From the NCBI GenBank assembly GCA_017656425.1, contig JACDNV010000012.1, forward strand, positions 1 to 64,000: 64,000 nt of DNA. The letters are read 5' to 3'. The notes under the pieces are model-generated. The model did not search any database. It was not told the DNA's origin and was given only the letters and a program-made list of their open reading frames with translations. Every line of letters starts with the position of its first letter. Positions within the stretch are counted from its first letter, which is position 1. This DNA is from Candidatus Neomarinimicrobiota bacterium. Its GTDB lineage: Bacteria > Fidelibacterota > UBA2242 > B5-G15. Shown here one piece after another: positions 1 through 64,000 of the stretch. Position numbers and translations under genes: made by a program.

Positions 1-2
1 TT

Positions 3-308
3 ATGTCTTTTTGTGAGGTATATTATATACATGAAGAGTTTGATGATGTAATAGTATTCCCTCCTCTGTTTTATATACCAAAAAATAAAGAGAGAGAACT
101 TCTAGAAATACTTAAAAAGAAAAGCATGGAAGATGATATTAAATATGAAATGTTAGAAAATAAATATTCGAAAGAGATAGAAAGACTGGAACATTATGGA
201 CTTATAGTAAGGGAACTGGATAGATCGACGGGAAAATTTAGCAGAATAAATATAACTAATAGAGGAATTTTATACTTAGAACTTACAAAGGAGGAAGGAT
301 ATGTATAG
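3..308 (+). CDS. Winged-helix-like protein upstream of cmr4 (possibly 5'-truncated)
   Basis: Product unrecognised. The visible 101 residues are rich in Lys and Glu. From about residue 55 (IERLEHYGLIVRELD, then INITNRGILYLEL) they look like the recognition helix and wing of a winged helix-turn-helix. The frame is open to the left edge, so the ATG at 3 may be internal and this may be the C-terminal end of a longer protein. The stop lies 8 bases inside cmr4, so the two are translationally coupled and this belongs to the Cmr operon. cmr3 would be a common neighbour here, but I see no RAMP glycine-rich motif. A CARF-HTH or other CRISPR ancillary protein is an inference from context only. Confidence 0.55.
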   Translation: MSFCEVYYIHEEFDDVIVFPPLFYIPKNKERELLEILKKKSMEDDIKYEMLENKYSKEIERLEHYGLIVRELDRSTGKFSRINITNRGILYLELTKEEGYV

Positions 309-1254
309 AAAGTTTTCACCATTAATTTTAATTGCAGAAAGTCCTATCCATGCAGGTAGCGGTTCTGAGTTGGGAATTGTGGATTTACCAATACAGAGGG
401 AAAAATACACAAATTTCCCGAAAATTGAAGGATCAGGACTTAAAGGATGTATAAGGGAGGCTTTTAGGTTTTCTAAAAAGGAAGCAAATGTAGAGTCTTC
501 TCTAGAAAATATGAGTAATGATGATCTTATATCTCTGGTATTTGGTCCAGAAGAGGGAGATGCGCACGCTGGTTCAATTGCTTTTACTGACGCTAAAATT
601 TTATTATTCCCTGTAAAGTCTTTAAAGGGTGTTTTTGGCTGGATTACTTGTCCGATGGTTTTGAATAGGTTTGTTGAAGATATGAAATTTGCTGACAAGG
701 TAGATAGTATAAAGGAATGGAATTTAGAAAAAATCAGGTATACAGTACCGGAAGATTCGGACCTTGTTATTTTTGGAGATAGAATTGTTCTTGAAGAGTT
801 TACTTTTAAAATAGAAAAAAGTAATAAGACAAGCAAAGTAGCAAGCATACTTTCTAATATTGTTTTTAATGAAGATACGGCATATGAGTATTGGAAGGAT
901 AAGTTAAGGAAAAACCTTGTAGTACTATCTGACGATGACTTTCAACAATTTGTAACACATTCAACTGAGGTCATTACCAGAACAAAGATTGATTCTGAAA
1001 CTGGTACTGTTCAAAGTGGTGCACTTTGGACGGAAGAGTATCTACCTCAAGATAGTATTCTTTATTCAATTGTAATGACTACACCTGTTAGAGTTAAAGA
1101 AGAGAAGAAAGGGCCCTTTAAAGGAGAGAATCCAGATGAAGAAGCAGAGAAAGTTATGAATTTCTTCAAATTGAAAGTACCTGAGGTCATTCATCTTGGT
1201 GGAAACCAGACCATAGGAAAAGGTATTGTAAGAATAAAGCTATTGGAGGATTAA
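301..1254 (+). CDS. cmr4: Cmr4, type III-B CRISPR RAMP backbone subunit
   Basis: Cas7-like backbone subunit of the Cmr complex, which binds crRNA and cleaves complementary target RNA at 6-nt intervals. The N-terminus carries the family signature: SPIHAGSG at about residues 14-21, then VDLPIQRE, then a PKIEGSGLKG glycine-rich segment. Asp28 in VDLPIQRE is the expected position of the catalytic aspartate of the thumb loop. At 317 residues it is family length. The start has a strong AAGGAGG site just upstream (287-294) and overlaps the preceding ORF by 8 bases. cmr5 follows within 2 bases. Cas10 and Cmr1/Cmr3 are not in the window and would be expected to the left. Confidence 0.95.
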   Translation: MYRKFSPLILIAESPIHAGSGSELGIVDLPIQREKYTNFPKIEGSGLKGCIREAFRFSKKEANVESSLENMSNDDLISLVFGPEEGDAHAGSIAFTDAKILLFPVKSLKGVFGWITCPMVLNRFVEDMKFADKVDSIKEWNLEKIRYTVPEDSDLVIFGDRIVLEEFTFKIEKSNKTSKVASILSNIVFNEDTAYEYWKDKLRKNLVVLSDDDFQQFVTHSTEVITRTKIDSETGTVQSGALWTEEYLPQDSILYSIVMTTPVRVKEEKKGPFKGENPDEEAEKVMNFFKLKVPEVIHLGGNQTIGKGIVRIKLLED

Positions 1255-1255
1255 A

Positions 1256-1669
1256 ATGGGTGAGAAAGGGAATATTATATATAAAATTGAAAAAGGGAGA
1301 GCGGAGTTTGCTTATAAATGTGTTGAGGATGTTATAAAAAAATCTGATCAAAAGAAGAAAAAAGAATATCAATCTCATGTAAAAAGAATTCCACAGATGA
1401 TACTTTCAAATGGGCTTGGGCAAACACTTGCTTTTATTAAGGCCAAATCTAAAAAAGGGAATTCTTATGATTTAATTTACAAGCAATTAACTGACTATAT
1501 GAAAAGTGATTGTACTTCTAGAATATCTATGCCAGATAATGAATCGGATTTAATAGAATGGGTTATCTCTTGTGATTCAATTGATTATAGATATATTACT
1601 CAGGAAGTAATTGCATTTTTAGGCTGGCTCAGAAGATTCGTAGAAGGATTGATAAAGGAGGATAATTAA
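1256..1669 (+). CDS. cmr5: Cmr5, type III-B CRISPR small subunit
   Basis: Small, largely helical Cas11-type subunit that forms the inner filament of the Cmr effector and helps hold target RNA. The 137 residues show the family's helical pattern: an N-terminal segment with RAEFAYKCVEDVIKK, a central RIPQMILSNGLGQTLAFIKAK (the most recognisable Cmr5 stretch, around residues 44-64), and a C-terminal EVIAFLGWLRRFVEGL. It sits between cmr4 and cmr6 in the usual order, with a GGAGG site in the end of cmr4. It has no enzymatic motif, as expected. Confidence 0.93.
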   Translation: MGEKGNIIYKIEKGRAEFAYKCVEDVIKKSDQKKKKEYQSHVKRIPQMILSNGLGQTLAFIKAKSKKGNSYDLIYKQLTDYMKSDCTSRISMPDNESDLIEWVISCDSIDYRYITQEVIAFLGWLRRFVEGLIKEDN

Positions 1670-1672
1670 ATA

Positions 1673-2704
1673 ATGAATATAAAAAAGAGAATAGAGGAAT
1701 CCTCTAGGAATTATAAATTTTTTAATTGTAGGGATACATCTGAAATTCTCTATTCTTTGATTAATATGAAAATAGTGCGGAATGGGAGAAAGATAGATTG
1801 GTTTTATGAGTTTCCTCAAAGTTTTGAGAAAAATATCCATCTTCTTTTTGGTAGATTGATACCAAAAAGCAGTATTTCTGAAAATGAAAATAAGGATAAG
1901 TATCTGGAGCTTGTTATAAGAGAATTTGATAAAATGAAAAATAGTATTATACCCAGGATAGTGGCAAGACAGAAAAGGGTCATAAATCATTTGAAATATT
2001 CAGGATATGAGAGTAAGAATTTTGTTCTTTTATGTCCCTGGAGACTTGTCATTGGCCTTGGATCTTCTCATCCACAGGAAACATCTATGACTTTTCATCA
2101 TATTTATGGAATACCGTATATACCTGGAAGTGCGATAAAAGGAGTTACAAGATATTGGTTATTATTGAAAATTTATGAGGAAATTGGTTTAACTTATTTT
2201 GGACAGATAAAATCTCTTGAAAATATTCTTGAATCAGCTGAATTGAATAATAAAGATGAAAGGCTGGATGAATGGGATTTTGAAAAAAAGTTTAGGGTAG
2301 AGGAAATCAAAAGGGATAGAGATGAGACATCATTAAAATTTTATGATTTTTTAAAGCAAAGACAGGATTGTATTAAAGAATTTCAGAATATTTTTGGTAC
2401 TCAGAATCATAAGGGTGAAATAATATTTTTTGATGCTTATCCAATAGAAGAAGTAAACCTTAAAGTTGATATAATTAATCCCCATTATTCAAGCTATTAC
2501 GATGGGAAAGAACCACCAGCAGATTGGCAGGATCCTGTACCTATTAAGTTTTTAACAGTTGAAAATACGAAGTTCCTATTTCATCTTGCAAGTAAAGAAA
2601 ATAATTTGCTACAAAAGGCTGAAAACTACCTTAAAGAAGCTGTCAAGGAATACGGAATTGGGGCTAAAACTTCTCTTGGTTATGGAATTTTTAGAGAAGA
2701 ATAA
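1673..2704 (+). CDS. cmr6: Cmr6, type III-B CRISPR RAMP subunit
   Basis: RAMP-fold subunit that caps the 3' end of the crRNA in the Cmr complex. Motifs visible: LVIGLGSSHP (about 123-132), the GIPYIPGSAIKGVTRYW region typical of Cmr6 (about 145-161), and a C-terminal glycine-rich loop, GIGAKTSLGYGIF. At 343 residues it is near the long end for the family, with a Lys/Glu-rich insert in the middle. The start follows an AAAGGAGG site 11 bases upstream. It is the last gene of the module; no adaptation genes (cas1/cas2) and no array follow within the window. Confidence 0.94.
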   Translation: MNIKKRIEESSRNYKFFNCRDTSEILYSLINMKIVRNGRKIDWFYEFPQSFEKNIHLLFGRLIPKSSISENENKDKYLELVIREFDKMKNSIIPRIVARQKRVINHLKYSGYESKNFVLLCPWRLVIGLGSSHPQETSMTFHHIYGIPYIPGSAIKGVTRYWLLLKIYEEIGLTYFGQIKSLENILESAELNNKDERLDEWDFEKKFRVEEIKRDRDETSLKFYDFLKQRQDCIKEFQNIFGTQNHKGEIIFFDAYPIEEVNLKVDIINPHYSSYYDGKEPPADWQDPVPIKFLTVENTKFLFHLASKENNLLQKAENYLKEAVKEYGIGAKTSLGYGIFREE

Positions 2705-3153
2705 TGCCTACCCCTCTATGCCCCTACAACAGGTTTCCAAAATTTAGAGATTAAGATTGCGTAAAGGTTGTTGTAAGTAGTAATTTAGGCAGTTGGGGGG
2801 AGTGTCCATTCAGATGAGAAATTGAAAAAAGCGAGCAAGCTATCAAGCCAGTCTCTATGAGACCCTCCGAAGGAGTTCTATCGAACCTTCGGGGCAAGCC
2901 AGCAAGCAAGTAAAGTTGTATTGCTATTTTTGAGGAAAATATAACCAGTGAACAAGCTAACAAGCTTGCAAGCCTTTAAGCCTGCTAGCTATTAATGTTT
3001 TAAGCCTACTTATTTTGATTAAAAAAGCAGGGTGTGTAAAACACTGGAGGAAAACTTCATTACCCAATACCAAAGATATAAAATTGTATTATTCTACATG
3101 AAAGATTACATTTTGATTGTGAATGTATTTTGGTAAATATAATAGGGGAGGGG
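2705..3153. repeat. Gene-free region with two adjacent hairpins and decayed CAAGC repeats
   Basis: Non-coding stretch after the Cmr operon. GTCTC-TAT-GAGAC at 2851-2863 is a perfect inverted repeat. It is followed at 2867-2892 by a second hairpin, CCGAAG(GA)GTTC-TATC-GAAC-CTTCGG, with a two-base bulge. Around them, (C/T)AAGC units recur roughly ten times between 2836 and 3005, several as CAAGCC or CAAGCT. This resembles a REP-like or degenerate dispersed repeat, not a CRISPR array: no unit reaches 20 bases and spacing is irregular. A T-run terminator is absent. The right part (3006-3144) shows nothing I can name. Confidence 0.5.
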
Positions 3154-3960
3154 ATGTATGAGAATCAATTCATCAAATCTTTTTATTTCTTCAATGATTT
3201 TTTCCTTATTTTTATGGTATCTTCGTGTTCAATCATAGTGGACTCTGTGATTAGAGGTGTTGAAAAGGGTGTAAGTCAGACAGTTGAAAAGAAAGTTGAA
3301 GAAGCTGTTTATTCCGGACTTGCTCCGAAGAGCGATATACCTAAACCTGCGACTGCACAATGGGGGCGATTTATGGCTTTGCAGGCACAGGTGCTTTTTT
3401 CATATACCTTTTCACCAGGTGGTTATTGGGTAGGTAAGATAGTATTTAGTCCAGGAGAATATGTTAAATATGAAATGTCTGAAAATGATGGATCAAAGGT
3501 TATTATTGAAAAAGCATTTTTAAAGAAACTTGACAATAGAAACCGATGGTGGAGAATTTCGTGGGTAAGCGGTGATGAGACATGGATATATGAAGCTTTA
3601 CTCTCACCCGCTGAACAAAGAATTGTTCGCCTGAGAGCACGCGATACTAATAGGAATGAGGGTGAGGTACCTATCATCGAAAAGATTGTATATATACAGC
3701 CAGCAAAGATTACAGATGAAAGTATACAGGGTGCTACTGTTGGAAAGGAAGTAGTTGAAACGCCTGCTGGTAAGTTTGAATGCGATTATGTGGTATTCGT
3801 GTCTGTTTCCAGTGAAGGCAAGATTGAGTGGTGGATAAATGACAGTATACCCGGGGGTGTTATTAAATACATGTTGACTGATAATGAAGGAAAAGTTGCC
3901 TGGTCAGCTGTGCTAAAGGAATATGGTAAAGGTGCAACTATTGTTCTGGAATCATATTAG
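3154..3960 (+). CDS. Uncharacterised lipoprotein
   Basis: Unrecognised. Starting at the ATG at 3154, the protein opens with a hydrophobic stretch ending VSSC, a plausible lipobox, so it is likely a lipid-anchored envelope protein. A GGGGAGGGG run lies just before this ATG. An in-frame TTG at 3130 is possible but has no ribosome site. After the signal comes a short amphipathic helix (VEKGVSQTVEKKVEEAV), then about 190 residues of alternating hydrophobic and polar residues with many Trp/Tyr, suggesting an all-beta domain. It stands alone between two gene-poor stretches, so context gives no function. Confidence 0.7.
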   Translation: MYENQFIKSFYFFNDFFLIFMVSSCSIIVDSVIRGVEKGVSQTVEKKVEEAVYSGLAPKSDIPKPATAQWGRFMALQAQVLFSYTFSPGGYWVGKIVFSPGEYVKYEMSENDGSKVIIEKAFLKKLDNRNRWWRISWVSGDETWIYEALLSPAEQRIVRLRARDTNRNEGEVPIIEKIVYIQPAKITDESIQGATVGKEVVETPAGKFECDYVVFVSVSSEGKIEWWINDSIPGGVIKYMLTDNEGKVAWSAVLKEYGKGATIVLESY

Positions 3961-4442
3961 TTATTTCCAAAACGTTATATTATTCTGATGAAATAAATAC
4001 TGATTTGTGGGTAAAGCTTTTCAATATTTCCATAGAAAATTCAGGATTACATAAAGAACTAAAAAGAATAGTAAAATGGCGAGGGTAATCTGCATACCAG
4101 GTGACAATCTTATTATTGAATTTCGTTTTTTTCTTTTCTTCTTTATTTTTCTTCTATTAGAACTTCCATTATCCATTTTAATAAATTTCCCTGCATTTTC
4201 TATTTTTAATACATATAAAACTTAGAAAATAAGCCTGTCTAAAAACCATCTTATAATTATTAATATAAAGTGAAAATAACATGTTGAATTTAAAATTATC
4301 TTTTAAATATCAAAAGATAATATCGTCTTTTTAAATTAATCGTGGATGTAATCACTTTCTTTATCGATATTATTTTTAATAATTGAAAATATTGAAATAT
4401 AAGTTTAATTTCACTGTCAATAAAATCATTGTGAGGGAGGCT
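3961..4442. other. Gene-free AT-rich stretch
   Basis: About 480 bases without a supportable gene. The sequence is very AT-rich, with homopolymer T and A tracts. I see no long inverted repeat, terminator or recognisable promoter. An open frame runs back from the downstream acetylesterase to 4383 but has no ribosome site and reads as low-complexity Lys/Ile/Asn, so I treat it as non-coding. Confidence 0.5.
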
Positions 4443-6455
4443 ATGAAGCGAGCGATTTTTTTCATTATAATCTCAATTCTATTATTGATCATATCATGTC
4501 CTAAGAAAGAAATCAAAAGTTTTGAAATTGCTCCGGTTTTCTCTGACAATATGGTTCTGCAGAGAAATATGGAAGTAAAAGTTTGGGGTTGGGGTAGTCC
4601 AGGTGATAAAGTAGTGGTTGAAATTGCAGGTCAAAGTTATGAGACAGTTGTTAATAAGAATGGTGAGTGGTCAGTAAATTTAAATAGAATGAAGGAAGGT
4701 GGACCGTTTGTACTAAAAGCGTTTTGTGGGAAGGATACAATCTCAGTGAAAAATGTAATGATTGGTGAGGTGTGGTTGTGCTCAGGTCAATCCAATATGG
4801 AGATGCCTCTAATTGGCTTTCCACCGAAGGATACCATTAAAAATGCTCAAGAAGAGATAAAAAATGCCGATTATCCTGAGATAAGGTTATTGACGGTAAA
4901 TCGCCATGTATCATTTGCTCATGAATATAAATTTTCAGGACAATGGAAAGTATGTAATCCTGAGAATGTTAGGAATTTCAGTGCCACTGCCTATTTCTTT
5001 GGAAGAGAGTTGTATGAGAATTTAGGTGTTCCCATTGGACTGATTAGTTCCAGCTGGGGAGGTACTCCTATAGAAGCATGGACGGGTGCTAATTGCCTAT
5101 CCAGTGTTGAGGGATTTGAAGATATAGTAGATCGGATTGAAAAAGGCAGCAATGAATATTTTGTGCTGAAGAATTGGTGGGAAAAATTGAAGAAAATAAA
5201 TGTGCCGTCTGATGATACCTTCTGGGCAAATCTAGACCTTAACTATGAATTATATATCGATGAAAAAACAGAAGGATGGTATGAGATAGATCTGCCCACA
5301 CTATGGGAGAGTTCCGATCTTGGTGAGTTTGATGGAGTCGTATGGTTTAAGAAAATTGTTAATCTGCCATCAGAATGGATGGGAAAGAAGCTTGTCATTG
5401 AACTTGGTCCAATTGATGATATGGATAGGACGTTTTTTAATGGATTCGAGATTGGAAGAATTGAGAAAATGGGATACTGGCAGGAAAAGAGGAGATATGA
5501 AATCCCGGCAGATATTGTAAGAAAGAACAATGTAATTGCTGTTAGAGTAATAGATACCAGAGGAGGTGGCGGAATTTATGGTTCAAAGGAAGATATGAAA
5601 ATATATCCATTAGACAACCCGAATGATTACATTTCAATTAGTGGTGCATGGTACTATAAACCTGTTGCGGAATTTGTGAACAATACCTTATATGTATTTG
5701 GTAAGGGAGATAAATCTTTTGAATCCAGACCGAAGTTAACTCTAAATCTTACCCCGTACACTCCATCGACGCTTTTTAATGGGATGATCTATCCTCTTGT
5801 AAGATTTCCAATAAGAGGCGTTATATGGTATCAGGGTGAGTCAAATGTTGGTAATGCCAGTAAATATTTTTCACTTTTTTCTACAATGATTAATTGCTGG
5901 AGAAAATTCTGGGGTTATGATTTCCCGTTTTATTTTGTTCAAATAGCTCCGTACAACTATGGTGGGGGGTCGCAGTCTCAACTGCTTAGGGAAGCTCAGT
6001 TAAAAACAATGCTGGCGGTTGAAAACACAGGTATGGTTGTTACAACCGATATAGGAGATGATGAAAATATCCATCCAGCTAATAAGCAGGACGTTGGAAA
6101 AAGACTTGCATTATGGGCACTTGCAAAGACATATGGATTTATGGACATTGTTTGCTCGGGTCCAATATACGAAAGAATTGAGATTGAAGGTGATAAAATC
6201 AGAGTATTTTTCAAATATGCAAGGAATGGGTTGATATATAAACCAGAGGATGGGAAATCTTATTTCCAGATAGCTGGAGAAAATAGGGTGTTTTATCCTG
6301 CTGAGGTGAAAGTTGAAGGTAACACTTTGATTGTCTTTAGCGATAAAGTCAAGAATCCAGTAGCAGTCCGATATGGATGGTGCAATACTCCACATGCGAC
6401 TATATTCAATAAAGAAGGGCTACCTGCTTCTCCATTCAGGACAGATAGCTGGTAA
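4443..6455 (+). CDS. Sialate O-acetylesterase family lipoprotein
   Basis: SGNH-hydrolase-type esterase expected to remove acetyl groups from sialic acid or other acetylated sugars on glycans outside the cytoplasm. The ATG at 4443 follows AGGGAGG and gives a signal peptide ending LIISC, a lipobox. Family hallmarks: FSDNMVLQRN near the N-terminus, GEVWLCSGQSNMEMPL with catalytic Ser117, a middle insert (roughly residues 260-400) resembling a galactose-binding jelly roll, then GVIWYQGESN and IHPANKQDVGKRLA, which carries the expected Asp/His catalytic region. At 670 residues it is normal for this family. It suggests scavenging of host or environmental polysaccharide. Substrate specificity cannot be read from sequence. 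Confidence 0.9.
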   Translation: MKRAIFFIIISILLLIISCPKKEIKSFEIAPVFSDNMVLQRNMEVKVWGWGSPGDKVVVEIAGQSYETVVNKNGEWSVNLNRMKEGGPFVLKAFCGKDTISVKNVMIGEVWLCSGQSNMEMPLIGFPPKDTIKNAQEEIKNADYPEIRLLTVNRHVSFAHEYKFSGQWKVCNPENVRNFSATAYFFGRELYENLGVPIGLISSSWGGTPIEAWTGANCLSSVEGFEDIVDRIEKGSNEYFVLKNWWEKLKKINVPSDDTFWANLDLNYELYIDEKTEGWYEIDLPTLWESSDLGEFDGVVWFKKIVNLPSEWMGKKLVIELGPIDDMDRTFFNGFEIGRIEKMGYWQEKRRYEIPADIVRKNNVIAVRVIDTRGGGGIYGSKEDMKIYPLDNPNDYISISGAWYYKPVAEFVNNTLYVFGKGDKSFESRPKLTLNLTPYTPSTLFNGMIYPLVRFPIRGVIWYQGESNVGNASKYFSLFSTMINCWRKFWGYDFPFYFVQIAPYNYGGGSQSQLLREAQLKTMLAVENTGMVVTTDIGDDENIHPANKQDVGKRLALWALAKTYGFMDIVCSGPIYERIEIEGDKIRVFFKYARNGLIYKPEDGKSYFQIAGENRVFYPAEVKVEGNTLIVFSDKVKNPVAVRYGWCNTPHATIFNKEGLPASPFRTDSW

Positions 6456-6529
6456 TATTTTTGTCCGATAACAATTGATTTGTAGTGAGAGGTAATTTTT
6501 TATCAAAATAGAGTAGAAAGGAGATTATC

Positions 6530-8203
6530 GTGTGTAATTTTCTAAACTTAGATAATACTTTTATAAAATCTCTTACGTTAGTATTGATACTAATGTTTTT
6601 ATTTTCCTGTTCAAAAAAGATAATAACAAGTTTGGCTAAAAGGGAATATGTAGAGCATCAGTTAAAAAGATTGTCACCAGTACATATTAAGTTTGATCGG
6701 AATTCGGCTACAGAGAATGATATTAAGGTAATTAGAAAATTAGCTGAAGCTGCAAAAATAATCGATGAGCTATTTCTACTACAGGTTTATGAGAATAATC
6801 CAAGGATCAAAGGAGAATTGGAAGGAAATCCTGAATATGCACCTTACCTTGAATTGTTTAATATTATGTTTGGTCCATGGAATAGAATTGATGGGGATAA
6901 ACCATTTATTAATAATATTGAAAAGCCACTCGGTGCGGCTTATTATCCTGAAGATATGAGTAAAAAGGAATTTCTGAACTATATCAAGGAAAATCCCGAT
7001 CAGCGAAAATTATTTGAATCCAATTTTACAGTAATCAGAAGGCGTAATGTTATGCTGGTTGCCATACCCTACCATGAATATTACAGAGATAAAGTTGAAT
7101 CAATTGCAAAGCTTCTAAAAGAAGCTGCAAGCATAACCAATGATTCGAGCTTGAAAAAGTACCTGAACCTGCGTGCTAAAGGGTTTCTTACTGATGATTA
7201 TTATGAAAGTGATTTAGCCTGGATGGATCTGAATGGGAATCTTGAGGTTGTTATTGGTCCATATGAGGTATATGAGGACAAACTCTTTGGTTATAAAGCA
7301 GCTTATGAGGCTTTTATCTGTGTTGTTGATAAAGAAGAGAGCGAAAAACTTAAGATTTTTCAAAATTATATTTTTGAGCTTGAAAATAATCTGCCGATAC
7401 CAGATAAATATAAGAGTTTTAAAAAAGGTAAATCCTCACCTATAAAAGTGGTTAATGAAGTATTTTCTGCCGGTGATACAAAAGCTGGCATACAAACAAC
7501 TGCATTTAATTTGCCAAACGATGAAAGGGTACGTAAAGCTAAGGGCTCTAAGAAGGTAATGTTGAAGAATATAGCTGAAGCAAAATACGAAAAATGCTGG
7601 ATTCCTATTGTTCAGAGGATTTTGGCAGAGAAGCCTCTTCAAAATGTTTCATTTGATGCATATTTTAACCATGTCTTACTGCATGAGATTAGTCATGGGC
7701 TGGGACCTGATTATATTAAGGTTGATGGAAATAATCGGATTACCGTCAGGAATAAATTAAAAGAACTGTATCCTATGATCGAAGAGTGTAAAGCTGATGT
7801 ACTTGGTATATATAATATGATTTACTTAATAGATAAAGGTGTTATCAAGGATATTAGCGATTATCAGGCTTTTTCAACCTATCTTGGAGGTATGTTCAGG
7901 TCAATTAGATTCGGTATTGATGAAGCTCATGGTGGCGGAGTGTTGATACAGTTCAATTATCTAATGAAAAAAGGTGCTATAAGTGTCAATAGAAACGGTA
8001 AGTTAGATTTTGATATGGATAGAATGAAGGAAGGAATAAGGTCTCTGGCAAATGAATTACTAGTAATTCAGGCGGAGGGTGACTATAACAGAGCGAAAAA
8101 TTTTATTAATACATACAGGGTAGTTACGCCACTGGTCAAAGATATATTAATAAAGCTTGAAGATCTGCCGATAGATATTAAGCCGATATATCCTAAATTA
8201 TAG
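6530..8203 (+). CDS. M49-like zinc metallopeptidase lipoprotein
   Basis: Likely secreted, lipid-anchored zinc peptidase distantly related to dipeptidyl-peptidase III (family M49). The GTG start is chosen because AAAGGAG lies 7 bases upstream. The signal peptide ends FLFSC (lipobox). The zinc site is visible as HEISH (385-389), followed about 30 residues later by EECKAD (418-423), matching the HExxxH...EECRAE layout of M49. Classical DPP III has six-residue HELLGH; here the motif reads as plain HExxH followed by GLG. At 557 residues it fits. The function is peptide trimming at the cell surface or in the periplasm, by inference. Confidence 0.75.
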   Translation: MCNFLNLDNTFIKSLTLVLILMFLFSCSKKIITSLAKREYVEHQLKRLSPVHIKFDRNSATENDIKVIRKLAEAAKIIDELFLLQVYENNPRIKGELEGNPEYAPYLELFNIMFGPWNRIDGDKPFINNIEKPLGAAYYPEDMSKKEFLNYIKENPDQRKLFESNFTVIRRRNVMLVAIPYHEYYRDKVESIAKLLKEAASITNDSSLKKYLNLRAKGFLTDDYYESDLAWMDLNGNLEVVIGPYEVYEDKLFGYKAAYEAFICVVDKEESEKLKIFQNYIFELENNLPIPDKYKSFKKGKSSPIKVVNEVFSAGDTKAGIQTTAFNLPNDERVRKAKGSKKVMLKNIAEAKYEKCWIPIVQRILAEKPLQNVSFDAYFNHVLLHEISHGLGPDYIKVDGNNRITVRNKLKELYPMIEECKADVLGIYNMIYLIDKGVIKDISDYQAFSTYLGGMFRSIRFGIDEAHGGGVLIQFNYLMKKGAISVNRNGKLDFDMDRMKEGIRSLANELLVIQAEGDYNRAKNFINTYRVVTPLVKDILIKLEDLPIDIKPIYPKL

Positions 8204-8302
8204 AAGTGCTTACCAGTGTAATAATTGTTTGTGCTATTATATTTAAAAATTTAACTTAAATTAATTTTATTTTTGAAATTGTAGGCATATCAGGAATTAT
8301 CA

Positions 8303-10552
8303 ATGTCAAAAAGAATTAAAATACTTTTAATAGATGATAATCCTGACGATAGGATTATTGCGCGTAAATATATTATACAGGAACTGAGGGAGATTGAAAT
8401 TACAGATGTTAGAAATAGGGAAGAATATAAAAAGGCGATAAAAAATTTTGACTATAATGTAGTTATAACTGATTATAAGCTGAACTGGGGAGATGGGCTT
8501 GAGGTATTAAAAGAAATAAAGCGCATTAATCCAGATATACCAGTTATTATGTTTACTTCTACAGGTACTGAAGAGATTGCGGTGAGTGCTATAAAAGAGG
8601 GACTTGATGATTATATAGTAAAATCATCGAAGCATTTTAAGCGACTTGCTCCATCTATAATTAATGTATTGAAAAGTAGTGAGGAGAGGAAAAGAGCCAG
8701 AGAGCTTGAAAGTTTATATCAGGAGTTATTTGAATTTGTCCCTGTTGGATTATTTAAAATCTCACTTGATGGAGAATTTATTGATGTGAATCCAGAATTT
8801 GTGAGGATTCTTGGATATAAAGATAAAAATGAATTGATAAGTAAAAAAATCAAGGATTTTCACCTTGACATCAATGATTGGCTGGACTGGAAAAGTGAAG
8901 TTGAAAAAAAATCGACTTTGGCGGGAGTTCAGGTTAAATTGCTAAAAAAGGTTGGTAAAGAGATTACAGTTTTGTTAAATGCTAGGCTAATTGAAAGCCA
9001 GCGAGGTGAATTATATATTGACGGCAGTATTCAGGATATTACCAAAATTATGGAATACAGCAAAAGATTAGAGAGAAGTGAAAAAAAATACGAAATGTTG
9101 TTTAATAATTCTAATGATATAATAATTCTTGTAAAGTATAATGAAGACACAGGAATGCTGGATATTATCGATATTAATGAAGCAGGGAGAAATTTCTTGG
9201 GTAATGCTAAAGTATTTAATGACATTGTTGAAGTTCCGTCCCATGTAGATTTGGACTTGGTTATAGATGAAGTATACAAAAATAGGAATGTGATATTTGA
9301 AGCAATGCTGAAAGGTACAGGTGACAGAAAAATACCATTTGAAATAAATGCCAGCCTGTGTTTACACGGCTCGGAAGTTTTTGTTTTTATGATCTGTCGT
9401 GATATAACCATGCGGGAAATATTAAAACAGGAAACAATTAAGGCTCAGAAACTGGAATCTCTTGGAATACTTGCAGGTGGGCTTGCTCATGATTTCAATA
9501 ATATTCTTACTGTCATATTGGGAAATCTCTCACTTATAAAGCTGTTAAATAAAGATGAGTCTTTTAAGAAATATATTGCGGATATAGAAAAGTCAGTTAC
9601 TCGTGCTCGGGAGATCACATCAAAACTCCTCACATTTTCACGAGGATATGCTCCCATAAAAAAGGTAACAACCATTGTCGATATTATAAAAGAATCAGCC
9701 GATTTTATCTTAAGTGGATCAAAGTCAAAAGTGGAAATAACATCTAACCAGAATTTATTTCCTGTAGAAGTGGATGTAGGACAATTTCATCAGGTATTCA
9801 ACAATTTTTTTCTTAATGCTGATCAGGCTATGCCCGAAGGTGGGATTATAAGAGTAGATGTAGATAATGTCATTTTGCCTGTCAGTAGTCAAATACCTTT
9901 ACCACCTGGTAAATACGTAAAAATTGAGATTGAAGATAAGGGTATTGGTATCCCTGACAATTTAGTCCAGAGAATATTTGATCCATATTTTACTACGAAA
10001 AAGAACGGGAGCGGTCTGGGGTTGACCACAGTTTATTCTATTGTAAAAAGTCATGGAGGTCATGTAGAAGTGAAATCGGAGGTGGGTAAAGGGACAACTT
10101 TCATTATCTATATACCTGCTACCACCCAAGAGGCGGAGGAGAAAGAAGAGGAGGTTGAGGAAATAGTCAAAGGATCGGGAAGAATCCTTGTTATGGATGA
10201 TAATATTATGATTAGAAGGGTAGCAGGAGATATTTTGAGGCAACTCGGTTACTCGGTTGATTATGCCAGTGATGGTGACGAAGCTATTTTGAAGTATATA
10301 AAGGCAAAAGAGATGCGTAATCCCTTTGACCTTGTTATCCTTGATCTGACAATTCCCGGTGGCAAGGATGGTATCGAAACATTAAAAAATTTGTTGGATT
10401 ATGATAAAGATGTTAAGGCAATCTTAGCAACTGGATATGCAGATAAGATTTCAAGGGAAGAGGCTGAAAATTTAGGTTTTTGTGACATTATTTTTAAACC
10501 ATACAGTATCGCCAAGTTGAGTAAAGTGATTAAAAAGATACTCATCGATTGA
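8303..10552 (+). CDS. Hybrid sensor histidine kinase (REC-PAS-PAS-HisKA-HATPase-REC)
   Basis: Cytosolic two-component hybrid kinase. Domain order: N-terminal receiver (about 1-125) with acidic pocket Asp11/12 and phospho-acceptor Asp57 in VVITDYKL; a PAS domain from about 140 (ELFEFVPVGLFKISLDG); a second, weaker PAS near 265-370; a HisKA box GGLAHDFNNIL with His396; a HATPase_c domain with DKGIGIPD and GSGLGLTTVYSIVKSHGG; and a C-terminal receiver (about 630-749) with Asp681 in VILDLTIPGG. No transmembrane segment is seen, so it senses an internal or relayed signal. It has no DNA-binding output domain, and no separate response regulator is adjacent. The next gene starts 8 bases on and may be cotranscribed. 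Confidence 0.93.
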   Translation: MSKRIKILLIDDNPDDRIIARKYIIQELREIEITDVRNREEYKKAIKNFDYNVVITDYKLNWGDGLEVLKEIKRINPDIPVIMFTSTGTEEIAVSAIKEGLDDYIVKSSKHFKRLAPSIINVLKSSEERKRARELESLYQELFEFVPVGLFKISLDGEFIDVNPEFVRILGYKDKNELISKKIKDFHLDINDWLDWKSEVEKKSTLAGVQVKLLKKVGKEITVLLNARLIESQRGELYIDGSIQDITKIMEYSKRLERSEKKYEMLFNNSNDIIILVKYNEDTGMLDIIDINEAGRNFLGNAKVFNDIVEVPSHVDLDLVIDEVYKNRNVIFEAMLKGTGDRKIPFEINASLCLHGSEVFVFMICRDITMREILKQETIKAQKLESLGILAGGLAHDFNNILTVILGNLSLIKLLNKDESFKKYIADIEKSVTRAREITSKLLTFSRGYAPIKKVTTIVDIIKESADFILSGSKSKVEITSNQNLFPVEVDVGQFHQVFNNFFLNADQAMPEGGIIRVDVDNVILPVSSQIPLPPGKYVKIEIEDKGIGIPDNLVQRIFDPYFTTKKNGSGLGLTTVYSIVKSHGGHVEVKSEVGKGTTFIIYIPATTQEAEEKEEEVEEIVKGSGRILVMDDNIMIRRVAGDILRQLGYSVDYASDGDEAILKYIKAKEMRNPFDLVILDLTIPGGKDGIETLKNLLDYDKDVKAILATGYADKISREEAENLGFCDIIFKPYSIAKLSKVIKKILID

Positions 10553-10560
10553 GTTAAAAT

Positions 10561-11238
10561 ATGGGACACATTAGTTCTGAAGGTATTTTGAATATTTTAA
10601 ATAAAAAATTATCGTTGAAGGATGAGGTAGAATTTTATAACCATTGGAGGAATTGTAATATATGTTTAAAACGAATTTCCAGCTATATGGACAAAATGCT
10701 TGAAAAAGGGCTGTATCAATCGGGCAGGAAAGCTAAAGTATTCTTACATTGCTTAGATGTTGATGCTCTGAATATTAAAATTTATATTTATTACAGTGTA
10801 GATTTTATATTGGCTATAAGTATAAATAGTAGCTGTTCTTTTTATAAAAGTGCTGTTGATGTAGGAAAAGAAATGTTTATCACTTGCCATGGGGATTTTC
10901 TGGATCAACTAAAATCGTATTTTAATCGGGGAACACCTATAAGATATAGTAAGTTTTACCTATATTTTGAAAATAGCGTTCTTGCCAGGAAAATATTATA
11001 CTTTGTTTTTTTAATTCCCCATTCGATGACATCTTCATATCATGAGGTATCATGTATGGTTGGTCTGGAAAATGGAGCGAGATTTGTTGGTAGGGTTATG
11101 TCCAGAAATAGATTGCCCATTTTAATTCCCTGTCATAGGGTAATAAGGAAAGATGGGGCACTTGGAGGGTATTCAGCTGGTGTACAAATAAAAGAGAAGT
11201 TATTAGAACTGGAGAAAAGACATTTGGAAAGGGAATAG
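10561..11238 (+). CDS. OGT/ATL-like protein with N-terminal anti-sigma-type zinc motif
   Basis: The C-terminal 75 residues match the active-site domain of O6-alkylguanine-DNA alkyltransferases: a helix-turn-helix-like stretch, then PILIPCHRVIRKDG and GGYSAG, with the acceptor cysteine at Cys191. The N-terminus is different. ISSEGILNILNKKLSL followed by H28-x3-C32-x2-C35 is the layout of a ZAS (anti-sigma zinc) domain rather than the usual OGT N-domain. The middle section (about 60-150) is unrecognised. The gene begins 8 bases after the hybrid kinase and its stop overlaps the next start, suggesting a signalling operon. It could be a DNA alkyl-damage repair protein or a damage-sensing regulator; only the alkyltransferase domain is firm. 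Confidence 0.7.
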   Translation: MGHISSEGILNILNKKLSLKDEVEFYNHWRNCNICLKRISSYMDKMLEKGLYQSGRKAKVFLHCLDVDALNIKIYIYYSVDFILAISINSSCSFYKSAVDVGKEMFITCHGDFLDQLKSYFNRGTPIRYSKFYLYFENSVLARKILYFVFLIPHSMTSSYHEVSCMVGLENGARFVGRVMSRNRLPILIPCHRVIRKDGALGGYSAGVQIKEKLLELEKRHLERE

Positions 11239-13160
11239 TGGTGAAAATTCTTAAACAGGGATTGTTTTTTACTTTATTCATTTTTCTTTTTCTGTGTATG
11301 TGTGAGCAATCTCAAGATGATCAATTAAAAGAATTATATAAATATTATATAGAAGGGCGGCTAGAGGATAAATGTAAGAAATTTCTTAGCAGCAAATTCC
11401 CTGAAGTTAAAAGCAGACTTGCGTATATATTATCGGCTGAGGCTGATACTTGTTATTTGAAAATATTAAGTGAGTTCATAAATGATAAGATAGCATCTGT
11501 AAGATTGGCATCTGCTTATAGTCTTGGATATGTTAATTCCTTCGAAGCCAGGAAGATTTTGTTTGAAAGATTTAATACTGAGTGGGATTACGATATAAAA
11601 GTGGAAATAATGAAAGCAATTGGTAAAATTGGTACGGAGGCTGATCTGAGATATCTGGTTCTAGAAAATTATCCAGAAGATGATTTACTATTTGAGTCAC
11701 TTTATTACTTTTTCGCTCGTGGTATATACACCGAAGGAAGAATAAACTTTTTAATAAATACAATTGTAAATGGCTCTTATAATAATAAAAAATTAGCATT
11801 GAAGATTCTGTCAGAAGCCAAAATCCCTGGAATAAGTTTTAATCTCAAACCAATATTTAATGAATTGTTAAAAAATGATTTTATGAAATTTTCTCCTCTT
11901 ATAATCCCTGTCGCAACAAAATTTAACCAGGTTGATAGTAATATTATAAATACTGTTATCTCTATTAGCAATAAGAATAGTTTACTTAGATTTATGAGGT
12001 ACGCTAATAGCTACAAAAGGTATAAAAAATTCTGGAATTATTGTCTTGGATCTGATGACGAGGTAATAAAATCGAAGGCAATTTACTTTTTATCAAAAAA
12101 CTGCCGTGATATAGATTTGGAATTAGTAGAACGTATAGAAAATATTTATAATAATTGCGGAAATTTAGATGTTAGATTATCATCTATTCAATTTTTAGCT
12201 TCGGTTTATCCTGATAGTTTGTTATTTGTCTTGTATAATGAATGTTTGCGAGAGGATTATTTGCCATATTTTCTTTCTGGACTATCCATCAGAGAGGATA
12301 GTCTTGGTTTTTACTTTTTTAAAAAGATATTGAATTCAATCGACAATAGAACTAAATACTTATCTTATAATCTTTTAATGAATTATTTAACTAGAGATAG
12401 TTGTAATCAGGAAATTATTTCAAAGTATATCTCTTGGGGGTTGGAGAGAGAAAACCCCATTATCAATCTTATCGCGATTAATTCAATTGGTAAGTGCGGT
12501 TACTACAGTAATGAATTAACCCCAATTTTAGTTAATTTAATGAACGAAAACCTAAATAGAGGTTCGAGTTTTCTATTTTTCGCTACTTTATCTGATATTA
12601 GTAACTATATAAGTGCCTCAGCTATGTTTTCAATTAATAGGAGGCTATTTAGAGAGAATTTTGGATTATCATATAGAAATATAGAGGAAAAATTTATTGA
12701 TAAAGATATAGTAAAAAGAATTGTTGATGAAAAAAGTTGTTATTATGTGAAAGTAAAAGCGGATAAAGGAGAAATAGTAATAAAGTGTGAAAGTGATTTT
12801 GCCCCTTTTTCTGTAAAGTTTTTTATAGATTCGATAAAAAAAGGTGTTTATAACAATAGTATTATAACCTTAGGCGATGATAATAATACTGTTATTTTCG
12901 GGGATACAACTTATGTTGGGTATACTTTCCCTGGAAGGATAATTAAAGTAGAACATTCCCCTTTAAAATTTAGCCGGAACTCCGTTGGACTATTAAATTA
13001 TAACGGCGTTTATCAGTCTCATCAATTTTTTGTTACTCTTTCTGATAACGCCAACCTGGATATGGAATTTACAAGAATTGGAGAAGTAATAGAGGGATTC
13101 GAAGTGTTATACAGATTAAATAATTATGAAAAAATAAAAACAGTAGAAATTATTGATTAG
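11238..13160 (+). CDS. HEAT-repeat lipoprotein with C-terminal cyclophilin-like domain
   Basis: Predicted envelope protein. The hydrophobic N-terminus ends in a Cys-containing stretch (FLFLCMCEQ) that may be a lipobox. Residues about 50-480 show alpha-helical HEAT-type repeats (for example VRLASAYSLGYVNSFEARKIL and VKIEIMKAIGKIGTEADLRYL-like units). The last 140 residues resemble a cyclophilin-type peptidyl-prolyl isomerase: ADKGEIVIKCESDFAPFSV, then QFFVTLSDNANLDMEFTRIG, matching the QFFI...P.LD..FTVFG core. The domain is divergent, so catalysis is uncertain. GTG is used as start, overlapping the previous stop by one base. It may be an extracytoplasmic folding helper. Confidence 0.75.
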   Translation: MVKILKQGLFFTLFIFLFLCMCEQSQDDQLKELYKYYIEGRLEDKCKKFLSSKFPEVKSRLAYILSAEADTCYLKILSEFINDKIASVRLASAYSLGYVNSFEARKILFERFNTEWDYDIKVEIMKAIGKIGTEADLRYLVLENYPEDDLLFESLYYFFARGIYTEGRINFLINTIVNGSYNNKKLALKILSEAKIPGISFNLKPIFNELLKNDFMKFSPLIIPVATKFNQVDSNIINTVISISNKNSLLRFMRYANSYKRYKKFWNYCLGSDDEVIKSKAIYFLSKNCRDIDLELVERIENIYNNCGNLDVRLSSIQFLASVYPDSLLFVLYNECLREDYLPYFLSGLSIREDSLGFYFFKKILNSIDNRTKYLSYNLLMNYLTRDSCNQEIISKYISWGLERENPIINLIAINSIGKCGYYSNELTPILVNLMNENLNRGSSFLFFATLSDISNYISASAMFSINRRLFRENFGLSYRNIEEKFIDKDIVKRIVDEKSCYYVKVKADKGEIVIKCESDFAPFSVKFFIDSIKKGVYNNSIITLGDDNNTVIFGDTTYVGYTFPGRIIKVEHSPLKFSRNSVGLLNYNGVYQSHQFFVTLSDNANLDMEFTRIGEVIEGFEVLYRLNNYEKIKTVEIID

Positions 13161-13162
13161 TA

Positions 13163-17943
<4,781 letters not shown>

Positions 17944-17955
17944 TTACCACAGTTA

Positions 17956-18729
17956 TTATTTTTTCCCTTTTAATAAACCATCAATAAAAGGTTTGAATAG
18001 TTCTATAGGTATCGGGAAAACAGTAGTAGAATTGTTTTCAGCTGCTATTTCTCTAAGAGTTTGTAGGTATCTCAGTTGTACCGTAATGGGTTGTTTTTGC
18101 ATTATTTCTGCTGCTTCCAGCAATTTGGTTGCAGCCTGAAATTCACCCTCGGCATTTATTATTTTGGCTCTTCTTTCTCTCTCGGCTTCAGCCTGCCTTG
18201 CCATAGCTCTCTGCATATCCTGAGGTAAGTCTACGTGCTTTATTTCTACTTGTGATACTTTAATACCCCATGGGTCAGTATGCTGGTCGAGTATTTGTTG
18301 TAAGTTGGTGTTTATTTTTTCTCTTTCTGATAATAATTCATCAAGTTCCGACTGTCCAAGGATGCTTCTCAATGTAGTTTGAGCCAGCTGACTGGTGGCG
18401 AAGAGATAATCCTCAACTTCCACTACAGCTTTTGCAGGGTCCATAACTCTAAAATATACTACAGCATTTACCTTAACAGAAACATTATCCTTAGTTATAA
18501 TATCCTGTGGTGGTACGTCCATAACGACTGTTCTTAAACTTACCTTTACCATTTTATCTATTAAAGGGATCAGGAGTATCAAACCGGGTCCTTTTGCGCC
18601 GACAAGTCTTCCAAGTCTGAATATAACGCCCCTTTCGTATTCTTTAAGAATCCGAATTGCACTGGACAAAAGAAGCAAAAGGAAAATGATTATCGATATT
18701 ATTGAAATCTGGCTCATTTTTGCCTCCAT
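17956..18729 (-). CDS. Stomatin/slipin-family SPFH membrane protein
   Basis: Membrane scaffold of the SPFH (band 7) superfamily. There is one N-terminal transmembrane helix (about 8-24), then the family block [44 protein letters not shown], and [32 protein letters not shown], leading into a coiled coil. At 257 residues it is typical. It lies 3 bases after nfeD on the same strand; this pair is conserved across bacteria and archaea, where the NfeD-type protease cleaves or partners the slipin. Likely role: organising membrane microdomains or protease quality control. Confidence 0.95.
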
Positions 18730-18732
18730 TTA

Positions 18733-20061
18733 TTATGTTAATTTTTCCACTTTTAATACCATTTGGTCTATTCCAATAACTTTTATCTTATCTCCTTTAT
18801 TTATTTTAATATTGGATTTTGCCTTCCAGTATTCCCCGTGTACGAGCACCATTCCTTCCTTATCAATATCGGTAATTGCAGAACCAACTGAACCTATTAA
18901 TCCTTCACGTCCCGTTGAAACCTTCTTTTTATGTGTTTTTAACGCTAAAGAAAGTGCTAATATAAAAAGGATTGCTGTAATAACAACAATTGGGATTATT
19001 ACCTGTAAAGAAACTGAGAACAATTGTTTTGGTGCTTCTTGTGTATTTATTAGCATCATTGATCCTATTATCATTGAAATTATACCCCCTATTGTTAATA
19101 AACCATAGCTTGTTATTTTTACCTCCAAAATAAATAGGATAATACCTATAGCAATTAGTGCAAGGCCGGCGTAATTTATCGGTAATATCTGAAAAGAGAA
19201 AAATGCAAGTATTAGGAATATCGCGCCTAATACACCTGGAAATATTGATCCAGGATTTGAAAGTTCGAAGAACAGACCATAAAAACCAAGGATTAGAAAT
19301 AGATAAGCAATGTTAGGATCACTTATTGTATTCAGAATTTTAAAATGCCATCCTATAGGTCTTTCAACTATTCTGGCATTAGTTGTTTTTATTATTTTTA
19401 CACTAGATTTTACTTTTACCTTTTTACCATTAATTCTGGCTATCAGATCTTCAGTATCGTTTGCTATTATATCTATAACATTTTTTTCGAGAGCTTCGGT
19501 TTCAGTTATTGATACGCTTTTACGAACAGCGTCTTCTACCCATTGTTCATTTCTGCCTCGTTCGTGTGCAATGCTTTTTATGAATGCAACTGCATCGTTT
19601 GTTACCTTTTCCATCATTGTTTTAGTGTTTGCTGAGTCGGGTTTTCCTCCAAAAATACCCCCACCACCAAGATTTACCGGGTGTGCAGCGCCAATATTAG
19701 TCCCTGGTGACATTGCGGCTATATGTGCTGCTACTGTTATAAATACCCCGGCAGATGCTGCTTGTGCACCACGAGGGTAGATGTAAACAACAATTGGGAT
19801 ATCACTATTTAGGAAACCTTTTATTATATCTCTCATTGAGCTCATTAAACCACCAGGGGTGTCAAGTTTGATAATCAGGCATTCAACTTTACTTGTATCT
19901 GCTTTATTTAGATTGGATAGAACGTATTTTGAAGCTATTGGATTTATAATACCATCATATTCCAATATCCATATTTCTTTCCCGGATAAGTTAACACAAA
20001 TTATTGAAAGCATTATTACTGAAATTTTTATGGTTTTTGTTATCCTTCTCATTTTTACCAT
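18733..20061 (-). CDS. nfeD: NfeD1b membrane serine protease (ClpP-class), slipin partner
   Basis: Long-form NfeD: signal peptide, ClpP-class protease domain, four to five membrane helices, C-terminal OB fold. The protease core shows LDTPGGLMSSM, then YPRGAQAASAGVFITVAAHIAAMSPGTNIGAA, with the nucleophile Ser in ASAG and the expected Lys further on (near AVRKSVSITE). The membrane part spans about residues 240-365 and the soluble OB domain about 375-442 (REGLIGSVGSA). At 442 residues it is normal. An alternative start at 20052 (second Met) is equally possible, as neither has a clear ribosome site. In archaeal homologues this enzyme cleaves the C-terminus of its partner stomatin. Confidence 0.95.
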   Translation of the reverse strand: MVKMRRITKTIKISVIMLSIICVNLSGKEIWILEYDGIINPIASKYVLSNLNKADTSKVECLIIKLDTPGGLMSSMRDIIKGFLNSDIPIVVYIYPRGAQAASAGVFITVAAHIAAMSPGTNIGAAHPVNLGGGGIFGGKPDSANTKTMMEKVTNDAVAFIKSIAHERGRNEQWVEDAVRKSVSITETEALEKNVIDIIANDTEDLIARINGKKVKVKSSVKIIKTTNARIVERPIGWHFKILNTISDPNIAYLFLILGFYGLFFELSNPGSIFPGVLGAIFLILAFFSFQILPINYAGLALIAIGIILFILEVKITSYGLLTIGGIISMIIGSMMLINTQEAPKQLFSVSLQVIIPIVVITAILFILALSLALKTHKKKVSTGREGLIGSVGSAITDIDKEGMVLVHGEYWKAKSNIKINKGDKIKVIGIDQMVLKVEKLT

Positions 20062-20132
20062 AGTAAAATATAATTTAATATTATTTCTTACTCAATAAAA
20101 TAATATGAGCTATTTTATTTGGATATAGACTT

Positions 20133-21449
20133 TTACATATTAAGAACCGTTGTAATGTTGAATCTGTGTTTTTGTAATCTTTGACTTGTTTGAGTGCCAA
20201 AATAATAAATTTCGATTAAATCTTTTGAAGTTATAAATTTATAAGAAGTGATTATATCAAGATTTCCTATAGAAAATTTTATACCCATTGATATCTGATT
20301 TATATTTCTAAATTCGCTATTAATATCTTTATATGGTTTTGTTCTTAATTGATAATTGAAAAGGAAATCGACATTAGTGGTCGCATGAAATATTAATCCG
20401 AAATCTATATCGTATGTCTGTTTCAGATTCGATCTTATTTCTCTATTGATTCTCCTGTCTATTTTTACTGTGTCATTGTTATCATCTATTTCGTAGAGAT
20501 TACTGAAAAATTTTATATCATTCCAGCTATGAAATGTGGTATTTAATGATAATTCGAGAGCGGTTGATTTATAACCAAATGATACAGAATATTCGATAGG
20601 ATATTTCATTGAATAATCTGTTGTATCGGAATATGAGTTTAACAATAGGATGTTTTTATTATCATCTTCTATCACTCTTTCTTCAATTTTGAAATTCTCT
20701 GTCGAATTTAATTTTAAAGGTGAGGATATTCTTACACCATAAATAAAAGATTTATAAACGTACGTCATACCTGCTGTAATATTTCTCCCTGTATAGGTTG
20801 GTTCAATTTTTTCGATATAATTCCAGTAATAGTGAGCGTAAATATCAAGAGTATCAATCTCGTATCCATTGAAATCATAATTTCTATACCCATCATATTT
20901 GTTAAAGGATGCTCCGAGGAACAGATTTTTTCTGAACTCTACCGATGTTCCAATGCTAAGTACATATAATAAACCATTTTCAGAAATTGTATAGTTATTG
21001 TACACATTTTCAGTTCCGTTATTAACAGGATATATTCCTTCTGATTTTAATAGCATATCATAGTTTGATACAGAGAAATAGGATACCCCTATTGCAAGGT
21101 TCCCCCGATAAACCGGGACATCCCATATCACCCCTACACCTGAGAAATTTGAATAATCCGATTGTTTGAATGAACTATTTGCTATGCCATAGGGTTCAGC
21201 ATATTGTTTTACAGTGTTATTTTGAAATGAGAAATATATTTGGCTTTTATTAATAAGAGCTAAATTTGCAGGATTTGTATAAAGGGATGAAATATCTCTT
21301 ATGAGTGTTGCATTGCTATTAAAAACTGATGAATAGCCAATTTCGGGAGAAATATACTTAAAAGGTCTTAAAGCATCTTCAAAACTCTGACTATATATTA
21401 AGTTATATGTAATAACAAGTACACATAATACAATTTTTTTTATTTTCAT
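20133..21449 (-). CDS. FadL/OmpP1-like outer-membrane barrel protein
   Basis: Predicted outer-membrane protein. After a signal peptide (residues about 1-20, ending YSQS) it reads SLYTNPANLALINKSQIYFSF, the pattern at the N-terminal plug of FadL/OmpP1/PorV-type proteins. The remaining 380 residues alternate polar and aromatic residues, as in a beta barrel, ending in a short aromatic strand (FNITTVLNM). It may transport hydrophobic compounds or act in T9SS-type secretion (PorV-like); the sequence does not decide. It overlaps the upstream Tyr-rich lipoprotein gene by 4 bases (ATGA), so they are translated together. Confidence 0.75.
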   Translation of the reverse strand: MKIKKIVLCVLVITYNLIYSQSFEDALRPFKYISPEIGYSSVFNSNATLIRDISSLYTNPANLALINKSQIYFSFQNNTVKQYAEPYGIANSSFKQSDYSNFSGVGVIWDVPVYRGNLAIGVSYFSVSNYDMLLKSEGIYPVNNGTENVYNNYTISENGLLYVLSIGTSVEFRKNLFLGASFNKYDGYRNYDFNGYEIDTLDIYAHYYWNYIEKIEPTYTGRNITAGMTYVYKSFIYGVRISSPLKLNSTENFKIEERVIEDDNKNILLLNSYSDTTDYSMKYPIEYSVSFGYKSTALELSLNTTFHSWNDIKFFSNLYEIDDNNDTVKIDRRINREIRSNLKQTYDIDFGLIFHATTNVDFLFNYQLRTKPYKDINSEFRNINQISMGIKFSIGNLDIITSYKFITSKDLIEIYYFGTQTSQRLQKHRFNITTVLNM

Positions 21450-22438
21450 TTCCTTCGTCTATTTATCTTTCCGGAACTTCTTGATCGATTCCGAGAAGAT
21501 GATCCACTGGATGAAGAAGTGCTTATGGATGAACTGGGTGATGAAGATGATGATGGTCTGCTATATTCGGCTGTAGAAGTTCGGCGTATAGGAGGTGGTG
21601 ATGGCGGATTGTAAATTCTACTTGGTCTATTATTTGGAGTAGATGGCGGACTGATTTTTTTCTGTTTCTCAATTCTTGAGACATTTTTCCGGTAATCCAG
21701 GGACCTTGGGGGTTCAATCTCCCCTTTTGGTTTTCTTAAAATACGGCTGGTTTCCTGATCATTTTCCTCATTTTTAAATGTCACATTACTTGCGGCTGCT
21801 TGGGATGTTAATGGTAGATATTTAATTGAAGTGTTTCTATCAACAGTCTGTTCAGTATAGTTCTTTTTTACCCTTGTAATTTTTCTATCTTCTTCACGTG
21901 CAAATTTACGTTTGCTTTTATATTTTTCCTTCCAGTCATATATATACGGAGGATAGAATGAATTGTAGTACGATGGATATCCGGAGTAATATGGATAATA
22001 GTATGGATTATAATAATTGTAGTAATATGAGTAAAAATAAGGATCATAAAAATATGGATTATAGAAAATAGGGGAGAATGGGTCGTAATACCAGTTGTAG
22101 AAGTATGAGCTTGCCAAATAAGGAGGATAACCCCAATTTAGGAAGCTGAAATAAAGATAGTTATAGTATCTGTTATAAGAATACCATGGATTATACCAGT
22201 TATGGTAAGCATATGGCGGATAGTAGAAATCATTCCAGTAACCGTATCTCAGTCCAAAAAAGAAGTTTGGATTGGTAAAGGCGTAATTGCTGTATTCGTT
22301 GTGTTCGTATTGTCTTTCCCTTTTTTCTTCCTGAACATATTGACCTTCTTTTTCTGTAGGTGGAAAAATCTTTGTATAGCAGCCAGTTATCATTATTATA
22401 AAAAGCGTTAATGTGAGTAATAAATAAAATCTTTTCAT
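21446..22438 (-). CDS. Tyrosine-rich low-complexity lipoprotein
   Basis: Unrecognised, compositionally extreme envelope protein. The signal peptide ends MITGC, a good lipobox. Residues about 55-165 are dominated by Tyr, with Asn, Pro, Trp and Phe (runs such as YYNYYNPYYYPYYSGYPSYY). A Lys/Arg/Glu-rich section follows (about 168-260), then a Pro-rich patch and a Ser-rich tail ending in basic residues (SSGKINRRRK). The composition suggests a disordered or surface-adhesive protein, or one anchored near peptidoglycan or LPS by the basic tail. It heads the minus-strand operon, overlaps the barrel gene by 4 bases, and is divergent from the Lpt permease gene. Confidence 0.8.
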   Translation of the reverse strand: MKRFYLLLTLTLFIIMITGCYTKIFPPTEKEGQYVQEEKRERQYEHNEYSNYAFTNPNFFFGLRYGYWNDFYYPPYAYHNWYNPWYSYNRYYNYLYFSFLNWGYPPYLASSYFYNWYYDPFSPIFYNPYFYDPYFYSYYYNYYNPYYYPYYSGYPSYYNSFYPPYIYDWKEKYKSKRKFAREEDRKITRVKKNYTEQTVDRNTSIKYLPLTSQAAASNVTFKNEENDQETSRILRKPKGEIEPPRSLDYRKNVSRIEKQKKISPPSTPNNRPSRIYNPPSPPPIRRTSTAEYSRPSSSSSPSSSISTSSSSGSSSRNRSRSSGKINRRRK

Positions 22439-22607
22439 TTTATCACCAAGCTTTCTAATCTCAATATAATCATTTTTTTAATATATATCAACAAACCTAA
22501 TTGTTTATACTAAATTACATTTATTTTGTTACATATTATTTAAAATTGGTTGTCATGGAGGTAAAAAATGATTATATGGATATAAGGAATATGCTTAAAT
22601 TTATTTT
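22439..22607. promoter_or_regulatory. Divergent intergenic region with two tiny ORFs before the Lpt permease
   Basis: Divergent promoter space between the Tyr-rich lipoprotein (minus) and the Lpt permease (plus). On the plus strand, GGAGGT at 22557-22562 is well spaced from an ATG at 22568 that opens a 5-codon ORF ending at 22585. A second ORF starts at 22591 and its TGA (22609-22611) overlaps the GTG start of the permease at 22608, which itself lacks a ribosome site. This arrangement would suit translational coupling or a leader control, but it may be chance in AT-rich DNA. Confidence 0.35.
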
Positions 22608-24023
22608 GTGAAATATATAGTACTTGTAATTAAAAATATCGGCAAATATACCTTTGGTTGGATAGGCAGTAGATATATTTATAAGGAAATACTTTTTCCA
22701 TTTTTTTATTCTATACTTGTTGTCACTTTTGTTTTACTGGTTAATTTTTTAGTAAGGACAGTTGATAAGTTGTTAGGAAAGGGTTTACCAATTAGTATTA
22801 TTTTTGAATTTTTTTACTTAAATCTCGCTTGGATAATAGCGTTATCTGTGCCTATGGCTGTACTTGTAGCTACTCTGACAACTTATGGGAGGCTGGCTGA
22901 AGATAATGAAATGACAGCAATGAGAGCAAGCGGTATTAGTTTCTGGTCTATACTAACACCGGGAATAATTTTTGGAAGCGTTATGTGTCTCTTTATGATA
23001 TATTTTAATGATAATATTTTACCAGATTTTAATCATAGAGCCAGGATTCTTGGAAGGGATATTTATAAAAAGCGTCCTGACCTTGATATTGAGCCAGGGT
23101 ATTTTATAGAAAATATTTCAGGATATTCCATATATGTAAAAAGTAAAGAGGGTGATAAATTAAATCAGGTGGTGATTTATAGTTCCTCTGAGGGTGAGTA
23201 TCAGGTCAATATTTATGCAAAATATGGTTTTATAAAAGTTGTGGGTAACTCTGTTATTTTTGATCTACACGATGGTGAGATACATGAGTTAAATCGCAAC
23301 AATCTTGAAGATTATCGCATATTGAAATTTGATAAACATCGAATGGTATTGTCTATAGATAATCTTGTTCTTGAAAGATCTGATGTTGAGAGACGTGGTG
23401 ATAGAGAAATGACTATAAAAATGATGATAGAGAAGATAGAAAAATATAATAATGAAAAGGAAAGGGTGAAAAATAAAATAATCTCAATGGTAAGTGAATA
23501 CCTGCCTGAGGTTAAACACAAAAGCATGAAAGATTTAATTAAATTGATAAAGGAAAGGAAGGCTGAAATAAATAAGGGGAATCTGGATGTTCAAACGAGC
23601 AGATTTTTAAGTGTAGCTGGAAGGGTTATTGGTGAATTCCAGTTATATATGGTTTATCAGCGGCAGGTTAATAAATATCTGGTAGAAATACATAAAAAGT
23701 TTTCAATTCCCTTTGCATGTATAGTTTTTGTTCTTATTGGTGCACCATTGGGTGTTATGGTTAAAAAAGGTGGTATTTTTATGGGAGGGACGTTGAGCAT
23801 AATTTTCTTTATTATTTACTATGTATTTTTGATTGGTGGGGAGGAGCTTGCCGATATGGCATACATCTCGCCTTTCTGGGCTATGTGGACTCCCAATATT
23901 TTACTTTTCATAATTGGATTATACCTTATTCACTATATAAGATGGGAGCAGAGAACCATTGAATTTAAATTCATTACCAATTTGTTAGCAAAATTAAAAA
24001 TAGTTGTAAAAGAACAGGAGTGA
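22608..24023 (+). CDS. LptF/LptG-family lipopolysaccharide export permease
   Basis: Inner-membrane permease of the YjgP/YjgQ family. With LptB and its partner it extracts lipopolysaccharide from the inner membrane. Three N-terminal membrane helices (starting YIYKEILFPFFYSILVVTFV) include the diagnostic SVPMAVLVATLTTYGRLAEDNEMTAMRASG. A periplasmic beta-jellyroll domain follows (about 150-240), then a Lys/Glu-rich coil insertion (about 255-330), and three C-terminal helices (VLIGAPLGVMVKKGG is typical). At 471 residues it is longer than usual because of the coil. GTG start without a visible ribosome site. Whether it is LptF or LptG cannot be told here; only one copy is in the window. Confidence 0.93.
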   Translation: MKYIVLVIKNIGKYTFGWIGSRYIYKEILFPFFYSILVVTFVLLVNFLVRTVDKLLGKGLPISIIFEFFYLNLAWIIALSVPMAVLVATLTTYGRLAEDNEMTAMRASGISFWSILTPGIIFGSVMCLFMIYFNDNILPDFNHRARILGRDIYKKRPDLDIEPGYFIENISGYSIYVKSKEGDKLNQVVIYSSSEGEYQVNIYAKYGFIKVVGNSVIFDLHDGEIHELNRNNLEDYRILKFDKHRMVLSIDNLVLERSDVERRGDREMTIKMMIEKIEKYNNEKERVKNKIISMVSEYLPEVKHKSMKDLIKLIKERKAEINKGNLDVQTSRFLSVAGRVIGEFQLYMVYQRQVNKYLVEIHKKFSIPFACIVFVLIGAPLGVMVKKGGIFMGGTLSIIFFIIYYVFLIGGEELADMAYISPFWAMWTPNILLFIIGLYLIHYIRWEQRTIEFKFITNLLAKLKIVVKEQE

Positions 24024-24025
24024 AT

Positions 24026-25327
24026 ATGGATCCAGTAGAATTTATTGAAGCCAAAAAGGAGGGCTTAGAACATAAGCCTGATGAGATAAAAGGATTCATT
24101 GCTGGATATGTCAGGGGAGATATTCCTGATTACCAGATGGCTGCCTGGCTGATGGCTGTAAATTTTAATGGAATGACCGATGAAGAAGTGCTGGCACTTG
24201 TTGAAACAATGATAGAATCAGGTGATAGGCTTGATCTTTCAAATATTGAAGGTATAAAAGTGGATAAGCACAGCACTGGGGGTGTGGGCGATAAAGTATC
24301 GCTTATACTGGCGCCTCTTGCTGCTTCCTGCGGGTGTATTGTGCCAATGATTTCTGGAAGAAGCTTAGGACATACGGGAGGTACATTGGATAAATTAGAA
24401 AGCATTCCTGGAATGCGAGTAAATCTTACAAAAGAAGAATTTATAAATCAGATTGAAAAAATTGGCGTTTCGATGATTGGTCAAACTGAGGAACTTGTCC
24501 CTGCTGATAGAAAAATGTATGCACTCCGTGATGTTACTGCTACTGTTAAATCAATACCTTTAATATGTGCAAGTATTCTAAGTAAAAAAATAGCTGAGGG
24601 AATTGATGCTCTCGTATTGGATGTAAAGACAGGAAGTGGCGCTTTTTTAAAGGAATATGCATTAAGCAAAAAGCTCGCATATAAGCTAAAAAGTGTAGGA
24701 GAGAAGTTTGGGCTGAAGGTTCGTGCTGTCATTACCGACATGAATCAACCGCTGGGTAGTACGGTAGGGAATTGGTTGGAAGTGGTGGAATCAATTGATG
24801 TCTTGAAAGGAAATGGACCACGCGATCTTGTGGAAGTTACAGTTTATTTGACCTGTTGGATGCTTATATTATCAAACCTGGCTTCTGATATCAAAACTGC
24901 AGAGGAAATTGTGTTGGAAAAATTGAGAAATGGATCAGCCTATGAAAAATTCCTTGAAATAGTAAGCAGTCAGGGTGGTGACGTAAGTTTCATTGAAAAT
25001 CCACAGAAATATAAGAAAGCGAAAGTTATTAAGGGTGTTAAATCTACAAAGTCTGGATATGTTATTTCGATAGATACAGAAAGAATCGGTAAGTGTGTGT
25101 TTGAGCTTGGTGGGGGGAGAAAAAAAATTGAGGATAAAATTATGCCGGAGGTTGGGCTGGAGGTAAAGGCAAAGATTTCTGATTATGTACATAAAGGAGA
25201 TGTTTTGTGCATAGCGCATGCTAATTCTGAAGAGAAATATCAGAGAGTCAGTGATATGATTTTATCATCTTTTGAAATTTCACAGCAGAAAACATCTCAG
25301 CCGCCTCTTTTTTATGAAACATTATAA
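24026..25327 (+). CDS. deoA: Pyrimidine-nucleoside (thymidine) phosphorylase
   Basis: Cleaves thymidine, uridine or deoxyuridine with phosphate to free base and (deoxy)ribose-1-phosphate for salvage. Diagnostic blocks: YQMAAWLMAVNFNGM, the phosphate-binding DKHSTGGVGDKVS, and ISGRSLGHTGGTLDKLESIPG, the family's PROSITE-type signature, followed by ALRDVTATVKSIPLI. At 433 residues it matches Pdp/DeoA. The ATG at 24026 is chosen because CAGGAG lies 5 bases upstream; a GTG 6 bases earlier overlaps the site. The gene follows the Lpt permease by 2 bases. Whether it prefers thymidine or uridine is not decidable by eye (DeoA versus Pdp). Confidence 0.95.
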   Translation: MDPVEFIEAKKEGLEHKPDEIKGFIAGYVRGDIPDYQMAAWLMAVNFNGMTDEEVLALVETMIESGDRLDLSNIEGIKVDKHSTGGVGDKVSLILAPLAASCGCIVPMISGRSLGHTGGTLDKLESIPGMRVNLTKEEFINQIEKIGVSMIGQTEELVPADRKMYALRDVTATVKSIPLICASILSKKIAEGIDALVLDVKTGSGAFLKEYALSKKLAYKLKSVGEKFGLKVRAVITDMNQPLGSTVGNWLEVVESIDVLKGNGPRDLVEVTVYLTCWMLILSNLASDIKTAEEIVLEKLRNGSAYEKFLEIVSSQGGDVSFIENPQKYKKAKVIKGVKSTKSGYVISIDTERIGKCVFELGGGRKKIEDKIMPEVGLEVKAKISDYVHKGDVLCIAHANSEEKYQRVSDMILSSFEISQQKTSQPPLFYETL

Positions 25328-25360
25328 TTTAAAACATTGGTAACCTATAAAGGCTGTAAT

Positions 25361-25948
25361 TTATCTTACCGGCAGAAACTCGATTTCCCTTTTGAATAGA
25401 TAGCAAAAAAGTTCAGAATTCTTATAGGCTAATATTAGCTCTTCATCGATGCTGAAATCGCTTCTTAGGTAAACGGTTATAGTAGTGGTTTTAATGTCAC
25501 AGGTAAGGTCTCTGATTGAACTTCGATGAGTTTTATCAAGACCATTAGCTATTCTAAGGATGGATGCTAGTCTTAGAACAAGGAGTTTATCTTCTGCTGA
25601 TAGGGATTTAAATTCTATACAGAAATCCGGCGGTACATTTCTTTTATGAAGACAGGCAACATAAGCTATTATTGATATTTCCTTTCTTGTGAAACCTGTT
25701 ATGCCGTTTTTTAAGATAATTGATGCAGTATATAAGTGGTGATTTTTATTATTACCTGTGGCATATCCAATATCATGAAGCAATGCAGCAGCAATAAGAA
25801 AGTCTTTCGATGAGTCACCAAGATTATGTACAGGTTCCAGATGATTAAAAAGTTTTATAGAAAGTTTTTTTACCTGCTCGGAATGTGAAGGATCAACATC
25901 ATATCTATCCCTTAATTGATAAATGAATAGTATTTGCTCTTCCCTCAC
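25361..25948 (-). CDS. Stand-alone HD-domain protein resembling the Ppx/GppA C-terminus
   Basis: A 195-residue HD phosphohydrolase-type protein. HD signature residues are visible as H-S-E-Q near 22, LLHDIGY (about 56-62), NHHLYTASIIL (about 67-77), and a later Asp-containing helix (RIANGLDKTHRSSI). These last blocks are those of the C-terminal domain of exopolyphosphatase/guanosine pentaphosphatase proteins, but the actin-like catalytic domain is missing entirely. Function unknown; it may bind or hydrolyse polyphosphate or (p)ppGpp, or act as a regulatory fragment. It is convergent with deoA (33 bases apart) and divergent from the IPP isomerase gene. Confidence 0.8.
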   Translation of the reverse strand: MREEQILFIYQLRDRYDVDPSHSEQVKKLSIKLFNHLEPVHNLGDSSKDFLIAAALLHDIGYATGNNKNHHLYTASIILKNGITGFTRKEISIIAYVACLHKRNVPPDFCIEFKSLSAEDKLLVLRLASILRIANGLDKTHRSSIRDLTCDIKTTTITVYLRSDFSIDEELILAYKNSELFCYLFKREIEFLPVR

Positions 25949-26044
25949 AGAAATAGCCTTATTTCTTAATAGGTAGAATTTAAAAAAATCGTATATTCTT
26001 TAAAAAATGTTTTTTTGCAGTCTATTTATTATATTATTGTTGTT

Positions 26045-27088
26045 ATGGGTACTAATAAGAAAATTATCCAAAAAAGAAAAATAGAGCATCTTAATATTGT
26101 GAAAGAAAAAGATATTACCTATGAATCATCATTTGACGGTTTCGATCGTTTCAATTTTATAAATAATTCTCTGCCCGAAATTGACTATGATATTGTAGAT
26201 ACAGGTACTGAGTTTCTCGGATACAGGTTGTCTTTTCCTCTAATAATTAGCGCCATTGGTGGTGGGGAAAAGACTGGAGATGGATTAAATAGAGATATGG
26301 CTCATATATGTAATGAATATAAAATTGCTTTCGAGGTAGGAAGTATAAGACCATTTATCGATGGTAGGATAGAATTATCATTTTTAAAGGAATTAAGGAA
26401 AATTTGTCAAAATAATCCCATAATAGCCAATCTGGGGGCAGTGCAGATTAAAAAGTATAAAAAAGATTTGCCGTCGATTCTTAATGATCTGGGATATGAT
26501 TGTTTTTGTGTTCATTTAAATCCGCTACACGAGGCAATTCAGCCTGAAGGCGAGCCATATTTCTCAGGTGTTTATGAAGCACTTATTGAATTAAAAAGTA
26601 CGATAGAAATTCCAATAATGGTCAAAGAAGTTGGAACTGGTATATATCCTGGTGTGGTTGAAAGATTAATGAATATTGGAATTAATTATATAAATATTGC
26701 AGGAGCTGGTGGTACATCCTGGGCAAAAGTTGAATCTGAGAGAATAAAGGATCCGATAAAGAAGGAGGTTGCAAAGGAATTTTTCTCATGGGGTATTCCT
26801 ACAGCTGAAATTCTTACTGGATTAAAAGAGGTATCGAATGAAATTGTTATAATTGCAACCGGGGGTATAGATTCTGGAATTAAGTTTTCTAAGGCTTTGG
26901 CATTGGGAGCATATCTTGCTGGTGGGTCAAGAATATTTTTACAAAAATGGTTCGAAAATGGGAGAAAATCAGTAGAACAATTGATTAAAATATGGAATGA
27001 GGTTTTGAAAATTTCCATGTTCTGCACGGGTTGTAAGAATATTAATGAATTTCGCGGAAATGATAACATAATATTCAGGAGAGAATAG
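26045..27088 (+). CDS. fni: Type 2 isopentenyl-diphosphate delta-isomerase (Fni/IDI-2)
   Basis: FMN- and NAD(P)H-dependent enzyme interconverting IPP and DMAPP for isoprenoid synthesis. Visible features: the N-terminal RKIEHLNIV block (substrate-binding Arg/Lys), LIISAIGGGEKTGDGLNRDMA, IMVKEVGTGIYPGVVERL (FMN-barrel Lys), INIAGAGGTSWAKVE, and IATGGIDSGIKFSKALALGA, all typical of the TIM-barrel IDI-2. The ATG at 26045 gives 347 residues, the normal length; the longer frame from 26015 lacks a ribosome site and reads as membrane-like noise. Presence of type 2 rather than type 1 enzyme is common in archaea and scattered anaerobic bacteria. Confidence 0.95.
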   Translation: MGTNKKIIQKRKIEHLNIVKEKDITYESSFDGFDRFNFINNSLPEIDYDIVDTGTEFLGYRLSFPLIISAIGGGEKTGDGLNRDMAHICNEYKIAFEVGSIRPFIDGRIELSFLKELRKICQNNPIIANLGAVQIKKYKKDLPSILNDLGYDCFCVHLNPLHEAIQPEGEPYFSGVYEALIELKSTIEIPIMVKEVGTGIYPGVVERLMNIGINYINIAGAGGTSWAKVESERIKDPIKKEVAKEFFSWGIPTAEILTGLKEVSNEIVIIATGGIDSGIKFSKALALGAYLAGGSRIFLQKWFENGRKSVEQLIKIWNEVLKISMFCTGCKNINEFRGNDNIIFRRE

Positions 27089-27091
27089 AAA

Positions 27092-28183
27092 ATGTTAAAA
27101 TTCAAAAACGTATTTACTTTTTTCATTATCCTGATAATTTTTTCATTTATTTACGCAAAAGATTCCTTAGTTAGGATAGCTATTTTGTATACAGGTACCT
27201 TATCTGGTGAAATTGAATCATGTCCTACTTGCAGAAGAATTGCAAAAACTGGCGGTCTTGCCCGTAGATTTACAGCCTTTAAAAAATATGGTAAAAAATA
27301 TGATTACAAATTAATACTAGATGCTGGAAGTATTTTTTGCGTTGGGGCTGATGTTAATAAAAATGTTAATTTGATTCAGAAGAAAGCTAAGCTTATTTGT
27401 CAGATTTATGATCTTTTGGAATATGATATTTGTAATTTTGGTGGATATGATTTGATATTACCTTCAGATTTTATCAAAACATTAAACGATAGTGTTAATT
27501 TTGAGTTTATTTCCTCTAATATCGTAGATAAAAATACTAGCGATCTGGTTTTTAAACCTTATACTATAAAAACTGTTAGTGGGATACGAATTGGAATCAT
27601 AGGTGTAAGTTCAAAGTTCGGGTTTGAACCGAAGGATTATATAATTCTTGATCCTGTTGAATGTATAAATAATGTATTGAGTGAGGTTAAAAATAAGGTA
27701 GATTATATTATTTTACTTGCAGATGTGACAAATGATGATCTTATGAAAATCGCAAATTTATCAGATATTGATCTTATATTACGAGCTGGTAGTATAATTT
27801 ATAGAAATTATCTAGAAAAAGTAAAAAATTGTTTTGTTTCCAGTGTTGGGGATAGGGGTAAAAAATTTGGTATTATTGAACTTAACATTAAAGATATTAG
27901 AGATGAGTTTATAGATGTGTCATGGATGAAATTAAGAATTGATAATATAGATAAACAGATTAACAAATATCGTAAAAATCTGGAAAAGGCTAATAGTACA
28001 AGGGCTTCTTCAGGTGTTATTGAAAGGTTAAAAGAAGAAAAGAGGGAACTTGAGGATCAGTTAAAACTAAAAAGAAACTGGTATGAGTTGAAGCTGATTA
28101 CTCTTGATGATAAATTTAATGAGAGCGAATATATTAAAGAAATGATTAAAAATTATAAAAATAGCCTTGATAATGTTCGATAG
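27092..28183 (+). CDS. Secreted degenerate metallophosphatase/5'-nucleotidase-like protein
   Basis: Predicted periplasmic protein: signal peptide (about 1-22, ending IYA), then a 5'-nucleotidase (UshA)-like calcineurin fold. The core is recognisable as ILYTGTLSGEIESC, KTGGLARRFTAFKKY, LILDAGSIF, CNFGGYDL and GIIGVSSKFG. Metal ligands have changed: the canonical first DxH, the DAGD and the GNHE motifs read YTG, DAGS and GGYD, so hydrolysis is doubtful. It carries CPTC near residue 45, reminiscent of a redox or heme/metal-binding CxxC. A coiled coil occupies about 285-335. It lacks the UshA C-terminal substrate domain. It starts 4 bases after fni, with AGGAGAG as ribosome site. Confidence 0.7.
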   Translation: MLKFKNVFTFFIILIIFSFIYAKDSLVRIAILYTGTLSGEIESCPTCRRIAKTGGLARRFTAFKKYGKKYDYKLILDAGSIFCVGADVNKNVNLIQKKAKLICQIYDLLEYDICNFGGYDLILPSDFIKTLNDSVNFEFISSNIVDKNTSDLVFKPYTIKTVSGIRIGIIGVSSKFGFEPKDYIILDPVECINNVLSEVKNKVDYIILLADVTNDDLMKIANLSDIDLILRAGSIIYRNYLEKVKNCFVSSVGDRGKKFGIIELNIKDIRDEFIDVSWMKLRIDNIDKQINKYRKNLEKANSTRASSGVIERLKEEKRELEDQLKLKRNWYELKLITLDDKFNESEYIKEMIKNYKNSLDNVR

Positions 28184-28225
28184 TTTTTTGAAATTATCTT
28201 CGGAACTTATTGAAGGAGGTGAATT

Positions 28226-28894
28226 ATGAAAAAATTATATTTAATGATAACGATTATTCTTTTTTCAATGTTAATAATGAACTGTGGTAAACAGGCTGTT
28301 AGGGAGGAGCAAGTTTCAGAAAGTCAGGTCGTACAGCAGGGAGAACAACTACCTGATACGACAATAAAAGAGGCAGAAACATTACCCACAAAAGTCGAAA
28401 CAACCATGGTTGAAACTACCGCTGTTGTTCCATCATATCCTACAGAAGCAGAGACATCAAAGATTCAGGAAAAAGAAGGCAAATTAGAGGAGGTATTGGA
28501 AGTAATAACACCTGGCGATAGCATTGATGTTATGTATATGGTGAGACCAAACGATTACTTAATAAAAATTGCAAAGAATGAGTACGGCGTGGCATGGATG
28601 TGGAGACAAATTTATAAGTGGAATATTGATAAAATAGGAGATAATCCAGATTTGATATATCCATTTAATGAATTTTTACTTAAAAAACCCAAAGATAAAG
28701 CAAATCCTGTTGAGTATGATTTTTACGACTATGTTGTAAAATCTGGAGAGACACTCTGGTCAATCGCAGAGAAGGAATATGGGAATAATTACGCATGGAT
28801 AGTGATTTTACATGATAATGCTGATAAACTGGATTTTGATCTTCGAAAGTTGCAGCCAGGAACTGTACTTAAATTAAGAACAAGACTCTGGTAA
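28226..28894 (+). CDS. LysM-domain lipoprotein
   Basis: Envelope protein with a signal peptide ending LLIMNC (a slightly atypical lipobox with Asn at -1), a disordered Thr/Glu/Val-rich linker (about 25-105), and two LysM-like modules: VRPNDYLIKIAKNEYG... (about 110-150) and VKSGETLWSIAEKEYGNNYAW... (about 170-222). LysM modules bind peptidoglycan, so it probably tethers to the cell wall. The start has a very strong GAAGGAGGTGA site, suggesting abundant expression. It is followed within 45 bases by a strong terminator, ending the fni-metallophosphatase-LysM run. Confidence 0.88.
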   Translation: MKKLYLMITIILFSMLIMNCGKQAVREEQVSESQVVQQGEQLPDTTIKEAETLPTKVETTMVETTAVVPSYPTEAETSKIQEKEGKLEEVLEVITPGDSIDVMYMVRPNDYLIKIAKNEYGVAWMWRQIYKWNIDKIGDNPDLIYPFNEFLLKKPKDKANPVEYDFYDYVVKSGETLWSIAEKEYGNNYAWIVILHDNADKLDFDLRKLQPGTVLKLRTRLW

Positions 28895-28935
28895 TAGATT
28901 AAATAGTGAGATTAATCATTTAACAAATTGCATGT

Positions 28936-28975
28936 GAAAAATCGGGATAGCTGTTAGGCTATCCCGATTTTTTTA
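28936..28975 (+). terminator. Rho-independent terminator after the LysM gene
   Basis: Perfect 11-bp stem ATCGGGATAGC / GCTATCCCGAT (28941-28951 and 28958-28968) with a 6-base loop, flanked on the left by A's and on the right by a run of seven T's. The A/T flanks make it usable from both strands, though the nearest minus-strand gene ends upstream of its own stop at 29274 and points toward it. Confidence 0.93.
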
Positions 28976-29273
28976 TTATGGCATAAAATCTTTTAAGATA
29001 TATTGCGTTGCGTCAGTATTGATATATTTTTATTTTGCAAAACTATTATAACAGAATCATCTACTTTTTCAATCTTCGTCAGTTTTTATGTTTTTTGAAA
29101 CATGAGGAAGTATAAAAATGAAATTCCTCTAAATAGTGTCTGGTTGGGATATAGTTTTGTGTCATAAGATAGTTTGCTAAAGAATTAAATATGAAAAAAT
29201 ATTTTTTAATAGCGCTGAGATTTGTATATGTGCATGATGATGGAGTATACTGTACCTGACCGCTATAAATCCT
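28976..29273. other. Gene-free stretch between convergent genes
   Basis: About 300 bases after the terminator, between the LysM lipoprotein (plus) and the S9 peptidase (minus), which converge here. The sequence is AT-rich; short open frames lack ribosome sites and family resemblance. I see no repeat or RNA structure. Confidence 0.5.
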
Positions 29274-31370
29274 TTAGAATTTTATTATTTGATCTATTTT
29301 GAAAATTTCATTATAAATTAGCTCTTCCATACTGAAAGGTGCTGGTTTCCCTCCAAGAAATTTATGAAACCAATAAAGATGAGCATTATAATATAAAGGC
29401 ATCGATTTCAGATAATCGGGCCAATGGCCGTCATTTTTAAATACTATAAGTTCAGAGGGGACACCCATCTTTTGCAAAGCAGTGAAGAATTGCAGGCTTT
29501 GGGTATACGGTACTCTATAATCCTTTTCACCTGTTATAACTAGGCACGGGGTTTTAAAGTTTTTTGCATACGATGATGGGCTCCATTTTTTATATATTTC
29601 AGGACTTTCCCAGGGTGCTCCGGCAAGTTCCCATTCAGGAAACCAGAGTTCTTCTGTTGCTCCATACATTGATACAAGATCATAGACTCCCATCATTGCT
29701 ACAATTGCCTTAAATCTATCTGTATGACCTTCAAGCCACATCATCATATATCCACCATATGACCAGCCCATAGCACCTAATTTATCTTCATCAATATATG
29801 GTAGATTTGCCAGCGAATCTACCACTTTCATTATATCTTCGCAAACTTTTCCACCCCAATCTTTTGAAATAGCTTCAACAAATTTTTGTCCATATCCAGG
29901 TGAACCATGAGGATTGCAGAATGCCACAGCGTAGCCGTGTCCAGGATAAATTTGCCAATCACCTCTAAAACCGTCATACCACATCTGTTGTGGACCGCCA
30001 TGAACATTTATAATTAGTGGATATTTTTCATTTGGGTCAAATCCATAGGGAGTTATCAGCCAGGTTTGTATTAGCTTGCCTTCAGCTCCAGGTATCCAAA
30101 ACTCTTTTGCCTGTCTTAGATCATATTTTTCTTCTATTTCTTTATTAAAAAAAGTAAGCCTTTTAAAACCTTTGCCATTAGAATTAATTCTATATAATTC
30201 ATAGGGTTTGTTAATGGTACTTCTTGTGAATATGAAGTATTTTCCGTCAGGGGTTAAAGATAGGTAACGTAATGTTTTTACATCAAATACTTTTTCTATT
30301 TTACCTGACTCTATATTCACTTTATAAACTGGGTAATGGCCCTTTTCCTCGACAGTAAAATAAATATGCCTGGAATCGGGTGACCATACATAGTCATCAA
30401 CCCAGTTATCGATTTTCCCCTCGCTTAAAATTTTACTTTTGCCAGTTTTTAAGTCGCAAATGGCAAGCCTGAATAAGTCACTTTCATATCCGGGAGTCTT
30501 CTGTGTCTTGTATGCTATATATCTTCCGTCTGGTGAAAATAGAGGTTGACCATCCCACGCTCGATTGTTTTTTGTTATATTTTCTGCTTTTCCTGTTTCT
30601 ATATCTACCAACCATAAGTCTCCGTTGGTAGAACAAGCTTGATTTTTATCATGATTTGATACGACACAGATTTTCTTGTTATCAGGTGATACATCAAGAT
30701 GGGTGCCGCTAAGTGCGAACATGGGGGCGTCGAATTTCCATGGGGTCAGGTTGATTGCTGTATCTTTTTCGATATCATAGATAAATACATTTTCATATTG
30801 TCCGTCTCGATATTCATCCCAGTGTCTGTATAGAAGTTCTTTTGTATAGTGTGCCTGTATAGGACCATTTTCCATTTTTTCTCTTTTCTCTTTACTGCAT
30901 TTTAAACAGTTACCACATTCGGGGAAAATTTTTGTGGAAAAAATTATTTTTCTACCATGATCAACTATATGAATGTTTTTAAATCCATTTAATTCAAGAT
31001 TTGTAATTTGCTGAGGTTCTCCACCATCAATAGCGATTTTCCAGAGTTGAGTACCATCATTTCTTGTTGAAAGGAAATAAATATGTTCACTATCGTCGGA
31101 CCAGATTGGACTGTAATCAGAAGCTTCGTTATAAGTTAATCTTTTTAATTCTTTTCCATCAATTGAGATAATGTATATATCGGCATTTTTCCTAGATTTG
31201 TATAAATCATACTCTGTGACTACAAAAGCTATCCATTTCCCATTAGGGGAAATTTCCGGACTGCTAATACTTTTTAACTGGTATAATGCATCAATAGAAA
31301 AAGGTGCTTTTTCAGCATAAGAAAAGGTAATTAGTAATAAAATGATCACTGTTAGAAATAATTTTTTCAT
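29274..31370 (-). CDS. Secreted S9-family prolyl oligopeptidase/acylaminoacyl peptidase
   Basis: Serine peptidase of the DPP IV/acylaminoacyl-peptidase type, exported by a signal peptide (about 1-19, ending SYA). An N-terminal seven-bladed propeller (TolB/WD40-like repeats such as SPEISPNGKWIAFVV and DGRYIAYKTQ, about 25-420) precedes an alpha/beta hydrolase domain. The catalytic triad is visible: Ser537 in GWSYGGYMM, Asp617 in GEKDYRVP, His649 in NDGHWPD. At 698 residues it is normal. An oddity is a Cys cluster C-x2-C-x2-C (CGNCLKC) at about residue 150 in the propeller. It probably trims oligopeptides in the periplasm, supporting amino-acid catabolism. Confidence 0.95.
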   Translation of the reverse strand: MKKLFLTVIILLLITFSYAEKAPFSIDALYQLKSISSPEISPNGKWIAFVVTEYDLYKSRKNADIYIISIDGKELKRLTYNEASDYSPIWSDDSEHIYFLSTRNDGTQLWKIAIDGGEPQQITNLELNGFKNIHIVDHGRKIIFSTKIFPECGNCLKCSKEKREKMENGPIQAHYTKELLYRHWDEYRDGQYENVFIYDIEKDTAINLTPWKFDAPMFALSGTHLDVSPDNKKICVVSNHDKNQACSTNGDLWLVDIETGKAENITKNNRAWDGQPLFSPDGRYIAYKTQKTPGYESDLFRLAICDLKTGKSKILSEGKIDNWVDDYVWSPDSRHIYFTVEEKGHYPVYKVNIESGKIEKVFDVKTLRYLSLTPDGKYFIFTRSTINKPYELYRINSNGKGFKRLTFFNKEIEEKYDLRQAKEFWIPGAEGKLIQTWLITPYGFDPNEKYPLIINVHGGPQQMWYDGFRGDWQIYPGHGYAVAFCNPHGSPGYGQKFVEAISKDWGGKVCEDIMKVVDSLANLPYIDEDKLGAMGWSYGGYMMMWLEGHTDRFKAIVAMMGVYDLVSMYGATEELWFPEWELAGAPWESPEIYKKWSPSSYAKNFKTPCLVITGEKDYRVPYTQSLQFFTALQKMGVPSELIVFKNDGHWPDYLKSMPLYYNAHLYWFHKFLGGKPAPFSMEELIYNEIFKIDQIIKF

Positions 31371-31635
31371 GGCTCAACCCTTATTTAAAAAATCAGTTAT
31401 TGTATAAATAAGATGAGAAAAATTCAAGTTAATTTTTTAATTTGTTAGAAAATGAATGTTTATTTCTTAATTATTTATTACTATCATTATATAGTAATAT
31501 GGGATTATAAACGATAGGTTTGATCTTGTTTAGGATTAATCTGCCATTGTTGTAAATCAATTATTTGCTATATTTCTTTTATCAGTCTAATTTCAAAAGA
31601 TATTTAATTTATTATAAAAGTGAAAGTATGAAACC
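31371..31635. promoter_or_regulatory. Divergent intergenic region between S9 peptidase and RNase HIII-like gene
   Basis: 265-base AT-rich spacer from which both flanking genes are transcribed outward. It should hold both promoters, but I cannot single out convincing -35/-10 boxes. No repeat or hairpin is evident. Confidence 0.35.
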
Positions 31636-33054
31636 ATGGTTAGCCGCACCTGGAGGAATATTCCTCAAGAAAAAGTAGAAGAAATAAAAGAGTTATTACT
31701 ATGTAATAGTGGAGAGAAAATAGACATAAAAAGTGATTCCGAGTTATGGCGAATAAAAATATTAAATGCAATCTATATAATGTATAGATCCCGGACACTT
31801 TATAGAACTCCTTCGGAAGAAAAGTTTGTAATTGAATTAGATAAAACGGTAGATAATATTTTAGGCAATACGGATATTATTGAATATGAATATTTTATTG
31901 GTCTGGATGAGACGGGGAAAGGTGAAGTATTTGGAAATATAGTACTTGTCGGGGTTTTGATACCAGTTGAAATAAAAACTGAATTATATCATGTAATTGG
32001 GTCAGCTGATACGAAAAGTAATCATCAATACGAATACTGGCAAAAAATATATGATAGGATTATGATGTATGGAAAGGATAAGGTTAAATATTCTGCTTTT
32101 GAAATTTATCCTGCGCTTATTGATGAGTATAATTTGAATCAATTGATGGATGTTTTTTACACAAAAATAATCATAGACCTTTTAAGGAAAGTTGAAATTA
32201 ATAAAACAAAAATAATAATTGATGATTATGGTGTCGGTGAATTTTTAAAAGGCATATTAGCAAAAATTAATTCAAATGTTGTAATAGAAAGACAGTCTGA
32301 AGACAAATATATAGAAACAAGACTTGCATCAATTATTGCTAAAACGATTCAAACAAAGAGAATAAGAAATATTTTTTCCAAAAAAGAATATCATATTGAT
32401 GAGATAGGTATTCCAAGCGGTAATCTCAGTGATAAAAAAACAATTGAATGGTTAAGAAAATGGCATGAGAATTATGGTGAATTTCCATGGTTTGTCAGGA
32501 AATCATATAAAACAGTGAGAGAGATAGAGAAAATACAGGGAAAATTGATAAAAAAATCACCTACTCTCTGTTTCGATATGGTATTTAAGCCTGATTTAAA
32601 AGAATTTTTAAACAGGCAACAAGGAAATCATCAATTAATCGTAAAATGTTCACATTGTGGAGGCACAGTTTCGCTTTTGTTTTTAAAATCAGTAGATGAT
32701 AAAAAGTTTGAGTATATCTGCGCTCTCAGTGATTGTGGTGGAAAAGTAGACTGTTTGGAAATACTTTTATTGTTTTATTTTGATTATGTCTTAATTGATA
32801 TAGATAGAAAAAAAATTAGCATAATTTCACAATTAATTAGGAATCAGCAATTTCCGGCTGGGCTTAAGCTGATAATAAACAATTATGCATACAAAGCTAT
32901 GAGGGAACTTGAAGAGATTGTAAAGCCAGATTTGATAAAATATGAGATTATGAATGACGAGAGATTTAATTACAATAATACTATTCTGTTAACTGATAAA
33001 CAGGACATAAAAAACATTAAAAATTTTGGTTTCCTTATAATTTTAAGTAATTAA
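31636..33054 (+). CDS. RNase HIII-like protein with C-terminal zinc ribbon and unknown domain
   Basis: Residues 1-300 resemble RNase HIII (RnhC), which cuts RNA in RNA/DNA hybrids. The N-terminus ends WRIKILNAIYIMYRS, like the TBP-like substrate-binding domain. Then come the catalytic GLDETGKGEVFG (Asp91, Glu92), IIIDDYG (Asp196/197) and RQSEDKYIETRLASIIAK (Asp223 region). The following 170 residues are not part of normal RNase HIII: a zinc ribbon (C338-x2-C341 ... C362-x4-C367) and a terminal segment ending LLTDKQDIKNIKNFGFLIIL. This last region resembles the closing motif of PIN nucleases, but that is only a guess. The ATG at 31636 has no clear ribosome site. It is convergent with the serpin gene (3 bases apart). 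Confidence 0.75.
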   Translation: MVSRTWRNIPQEKVEEIKELLLCNSGEKIDIKSDSELWRIKILNAIYIMYRSRTLYRTPSEEKFVIELDKTVDNILGNTDIIEYEYFIGLDETGKGEVFGNIVLVGVLIPVEIKTELYHVIGSADTKSNHQYEYWQKIYDRIMMYGKDKVKYSAFEIYPALIDEYNLNQLMDVFYTKIIIDLLRKVEINKTKIIIDDYGVGEFLKGILAKINSNVVIERQSEDKYIETRLASIIAKTIQTKRIRNIFSKKEYHIDEIGIPSGNLSDKKTIEWLRKWHENYGEFPWFVRKSYKTVREIEKIQGKLIKKSPTLCFDMVFKPDLKEFLNRQQGNHQLIVKCSHCGGTVSLLFLKSVDDKKFEYICALSDCGGKVDCLEILLLFYFDYVLIDIDRKKISIISQLIRNQQFPAGLKLIINNYAYKAMRELEEIVKPDLIKYEIMNDERFNYNNTILLTDKQDIKNIKNFGFLIILSN

Positions 33055-33057
33055 TTG

Positions 33058-34290
33058 TCAGGTCTCCTCTGGTATTTCAATTACCTTACCTATAAACAGG
33101 ATAGCTCCTGTTAGCTTTTCGTAAATTGCGAAGATAAAGGGTCTGTCAACATTTATGTATATTAATTTCTCTTCACCTAATCTATAAAATTCAACGATTG
33201 TAGAGGCACTGGCTTCTGTTCCCTGTTCATTAACCTCAATGAAAGTGTTATGAATTACCCTGCTTATCCAATAACCTGTTTTGCCAAATATTTTCGTAAA
33301 ATCAGCTTTATAAAAGTCAAAACATATACCCATTCCGAGGTTTTTTAATGCGTCATTAAGGAGGGAATTATATTCCAATTTCATCCTTGGCATTTTTAAC
33401 AATACCGAATCTTCTGGAATTTCGAGGTTATTAATGATTTCATTCCATTTTTCAATTGTAAAATTTTCCGAAAAGGTATTGATATCGGTCGAACAATCGG
33501 GCAGTATAATAATCATATAAAATTTTTCATCATTATATGGTAAACTTATTGCTGTGTACTGATCAGTAAGATTGATGGGGAACTTATTTTTTTGTGACAT
33601 CATTTTACATTTTATAGCTTTATTGTTAATAGAAAAGAAATAACCTGGTTTAGTGTTTGATTCGTCAAATTCATATTTCCATATCCCTTTGTAATATAAT
33701 GTATTAATTAAATACAAAACTGCAAGAGGTGGAATTCTGTCAAGGGCGTTCTTGATTGTGCCATGTGTGTTTTCATATATCCAGTTATTTATTGAATCTA
33801 ATGAATTTGGATCATTAAAATCTATTTCCCTATACTCAGCGTGATAATATTCCTGACATAAGTTTACAAATGATTGTAATATTGGAACAGGTATATGCTT
33901 CCATATAGAATTAGCAATTTTAATTATAGTTTCGGTATCAAGATTTGAAAAGTAGTCTAAAAGGTTTTTAAATGCTATGTTAATTTCCTCATCGTTATAA
34001 TTTTCGAAATCAAGTACCTTTCTCATTGAGTCTTTCGTAGCACCATTGGCTCCATTATATGCCATAGCTAGTGGGATAGCAACGCTGAGTGGGGAGATAA
34101 TTACGTTAGAGTCTGGTGAATTTCTGGAAATTTCTCTGAAGAGTTTGAGTCCAAAAGTGTTAGCATTGTAGGCAATTGATATTTCATTTGTTGTGATTTT
34201 TATTGAAGGCTCCCCCGAGTTATCGTTTACTGTCTGACATGAGAAGATTAAAGATAATACGATACAGCTTATTAAAATTTTTGTTTTCAT
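33058..34290 (-). CDS. Serpin-family protease inhibitor lipoprotein
   Basis: Intact bacterial serpin, 410 residues. The signal peptide ends LIFSC (lipobox), so it is probably surface or periplasm anchored. Serpin landmarks: NVIISPLSVAIPLAMAYNGA (helix B), IANSIWKH, LYLINTLYYKGIWKYEFD, the breach/hinge FIEVNEQGTEASASTIV, and DRPFIFAIYEKLTGAILFIGKV at the C-terminus. The hinge has the small residues needed for loop insertion, so it should be a true inhibitor by irreversible trapping. The target is unknown; a host, competitor or own S9/other protease are possible. A decayed second serpin copy lies directly upstream. Confidence 0.96.
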   Translation of the reverse strand: MKTKILISCIVLSLIFSCQTVNDNSGEPSIKITTNEISIAYNANTFGLKLFREISRNSPDSNVIISPLSVAIPLAMAYNGANGATKDSMRKVLDFENYNDEEINIAFKNLLDYFSNLDTETIIKIANSIWKHIPVPILQSFVNLCQEYYHAEYREIDFNDPNSLDSINNWIYENTHGTIKNALDRIPPLAVLYLINTLYYKGIWKYEFDESNTKPGYFFSINNKAIKCKMMSQKNKFPINLTDQYTAISLPYNDEKFYMIIILPDCSTDINTFSENFTIEKWNEIINNLEIPEDSVLLKMPRMKLEYNSLLNDALKNLGMGICFDFYKADFTKIFGKTGYWISRVIHNTFIEVNEQGTEASASTIVEFYRLGEEKLIYINVDRPFIFAIYEKLTGAILFIGKVIEIPEET

Positions 34291-34291
34291 T

Positions 34292-35422
34292 TTAATTTCC
34301 TCCTCTAATATTATGGCTTTTTTTAAATATTGATGTTCTTCTGGTTATTTCTACTATCTTTTCTGCAAATAGAATTGTTTTTGGGTTAATATCATAGGTA
34401 GCAAAAATAAATGGTCTATTAGTTTTAATGGTGAATATATCTAATCCACCAGGTAATTTAGCAGTGTGATGAATATATATAGCGATTGCAGTCAAAGCTT
34501 TAACACCTCACTTGTTAACATCGATGTAAGGTTTATGTACCTTTTTCAATATAAGGCTATCTATCATAGGAAAGTTGGCTTTAAATAAATCGAGGGTAAT
34601 TTCCATTTCCATCTCCTTTAGGATATTTTCCAAATATTACTATACCCGGTTTCAAATTTAAATTTCGGGACATAGAATGCTATGTTTTTTTTGTTCAATA
34701 GAGTTAAGAAAGCTTATCTGTGAGTCTGTAATCGGGTTATCAATAACTGAGTCTAATTTTATATCTATTTTATGAAGGATGATAGTCATGTCAAGTTATT
34801 CATTACCACAAGGAAGATTGATGGCTTAAATTTTATTGCCTTCATAATATAGAAATTCATTGTTCTGATACACCATCTCACAAGATTGAGTGATTCCACC
34901 AAATTTATGAAATTTATTTATTTTCATGGGTGCATCAGGGGAGGAGAAATCTAAATCTTCTACTTTAGCATTAAAATACTTTTTGCCTGTATTCTCGAAG
35001 TTCTTGAAGACATTAAATCCTATTTTATACCAGACTGAGTTTGCAATCGAAAGAGACACACTGTTATCCAGGTATATTAAGTAGTACATTAAATTTTTAT
35101 ATGATTGATTGATTTCATCAATTGATAGTTCACTAAATTTCAAAGTGTCCCTCATTGCTTTTTCTGTTTTATCGTTTGATTCATTATAGGTCATACCAAG
35201 AATATAGTAAATGCTTATTGGTGAAATAAAAATATTCTCTGAATTAATGCTATTTGATATTTCTTTGAAAAGTTCTAATCTAGATTCGTTGGAATTTTCC
35301 GTCAGGTTGATTTCTTGAGGCGAGAGTTCTATGTTTTGATTTACAGGTTCATCTGAAGCTTTATAAAATGACAGAGATATTATTAGTAATTGAAATATCA
35401 CTATTAGGTATATCTTTTTCAT
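34292..35422 (-). pseudogene. Decayed second serpin gene
   Basis: A second serpin, tandem to the intact one and broken in several ways. The N-terminal part (35422-34826) has a signal peptide and FISPISIYYILGMTYNES. Relative to the neighbour it lacks about 55 residues after MKINKF. It then hits TAA at 34828-34826, a second TAA at 34798-34796 (after AINLPCGNE), a frame change near VPKFKFETGYSN, and an in-frame TGA at 34510-34508 just after PYIDVNK, where the hinge should be. The C-terminus (DIFTIKTNRPFIFATY...ILFAEKIVEI, 34495-34292) remains readable. The order of remnants follows the serpin fold, so this is one gene in decay. Likely duplicated from, or a paralogue of, the intact copy. Confidence 0.9.
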
Positions 35423-35675
35423 GCTTTCATTTATATTTACGATTTAATATATATTGTATGTTTCAAAAAATCAATAGGTTAGCGCCAATTTCTACTTTAT
35501 AAAGATGGGATTATTTCAACAATAACATCTTCTTTCTTTTAATTAATTTGTTATCAATGGTTATTCTTTAAAATATATTCCGGTAAGAAAAAGTATAATC
35601 ATTAAAATGAACTATGTAATGATTTGCTTCTTTATATTCGTTGATTAGTTTGGGCAATTATTCATACAAATATTT

Positions 35676-37193
35676 TTACTTATTGTATAAAACTTTTTTG
35701 ATGTATATTTGATTGTTAATTTCTAAAGTTATTAAGTAAAGTCCCGAGGGAGTATTGTGATCTGGATACCATATCGTATTATATTTGCCCTTTGTTCTAT
35801 ATTCTGAAGTTAAAATTTTTATACTTCTTCCCAATATATCGTAAATGATTAGATTTACTTTTCCTGGCTTTTCCAAAAAATACTCTATGATGGTGGAAAA
35901 GTTAAAAGGATTGGGATAGTTATTTAATATTTCTTTATACTTTATATAACCTTCATTCAGCGCTATTTTTGTTTCATAATTCGTTTCGATAGCTCCAATA
36001 TCTGGAGCATAACCGTGATATTCAATACCTACATCTACCCCTGCGTCGATTAAGTCACTTTCTGGTGATGGCTTTAAAAAATCTATGTCAGGTAGGCTTC
36101 CGTCTTCTTTTCTTGGTTTTTCAAGATCAGACGTACTGAGACTTGTAAAATCATCATCTGATAGGTGGATACCTCCAGTCCAGCTGTTTGCTGATTGGAT
36201 GGCAAAATTACCCAATTCTACTTTTCCGTTGTAGGATAGGCAGTTCTTGATAATAAGTTTGTTACCTGAATCGAGTTCCTCTTTTATTCTATAGTTAGAT
36301 TTAAGATTGCCATAACTAGAGCAATTATAGAGTGTCATTGAACCTCTATTATTATTTTGATCGAATCCTTTGTTTTTATTGTCAGCTGCAATACATCTAA
36401 TCAGTGTGAAATGATACCTTAACTTATTACCACCCATTTTAAACCCATTGCCGTCACCGTTTTCTGGATTTGTTCCGTCTTTAAGCCACCCATTCTTAAA
36501 ACTCCAGCAATTTTCCAATGTAGCAGATACACCAGTCGTACTACGAAGGTATCCATCCCATCCGTCGTCGCAATTTCCCCAAGCTCTGCATCCATAGAAG
36601 TAATTGCCTGTACCGACATCGAGCTTAGGAGCAAATCCGTCGGCATCTTCATAATCTGGTGGGTCGGCATTGTAGTAGGAATCGCAGTTTATGAATTTGT
36701 TATATGAAGCTCCATGTCCAAGTTGAACTCCAGAATCATTGTTATCATGGAAAGAGCAATTTTCAATAATATTGCGAGAACCATCGTCAATGTATAAACC
36801 GTTATCCCCTGCACCTTTTACTTCAAGCCCTCTAATATGCCAGTAGCTTCCTTTCAAAACAATTCCACGTGATCCAAAGCTTTCACCATAAAAATCTAAT
36901 ATTGGTTTTTCATTCTCATAGGCAAAAATATGAAAATATCTTTCCTGAACACCACTTTTTTGGATATATAATGTATTACTATAGTAGTAAACTCCATTGC
37001 GAAGGTAAATTGTATCGCCAGGGTTAGATATAGATATTGCTTTGGTAATTGTTTTAAATGGGCTATTAATTATACCTTGGTTATTATCATCGCCAGAGGG
37101 AGAGACAAAGACTTCTTTTGCATTGATGCATATTGAAGATAATATAAGTAAAAAAGCTAATGTGAGTTTTGCCGATTTGAGATTATAATACAT
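35676..37193 (-). CDS. Secreted right-handed beta-helix protein with T9SS sorting domain
   Basis: Predicted extracellular polysaccharide-active protein. The ATG at 37193 follows AAGGGGAATT and gives a clean signal peptide (ending INA); an upstream extension to 37250 has no ribosome site. Then KEVFVSPSGDDNNQG, a DUF1565/pectate-lyase-type cap, repeating NCSF/NCDSYYNA coils of a parallel beta helix (about 90-330), a linker, and a C-terminal NYPNPFN...SGLYLITLE...KKVLYNK domain (about 425-505), the type IX (Por) sorting signal. The family includes pectate lyases, but the catalytic residues cannot be assigned by eye. It marks the organism as FCB-related. Confidence 0.88.
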   Translation of the reverse strand: MYYNLKSAKLTLAFLLILSSICINAKEVFVSPSGDDNNQGIINSPFKTITKAISISNPGDTIYLRNGVYYYSNTLYIQKSGVQERYFHIFAYENEKPILDFYGESFGSRGIVLKGSYWHIRGLEVKGAGDNGLYIDDGSRNIIENCSFHDNNDSGVQLGHGASYNKFINCDSYYNADPPDYEDADGFAPKLDVGTGNYFYGCRAWGNCDDGWDGYLRSTTGVSATLENCWSFKNGWLKDGTNPENGDGNGFKMGGNKLRYHFTLIRCIAADNKNKGFDQNNNRGSMTLYNCSSYGNLKSNYRIKEELDSGNKLIIKNCLSYNGKVELGNFAIQSANSWTGGIHLSDDDFTSLSTSDLEKPRKEDGSLPDIDFLKPSPESDLIDAGVDVGIEYHGYAPDIGAIETNYETKIALNEGYIKYKEILNNYPNPFNFSTIIEYFLEKPGKVNLIIYDILGRSIKILTSEYRTKGKYNTIWYPDHNTPSGLYLITLEINNQIYIKKVLYNK

Positions 37194-37546
37194 AATTCCC
37201 CTTAGAAAAAATCGAGGTGTAATATCGGTAAAAATGCAGTCTAATTCCAATTAAATTTTTTAAAAGGTTTAATTTTTATTTAAATTGATTTACCAAAAGT
37301 TATTCATATCTATATTATTTTATCCAATTAATTTTTCTTAAAGTTGAGAAATAAATTCTAAAAAAATTATCAGTTTTTAAAAAATATTTTGTATTGTAAT
37401 CTTGAAGAGTATATATTTCGCCGATTGGCATAGGAATTGAAACTTCATTATTCTGATGATAATAACTGTTTGCGGTAGTAGACTAAATCTAAAATTCATT
37501 GATTAAAAAATAAGTCGGATAAGAAGTCTAAGTAATTGGGGGTGGT
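37194..37546. promoter_or_regulatory. Divergent promoter region of the hydrogenase operon
   Basis: 353 bases between the beta-helix gene (minus) and the hydrogenase operon (plus). A candidate sigma70-type promoter is TTGGCA at 37425-37430 and TATTCT at 37449-37454 with an 18-base spacer, giving a leader of about 85 bases. The left half is almost pure A/T. No strong operator-like palindrome is apparent. If this is the promoter it would drive the whole hydrogenase operon, possibly to 49735 or beyond. Confidence 0.35.
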
Positions 37547-38578
37547 ATGCTCGTAAAGATTAAAGACTTTTTTGCATTTTTATATCTATGCAAGGAGAAA
37601 AATATTCTGGATGTTACAAGTGTATTACTTCCTGCAAATTCGGGAAATGATGAATTATTTTTAGATGAGCTTGCAAGCGATGGCGATTATATTATAGATT
37701 CATATAGACCTGTTGATCCTATAAAAGTTATCTTTTATCGAATAAGAGAGAGGATTTATCCTGAGGAGGAAGTAAAAGGCAAGAGGATAATTCTGGGTGT
37801 AAAGAATTGTGACCTGAAGGGACTACTATTGCTGGACAAAGCACTTATAAATGATGATTTTGTTGATCCAGTTTATAAAGAATGGCGTGATAACACGATT
37901 ATAATAACGAGCGATTGTTTGCAAATAACCGATACCTGTCATTGTAACCTTGTCGGGGGTAAGCCTTATTCAGAGGAAGGTTATGATATCAATTTATCGA
38001 GAGTAGGAGATAGCTACTTTTTAACTATTGGAAGTGGAATTGGTGAAAAGTTTGTAAATGAGATGAAAAAAGTGATAAAACCTGTCACATATAGTGATGA
38101 GATTTTGAAATTGATTGAAAGTAATAGAAAAAAAGTGATGAGTAAACTTGAGGAACAGAACAAAGAATTTGAAAGAAAACCTGATTATGATAAACTTGAG
38201 AAAGCTGATATAGAGACATGGATAGTAGAGTCTAAGGATTGTGTCGGATGTGGTGGTTGTAACAATATCTGTCCCACCTGCTATTGTATAATAATTAATG
38301 ATGAATCTGATGATAAAGATTTCATAAAAGTAAGGTCTTATGACTCCTGTCAATTGACCGGTTATGCACGAGTTGCAGGAGGTGCAAATCCGAGACCGAA
38401 GATATATCAGCGTTTTAGAAATAGATATCTGTGCAAATTTCTTTATATGAAATATAATTTTGATCTTTTAGGTTGTACAGGTTGCGGAAGATGTATAGAT
38501 GTGTGTCCTGGAAATATAGAATTTAGAGGTGTTGTTAAAAGAATTATGGAAAAAGAATTAAGTACTCAGGAGGTATAG
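37547..38578 (+). CDS. hydB: Sulfhydrogenase beta-like (HydB/AsrA) iron-sulfur subunit
   Basis: First gene of the hydrogenase operon. The 343 residues match the HydB subunit of soluble [NiFe] sulfhydrogenase and the related AsrA of anaerobic sulfite reductase: an N-terminal electron-transfer domain (GVKNCDLKGLLLLDKAL, then CHCNLVGGKPYSE), then two ferredoxin-type clusters, CVGCGGCNNICPTC from Cys232 and CTGCGRCIDVCP from Cys310. It carries electrons between the flavin subunit encoded by the next gene and the other iron-sulfur subunits. No sulfite-reductase catalytic subunit (AsrC) follows, so the hydrogenase role is favoured. The start has GGGGGTGG just upstream. It is 2 bases from the next gene. 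Confidence 0.82.
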   Translation: MLVKIKDFFAFLYLCKEKNILDVTSVLLPANSGNDELFLDELASDGDYIIDSYRPVDPIKVIFYRIRERIYPEEEVKGKRIILGVKNCDLKGLLLLDKALINDDFVDPVYKEWRDNTIIITSDCLQITDTCHCNLVGGKPYSEEGYDINLSRVGDSYFLTIGSGIGEKFVNEMKKVIKPVTYSDEILKLIESNRKKVMSKLEEQNKEFERKPDYDKLEKADIETWIVESKDCVGCGGCNNICPTCYCIIINDESDDKDFIKVRSYDSCQLTGYARVAGGANPRPKIYQRFRNRYLCKFLYMKYNFDLLGCTGCGRCIDVCPGNIEFRGVVKRIMEKELSTQEV

Positions 38579-38580
38579 AT

Positions 38581-39408
38581 ATGCAGGCTAATAATCCATA
38601 CAAAATAACTCGAGCAGAAGTTACAGATATAATAGAAGAATCTCCCACAATAAAGACATTTCATCTAAAGCCAGAGGTTCCAATTCCATTCAAGACCGGG
38701 CAGTTCATTCAGTTCTCAGTAGCAGGGATAGGGGAAGCTCCATTTACGCCATCCTCACCTCATCACATCAGTGAAGAGATGGATGTGACAATAATGAAGG
38801 CTGGTTTTGTTACCGAACATATCCACAATTTAAAAAAAGGTGATATAGTTGGTGTAAGGGGGCCATTTGGTACATGGTATCCTCTGGATAAATTTAAAGG
38901 GAAAGATATTTTAATAATGGGTGGTGGTGTAGGGATGGCGCCTACCAGATCATTATTTCTTACTTTATTAAATGATTTAGAGAATTATAACAGTATTACA
39001 TTTTTATGTGGAGCACGGTCTCCTGAAGATATGATTTATAAATATCAGATAGATGAATGGAGAAAACACAAAAATGTTAGGGTATTGAGAACTGTTGATA
39101 GAGTATCTGATGGACAAAGCTGGGATGAAGATGTTGGGCTTGTTACCAAGCTACTTGAAAAGATTGATATAGATCCAAAGGGCAATCCTGTGGTAGTTTG
39201 TGGACCCCCAATAATGATGAAATTTGCCACCATGGACCTTATAAGATACGGTTATACTCCCGATAATATTTATCTATCTATGGAAAAGAAAATGTATTGT
39301 GGTATAGGTCAGTGCAGGCATTGTGTAATGGGAAAATATTTTGTATGTAAAGATGGACCAGTTTTTACTTATGAAACGATAAAAAATGAGGAGAATATTT
39401 GGGAATGA
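38581..39408 (+). CDS. hydG: Sulfhydrogenase gamma-like (HydG/AsrB) FAD/NAD(P)H oxidoreductase
   Basis: Ferredoxin-NADP-reductase-type subunit. An N-terminal FAD-binding barrel (KTGQFIQFSV, then SSPHHIS in place of the classical RxYS), the flavin/NAD segment GDIVGVRGPFGTWYPL, a nucleotide-binding MGGGVGMAPTRSLFLTLL, a C-terminal GPPIMMKFA, and a 2Fe-2S site Cys240, Cys245, Cys248, Cys256 (CGIGQCRHC). This is the architecture of HydG of Pyrococcus-type sulfhydrogenase, AsrB and dihydroorotate dehydrogenase electron-transfer subunits. In this operon it should exchange electrons with NAD(H) or NADP(H); which one cannot be read from the motif. It overlaps the next gene by 4 bases. Confidence 0.85.
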   Translation: MQANNPYKITRAEVTDIIEESPTIKTFHLKPEVPIPFKTGQFIQFSVAGIGEAPFTPSSPHHISEEMDVTIMKAGFVTEHIHNLKKGDIVGVRGPFGTWYPLDKFKGKDILIMGGGVGMAPTRSLFLTLLNDLENYNSITFLCGARSPEDMIYKYQIDEWRKHKNVRVLRTVDRVSDGQSWDEDVGLVTKLLEKIDIDPKGNPVVVCGPPIMMKFATMDLIRYGYTPDNIYLSMEKKMYCGIGQCRHCVMGKYFVCKDGPVFTYETIKNEENIWE

Positions 39409-39908
39409 AGAGATTATTAATTGATATACCGAAGTTAATTGAATCAGGTAAATCGGTAGAAGATATTAAATGTGAATATTTTTATCACAGAAAAAATCCG
39501 GGGCATTTTTCGTTACTCGAGGTGGCAGAATTTGCGGTGTATTGCAGACAGTGTAAAGAGGCTTTTTGTGTGCTTGCATGTCCAAAGGAGGCTTTAGAAA
39601 GAACGGAATATGGTTTGATAAAAAGATACAATATGCGATGTGTGGGTTGTAAAAGTTGTGTGCTTGCATGTCCTTTTGGAACAATATTCCCCGATGTCAT
39701 TAATTACATTACTGCTAAGTGTGATTATTGTTTAAAACAGCTGGAAAAAGATGCCGAATACCAACCTCTATGCGTAAAAACTTCTCCTGACGGTTCACTT
39801 CAGATGGTGGATATTGAGAAGGAAGATCCAGAAAATTACATTTTCTTTTATGGAGAACATTTAGCGATCAAAAGCAGAAGTTGGCGACATAAGGAGGAAA
39901 AGGTATGA
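39405..39908 (+). CDS. Ferredoxin-like multi-[4Fe-4S] electron-transfer protein
   Basis: Electron-transfer subunit, 167 residues, with several cysteine motifs: CRQCKEAFCVLACP, CVGCKSCVLACPFG and CDYCLKQ, arranged as in HycB/HydN/CooF-type polyferredoxins that feed hydrogenases. It probably links the HydBG-like head to the membrane module. The ATG at 39405 overlaps the previous stop (ATGA) and GAGGAG lies about 10 bases upstream; an in-frame TTG at 39399 is the alternative. It overlaps the downstream mbhM start by 4 bases. Confidence 0.85.
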   Translation: MKRLLIDIPKLIESGKSVEDIKCEYFYHRKNPGHFSLLEVAEFAVYCRQCKEAFCVLACPKEALERTEYGLIKRYNMRCVGCKSCVLACPFGTIFPDVINYITAKCDYCLKQLEKDAEYQPLCVKTSPDGSLQMVDIEKEDPENYIFFYGEHLAIKSRSWRHKEEKV

Positions 39909-40831
39909 ACTGGTGGTATTTGTTTTATCTTCTTGTTTTCCCGGGTCTGATTTTTACGGCGGTTGTAGGACTACTTGTCGGGTGGATTGATAGAAAAGTC
40001 TCTGCAAGAGTACAATTTCGTGTTGGACCTCCTTTATTTCAAAACTTTTATGATTTTATAAAATTACTCGGAAAAGAAACGATAATAGTTAGGAATAGTT
40101 TAAAATCACTGTTTGTACTTTCACCTTTAATAGCGTTTGCAACGTTTGTTCTTGTTTCCACGATCGTAGGAGTACCATTATTCTTCGGTGAAAGTTTTTA
40201 TGGTGATATATTTGTTGTTATGTATTTATTAATGATTTACTCTGTAATGGTAATACTCGGTGGAGCATCGACAGGGAATGTTTACTCAAGCCTTGGTGCT
40301 GGCAGAGAAATAAAGTTACTGCTAGCAGATGAGCTTTCATTCATTCTGGTATGTCTTATCCCAATAATCAAATCGGGATATAAAATAAAATTAGAGGAAA
40401 TAGTAATTGCACAGTCATCTGTTCCTTTTATTGCTTCTGTATCGGGTGTAATTGCATTTATTTTTGGGATTTTGTGTATTCAAGCGAAAATGGTTTTACC
40501 TCCCTTTCATATACCAGAAGCTGAGACTGAAATTGTCGAGGGACCATTTATAGAATACTCAGGTCCTCTTTTAGGTTTCTGGAAATTGAATCAGTTTATG
40601 ATGTGGGTATTTTACCCTTTTTTGCTAATCCTATTATTTCTTGGGGGATATAATTCTAATGGTTTAGGTCTTTTGTGGTTTATTTTAAAATATATCGGAA
40701 TAGTGGTATTAATGATATTGATAAAAAATACCAATCCAAGAATTAGAATTGATACTGCTATAAAATTTTTCTGGCGGCTTGCTACGCCGATCGTTTTTAT
40801 TGGTGTTATACTCGCTATATATGGGGTTTAA
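39905..40831 (+). CDS. mbhM: Group 4 hydrogenase membrane subunit (NuoH/MbhM-like)
   Basis: Membrane anchor corresponding to complex I subunit NuoH (ND1) and MbhM/EchB. Signature: the start of helix 1 (FPGLIFTAVVGLLVGWIDRKVSARVQFRVGPP), an amphipathic loop FYDFIKLLGKET, a charged loop with ADELSF, and PPFHIPEAETEIVEGPF, the conserved Glu-rich loop near the quinone-like cavity or proton path. About eight membrane helices. At 308 residues it is typical. It docks the hydrogenase arm to the ion-pumping arm. Confidence 0.93.
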   Translation: MNWWYLFYLLVFPGLIFTAVVGLLVGWIDRKVSARVQFRVGPPLFQNFYDFIKLLGKETIIVRNSLKSLFVLSPLIAFATFVLVSTIVGVPLFFGESFYGDIFVVMYLLMIYSVMVILGGASTGNVYSSLGAGREIKLLLADELSFILVCLIPIIKSGYKIKLEEIVIAQSSVPFIASVSGVIAFIFGILCIQAKMVLPPFHIPEAETEIVEGPFIEYSGPLLGFWKLNQFMMWVFYPFLLILLFLGGYNSNGLGLLWFILKYIGIVVLMILIKNTNPRIRIDTAIKFFWRLATPIVFIGVILAIYGV

Positions 40832-40834
40832 AAA

Positions 40835-41254
40835 ATGAGTTGGTATACAAAAAAATTAGCAAAATCCATATGGGTGTTTCATGTAAGTGCATCACCCTGT
40901 AATAATTGCGATATTGAAATACTTAGTTTGTTGACTCCGAAGTATGATGTTGAAAGGTTTGGTATAAAATTGGTAGGTTCCGTCAGACATGCCGATGCAC
41001 TTCTTGTAACGGGTATAATGAATAAAAAAGTCGCTCCAAGAGTTAAGTATATTTATGAGCAAGCTCCAAAACCTGTTTTTGTTATTGGAGTTGGAAGCTG
41101 TCCAGCGTCAGGTATCATGTTCAGAGACAGTTATAATTTCCCTGCCCAAGAAATGGAAGAAATTCCTTTTAATGTATATATACCGGGCTGTCCACCAAAA
41201 CCAGAAGCTATGCTTGAAGGTATTGTAAAACTATTGGAGGCACTTAATGGGTAA
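40835..41254 (+). CDS. mbhJ: Group 4 hydrogenase small subunit (NuoB/MbhJ-like)
   Basis: Holds the proximal [4Fe-4S] cluster next to the NiFe site. Cluster ligands are visible: Cys22 and Cys25 in SPCNNCD, the Cys of GVGSCPASG, and the Cys of IPGCPPKPE. The CNNCD variant (Cys-x2-Cys-Asp) is that of group 4 hydrogenases (Mbh/Ech/Hyc) rather than NuoB (CC). At 139 residues it is normal for MbhJ. It overlaps the next gene by 8 bases. Confidence 0.94.
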   Translation: MSWYTKKLAKSIWVFHVSASPCNNCDIEILSLLTPKYDVERFGIKLVGSVRHADALLVTGIMNKKVAPRVKYIYEQAPKPVFVIGVGSCPASGIMFRDSYNFPAQEMEEIPFNVYIPGCPPKPEAMLEGIVKLLEALNG

Positions 41255-41681
41255 AGATATTTATGAAGAATTTAAAGCAAAGTTTGGTGATATTATCCAT
41301 GTAAGAAGAGAGAAAAGTAATCGATTGTACTTCTTTGTCCCTGAAAAGAATTTGCGTTCGGTAGTTAAATATATTTTTAATGAAATTGGTTGTAGGCTGT
41401 CAACTGCTACAGCTCTTGAACGTCCTGATGGTTTTGAAGTTATTTACCATTTTTCACATGATAAAACAGGCAAGTACTTTTGTCCAACGGTTTTTATTTC
41501 AAATAAAGACCAGCCTTCTATGAATTCCATTACTCCAATTGTAAAAGGTGCTGAATGGATTGAGAGAGAAATAATGGAAATGTTTGGAATACGGTTTAAA
41601 GGACATCCGAGGCCTGAGAAATTGCTTATGCTCAATAATCCTGGTAATTTGGACAGGCCATTAAGAATAGGAGGAAAGTGA
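41247..41681 (+). CDS. mbhK: Group 4 hydrogenase NuoC/MbhK-like subunit
   Basis: Complex I 30-kDa/NuoC-like accessory subunit, 144 residues. Family features are EVIYHFSHDKTGKYFCPTVFISNKDQPSMNSITPIVKGAEWIEREIMEMFGIRFKGHPRPEKLL, of which the IEREIMEMFGI(R)F.GHP block is diagnostic. The protein supports the interface of large and small subunits. Ribosome site GGAGG lies 6 bases before the ATG, inside the mbhJ gene. Overlap with the large-subunit gene is by a single base if the ATG start of that gene is used. Confidence 0.93.
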   Translation: MGKDIYEEFKAKFGDIIHVRREKSNRLYFFVPEKNLRSVVKYIFNEIGCRLSTATALERPDGFEVIYHFSHDKTGKYFCPTVFISNKDQPSMNSITPIVKGAEWIEREIMEMFGIRFKGHPRPEKLLMLNNPGNLDRPLRIGGK

Positions 41682-42856
41682 TGGAACGAGTTATTCCCGT
41701 TGGACCTTTTCACCCGTTGCTTGAGGAAGCAGAATTTTTTACTTTGAAGGTTGATGGAGAGTATGTTGTCGATATAGATATCGAGATAGGTTGGTTGCAT
41801 CGTGGTCATGAATTTATATCTGAACAAAAGACCTTTACTCAATCAATATATCTTGTGGAAAGAATTTGTGGAATTTGCTCCACTTCCCATCCCATTGCGT
41901 TTGTGCATGCAGTTGAGGATGTAGCAGATATTGAAGTTCCTGTAAGAGCAAAAATAATTCGTACCTTAATTGGTGAGCTGGAAAGAATCCACAGTCATCT
42001 TCTATGGATAGGGCTTGCTGGTCATTTTATAGGATATGATACTGTATGGATGTGGGCGTGGAAATACAGGGAGCCAGTGCTTCAAATGTTTGAAATTATA
42101 TCAGGAAATAGAAATCACTATGGTATGATGAGGATTGGTGGAGTAGGAAAAGATGTGGAGCCTGATTCCATTAGTGATCTTGAAAAAATATTAAGTAGTA
42201 TAGAGAAAAAAATGTATATGTTTGCAAAAGTTGTAAAGGATGATCCTGTATTAAAATCAAGGTTAAAAGGTGTGGGTGTATTGAAAAAGGAAGATGCAAT
42301 AGCATATTGTGCTGTTGGTCCAACGGCTCGTGCCTCAGGAGTTGCGATTGATGTTCGAAAAGACGAACCTAGGGATGCTTATGATATGGTAAATTTTAAT
42401 ATTATTGTTTTAGAAAATGGTGATGTGTATGATAAATTTGTCGCAAGAGTATTGGAAGTTATTGAATCAGCTAAAATCTGTAAACAATGCCTTAAGCTTT
42501 TAAGAAAGGAGAAGGGTCCTGTTTTAAACAATGTCAAAGAGATACCACCTGGTGAAGGAATTGGAAGATATGAAGCGCCTCGTGGAGAGGTGCTTCACTA
42601 TGTCCGAACTGACGGTTCAAATAGAGCTGTTAGACACAAAGTTAGAGCACCGAGTTATGCAAATATCCCTACTTGCAAAGCTAGCTGCATAGGGATTCCT
42701 GTGGCTGATGCCTTAATTACCACTGCATCTATAGATCCATGTTATTGTTGCACCGAGAGGTCTGTAAAGATTGTGGATGAGAAGAATAGAGAGTTGCATT
42801 TGGATTTATTAAAATTATCATGGGAGAAAACAGAGCGAATTCGGAGGGGATTATAA
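41681..42856 (+). CDS. mbhL: Group 4 [NiFe] hydrogenase large (catalytic) subunit
   Basis: Catalytic subunit carrying the NiFe(CN)2CO centre. Both cysteine pairs are present: Cys63-x2-Cys66 in ERICGICSTSHP and Cys354-x2-Cys357 in DPCYCCTER. This rules out NuoD, which lacks them, and makes proton reduction or H2 oxidation likely. After CTER (Arg360) 31 residues remain; this matches the processed tail of the HycE type, and a HycI-like protease gene lies further down the operon. Other family blocks: GWLHRGHEF, ELERIHSHLLW, GPTARASG, PRGEVLHYV. The ATG at 41681 is preceded by AGGAGG at 6 bases; a GTG at 41678 is an alternative. Confidence 0.95.
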   Translation: MERVIPVGPFHPLLEEAEFFTLKVDGEYVVDIDIEIGWLHRGHEFISEQKTFTQSIYLVERICGICSTSHPIAFVHAVEDVADIEVPVRAKIIRTLIGELERIHSHLLWIGLAGHFIGYDTVWMWAWKYREPVLQMFEIISGNRNHYGMMRIGGVGKDVEPDSISDLEKILSSIEKKMYMFAKVVKDDPVLKSRLKGVGVLKKEDAIAYCAVGPTARASGVAIDVRKDEPRDAYDMVNFNIIVLENGDVYDKFVARVLEVIESAKICKQCLKLLRKEKGPVLNNVKEIPPGEGIGRYEAPRGEVLHYVRTDGSNRAVRHKVRAPSYANIPTCKASCIGIPVADALITTASIDPCYCCTERSVKIVDEKNRELHLDLLKLSWEKTERIRRGL

Positions 42857-44674
42857 ATGCAATTTAATGAGCTCAGCTTATTAGTATTAATACCATTTTT
42901 GATAGGTCTGGTGAATATATTTATACCTGTATTTCTTAGAAAGTTATTAACTCTTGCGTGTATGATATATCTAATGGTTTTAACTATTGGAATTTTTGGA
43001 AATGAAAATATAACTGTTAGATTGATGAACATTGATTTACTGCGTGTGGACAGGCTTGCCTATCTTTCGTTGATATTCATTCAGATACTGGGTTTAATCA
43101 TTTTAATTTTTAGTCTTACAGGTGTGGAAGGTGTAATAGAAAAGAGATTTTTTATTTTATTTCCCCTTACTGTATCTTTTTCTAACGGAGCAGTTTTGAG
43201 TATAAATGGATTGTCTTTTATAATTTTTTGGGGTCTATCCGGGGTAGTACTTTATCTTTTTGCATTACTTGGTACAAAAAGCGGAGCGCCATCCTCGGCA
43301 AAAAAGACGTTTATGATTGTTGGCGCAAGCGATTCAGTTTTGATTCTTGGATTTTTGTTGTTATGGTTTTTGGAACCGTCGAGCTGGATGAAGCTATGGG
43401 ATATTAAAATGGAACTTGCAGGTGAGCTTGCCTATCTCTCATTTCTATGCTTGATGATTGCCTCATTCACAAAGGCAGGAGGATTTCCCTTTCATACATG
43501 GGTACCGGATTATTGTACAGATTCACCGATTGAGAGTTCTGCACTTTTACCAGCGAGTATTGATAAACTATTGGGTATTTACCTCCTTGCCAGAATGGTG
43601 TTGAATTTATTTATAATGAATACAGCTATGTCATTACTTTTGATGACTCTCGGTGCAATTACTATTATTGTAGCTGTAATGATGGCGATGATTCAGCATG
43701 ATGGGAGAAGACTGCTAAGTTATCATGCAGTGAGTCAGGTAGGATATATGATACTTGGTGTAGGTAGTGGTAGTATATTGGGTTTTGTAGGGGGCTTATT
43801 CCATACAATTAATAACTCTTTATATAAATCTGGATTATTTCTCTCATTGGGAGCAGTTGAAAAAAGAACTGGGACGAGTGATCTGGACAAGCTCGGAGGC
43901 ATCGGGAGAAATATGCCGATAATATTTATTTCAGCACTTTTTTGCTCTTTTGCAATCTCAGGTATACCACCTTTCAATGGGTTCTTTTCAAAATGGATGA
44001 TTTATCAGGGAATTATTGAGATGAGCTCAATATCTGTGTCTGGTTATCAGATATGGTTACTAATTTTGCTTATTATGGCAGTATTCGGTAGTGCTTTGAC
44101 ACTGGCAAGCTTTATGAAATTTCTACATTCAGTATTCCTAGGTGTCCGACCAAAGGCATATGAAAAGATTAGAGAAGCTAGTTTAAATCAATGGATAGCT
44201 ACCCTTACAATCGCACTTATATGTTTAGCTTTTGGTATATTTGCTAATCAACTGCCCATTAGATATTTATTTCTACCTATTCTTGAGAAAACAGGTATTC
44301 GATCGCCGAATTATATTGGCCTATATAATCCCATTTTTCTTACGATATTGTTTTTAATTCCATTTTTGATTGGTTTTATAATATTTTTAGTTGTGAAAAA
44401 TGTACGGCTGGATGATGTATATCTTGGCGGTATGAAACCATCTGAAAAGTTCAGAATAATTGGTACTGAATTTTACAATGAAATAAGAAGAATGCAGCCT
44501 CTTAAGAGTCTGTATGACTGGGCGGAGAGGAAATACTTTGATATATATGATCTTGGGAAAAAGATTTCATTTTCTATCACAAAACTATTGAAATCTATTC
44601 ATTCAGGACAATTACAACTATATAGCTTATGGATTATGATTGGGTTGTTAATTCTTTTGTACATTGTTTCTTAA
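42857..44674 (+). CDS. NuoL/M-type antiporter-like ion-translocating subunit
   Basis: Multi-helix membrane protein of the Mrp/complex I antiporter family. Key motifs: the segment FPFHTWVPDYCTDSPIESSALLPASIDKLLGIYLLARM (TM7 Pro/Lys region), SYHAVSQVGYMILGVG (TM8 broken helix), and FNGFFSKWM (TM12). At 605 residues it is longer than MrpD, with a C-terminal amphipathic tail and a last membrane helix (LYSLWIMIGLLILLYIV). It is the first of two such large subunits here; the complex therefore resembles Mbh/Mbs and Hyf-type enzymes with more than one pump-like channel. Whether H+ or Na+ is moved is not visible. A GGAGGGG ribosome site precedes it. Confidence 0.9.
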   Translation: MQFNELSLLVLIPFLIGLVNIFIPVFLRKLLTLACMIYLMVLTIGIFGNENITVRLMNIDLLRVDRLAYLSLIFIQILGLIILIFSLTGVEGVIEKRFFILFPLTVSFSNGAVLSINGLSFIIFWGLSGVVLYLFALLGTKSGAPSSAKKTFMIVGASDSVLILGFLLLWFLEPSSWMKLWDIKMELAGELAYLSFLCLMIASFTKAGGFPFHTWVPDYCTDSPIESSALLPASIDKLLGIYLLARMVLNLFIMNTAMSLLLMTLGAITIIVAVMMAMIQHDGRRLLSYHAVSQVGYMILGVGSGSILGFVGGLFHTINNSLYKSGLFLSLGAVEKRTGTSDLDKLGGIGRNMPIIFISALFCSFAISGIPPFNGFFSKWMIYQGIIEMSSISVSGYQIWLLILLIMAVFGSALTLASFMKFLHSVFLGVRPKAYEKIREASLNQWIATLTIALICLAFGIFANQLPIRYLFLPILEKTGIRSPNYIGLYNPIFLTILFLIPFLIGFIIFLVVKNVRLDDVYLGGMKPSEKFRIIGTEFYNEIRRMQPLKSLYDWAERKYFDIYDLGKKISFSITKLLKSIHSGQLQLYSLWIMIGLLILLYIVS

Positions 44675-44690
44675 AATTTTGGGGGTGTAA

Positions 44691-45239
44691 ATGCCTGTAG
44701 AAACTTGGCTATTATTCTTATTATCCTATATGATAATTGGATCGATTGTAGCTCTGGAGCTAAAGAATATTCTTGCTTCTATTGTTTCAATCGGAATAGT
44801 TGGTCTTGGTGTATCGGTGGCATTTCTAATGCTTCAGGCTCCTGATCTTGCTATTGTTCAGTTTTTATTTGAGATATTCGCACTTATTATTCTGGTAAGA
44901 GCTTTTTCGAAAAAGGAATACCATGAAGAAAGAGCTCAAAGAGTAACAGGAGTGATGTTGGCTTTTACAATTATAGTTTTACTGGCAGTTCTGGCTTCAA
45001 GTGTTCCAATTTTTAAAGCACTTCCACCATTTGGTGAGCCTATAATGGGGATTGCGAAATACTATATAGAAAATGGTGCGGCACAGACTGGTTCAGCCAA
45101 TGTTGTAACATCCATAATTCTTGATTATAGAGCCTATGACACACTGGGTGAGGTAACAGTGTTATTTACAGCAATACTTGGCGCATTAACCATTTTGAAG
45201 GTTCGTTCGAAGAAAGAAGAAGAGGAAGAAAATGAATAA
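44691..45239 (+). CDS. MrpA C-terminal-like subunit (MbhD+MbhE fusion, DUF4040)
   Basis: Membrane subunit of about six helices matching the C-terminal half of MrpA, which in Mbh is split into MbhD and MbhE; here both are joined. The first part has LKNILASIVSIGIVGLGVSVAFLMLQAPDLAIVQFLFEI, the DUF4040/MbhD signature. The second has NVVTSIILDYRAYDTLGEVTVLFTAILGALTIL, the MbhE signature. At 182 residues. The tail is charged (KKEEEEENE) and the stop overlaps the next gene by 8 bases. Confidence 0.9.
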   Translation: MPVETWLLFLLSYMIIGSIVALELKNILASIVSIGIVGLGVSVAFLMLQAPDLAIVQFLFEIFALIILVRAFSKKEYHEERAQRVTGVMLAFTIIVLLAVLASSVPIFKALPPFGEPIMGIAKYYIENGAAQTGSANVVTSIILDYRAYDTLGEVTVLFTAILGALTILKVRSKKEEEEENE

Positions 45240-45681
45240 TAAAGAGGGAATGACCTTAATTGTTAAAACTGTGGCAAGAATAAGTGTATGGCTTATTATT
45301 CTATATGGAATATATATTGTTTTACATGGTCATCTAACTCCGGGAGGTGGATTTGCAGGTGGTGTGATAATATCTCTGGCGTTTTTAAATTTCATGCTGG
45401 CTTATGGAAGGAATAATACATCAAAATGGCTTAATATAAGTCTTTTAAGTGATATTGAAGCTTCCAGCGCTTCGCTTATACTGGCACTTGGAATTATGGG
45501 GATGGCCTTCGGAGGTGGATTTTTAGCAAATTTCATCACAAAGGGGAAGCTATTCCATCTTTTAAGCGCAGGTACAATTCCAATTTATAATATATTAATT
45601 GGTGCTAAAGTTGGAATGGCACTGTTTGTTGTTGTATGGACACTTGCAATTACAAGAATTGGTGAGGAGGTAGAGGGATGA
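45232..45681 (+). CDS. mrpB: MrpB/MnhB-like antiporter subunit
   Basis: Small membrane subunit of Mrp-type antiporters and MbhF. The hallmark GHLTPGGGFAGGVI is present after helix 1, with four helices overall and the typical segment GAKVGMALFVVVWTLAI. At 149 residues. ATGAATAA overlap with the previous gene shows coupled translation. It is part of the sodium-translocating module. Confidence 0.93.
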   Translation: MNNKEGMTLIVKTVARISVWLIILYGIYIVLHGHLTPGGGFAGGVIISLAFLNFMLAYGRNNTSKWLNISLLSDIEASSASLILALGIMGMAFGGGFLANFITKGKLFHLLSAGTIPIYNILIGAKVGMALFVVVWTLAITRIGEEVEG

Positions 45682-46025
45682 TTTCCTATTTAATATATGT
45701 TCTTTGTTTTGCTCTATTTCTTGTCGGAGTGTATGGAATTTTAACGAAAAGAGATCTTATAAAAATTATATTAGCTACTGGTATAATGGGTTATTCAGCA
45801 AATCTATTTCTTATTCTGTTTGCATATAAGAAGGGTGCTCTTTATCCTATATTGTCAAAAGGAGAGGAAGTCAAGGCAATGGTTGATCCTTTACCTCAGG
45901 CACTTGTTCTAACATCAATAGTTATAGAGCTTGGTATCACAGCGATGCTTGTAGCTCTTGCTATTAAATTATATGAGAGGTATAAGACATTTGATATTAC
46001 TAAAATTAGGAGGCTTTCAGGATGA
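45678..46025 (+). CDS. mrpC: MrpC/NuoK-like antiporter subunit
   Basis: Three-helix membrane subunit of 115 residues matching MrpC/MnhC/MbhG and NuoK. Signature: VGVYGILTKRDLIKIILATGIMGYSANLFLI and PLPQALVLTSIVIELGITAMLVALAI, with the buried Glu of helix 2-3. Overlaps both neighbours by 4 bases (ATGA). Confidence 0.94.
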   Translation: MISYLIYVLCFALFLVGVYGILTKRDLIKIILATGIMGYSANLFLILFAYKKGALYPILSKGEEVKAMVDPLPQALVLTSIVIELGITAMLVALAIKLYERYKTFDITKIRRLSG

Positions 46026-47503
46026 TCCTCCCGTTTTTCATCATTATTCCGTTGTTAGCAGCGTTTCTAATAACGCTAGTCTCTGGTAAGAAAGATAACT
46101 GGGCTATAATATTATCCATACTTGCTGAGCTTTCTGTACTGGTGCTGGCAGTTTTTTGCTATGTATATCAGATCGATGATATATTTGTTTATAATATGAG
46201 TGGCTGGAAGATTCCCTTTACTATTTGCCTTGTTCAGGATGCCCTCTCGTGTTTTATGATTATGGTCGTAAGTATAATAGCGCTTACCAGCCTAATATAT
46301 TCGGTTACCTATATAAGGCATCTGGTTTCTTCCTGGAGGTATTATGCACTGTTTATGCTTCTTGTTACTGGAATGAATGGTGTAATATTGACTGGTGATT
46401 TATTCAATCTCTTTGTATTTATGGAAATCGCTCTATTCTCTGCTTATGCACTTGTTTCCTATGGCAGAAAAGCGGAGGAATTTGAAGCAGCTTTTAAATA
46501 TGCTATAATGGGTTCTATATCATCATCACTTATCCTTATTGGTATAGCGATAACGTATAGTTACACATCTTCGTTAACCATGGCAACAATTGCTGAAAGC
46601 TTAAAGAATAAACCAGCAGGGGTGACCTTCTGGCTGGGTAGTCTATTCTTAGCGGGGTTTGGACTTAAGTCAGCAATGGTGCCTTTTCATGCATGGCTCC
46701 CCGATGCCCATTCATCAGCGCCCGCTCCAATCTCGTCAATGCTGTCCGGTGTATTGATAAAGTCACTTGGTATTTATACAATTATAAGAATATTTTATAA
46801 TGTTTTTGGTGCCCCTGAGCTTTTTAAAACTCTATTTTTAGTTTTTGGAATATTATCCATAGTTATTGCCTCTTTTCTAGCAATTGGTCAATGGGATATC
46901 AAGAGATTGCTAGCATATAGTAGTATAAGCCAGATTGGTTTTATACTTGTCGGATTGGGAGTTGGAAATTTTTATGGTATACTCGGTGCTATATTTCATC
47001 TTTTAAGCCATGCTATATTTAAGTCATTGTTGTTTTACAATACAGGTGCAATAGAGATGGCAATTGGAACAAGAGATATGAGAGATATGGGGGATTTAAG
47101 GAAAGCTCTACCAGTTACATCGTTCACGTCTATGGTTGGTAGTCTTGCAATAATGGGAATGCCCCCTTTTAATGGATTTTTCAGTAAGTTTTTCATAATA
47201 ATGGGATTATTGCAAGCAAAGATGTATATAGTGGCATTATTAGTTGTGCTCGGCAGTATCTTAACTATTGCCTATTTTGTCAAATTTCAGAGATATGGAT
47301 TCAGGGGAAAAAATGTGATAGAGAAAGAGATGGTTGCAGAACCTATTGGTTCGGGAATGAAATTTTCAATGGCATTCCTTGCTTTACTATGTCTTGTAAC
47401 TAGCTTGATGTTAATACCAGGGCTAAGAGAGACAACATTAGATCCAGTTATAAATGTTATTCTTGATAAAACGGGTTATATTAAATCTGTACTTGGGAGG
47501 TAA
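46022..47503 (+). CDS. mrpD: MrpD-like antiporter subunit
   Basis: Second large antiporter-like subunit, 493 residues, about fourteen helices. Motifs: LTGDLFNLFVFMEIALFSAYALVSYG (TM5, containing the key Glu), VPFHAWLPDAHSSAPAPISSMLSGVLIKSLGIYTIIRI (TM7), LLAYSSISQIGFILVG (TM8), and FNGFFSKFF (TM12 Lys region). Closest to MrpD/MbhH. Together with the 605-residue subunit it gives two putative ion channels. Tight packing with mrpC and mrpE. Confidence 0.95.
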   Translation: MILPFFIIIPLLAAFLITLVSGKKDNWAIILSILAELSVLVLAVFCYVYQIDDIFVYNMSGWKIPFTICLVQDALSCFMIMVVSIIALTSLIYSVTYIRHLVSSWRYYALFMLLVTGMNGVILTGDLFNLFVFMEIALFSAYALVSYGRKAEEFEAAFKYAIMGSISSSLILIGIAITYSYTSSLTMATIAESLKNKPAGVTFWLGSLFLAGFGLKSAMVPFHAWLPDAHSSAPAPISSMLSGVLIKSLGIYTIIRIFYNVFGAPELFKTLFLVFGILSIVIASFLAIGQWDIKRLLAYSSISQIGFILVGLGVGNFYGILGAIFHLLSHAIFKSLLFYNTGAIEMAIGTRDMRDMGDLRKALPVTSFTSMVGSLAIMGMPPFNGFFSKFFIIMGLLQAKMYIVALLVVLGSILTIAYFVKFQRYGFRGKNVIEKEMVAEPIGSGMKFSMAFLALLCLVTSLMLIPGLRETTLDPVINVILDKTGYIKSVLGR

Positions 47504-47506
47504 AAG

Positions 47507-48013
47507 ATGAGCATAAAGTTAAAAAGTAGGATAGTTGTATTTATACTCTCGTTTTTAGTCTGGGTTGCTCTTACAAGTATAAGAGATTTACAGGAGGTAG
47601 TAGCGGGAATATTTATAGCTTTAATAGTGAGCTTACTCGCTGGTGGATTCTTTATTCAGGAGAAAAGTAGAGGACGTCTTTTAAAAAGAATTTTTTATGG
47701 AGTAATATATATATTCAAATTTCTATGGGAAATGTTCAAAGCAAATTTACATGTTGCGTATATTGTAATTAATCCGAAACTACCAATAAAACCAGGTATT
47801 GTTAAAATAAAATCTAAGCTTTCAAAAGATACAGGACTTACAGCGCTTTCGAATTCGATTACATTGACTCCGGGTACGCTAACGGTTGATATTAATAAAG
47901 AAAAGGGGGAGCTATATATTCACTGGATTGATGTTGCTTCTCCAGATGTGGATGAAGCAACAAAAGAAATAGGTGGTAGATTTGAAAAAATACTGCTGGA
48001 GGTGTTTGAATGA
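47507..48013 (+). CDS. mrpE: MrpE-like antiporter subunit
   Basis: MrpE/MnhE/MbhA-like, 168 residues: two N-terminal helices then a soluble domain. The diagnostic block is AYIVINPKLPIKPGIVKIKSKL...GLTALSNSITLTPGTLTVDI, followed by LYIHWIDV. It completes the antiporter with mrpF and mrpG. Overlaps mrpF by 4 bases. Confidence 0.94.
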   Translation: MSIKLKSRIVVFILSFLVWVALTSIRDLQEVVAGIFIALIVSLLAGGFFIQEKSRGRLLKRIFYGVIYIFKFLWEMFKANLHVAYIVINPKLPIKPGIVKIKSKLSKDTGLTALSNSITLTPGTLTVDINKEKGELYIHWIDVASPDVDEATKEIGGRFEKILLEVFE

Positions 48014-48348
48014 AATATCTTAGATGGTTTTTGGGACTTATTTTTATAGCTACATTTTTATATTTTAATTTCTTTATATATCAGGCTGATATAATACCGA
48101 AATTGATAAATGTGATTTTATTCAGTGCCCTTTTTGTGCTCTTCAGAGTTATTTTCGGGCCTTCGCCAGCAGATAGAATAGTTGCCGTTGATATCCTTGG
48201 GATTCTAATCATAGGCATGCTTGCACTATTTGGCTTATTTTATGAAAAATCATTCTTTATGGATATTGGTTTAATCTGGGCACTTTTAAGTTTTATAGCT
48301 TCTCTGGCTTTTGCAAAGATACTTGAGGGGAGGCAGCTTGATGATTAG
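48010..48348 (+). CDS. mrpF: MrpF-like antiporter subunit
   Basis: Three-helix subunit (112 residues) of MrpF/MnhF/MbhB type, recognised by the segment FRVIFGPSPADRIVAVDILGILIIGMLAL, in which GPSPADRIVAVD is the family signature. Its start overlaps mrpE and its stop overlaps the mrpG start (ATGATTAG). Confidence 0.93.
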   Translation: MKYLRWFLGLIFIATFLYFNFFIYQADIIPKLINVILFSALFVLFRVIFGPSPADRIVAVDILGILIIGMLALFGLFYEKSFFMDIGLIWALLSFIASLAFAKILEGRQLDD

Positions 48349-48682
48349 AGAGATAATTGGGCTAATTTTTATAATCATAGGTGTAACATTTGATTTTCTC
48401 GGTGTATTAGGGCTTGTAAGATTACCTGACGTGTATAATCGATTACAGGCAGCGACTAAATGTGTCACTTTTGGTTCAGCAGGTGTTTTATTTGGAGTAT
48501 TTATATTACAGGGATTTAATAGCTTTGGTTTTAAGGCTCTTATAGGAATTATATTTATATTTCTAACATCACCTGTAGCCGCACATGCAATTTCCAGAGC
48601 ATCTCACAGGAGTGGAATTCCATTAACCAAAGAAACAGTTGTAGATAAATATCAGGAAGATCACGAGTTGAGGGAAGAGTAA
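48341..48682 (+). CDS. mrpG: MrpG-like antiporter subunit
   Basis: MrpG/MnhG/MbhC-like, three helices. Signature: DFLGVLGLVRLPDVYNRLQAATKCVTFGSAG and FIFLTSPVAAHAISRASHRSGIP. The ATG at 48341 has GAGGGGAGG upstream (48326-48333) and overlaps the mrpF stop; an upstream extension to 48311 would overlap mrpF far more and is rejected. At 113 residues it is normal. Confidence 0.94.
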   Translation: MIREIIGLIFIIIGVTFDFLGVLGLVRLPDVYNRLQAATKCVTFGSAGVLFGVFILQGFNSFGFKALIGIIFIFLTSPVAAHAISRASHRSGIPLTKETVVDKYQEDHELREE

Positions 48683-49284
48683 TGTATGCACCAAAATTAA
48701 GAGAATTAGTGGAAGCTCTGAGGTCTTTATTTTCAAGACCATATACGACGCGTTTCCCGAAGGGAAAATATGAACCTGTGAAGGAATATAGAGGTTTCCC
48801 CCAATTTTTTGAGGAAGATTGTGTAGGCTGTGGTACCTGCTATCAGGTTTGTCCTGCTGGAGCAATAGAGATGAACGATGACATTAAAAAAGGAGTTAGG
48901 GTTTTAAAAATTGATTATAGTTCCTGTATCCAGTGTGGTCAATGTGAAGAACACTGTATTACAGAGAGGGGGATTAGAATTACCACAAAATATTCTGTCC
49001 CAATTTTTAGTCTATCAGAAGATAATTATTTTAATGTCATAGAGAAAAAACTTGTTAAGTGTGAAATTTGTGGAAAGAGTTTTGCCTGTGAAGACCATTT
49101 GCATTTTATAAGAAAAAGATTGGGAGCAAAATCATATGCTCATCCAAATCTTTTGATTGGATTACAGAAAAAATTGGGAAGTATCCCTGAAGCAAAATAT
49201 AAGGGGAGAATCAGAAGAGAAGACTACATAAAAGAGGTATGCCCTATCTGTCGTCACAAGATTGTTGTAGAGGATGAATTTTAA
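48682..49284 (+). CDS. mbhN: NuoI/MbhN-like ferredoxin subunit with extra C-terminal Cys motif
   Basis: Polyferredoxin subunit with two [4Fe-4S] motifs, CVGCGTCYQVCPAGA and CIQCGQCEEHC, as in NuoI, EchF and MbhN; it should pass electrons to the MbhJ cluster and would be the docking site for ferredoxin. The C-terminal part has four more cysteines, C-EIC and C-PIC (KCEICGKSFACED ... EVCPICRHKI), probably a zinc- or extra-cluster-binding module not found in the smallest MbhN proteins. At 200 residues. Overlaps the mrpG stop and the hycI start. Confidence 0.9.
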   Translation: MYAPKLRELVEALRSLFSRPYTTRFPKGKYEPVKEYRGFPQFFEEDCVGCGTCYQVCPAGAIEMNDDIKKGVRVLKIDYSSCIQCGQCEEHCITERGIRITTKYSVPIFSLSEDNYFNVIEKKLVKCEICGKSFACEDHLHFIRKRLGAKSYAHPNLLIGLQKKLGSIPEAKYKGRIRREDYIKEVCPICRHKIVVEDEF

Positions 49285-49735
49285 AGAATTATTCAGTATA
49301 ATTGAAAATGGTGGATACAAAAAGATATTGATAATTGGAATTGGGAATGAACTTAGGGGAGACGACAGAGCAGGACTGATATTAGCTGAAAAGGTTTTTG
49401 AGAACCTAAGCATTTTTATCCCAACAATAAAAAAGATAATTGCAGGTACAAATCCAGAAAACTATATTGAGAAAATGATAAAATTCTCACCTGAATTGAT
49501 AATAATTTTCGATTCATCCGATTTCGGTGCTGAGCCAGGGACGGTTCAATTATTTAGAAGAGAAGATATAAGTAATAACTCAATAAGCACTCATGCTTAT
49601 AGCATAGGTATAATTGAAGATTATATAAAAAGGTCTATAAATTCTGATGTGTTTTATGTTTTAATACAGAAGAAAAATACTGAATTTGGCAGGAAAATAT
49701 CACGAGAAGTTCTAAAAGGCATTGAGGAATTCTAA
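49274..49735 (+). CDS. hycI: HycI/HyaD-type hydrogenase maturation protease
   Basis: Endopeptidase that removes the C-terminal tail of the hydrogenase large subunit after nickel insertion. The GIGNELRGDDRAGL block at the N-terminus has the conserved metal-sensing Asp/Glu, IIIFDSSDFGAEPGTV follows, and STHAYSIGIIEDYI supplies the conserved His. At 153 residues it is typical. The ATG at 49274 overlaps mbhN by 11 bases. It supports processing of the 31-residue tail seen on the large subunit. Confidence 0.93.
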   Translation: MNFKELFSIIENGGYKKILIIGIGNELRGDDRAGLILAEKVFENLSIFIPTIKKIIAGTNPENYIEKMIKFSPELIIIFDSSDFGAEPGTVQLFRREDISNNSISTHAYSIGIIEDYIKRSINSDVFYVLIQKKNTEFGRKISREVLKGIEEF

Positions 49736-49737
49736 AA

Positions 49738-51063
49738 TTGGAAAATTCGAATTCACTTTTTCCCTTCTATACAGTTAAGTCTTTAAGACACAGGATAGGC
49801 TGGATTATTAATCTTCGCTGGTTAGCGGTTTTTGCAATAATGACCGCCATTCCAATTGCCAGATATCTCTTTCGATTTGAAATTGATTATGAGAATATAT
49901 ATTTTATTTCCACCTTACTATTGGTTTTAAATATAATATACTTTTTCTTCTATAGATACTATCCTTTTACATCTTTTAGTCAGGAGGTTGTCTTTACAGA
50001 AATACAAATACTGCTGGATTTTGTAATTATTTCCTTTTTAATTCATTTTTCTGGCGGAATAGAAAATCCATTCTATTTTCTATATATAGTGAACATAATT
50101 TTGTCCGGTATACTTTTAAAGGGGATATTGCCATTTATCAATACTATATTTGCCTCTTTACTTTTAACTATGTGGACAATTCTCGAATATCTTGAAAAGG
50201 TCGATGTATACAACCTCTGGGAAAATGAACCAGATTTATCATATGTTATAGTATCCCTTGTGGCTTTTTATTTCCTTGCCTTTGCTTCAACATTACTTAT
50301 TGTCGATTTTATGAAAAGGTACAGAAAACTTAAATCGATCATTGATGATAAATCGAGTCAACTAGAAGAAACAATAAATGAAAGAGACAAAATTTTCAGG
50401 TTTACTGCCCATGAATTGAAATCCCCCATTACTACTCTGAAAAGTACGCTATCTGTATTAAATAAAGTTTATTCAGAAAAAATTGATAAGGAGGCGAGAG
50501 ATCTTCTTGATCGAGCTGAAAATCGAGTTGATCAGATACTGGATATGGTAAAGGATATGATTGAGATAACAAGGTACAAAAGACCAGAAGAAGAGGTTGT
50601 AAAACTTGAAGAGGTGGATTTTTGCAACTGGATTAATTCAATTCTTGAATCTCAAAAGATAGACGCAAAAAATAAAGGTATTGAGCTTAAAATTGGTCCA
50701 ATCTCATGTGCAAGGATAGTTATAGATACTAATAGTTTAAGTAAAATCGCAATTAATCTTGTAAACAACTCAATTAGATATACCAACCCAGGCGGTAAAG
50801 TAACTGTAACGCCTTTTGTTAATAATAAAGAATATGGTGTCATAGTTGAAGATACTGGTATCGGAATACCTGAAAATGAGATCGATAAGATTTTCAATGA
50901 ATTTTACAGAGGTAAAAACGCAAAAGAAATGGAACGATTGGGAACTGGACTGGGATTGTCTCTTGTAAAGCAAATTGTTGATAGATTGGGTGGGAATATT
51001 AGGGTAGAAAGCAAAGTAGGAGTTGGTAGTAAATTCATTGTTACATTACCTTTTGCTGAATAG
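49738..51063 (+). CDS. RegB/PrrB-like membrane sensor histidine kinase
   Basis: Sensor kinase with six predicted N-terminal membrane helices (about 20-200), then HisKA with FTAHELKSPITTLKS (His225) and HATPase_c (NLVNNSIRYTNPGG, EDTGIGIPENEID, GTGLGLSLVKQIV). Between helices 3 and 4 it has GGIENPF (106-112), matching the GGxxNPF quinone-binding motif of the RegB/PrrB redox sensor family. The RegB redox cysteine after the His box is absent. TTG start: GAGGAA lies 7 bases upstream. Directly after hycI, so it may sense quinone, membrane redox or H2-related state and adjust the operon. No response regulator lies nearby. Confidence 0.85.
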   Translation: MENSNSLFPFYTVKSLRHRIGWIINLRWLAVFAIMTAIPIARYLFRFEIDYENIYFISTLLLVLNIIYFFFYRYYPFTSFSQEVVFTEIQILLDFVIISFLIHFSGGIENPFYFLYIVNIILSGILLKGILPFINTIFASLLLTMWTILEYLEKVDVYNLWENEPDLSYVIVSLVAFYFLAFASTLLIVDFMKRYRKLKSIIDDKSSQLEETINERDKIFRFTAHELKSPITTLKSTLSVLNKVYSEKIDKEARDLLDRAENRVDQILDMVKDMIEITRYKRPEEEVVKLEEVDFCNWINSILESQKIDAKNKGIELKIGPISCARIVIDTNSLSKIAINLVNNSIRYTNPGGKVTVTPFVNNKEYGVIVEDTGIGIPENEIDKIFNEFYRGKNAKEMERLGTGLGLSLVKQIVDRLGGNIRVESKVGVGSKFIVTLPFAE

Positions 51064-51236
51064 TCCAATGGTTTCCCATAACTGAGAATAAATATTTGCA
51101 AATTTTCAAATTTAATCTTAAATACATAAAAACCCATACGTGGAGAATGTGGCATTATTTTTGTCGAAACTGGATATAGATGGTAGTTAAGTATTACAAA
51201 AAAAGATTGAATAAGTATTAGCAATAAAAGGCATAA

Positions 51237-52418
51237 ATGATGTTATCCTCACAGGTAAAAGGTTTCTTAGAAAATGCTTCCTGGATAAGGAGAATGTTTG
51301 AAATTGGACATGAGTTAAAAAAGAAATATGGTTATCAAAATGTGTTTGATTTTACCCTTGGTAATCCTGATTTACCTCCACCGGCTGACTTTAAAAAACA
51401 TTTAATTGAAGAAGCTAGTAAGGATGAACCATTTATACATGGCTATATGTCTAATGCGGGATATGAAGATACTAGGGAGGCAATTGCGAAAAATCTCTCC
51501 AATGAACTCGACATGGATTTTAATAAGAAAAACATTATTATGACATGCGGAGCAGCTGGAGGTATGAATGTTATACTGCGAGCAATTTTGAATCCTGGTG
51601 ATAAGGTTGTTATTTTGTCCCCATATTTTGTTGAGTATAAATTCTATATTTTAAATCACCAAGGGCAGGTTGTTATTTCTGAGACCGATGAGACTTTTTT
51701 ACCTAATATAGAAGATCTTGATAAAAAAATTGATGATAGGACGAAAGCAATTATAATAAATACTCCGAACAATCCCACTGGTAGAGTATATGAAGATATG
51801 ATTCTTATAGATTTGGGTGATCTATTGTTAAAGAAATCAAAGGAGTTTGGTAAGCCTATATATTTATTATCAGATGAGCCATATAAAAGGATTGTTTACT
51901 CAGATCATAAATTTTATCCACCAATCAAATACTATAGGAATACAATGATTGTAAATTCCTTCTCAAAGGATTTATCAATCCCTGGTGAAAGGATTGGTTA
52001 TATAGCAATGCCTCCTGATTTGGATGGGGTGAGAGAAATTATAGAGGCGTGTGTGTTGTGCAATAGGATTCTTGGTTTCATAAATGCACCGGCAATAATG
52101 CAGAGAGTTATTAAGAATCTTTTAAATTCTTTGGTGGATGTAAATTTATATATGAAAAGAAGGGATATTTTCTATAATTCCCTTATAGAGATGGGATATA
52201 AAGTTATTAAACCAGGTGGAACATTTTATATGTTTCCAGAATCACCGATTAAAGATGATATTGAATTTTCCAAGATTTTAATGAATGAGCAGGTTCTGGT
52301 CACCCCGGGTTCTGGATTTGGAAGAAAGGGTTATTTTAGAATTTCATATTGCCAAGATGAAAAAATAATTTTAAAATCCCTTGAAAGATTTTACAGTGCG
52401 ATAAAGAAAGTAGAATAG
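51237..52418 (+). CDS. Class I/II PLP-dependent aminotransferase
   Basis: Aspartate-aminotransferase-fold enzyme, 393 residues. Features: [13 protein letters not shown], the substrate/PLP block [29 protein letters not shown] (PLP/substrate Asn), [11 protein letters not shown] (Asp and Tyr to PLP), and [17 protein letters not shown] with the Schiff-base Lys. The exact amino donor cannot be read. Its place immediately before the VOR genes suggests conversion of branched-chain or other amino acids to 2-oxo acids. It is 12 bases from the ferredoxin subunit gene. Confidence 0.93.
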
Positions 52419-52429
52419 GAGTTATTTCT

Positions 52430-52768
52430 ATGGTTGAAAAGAAAATCGGAGGATATGTTGTTATTGATATAGAGGAATGCAAAGGATGTGGGTATTGTGT
52501 GGATGCATGTCCGGTGAAGGTGTTAATGCAGTCGGACAGATTCAATAGATATGGATATCATTACGCAGAATACATTGGAGAAGGTTGTACAGGTTGTGGT
52601 ATATGTTTCTATAATTGCCCAGAGCCGGGTGCTATAACAGTCTTTAAAAATTGGTCAGATATTAAAGAGAAAGCATTTTGTAAAAACTGCAATCAGGAAC
52701 AATTGGTGTTTAAGAAAAATGAGAAAAGTGATATATTATATTGTACTAAATGTTTAAAGCCTATATAA
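52430..52768 (+). CDS. VOR/KOR ferredoxin-type delta subunit with C-terminal zinc ribbon
   Basis: Two-cluster ferredoxin subunit of 2-oxoacid:ferredoxin oxidoreductase. Clusters: [12 protein letters not shown] and [12 protein letters not shown]. The C-terminal 35 residues add a putative zinc ribbon (FCKNC ... YCTKC), not part of the standard VorD/KorD fold. At 112 residues. GGAG upstream of the ATG. It is followed by the alpha subunit gene. Confidence 0.88.
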
Positions 52769-52784
52769 ACGATTGGGAGTATTA

Positions 52785-53837
52785 ATGACGATTCAATTTT
52801 TAAAGGGGAATGAGGCTGTTGTAAAAGGAGCGATACTGGCAGGTTGCAGGGCTTTTTTCGGATATCCAATCACCCCTGCCAGTGAAATAGCCCATGCGGC
52901 AGCTTATTATATGCCCCTTGTAGGGGGTACATTTTTACAGGCTGAAAGCGAAATAGCTGCAATAAACATGGTTTATGGCGCAGCATCTACTGGTATCAGG
53001 GTTATGACTGCATCGTCAGGTCCTGGTATTAGCCTAAAGCAGGAAGGTATTTCATATCTTGCTGGAGCAGAATTGCCATGTGTTATTGTCGATATAATGA
53101 GGGGTGGACCAGGCCTTGGCAATATTGCTCCTGACCAAAGTGATTACAATCAGGTGGTGAAGGGAGGAGGACATGGACCTTATAAGAATATAGTTCTGGC
53201 TCCCAATTCTGTCCAGGAAATGTTTGATTTTGGAATTTTAGCATTCGAACTTGCAGACAGATATAGAAATCCTGTTTTTATACTCGCTGATGGATTTATC
53301 GGCCAGATGATGGAGTCAGTTAGTGTATATGCCCCTGAAGTCAATGAGCCTGAGAAAAACTGGGCGGTAAAGGGAACTAAAGAAACAATGGATAACCTGA
53401 TTACATCTATAGAACTGGATCCGGAGATGCTTGAGAAACATGTTTCGAAGCTACAGCAAAAATATAAGATAATTGAGGAGCAGGAAGTTAGATATGAAGA
53501 CTACTTTATTGAGGATGCACGGATATTGATTGTTGCCTTTGGAATAGTGTCAAGAATAGTACAAACTGTCGTTGATGAATTGAGAGACGGTGGAGAAAGA
53601 GTTGGAATGTTCCGACCTATTACTTTATTTCCTTTTCCTTATGAAAAAATTGGAGAGTTGGCAGATAAAGTTGATGCTTTTCTTGTAGTTGAGATGAGTA
53701 ATGGACAGATGCTTGATGATGTCAGGCTTGCAGTAAATGGGAAAAAGCCTGTTTTCTTATATAACAGGATGGGAGGAGTCGTACCAACTACAAGGGAGAT
53801 AAATAATAAAGTTATGGAGATACTGAGGGGATTATGA
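52785..53837 (+). CDS. vorB: 2-oxoacid:ferredoxin oxidoreductase alpha subunit (VorB-like)
   Basis: Alpha subunit of VOR/KOR-type oxidoreductase: [55 protein letters not shown] (the pyrimidine-binding part), [26 protein letters not shown], and C-terminal [16 protein letters not shown]. The DQSDYNQV block is typical of the branched-chain (3-methyl-2-oxobutanoate) type. The ATG at 52785 with GGGAG upstream is preferred over a TTG at 52773. At 350 residues. The reaction is oxidative decarboxylation of the 2-oxo acid to acyl-CoA with ferredoxin reduction. Confidence 0.93.
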
Positions 53838-55273
53838 ATATAAATGTTTTAACAAAATCAGAATCTTTTTATAATGTATACGAAAGAAAGCCAGGGGCAG
53901 ATAAACATGTCACTCACTACTGCCCAGGATGTGGGCATGGTATAATTCATAAGATAATTGCAGAAGCCCTGGATGATCTTGGAGTTAGAGACAAAACGAT
54001 ATTCATTAGTCCGGTGGGTTGCAGTGTATTTGCTTATTACTATTTTCACACAGGGAATATACAAGTCGCCCATGGGAGAGCACCTGCAGTGGCTACGGGG
54101 ATAAAAAGAGCACTCCCTGATTCAGTAGTAATTAGCTATCAGGGAGATGGGGATCTGGCGGCAATTGGAGGGCTGGAGATCCTTCATGCTGCAAATAGGG
54201 GTGAAGGTTTTACTGTGATATTTATAAATAATGCAATTTATGGTATGACTGGGGGGCAAATGGCTCCAACGACTTTAATTGGTCAGACTACTGCAACCAC
54301 ACCTCGAGGTAGGGACCCTCAGAATGACGGTTATCCAATCAGGATGAGTGAAATTATTGCTACCCTTGAGGCACCTGTATATGTGGAGAGAGTAATGTTA
54401 TCTGATTCAAAAAATATTATGAGAGCAAGAAATGCTATCAGGAAAGCTCTTAAAATACAGGTTGAAAAAAATGGGTTTTCTTTCATTGAAGTTCTTTCTC
54501 CCTGCCCATCTGGCTGGAAAATGTCACCGCTGCAGGCGAAAAAGTGGGTTGGTGAAGTGCTAAGTTCCTATTTCCCTGTAGGTGTGATGAAGGATATTTC
54601 ATCAGAATTTAAAGGAAGAAATAAAGTAAAGAAGGAATTATCAAGAGATGAAATACTTGATGTACTCGGTGTTAATGTGACTGAAAAAATAAGACCGGAG
54701 ATAAAAGAATATTCTAAAAGAGAGGTATCTAAAGAAATCAAAATTGCTGGTTTTGGCGGACAGGGCGTATTGAGCCTTGGAATAGTGCTGGCATATATGG
54801 GTGTGAAACATGGCTATAAAGTAAGTTGGCTACCTTCCTATGGACCTGAAATGAGGGGTGGAACGGCAAATTGCCATGTGAAGATTTCCAATAAAAAAAT
54901 TGGTTCTCCTGTAGTTTCATATCCAACTGTTTTAATTGCCATGAACAGACCTTCTCTTGACAAATTCGAGAATGATGTAATATCTGGTGGTGTTATATTT
55001 TATGATAGCTCATTGATTGATAGTGCGCCATCGAGGGAGGATGTAACTATCATTCCAATACCTGCTACTAGGATTGCTGATGAGATTGGCAGTACTAAGA
55101 TGGCAAATATGGTAATGATAGGAGCTTTTGTAAAGTATTTTGATCTAATGGATATCGATTACATAGTTATTTCGCTTGATGAGGTTATGAAATCAAAAAA
55201 ATTGGTTGATATGAATAAACTGGCAATCAGAAAGGGTGTAGAATATTTATTCGATAACATTTTAAAAAGTTAA
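53834..55273 (+). CDS. vorA: 2-oxoacid:ferredoxin oxidoreductase beta-gamma fusion (VorA-type)
   Basis: Single polypeptide joining the beta and gamma subunits. Beta (about 1-260): [29 protein letters not shown] with the TPP-binding GDGD...[11 protein letters not shown], and SPCPSGW. Linker at about 260-300. Gamma (about 302-479): [35 protein letters not shown], and a C-terminal Met/Lys-rich helix. Beta and gamma are normally separate or joined differently, so the fusion fixes subunit stoichiometry. TPP site looks complete. Overlaps the alpha gene by 4 bases. The operon may end here; no clear terminator is seen. Confidence 0.92.
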
Positions 55274-55372
55274 AGATTAAAGCTTAAAGATCTCGATAAT
55301 TCACAATGTTTTACAAATAAATCTTGTGAGTCTTTTTATTTGTTTAGAAATTAAAAAGAAAATCAGGGGGAT

Positions 55373-55759
55373 ATGATGTCACGAGAGATTCATCCAAATC
55401 AATCTTATAAGGATAAGTTACTAAAATTAATACCCAGCGAGATTGTTGGTGCTTACATGGTTATACAGGGTATTTTGAGTGGACAAAATATATTAATCGG
55501 GGACAAGGATATTACGGCCAGCTTCAATTGGGCAATATTTATAATTATTTTCCTCTTGACACCACTATTTTTGCTTAGAGTTCACAATGTAAGAAAAACG
55601 AGCCAATTAATAATAACAAGTATATCTTTTATTATATGGGGATATTCTCTCGGTGGTCCCTTTGCTGTATCGGGTCTCTACCAACCTCAAATTGCATCGA
55701 TTTTACTTGTCCTGTGGACACTGATTATTCCACTTGCTATAAAGACGAAAACGAGTTGA
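55373..55759 (+). CDS. Small four-helix membrane protein
   Basis: Unrecognised 128-residue protein with about four predicted membrane helices (near 22-36, 52-72, 78-100 and 105-124) and a polar N-terminus SREIHPNQSYKDKLLKLIPSEIV. The KLIPSEIVGAYM start of helix 1 is a pattern seen in uncharacterised bacterial membrane proteins. AGGGGG precedes the ATG. It stands alone between the VOR operon and the tRNA gene. Confidence 0.7.
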   Translation: MMSREIHPNQSYKDKLLKLIPSEIVGAYMVIQGILSGQNILIGDKDITASFNWAIFIIIFLLTPLFLLRVHNVRKTSQLIITSISFIIWGYSLGGPFAVSGLYQPQIASILLVLWTLIIPLAIKTKTS

Positions 55760-55909
55760 TTGATATATCAAAATATTTTCAAACTTAAATCTTTTTTCAT
55801 TCGTTTTACATCAAAATTTTATACTTCAGTGAATTAGCGAGAAGAATAATACCTGTTGATTTAGAATATTCTTATCAGTAAATTTTTTTGCTTTATTTAA
55901 AGATGAAAC

Positions 55910-55983
55910 GGGCGATTAGCTCAGCTGGTTAGAGCGTCCCGTTCACATCGGGAAGGTCATCCGTTCGAGTCGGATATCGCCCA
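55910..55983 (+). tRNA. tRNA-Val (anticodon CAC)
   Basis: Complete cloverleaf: acceptor GGGCGAT / ATCGCCC, D-arm GCTC...GAGC, anticodon stem TCCCG / CGGGA with loop TTCACAT (anticodon CAC, reading GUG), T-arm ATCCG / CGGAT with TTCGAGT loop. The 3' CCA is not encoded (A then CG follow). Confidence 0.96.
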
Positions 55984-56041
55984 CGTTATGTGTGGTAAAC
56001 TAAAATTGATTGAATATAATTTTTTAAACATACCGATAGAG

Positions 56042-56068
56042 ATTGCACCTTCGTGGTGCAATTTTTTT
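56042..56068 (+). terminator. Rho-independent terminator after tRNA-Val
   Basis: Stem ATTGCACC / GGTGCAAT around a TTCGT loop, followed by a T run. Placed 59 bases after the tRNA and 22 bases before the next gene, so it ends the tRNA transcript. Confidence 0.9.
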
Positions 56069-56089
56069 ATATAAAGATAGGGAGGTGAG

Positions 56090-56902
56090 ATGCTTAAAGA
56101 ACTTGAAGACTTAGTTAAATTGCAGAGAATTGATAATCAGTTAATGAGAATAACTGGGTTAAAAGGTGATTTACCTCAGCTTGTAGATGCCTTAAGTTCG
56201 GAACTAGGAGAACTTGAAAAATCTCTGGATGCTGATAAGGAGAGAATGGAAGAGGTAAAGAAGATGATGAAGCAACTTGGGAGTAAAATTGAAGAAGATA
56301 AGGTCAAACTGGAGAAATATCAGGACCAGTTGTATCTTGTAACTTCCAATAAAGAATACGATGCAATAACTGCTGAAATTGATTATATGAAACAAGAAAT
56401 AAGCAAAGCAGAATATGAGATACTTGAATTGAGTGAAGAGTTAGAAAAGTTAAATGAATCAATAAAAAACAAAGAAATCGCTATGACTGAGAAGAAAAAG
56501 GAATTAGAAGAGAAAAAAGCAGAATTAAAGAATACCGATGAGAAAACAAAGGAAGAGGAATCCAAGCTGAGAAAAGATAGAGAGGTACTGGTAGAAAGAA
56601 TTCCTATAAGGTATTTAAGAGAATATGAACGTGTAGCAAAAGCTCGAAATGGAGTAGCGGTAGTCCCAATAAATCAGGTTTATGAGGTTATAAGAGACAA
56701 AAATGGGAACATTATAGACCAGATTGAAATGGAAGTATCATGTGGTGGATGTCATAAGATAGTTCCACCACAGAAGTTTATTGAAATTAAAGCTGGAGAT
56801 AAAATATTTCGTTGTGAATCCTGTGGTAGATTGCTTTACTGGGATGAAAAAGAGAGTGTTATTCTAAAAGATGATTTACATGAGGATGAAGAATTTATCT
56901 GA
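56090..56902 (+). CDS. Coiled-coil protein with C4 zinc ribbon (CT398/DUF164-like)
   Basis: A 270-residue protein: about 175 residues of long antiparallel coiled coil (heptads rich in Glu/Lys/Leu, about 5-175), then a conserved hinge (RIPIRYLREYERVAKARNGVAVVP) and a C4 zinc ribbon, CGGC ... CESC (about 215-250). This is the zf-RING_7/DUF164 family, widespread in bacteria; its role is poorly defined (possible nucleic-acid or secretion-related scaffold). Very strong GGGAGGTGAG ribosome site. Its stop codon overlaps the 5' end of rnpB by about 2 bases. Confidence 0.9.
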   Translation: MLKELEDLVKLQRIDNQLMRITGLKGDLPQLVDALSSELGELEKSLDADKERMEEVKKMMKQLGSKIEEDKVKLEKYQDQLYLVTSNKEYDAITAEIDYMKQEISKAEYEILELSEELEKLNESIKNKEIAMTEKKKELEEKKAELKNTDEKTKEEESKLRKDREVLVERIPIRYLREYERVAKARNGVAVVPINQVYEVIRDKNGNIIDQIEMEVSCGGCHKIVPPQKFIEIKAGDKIFRCESCGRLLYWDEKESVILKDDLHEDEEFI

Positions 56903-57303
56903 AGCTGGTCGGGTAGCCGCTCCAGCACGCTCTTTGAGCTGGGGAGGAAAGTCCGAACTCCGCAGGGCAGGGTGCTCCGTAATACGGAGTCGCCGTGAGG
57001 CGGGGAAAGTGCCACAGAAACAATACCGCCCCTATTAGGGGGTAAGGGTGAAATGGTGCGTCCTGCAATTAAGCGGGATATCCCACAAAAAGTGGGAGAG
57101 TAAGAGCGCACCGTCCCAACTGCGAAGTTGGGAGCAGGGCAAACCCCACCCGGAGCAAGACCAAGTAGGGAAGAGGGATTGCCCGTCCCGTTTGATTCCC
57201 GGGTAGGTCGCTTAATCCCGGCCGAAAGGTCGAGGGTAGATAAATGGCTACCATCCCGACAGCATATTGTCGGGATACAGAATTCGGCTTATAGACCAGC
57301 TTC
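56901..57303 (+). ncRNA. rnpB: RNase P RNA (class A)
   Basis: Catalytic RNA that removes 5' leaders from tRNA precursors. The 5' end GAAGCTGGTC pairs with the 3' end GACCAGCTTC (P1). Universal motifs are present in order: GAGGAAAGTCCGAACTCC, ACAGAAA, GCAAGACCAAGTAGGG, GAGGGTAGATAAATGGCT and ACAGAATTCGGCTTA. It is far GC-richer than its surroundings, as structural RNA in AT-rich genomes usually is. Exact ends are inferred from P1. Confidence 0.96.
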
Positions 57304-57322
57304 AGATAATTTTTTTGATATT

Positions 57323-59038
57323 ATGACATTAAAATATAGATGGAAAATTAAAGAACCAGATTATAGTAAATATAGAATTTTGGTTGAAAAACATGGGTTT
57401 CATCCTGTTATTGCAAGATTATTATCCTTAAGAGGTCTGTATGAACCAGATAAAATAGAAGTTTTTTTGAATCCTTTACCAAAATTTTTATATAATCCTT
57501 TCCTGATGCAGGATATGGAAAAAGCGGTAAACCGCCTTATCAAGGCTTTTTATAATAAGGAAAAAATACTAATCTATGGTGATTATGATGTAGATGGGAT
57601 CACTGGAACGAGCTTGCTCTTAAGATTTTTTAGAAAGCTTCAATTACCAGCTTCTTTCTATATTCCTGATAGAGAGACTGAAGGGTATGGTCTTTCAATC
57701 AGTGGTGTTGAATATGCTATAGAAAATAATTTTGATTTAATAATAACCTGTGATTGTGGTATTAATGCTTTTGATGAGATAGATTATGCAAATAAAAATG
57801 GCATTGATGTAATCGTTACAGACCACCACGAGCCATCTGATGAACTACCAGATGCCTATGCAGTGTTAGATCCCAAGCGCTCTGATGATAGTTATACCTT
57901 TACTGATTTGTGTGGTGTTGGAGTGGCTTATAAATTATTGCACGGATTCTGTATAAGGAAGGGCATCCCATCTGAGGTAATTAATGAAGACCTTGATCTG
58001 GTTGCTATTGGTATAGCAGCTGATTTAGTGCCCGTTATTGATGAAAATAGGATTTTACTATCGGTAGGACTTAAAAAAATAAAAGAAACTTGTAAGCCAG
58101 GGATCAAAGCATTGATTGATGTTTCAGGATTTGGAAATTCTGATATTGATGTTTCGACAATAGTATTTGGATTGGCTCCGAGACTGAATGCAGCGGGTAG
58201 GATTAGTCATGCCTCGAAGTCTGTGGAACTTTTGATTACTGATAATTATCAAAGAGCTGTAAGAATTGCCAGAGAACTTCAACGGGAAAATAGGGAAAGG
58301 CAAAGAATAGAAAAAGAAACAATAGATGATGCGATAAGACGATTAAATCATATTCATAATATGGAGAAGGACAAAATTATTATTCTGTCAAGTAATGATT
58401 GGCATCAGGGTGTAATTGGAATTGTTGCTTCTAAAATAAAAGAGCAGTATAATAAACCTGTAGTTCTGGTTTCTTTTCATGAAGGGATCGGGAAAGGATC
58501 AGCGAGGAGTATAGATGGATTTGATATTTATAAAGCTTTTGCGGCTTGCTCAGAATACCTGGATAGTTTTGGAGGGCATAAGATGGCTGCTGGTCTGGTA
58601 GTCAGGTATGAGAATTTTGGAGGCTTTTATAAAAAAATTAACGAAATAGCGAAAGAAATGATAGAAGATGAAATGCTTCTTCCGGTGCTGGAAGTAGATG
58701 CTGAAATAAAATTACTTGATTTGGACAGGAATATTATTGAATTTCTGAATAAATTAGCTCCTTTTGGTCCCGGTAATATGAAACCTTTATTTCTTGCAAA
58801 GAATTTAAAGATATCAGGTATCCCCAGAACTATCAATGAGATGCACGTTAGGTTTAAGGTTTGTCAGGATAAATTTGTAATAAGTGCAATAGGCTGGCGG
58901 ATGATTGATAGGTATGAATATCTAATAAGCAATATGCCACTAAGTATGATTTTTTCTGTTGAAGAAAATACTTATAATGGTTTGGCAGAAATGCAATTAA
59001 ATGTAAAAGATGTAAGATATTACGATGGAATTGAATAA
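57323..59038 (+). CDS. recJ: Single-stranded-DNA-specific exonuclease RecJ
   Basis: 5'-3' single-strand exonuclease for recombination and repair. Motifs of the DHH phosphoesterase family: IYGDYDVDGITGTSLL (motif I), CDCGINAFDEI (II), VTDHHEPSDELPD (DHH, III), and the DHHA1 region with FGGHKMAAGL. At 571 residues it is normal for RecJ. The true start is the ATG at 57323: the open frame extends upstream to 57128 only because it crosses rnpB. No clear ribosome site precedes it. Confidence 0.95.
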   Translation: MTLKYRWKIKEPDYSKYRILVEKHGFHPVIARLLSLRGLYEPDKIEVFLNPLPKFLYNPFLMQDMEKAVNRLIKAFYNKEKILIYGDYDVDGITGTSLLLRFFRKLQLPASFYIPDRETEGYGLSISGVEYAIENNFDLIITCDCGINAFDEIDYANKNGIDVIVTDHHEPSDELPDAYAVLDPKRSDDSYTFTDLCGVGVAYKLLHGFCIRKGIPSEVINEDLDLVAIGIAADLVPVIDENRILLSVGLKKIKETCKPGIKALIDVSGFGNSDIDVSTIVFGLAPRLNAAGRISHASKSVELLITDNYQRAVRIARELQRENRERQRIEKETIDDAIRRLNHIHNMEKDKIIILSSNDWHQGVIGIVASKIKEQYNKPVVLVSFHEGIGKGSARSIDGFDIYKAFAACSEYLDSFGGHKMAAGLVVRYENFGGFYKKINEIAKEMIEDEMLLPVLEVDAEIKLLDLDRNIIEFLNKLAPFGPGNMKPLFLAKNLKISGIPRTINEMHVRFKVCQDKFVISAIGWRMIDRYEYLISNMPLSMIFSVEENTYNGLAEMQLNVKDVRYYDGIE

Positions 59039-59053
59039 AATAAGGGGCAGGTT

Positions 59054-60046
59054 ATGTATTATAGTAAAATTGCAGGTATAGGAGCTTACGTCCCGGAAAA
59101 AGTTGTCACAAATCATGATCTGGAGAAGATGATGGATACCAGTGATGAGTGGATTGTAGAAAGAACTGGTATTCGTGAGCGTCGTTGGGTGGATAAACCC
59201 ATGGGAGCTAGTGACCTTGCAGTACCAGCAAGTGTGGAAGCAATTGAAATGGCAGGTTTGAAAAAAGAAGATATAGATATGATTATATTTGCCACACTAA
59301 ATCCGGATTACTCAATGCCTGGATCCAGCAGTTTGCTTCAGGCAAAGTTGGGACTGGCAGGAGTTCCAACACTTGATATAAGGGTTCAATGTTCTGGCTT
59401 TGTATATGGTCTTGCAATAGCAGACTCTTTTATAAAATCTGGATTTTATAAAAACATTTTACTTGTAGGTTCGGAAGTTCAATCTGTGGGTTTGAATCTT
59501 ACAACAGAAGGGAGGGATGTAGCCGTTCTTTTTGGTGATGGTGCAGGAGCGGCAGTAGTTACACGGTCAGAAGATGATAGCCGTATTTTGTTTTATCATC
59601 TGGGTGGAGATGGGAAATATGCAAAAGAGTTATGGTGTGAAGCCCCAGTGGGATTTCAAATCCCGAGAATCAGCAAGAAAATGATAGATGAGGGGAGACA
59701 TTTCCCAAAGATGAATGGAAGGCAAGTATTTAAACGTGCCGTTACAATATTCCCCAGAATAGTTAAAATAGCAATGGAATCGCAGGGGTGGAATATTGAG
59801 GATGTTGATTTAATTATTCCACATCAGGCAAATCTTAGAATAACAGAGGCTCTGGCTAGAAGTCTTGGGGTTGGATTAGATAAAGTGTATTCTAATATTC
59901 ATAAATATGGAAATACCACAGCAGCGTCCATACCATTGGCTATTTGTGATGCACTTAAGGAGGGTAAAATAAAAAAGGGAAGTAATCTTATCTTAGCTGC
60001 ATTCGGTTCTGGTTTTACTTGGGGGTCGGTTGCTACAAGGTGGTAA
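59054..60046 (+). CDS. fabH: 3-oxoacyl-ACP synthase III (FabH)
   Basis: Starts type II fatty-acid synthesis by condensing acyl-CoA with malonyl-ACP. Catalytic triad visible: Cys113 in VQCSGFVYG, His257 in IPHQANLRI, Asn287 in YGNTTAAS. The N-terminal DTSDEWIVERTGIRERRW is diagnostic. At 330 residues. Downstream of recJ by 15 bases, with a GGGGCAGG site. Since VOR makes branched acyl-CoA, this enzyme could use branched primers, but specificity is not readable. Followed directly by pgpH. Confidence 0.97.
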   Translation: MYYSKIAGIGAYVPEKVVTNHDLEKMMDTSDEWIVERTGIRERRWVDKPMGASDLAVPASVEAIEMAGLKKEDIDMIIFATLNPDYSMPGSSSLLQAKLGLAGVPTLDIRVQCSGFVYGLAIADSFIKSGFYKNILLVGSEVQSVGLNLTTEGRDVAVLFGDGAGAAVVTRSEDDSRILFYHLGGDGKYAKELWCEAPVGFQIPRISKKMIDEGRHFPKMNGRQVFKRAVTIFPRIVKIAMESQGWNIEDVDLIIPHQANLRITEALARSLGVGLDKVYSNIHKYGNTTAASIPLAICDALKEGKIKKGSNLILAAFGSGFTWGSVATRW

Positions 60047-60047
60047 T

Positions 60048-62390
60048 ATGTCATTGAAGATACAATTTATTGATGAACTGAAAGAATTTGATTTCTCACC
60101 TTTTAAAAAAGGCAATCTTAAAGTTACTCTGACAATTGTTCTTACTATATTGATTATATCTATTTTCTATCCCAAAGAGAATTATACTTTATACGATTAT
60201 AAAATTAATGATATAACAAAAGAGACAATAATAGCTCCTTTTGATTTCCCGATACTTAAAACGGAAGAGGAACTCAAGAGAGACAGAACTCAGGCTCTGG
60301 AAAAAGTTAATTTTGTATTTAAAATTGACAGAAGTGTACGTGCATCATCAATAAATGATTTTGATACTTTGATGAATACAATATATGAGATAGTTAAAGC
60401 TCTTGACAAGTTAAGTAAGTCAAAGGAGTTGCTTGCAAAGTCAAGGTTTTCTAAAAATCTGGAAGAAATAAAAAGTATTGTTTACAGAGATTCCATTAAA
60501 GCTTCAGAATTAGTTGATTATCTCAAAGTCAAATTTGCTATAGATACATCTACGTCATACATTAAATATTTAATGAAAATTAATAAGGAAGCACCCAATT
60601 ATTTTGAATATATCCGGAATAAATGCAGAGAAATCTTAGGTGAAATTTATACTCTTTATATTATCGATATTGATAAGTCCGATGTAATTTCGACCGGAAT
60701 ATCAATAATAGAAGATGGAGAGGAATCAGAAATAAAAAAGGAGAATGTATTTTCACTGAGTGAAATATGGGCAAAGTTAAAAATAAGAATTCAGGAAGTA
60801 TTCCTTGAACAGAGTACAGAAGTTATTAACTATATTTATGATGTACTCGTGAAATTTATTAGGCCAAATCTTACTTATTCAAAGGAAATAACAGAGAAAA
60901 GACAGCAAGAATCTATAAGTAAAGTCCCTATAAGTAAAGGCATAATTTTAAAAGATGAGAAAATAGTTGATGCTAATGTAAGAATTACTCCTGACATATA
61001 TAGAAAACTTGAATCCTTAGCGATTGAGCGGGCACGTCGATCCAATTTGAAGGGTGGTATAAGAAAAGAGTTACCTTTAATTGGTGACCCAGTTAATTAT
61101 TTTCTCCAAGTTTTATTAATCACTATTTCATACTTAATATTTATAGCTTTTATTTTGATATATAGACCTGAGATTATAAAGTCTTTCAAGTATCAATTTT
61201 TGATATGTTTGATATTTGTAGTAACTGTTATAATTGCTTATATATTCAGTTTGAGGCTGAAAATTTCCTATTATGCGATACCTGTGACACTTTCTGCTTT
61301 ACTATTTACTATTTTATTTGACGGAAAGATTGCCTTTGCCGGACTGGTTTCTCTTGTTTTCATATTGACATTCCAGAATGAATCTGATGCTTCATATATG
61401 ATTACTTCTATTTTTGCCGGGATAATGGCAATTTATTCGGTAAGAAGATTGAGAAGTAGGGGGCAGGTTTTTCAATCGATTATATTTATCTGGTTGGCAT
61501 ATTTAATCGGAATTTCTATAACCTTCTGGTTAAAAAATAACAATGGGCATAAACTTTTGAACCATTTATTATATGGATCTTTAAATAGCGTAATAACACC
61601 TTTTTTGGCATATGGAATTATTGGTTTGATAGAGGTAGCTTTCGGAATTACGACGGCTCTTACTCTTCTTGAATATGCTAATTTCGATAACCCTGTCTTG
61701 AAGTTATTATCAAAGCATGCCCCTGGTACTTTCACGCACAGTATTATTGTTGGAAATCTTGCGGAAGCCGCAGCTGATGCTATAGGTGCAAACTCACTTC
61801 TTGCAAGAGTTGGTGCCTACTATCACGATATCGGAAAGATAACAAAACCTGAATACTTTGTTGAGAATACAAAACCAGGTGAAAATAAACACGAGAAATT
61901 ATCGCCAAAAATGAGCGCTATGATTATCAGAAATCATGTTAAGGAAGGTGCAAGGCTGGCGGAAGAATACGGGCTACCTGATGAAATAAAACAGTTTATA
62001 GTTACACATCATGGAAATATGAGAATTGAATTCTTCCTTAGAAAAGCTCTTGATATAGCAGGAGATGGAAAGGACATAAATGAAGATGATTTTAGATATC
62101 AAGGTGAATTACCTACCACAAAGGAAACTGGGATAGTAATGATTTGTGATTCCATCGAGGCTGCTATTAGATCTTTAAAAAATCCGACCATACAATCTAT
62201 GGAAAAGATGGTAGATCAAATAATAAAAGAGAGAATTGATCAGGGTCAGCTCGATAATTGTCCGCTGACTCTCAATGATTTAAATAAAATTAAAGGCGAT
62301 ATTAAGAAAAACACTGGTATTATGCCACTTCTTGTCAGCATTCACCATGTGCGGGTTGAATACCCTGAAAAAGAAAAATTACTGGAATAA
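60048..62390 (+). CDS. pgpH: 7TM-HD family phosphohydrolase (PgpH-like)
   Basis: Membrane-anchored HD phosphodiesterase of the YqfF/PgpH family, which hydrolyses cyclic-di-AMP in Firmicutes. An N-terminal membrane helix (about 24-42), a large extracytoplasmic domain (about 45-340), seven helices (about 345-540), and a cytosolic HD domain: HAPGTFTHSIIVGNLAEAAADAIGAN, YYHDIGKITKPEYFVEN, and THHGNMRIEFFLRKALD. At 780 residues it is normal. Start at the ATG at 60048 (AAGGTGG upstream), 1 base after fabH. Whether this organism makes c-di-AMP is not shown here. Confidence 0.93.
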   Translation: MSLKIQFIDELKEFDFSPFKKGNLKVTLTIVLTILIISIFYPKENYTLYDYKINDITKETIIAPFDFPILKTEEELKRDRTQALEKVNFVFKIDRSVRASSINDFDTLMNTIYEIVKALDKLSKSKELLAKSRFSKNLEEIKSIVYRDSIKASELVDYLKVKFAIDTSTSYIKYLMKINKEAPNYFEYIRNKCREILGEIYTLYIIDIDKSDVISTGISIIEDGEESEIKKENVFSLSEIWAKLKIRIQEVFLEQSTEVINYIYDVLVKFIRPNLTYSKEITEKRQQESISKVPISKGIILKDEKIVDANVRITPDIYRKLESLAIERARRSNLKGGIRKELPLIGDPVNYFLQVLLITISYLIFIAFILIYRPEIIKSFKYQFLICLIFVVTVIIAYIFSLRLKISYYAIPVTLSALLFTILFDGKIAFAGLVSLVFILTFQNESDASYMITSIFAGIMAIYSVRRLRSRGQVFQSIIFIWLAYLIGISITFWLKNNNGHKLLNHLLYGSLNSVITPFLAYGIIGLIEVAFGITTALTLLEYANFDNPVLKLLSKHAPGTFTHSIIVGNLAEAAADAIGANSLLARVGAYYHDIGKITKPEYFVENTKPGENKHEKLSPKMSAMIIRNHVKEGARLAEEYGLPDEIKQFIVTHHGNMRIEFFLRKALDIAGDGKDINEDDFRYQGELPTTKETGIVMICDSIEAAIRSLKNPTIQSMEKMVDQIIKERIDQGQLDNCPLTLNDLNKIKGDIKKNTGIMPLLVSIHHVRVEYPEKEKLLE

Positions 62391-62393
62391 ATT

Positions 62394-62879
62394 ATGCCAT
62401 ACGTTGAAATAATTAATATTTATCCAGAATTATTTTTGTTAAGACCTCCTGTTGAAAATTTAGTGAATTTTTTGGCAAGTAAAGAGACCAAAAGAGTGAA
62501 AAAGATTACAATTATAGTAACTGAGGATGAAGTATTAAACGATTTGAAGAAACAGTATTTTGGCGAGGATTACTTGACCGATACTATAAGTTTTAATTTT
62601 AATAAGGAAAATGAGCCAGTCGAGGGTGAAATCTACTTGAGTATTGATAGAATAAAAGAGAACGCAAAAGAGTATAATGAAACGTTTGAGAGGGAACTTG
62701 TAAGAGTTTTGATACACAGTTTATTACATCTATTTGGATACAATGATCAAACAGATGTCGACAGGAAGCAAATGGAAGCATTACAAAATTTTTACTTGCT
62801 CCAACAAAATGTGAAAGGTTTTTATAGAAAAAGGCATAAAGATTCTAGTGGAGAGGATGAGCGAGGCAGAATTAGCTGA
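62394..62879 (+). CDS. ybeY: Endoribonuclease YbeY
   Basis: Metal-dependent RNase for 16S rRNA 3' maturation and ribosome quality control. The zinc motif is HSLLHLFGYND (His108, His112, Asp118), with Asp at the third ligand instead of the His of the classical HGxLHLxGYDH; the TDVDRKQMEAL helix follows. At 161 residues. Overlaps the mazG start region. The Asp variant is one I associate with Bacteroidota relatives and should keep metal binding. Confidence 0.92.
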   Translation: MPYVEIINIYPELFLLRPPVENLVNFLASKETKRVKKITIIVTEDEVLNDLKKQYFGEDYLTDTISFNFNKENEPVEGEIYLSIDRIKENAKEYNETFERELVRVLIHSLLHLFGYNDQTDVDRKQMEALQNFYLLQQNVKGFYRKRHKDSSGEDERGRIS

Positions 62880-63651
62880 AAAGTTTATAGAGCTTGTCAA
62901 GGTTGTAAAAAAGTTGCGCAGTCCAGAAGGATGCCAATGGGATAGAGCACAAACCCATCAATCTCTAATTCCATATATGACTGAAGAACTCTATGAAGTA
63001 ATTGAAGCAATTGAAGAAAATAATGACGAGATGCTTAAAGAAGAGCTCGGTGATCTATTACTGCATATAATTTTTCAGGCTGATTTATCTGAGGAAGAGA
63101 GAAAATTCACACTTGCCGATTCGATAGATTTGATCAGAGAAAAATTAATCCGACGGCATCCCCATGTATTTGCTGGACTCAAAGTTAATTCTGTTAGTGA
63201 GATAAAAAAGAACTGGGAGAAAATAAAGTTAAAGGAAGGTAGAGGAAGTTTGCTTGATGGTATCCCGATGAATCTACCAGCGCTTCTTCTTGCTAAAAGA
63301 GTACAACAAAGGGCATCGGAGGTACGGTTTGACTGGGATAAAATAGATGATGTAATTAGTAAAGTAAGGGAAGAATTAAATGAGCTTGAAGAGGCTATAA
63401 AGAAAAAAGACCATAAGATGATTAAAGAAGAACTTGGTGACCTATTATTTAGTATCGTAAATCTTTCAAGATTTTTGAAACAGAATCCAGAAGAAGCTTT
63501 GAGATTAACAATAAAAAAATTTGTTTCAAGATTCAAAATCATTGAAAAGAAGTTAAGAGAGAAAGGCAAAAAGCTTGAAGAGGCAACTCTTTCCGAAATG
63601 GATAAAATCTGGAATGAGTTAAAAGAAAAGGAAAAAGATAAAATAAATTAG
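62857..63651 (+). CDS. mazG: Nucleoside triphosphate pyrophosphohydrolase MazG
   Basis: All-alpha NTP pyrophosphatase with two MazG domains (about 1-115 and 140-260), removing non-canonical or damaged NTPs. The first domain has RSPEGCQWDRAQTHQSLIPYMTEELYEV and LKEELGDLLLHIIFQ with the EExxE...ExxD metal site; the second has DWDKIDDVISKVREELNELEEAI and IKEELGDLLFSIVNLSRF. At 264 residues. The ATG at 62857 is chosen over the GTG at 62848; both overlap the ybeY end. Confidence 0.95.
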   Translation: MSEAELAEKFIELVKVVKKLRSPEGCQWDRAQTHQSLIPYMTEELYEVIEAIEENNDEMLKEELGDLLLHIIFQADLSEEERKFTLADSIDLIREKLIRRHPHVFAGLKVNSVSEIKKNWEKIKLKEGRGSLLDGIPMNLPALLLAKRVQQRASEVRFDWDKIDDVISKVREELNELEEAIKKKDHKMIKEELGDLLFSIVNLSRFLKQNPEEALRLTIKKFVSRFKIIEKKLREKGKKLEEATLSEMDKIWNELKEKEKDKIN

Positions 63652-63673
63652 GTATAGCCAGGGGATCTGAAAT

Positions 63674-64000
63674 ATGCAAGATAATCAGTTGATTGATTAC
63701 CAGAAATTATATGAGGCTTATGATAAGCATAAATTTTATTCGATTCAACTGGAAGTAGGGGATCTGTGTTATCAAGGGTGTATATACTGCTATATGAATG
63801 CACTTGAAAATCCCAAAAATACCCTTACCGATGAAGAAATAAATAACATACTGGATGATTGCAAAAGACTTGGTGTTGTTGCTGTAGAGTGGCTAGGTGG
63901 AGAGCCGTTATTAAGAGAGAATATTTTTGAGTTTATGGCGAGAGCTTATGATTATGGTATGAGAAATAATGTATGGACAGGCGGTTTGCCACTTGGAGAT
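63674..64000 (+). CDS. Radical SAM protein, N-terminal part (runs off window)
   Basis: Begins at the ATG at 63674, 22 bases after mazG, and stays open to the right edge. Reading 109 residues: the radical-SAM CYQGCIYCY (Cys-x3-Cys-x2-Cys) comes at about residue 32, followed by EWLGGEPLL, the SAM-binding GGE motif. It is the N-terminal core of a radical SAM enzyme. The rest, including any SPASM or other C-terminal cluster domain, is outside the window, so the reaction is unknown. Confidence 0.85.
   Translation, partial: MQDNQLIDYQKLYEAYDKHKFYSIQLEVGDLCYQGCIYCYMNALENPKNTLTDEEINNILDDCKRLGVVAVEWLGGEPLLRENIFEFMARAYDYGMRNNVWTGGLPLGD

Follow-up and report, generated by a model that had tools for sequence, protein, structure and literature searches.

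Anaerobes that live by fermentation or syntrophy face a central problem in forming H2 from NADH, and the best-known answer to it is flavin-based confurcation. A 17-gene operon of an uncultured anaerobic bacterium, located at positions 37547-49735 of the 64,000-nucleotide stretch of DNA that we analysed (the window), raises the question of whether there is a second answer. The operon opens with homologs of HydB and HydG, an NAD(P)H-reactive pair (HydBG), and continues through a ferredoxin into a group 4 [NiFe] hydrogenase with Mrp-type genes: is HydBG the input module of this membrane hydrogenase, or does it serve a separate enzyme? If the former is true, an ion-coupled group 4 hydrogenase headed by HydBG would constitute such a second answer, spread over many uncultured lineages.

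Gene content and ligand residues

All genes from HydB through HycI lie on the plus strand with intergenic distances of -11 to +16 nt (Table 1). A preliminary description of this DNA had listed a hydBG-like pair, a ferredoxin, a group 4 hydrogenase and Mrp genes, and every gene that it named is where it was placed. Some details required revision. The plus-strand run is indeed unbroken over 37547-49735 but does not end there, continuing into a histidine kinase gene; the M, J, K, L and N subunits are all present, but N follows the Mrp genes instead of standing beside M-J-K-L; and while Mrp B, C, D, E, F and G were confirmed, the supposed 'A-type' subunit is a fused MbhD/MbhE, with no full MrpA. 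The downstream kinase probably has a regulatory role. A scan for promoters and terminators returned counts not above those in shuffled sequence.

Table 1. Features of the hydrogenase-Mrp operon and the gene that follows it (window coordinates).
Feature	Position	Strand	Basis or remark
HydB/AsrA-like Fe-S subunit, NAD(P)H head (putative)	37547..38578	+	ShyB/HydB and AsrA models, E 1e-44 to 3e-30
HydG/AsrB-like FAD/NAD(P)-binding subunit, [2Fe-2S] Cys motif	38581..39408	+	PRK08345, AsrB and HydG models, E 2e-66 to 4e-59
CooF/DmsB/HycB-like ferredoxin	39399..39908	+	proposed head-hydrogenase adapter; alternative start ATG at 39405
MbhM/NuoH-like membrane subunit	39905..40831	+	Pfam NADHdh, E 3e-63
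MbhJ/NuoB-like small subunit, proximal [4Fe-4S]	40835..41254	+	Pfam Oxidored_q6
MbhK/NuoC-like subunit	41247..41681	+	Pfam Complex1_30kDa
MbhL [NiFe] large (catalytic) subunit	41678..42856	+	GTG start; C-terminal extension beyond DPCYCCTER
605-aa antiporter-like subunit	42857..44674	+	matches second antiporter-like chain of Mbs, PDB 6u8y_X
Fused MbhD/MbhE, like C-terminal part of MrpA	44691..45239	+	no full MrpA in the operon
MrpB/MbhF-like	45232..45681	+	Pfam MnhB
MrpC/MbhG-like	45678..46025	+	Pfam Oxidored_q2
MrpD/MbhH-like antiporter subunit	46022..47503	+	canonical TM5 Glu (E135) and Lys residues present
MrpE/MbhA-like	47507..48013	+	part of the Mrp-type arm
MrpF/MbhB-like	48010..48348	+	part of the Mrp-type arm
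MrpG/MbhC-like	48341..48682	+	ATG at 48341; listed ORF begins 48311
MbhN/NuoI-like 2x[4Fe-4S] subunit	48682..49284	+	additional Cys-containing C-terminal part
HycI-type hydrogenase maturation endopeptidase	49274..49735	+	last of the 17 genes
Sensor histidine kinase	49738..51063	+	2 nt downstream of HycI; position common to many relatives

The catalytic part is of the group 4 type: complex I-like J, K, M and N subunits accompany a large subunit nearest to those of Mbh and formate hydrogenlyase (FHL). The large subunit carries an N-terminal RICGIC and a C-terminal DPCYCC motif, its best PDB match is 6cfw_L of Mbh (E 2e-81), and the Ni ligands C64, C67, C355 and C358 are intact in all orthologs covering them, so that both CxxC motifs expected of the group are in place. 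The Fe-S ligands are equally well kept: C22, C25 and C89 of the MbhJ-like subunit are found in 76 sequences and C119 in 77, and the eight ferredoxin-motif cysteines of the MbhN-like subunit in 50/50. As for subgroup, the hydrogenase of Ca. Celaenobacter was given as group 4g (PMC8542988), and the sole large subunit with Ni ligands at the corresponding locus (L100) is 68% identical to that of the window.

The membrane arm contains the Mrp-type B, C, D, E, F and G subunits and MbhD/E that characterise the Mrp-linked Mbh enzymes (HydDB 4d). Those enzymes take electrons from ferredoxin and have no nicotinamide head, from which the window departs by the conserved HydB and HydG in its operon. In the 605-aa subunit, residues 4-601 of which align with 2-614 of 6u8y_X, the TM5 Glu position is Gly (68/74 sequences) and the Lys is retained.

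For the head, the best solved relatives are the beta and gamma subunits of P. furiosus sulfhydrogenase 1 (HydB-like against 9nez_B, E 7e-40; HydG-like against 9nez_C, profile match E 4e-72). The HydB and HydG subunits typical of group 3b/sulfhydrogenases are thus present as homologs, all of whose model scores fall below the curated (NCBIfam equivalog) cut-offs, which makes them relatives and not certified family members. Fifteen cysteines of the HydB-like protein are invariant in all orthologs covering those positions; in the HydG-like protein C240, C245, C248 and C256 occur in 65/65 sequences and D173 in 64/65. An Asp at the position expected to determine NADH/NADPH selectivity of HydG hints at NADH as the cofactor. 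The CooF-like gene stands at the junction of head and hydrogenase and overlaps the HydG gene by 10 nt; its product has 11 invariant cysteines (67 sequences) and is akin to the FHL ferredoxin 7z0s_B.

Linkage of HydBG to the hydrogenase and its possible partners

The search for hydBG-like genes beside mbhL and mrp genes that the preliminary description had suggested revealed the same set in many bacterial phyla, and because of this conservation the gene run is not a chance assembly. We surveyed 80 relatives, 59 of which had at least 4.8 kb upstream of the large subunit and were used for the linkage count: HydB and HydG lie on the same strand upstream of it in 57 of these 59, covering at least 16 named lineages, and all 17 genes are on a single contig in 33 relatives. 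In 19 of 61 related genomes the large subunit reaches 72% identity or more, and 18 of these also encode a HydG with 61% or more; in the lone exception the large subunit sits on a contig of just 3.8 kb. The other 46 large-subunit matches in the 61 genomes (29-37% identity) have no HydG match within 10 kb. Pairwise distances correlate with those of L at 0.92 for HydG and 0.86 for HydB, within the 0.83-0.96 seen for accepted subunits, a measure that also rises if a gene block is merely co-inherited.

Could HydBG be a chance neighbour here, belonging to a sulfite reductase as AsrA/AsrB or to a soluble group 3b hydrogenase as its electron module? Both proteins match the AsrA and AsrB models too, and the window's own genome does encode a group 3b hydrogenase. 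However, this group 3b cluster is complete on another contig, with a HydBG of its own, while group 3b large and small subunits are absent from the hydrogenase-Mrp cluster. Furthermore, of the 19 related genomes that carry the cluster, 17 have no convincing large subunit of group 3b, and AsrC above the cut-off was found in none. HydBG is therefore left without another evident partner. The missing AsrC speaks against membership in an AsrABC sulfite reductase, and the separate HydBG of the group 3b cluster, together with the scarcity of group 3b in the relatives, against a role as soluble group 3b module; we regard either role, with chance placement here, as extremely improbable.

A stronger competitor is an ordinary ferredoxin-dependent Mbh that is merely co-regulated with a separate soluble enzyme made of HydBG and the CooF-like protein, for instance an NAD(P)H:ferredoxin oxidoreductase or a sulfur/polysulfide reductase. 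Relatives of HydB and HydG act in several soluble enzymes (sulfhydrogenase, Asr), and the Cloacimonadota loci L094 and L100 retain the hydrogenase and the CooF-like gene with no HydBG beside them, so some loci can do without the head. Against this stand the linkage across no fewer than 16 named lineages and a distance from HydG to CooF that is identical in 27 loci; in none of the 61 related genomes, furthermore, did we find a member of the close HydG family apart from the large subunit. Moreover, where an oxidoreductase is joined to a group 4 hydrogenase, the adapter is usually a CooF/HycB-type protein, as in FHL and the CO-dependent hydrogenase. HydDB, for its part, lists group 4g as putatively ferredoxin-coupled and of 'undetermined role' (PMC5037454), which favours the separate enzyme; a HydBG-headed complex, if true, would supply a concrete hypothesis for that role. 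All in all, we judge a separate enzyme unlikely.

Our favoured reading, with moderate confidence, is that the operon specifies a single [NiFe] hydrogenase complex, membrane-bound and ion-coupled, into which a nicotinamide head is wired via the CooF-like protein. The tight operon, conserved linkage, lack of an alternative partner and distance correlation argue for it, as do the retained Ni and Fe-S ligands, the sulfhydrogenase 1 subunits as best solved relatives, and the CooF/HycB-like gene overlapping HydG at the junction. This reading is weakened by loci L094 and L100, by the energetics of NADH, by the lack of any HydBG-hydrogenase subunit fusion among the relatives (long open frames at L086, L118 and L125 are overlapping frames), and by about seven loci, WOR-3 and Latescibacterota among them, where a molybdopterin oxidoreductase lies between HydG and the CooF-like gene; at these loci the head may have a different redox partner.

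Predicted electron path, direction and energetics

Gene content, ligand residues and conserved linkage are read from the sequence itself; how the subunits assemble, which cofactor and coupling ion they use, and along which path and in which direction electrons flow are inferred. NAD(P)H, more likely NADH, would exchange electrons with the FAD of the HydG-like subunit, from where they would pass via its [2Fe-2S] cluster, the [4Fe-4S] clusters of HydB and the CooF-like adapter to N and J, and would finally reach the [NiFe] site of L for H2 production or uptake. Ion movement would be coupled to redox through M and the Mrp-like arm (D, 605-aa, B, C, D/E, E, F, G). At standard potentials NADH does not suffice for H2 formation, still less for outward pumping; NADH alone would yield H2 only at very low H2 or with the ion gradient paying. 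The complex is probably reversible, and reduced ferredoxin can probably donate electrons too, at N or the CooF-like subunit.

The same complex could run mainly in reverse, ferredoxin or H2 reducing NAD(P)+ via HydBG while the arm pumps, akin to an Rnf to which a hydrogenase is attached as side port. NAD+ reduction by reduced ferredoxin runs strongly downhill, such parts are reversible, and just downstream of the cluster is an operon for a 2-oxoacid:ferredoxin oxidoreductase. Since the window's own genome encodes a complete Rnf, a second ferredoxin:NAD+ pump is less needed, and we consider mainly reverse operation rather unlikely, an estimate that overlaps with that for the favoured complex, of which this is one direction.

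The preliminary description had envisaged a single complex using NAD(P)H, or NAD(P)H together with ferredoxin, possibly bifurcating or confurcating at the HydG flavin. Its assignment of HydBG to the membrane hydrogenase is borne out by gene order in at least 16 lineages, distances and lack of another partner; its flavin chemistry is not. A true bifurcating complex would oxidise NADH and ferredoxin jointly at that flavin; H2 formation driven by NADH usually draws on just this pair, and a bifurcating Bfu head has already been proposed for a group 4 hydrogenase (PMC9304861). However, the HydG-like protein is a flavoprotein of the PyrK/NfnA/sulfhydrogenase-gamma type. In the characterised relatives of this type known to us, its flavin is not the bifurcating one. 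The cluster contains no BfuB/BfuC-like (NuoF/NuoE-like) or NfnB-like gene (a NuoE/NuoF/GltD-like set is encoded elsewhere in the genome), and an ion-coupled arm offers another driver for the uphill reaction. Bifurcation here is very improbable. Tentatively, then, NADH, ferredoxin and H2 might exchange at one ion-pumping complex of a widespread class, in which the gradient and not bifurcation would pay for uphill H2 formation. If true, redox balance would be mis-assigned in metabolic models wherever such enzymes are annotated as ferredoxin-dependent, as they often are (e.g. PMC8542988).

Relation to known systems

P. furiosus Mbh (6cfw), whose donor is ferredoxin, provides the best large-subunit match and shares the Mrp-type subunits, but lacks HydB, HydG and the CooF-like subunit and has one antiporter-like chain fewer. 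The extra chain of P. furiosus Mbs (6u8y) matches the 605-aa subunit end to end; Mbs serves sulfane sulfur reduction, whereas the Ni ligands of the window's large subunit are intact. Sulfhydrogenase 1 (9nez) has HydB and HydG homologs in common with the window, including the HydB N-terminal Cys motif, but its hydrogenase part is soluble and of group 3b, in contrast to group 4 with a membrane arm. In E. coli FHL (7z0s) a related HycB/CooF-type ferredoxin bridges the oxidoreductase to a group 4 hydrogenase; there the input module is a formate dehydrogenase, no subunit of which is found among genes 37547-51063, and there is no Mrp set. Mbh-Bfu of Dehalococcoides, termed uncharacterised by its authors, resembles our proposal in having a predicted NADH-reactive head on a group 4 membrane hydrogenase, but this head is the bifurcating BfuABC and not HydBG (Schut et al. 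2022, PMC9304861).

The preliminary description knew of no characterised enzyme with exactly this makeup, and we found no biochemical study of this gene cluster in the literature. A similar cluster does appear in one earlier genome survey: in Saganbacteria RX5A, a group 4 hydrogenase, Mrp-like subunits, cooF, asrA and asrB lie in one region (Matheus Carnevali et al. 2019, PMC6349859). The main text of that survey does not appear to cover phylum breadth, partner analysis or ligand conservation. The RX5A cluster, as described there, carries an unclassified molybdopterin oxidoreductase, unlike the window and most relatives, and its authors proposed an 'oxidoreductase module' and noted related sequences in Zixibacteria and Omnitrophica.

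A 17-gene operon for a probable HydBG-headed hydrogenase

The window lies on contig C12 of a 2.8-Mb genome (99.7% complete). Among named relatives in the collection the nearest is a Candidatus Neomarinimicrobiota MAG, whose hydrogenase large subunit, L, is 88% identical. Pfam and NCBIfam searches confirmed the genes of the preliminary description and gave this set: HydB/AsrA-like and HydG/AsrB-like genes, a CooF/DmsB-like ferredoxin, M, J, K, L, a 605-aa antiporter, a fused MbhD/E, MrpB, C, D, E, F, G, an N-like ferredoxin and a HycI-type protease. The Mrp-type genes are present, with one correction: the supposed A-type Mrp subunit is the fused MbhD/E. Spacing between genes is −11 to +16 nt, and the next gene, 2 nt on, encodes a histidine kinase. 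L carries the two Ni-ligand motifs and is extended at its C-terminus, which agrees with the operon's HycI-type protease. Its best solved relative is MbhL of the Pyrococcus furiosus ferredoxin-linked hydrogenase Mbh (6cfw_L, E 2e-81), while the 605-aa subunit is matched over its full length by chain X of the P. furiosus relative Mbs (6u8y_X).

Features of the window and of related loci
Feature	Location	Strand	Remark
Hydrogenase operon	window 37547-49735	plus	17 genes
Serpin genes, tandem pair	window 33058-35422	minus	second apparently truncated (198 aa)
Aminotransferase, small ferredoxin, VorB-like, joined beta/gamma 2-oxoacid:ferredoxin oxidoreductase genes	window 51237-55273		after the operon
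RNase P RNA, bacterial class A	window 56901-57307		272.9 bits
NuoE-like, NuoF-like, 678-aa ferredoxin/GltD-like genes	L138:6079-10308 (own-genome contig C25)		consecutive
N-like ferredoxin joined to GltD/NfnB-like NAD(P)H oxidoreductase	L094:2678-4531, L100:4198-6057		617-619 aa

Linkage of HydBG to the hydrogenase

Four tests agree that HydBG is linked to the hydrogenase. L is present at ≥72% identity in 19 of 61 related genomes and HydG at ≥61% in 18 of those 19, the pair lying on one contig in 17 and split over short contigs in one; in the genome lacking HydG the contig is just 3.8 kb. The close HydG family was not seen without L in the 61 genomes and, as a control, none of 46 other L matches (29-37% identical) had a HydG match within 10 kb. 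Genomes with hydBG-like genes beside mbhL and mrp genes, the search originally suggested, proved numerous: a scan of the genome contigs collection gave 80 loci, 33 with all 17 genes, and HydB and HydG precede L on the same strand in 57 of the 59 loci with ≥4.8 kb upstream. By record titles the head occurs in at least 16 lineages, including Neomarinimicrobiota, Ignavibacteria, KSB1, Cloacimonadota, WOR-3, Latescibacterota, Omnitrophota, Thermotogae, Clostridia, Kiritimatiellota and Lentisphaerae. Pairwise distances correlate with those of L at 0.92 for HydG and 0.86 for HydB (accepted subunits, 0.83-0.96), a weak test because linked genes are inherited together.

HydB and HydG could instead serve another partner, the case that the preliminary description had set against its own proposal. 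Among the 19 cluster-bearing genomes, only two, the window's own and its sister, encode a group 3b large subunit that is convincing, the remaining matches being ~30% identical; the window genome's group 3b cluster has a separate HydBG and a protease of its own. No AsrC over the cut-off was found in the 19 genomes. No other HydBG partner is therefore evident in most cluster-bearing genomes.

The cluster is real, conserved and partly described before. PMC6349859 reports asrA, asrB, cooF, group 4 and Mrp genes together in Saganbacteria RX5A and points to relatives of the cluster in Zixibacteria and Omnitrophica. The relevant passages of PMC8542988 describe Mrp-linked 4g hydrogenases for Cloacimonadota and Omnitrophota, Ca. 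Celaenobacter among them, and make no mention of a head. HydDB lists 4g without a determined role (PMC5037454). We found no biochemical study of a HydBG-headed complex in the open-access literature searched. The nearest idea is the Dehalococcoides group 4 hydrogenase Mbh-Bfu, but its BfuABC head differs. An NPL-UPA2 MAG (L111) also encodes L; the phylum's first MAG paper reports an Mrp set and no well-known hydrogenase genes (PMC6305446).

Conserved residues and an apparently modular head

All or nearly all orthologs retain the [NiFe] ligands, 15 cysteines of HydB, the four [2Fe-2S] cysteines of HydG, 11 cysteines in the CooF-like protein, the ligands of J and eight ligands of N. The N-terminal HydB cysteines are shared with sulfhydrogenase 1 beta and absent from the same genome's group 3b HydB. 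In HydG, D173 is present in 64 of 65 orthologs. Asp also aligns at this position in PyrK and NfnA, each labelled as an NAD(+) enzyme, and an Asp here favours NADH in related reductases; sulfhydrogenase 1 gamma has Thr, placed by eye on an ungapped printed alignment. Since the same genome's group 3b HydG shares the Asp, D173 is only a hint of NADH. The antiporter-like D keeps its TM5 Glu and Lys residues, whereas Gly replaces the TM5 Glu of the 605-aa subunit in 68 of 74 sequences, making pumping by the latter uncertain.

The head looks modular, judging by two kinds of locus. In about seven loci (WOR-3, Latescibacterota and one further bacterium), one more gene separates HydG from the CooF-like gene. 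Five inserted ORFs were read (511-571 aa; L117, L118, L119, L124, L129), and all three tested have molybdopterin oxidoreductase domains; the insert is found mainly in WOR-3 and Latescibacterota. Saganbacteria RX5A has a molybdopterin oxidoreductase too. In the Cloacimonadota loci L094 and L100 no HydBG adjoins the hydrogenase; upstream lie the fusion protein listed in the table and a hydrogenase-related complex with no Ni-ligand cysteines in its large subunit.

Energetics and neighbouring genes

From the potentials in the abstract of PMC9304861 (NADH ~ −280 mV, ferredoxin ~ −500 mV, H2 −414 mV), we compute that NADH-dependent H2 formation costs ~26 kJ/mol under standard H2, with the break-even point near 3 Pa. 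Being uphill, it cannot fund outward pumping from NADH alone except at very low H2. The complex might instead make H2 from NADH driven by the ion gradient, use ferredoxin and NADH jointly, or run in reverse. The window's genome encodes a complete Rnf, a NuoE/NuoF/GltD-like set and a soluble group 3b enzyme, and no [FeFe] hydrogenase was found in it, which together make the gradient-linked route plausible. On balance, we lean towards the single complex proposed earlier, with HydBG as its nicotinamide head, running in one direction or the other.

The NuoE/NuoF/GltD-like genes on contig C25 look like a Bfu/Stn-type NADH-NADPH-ferredoxin enzyme, and the gene content following the hydrogenase operon suggests amino acid fermentation.
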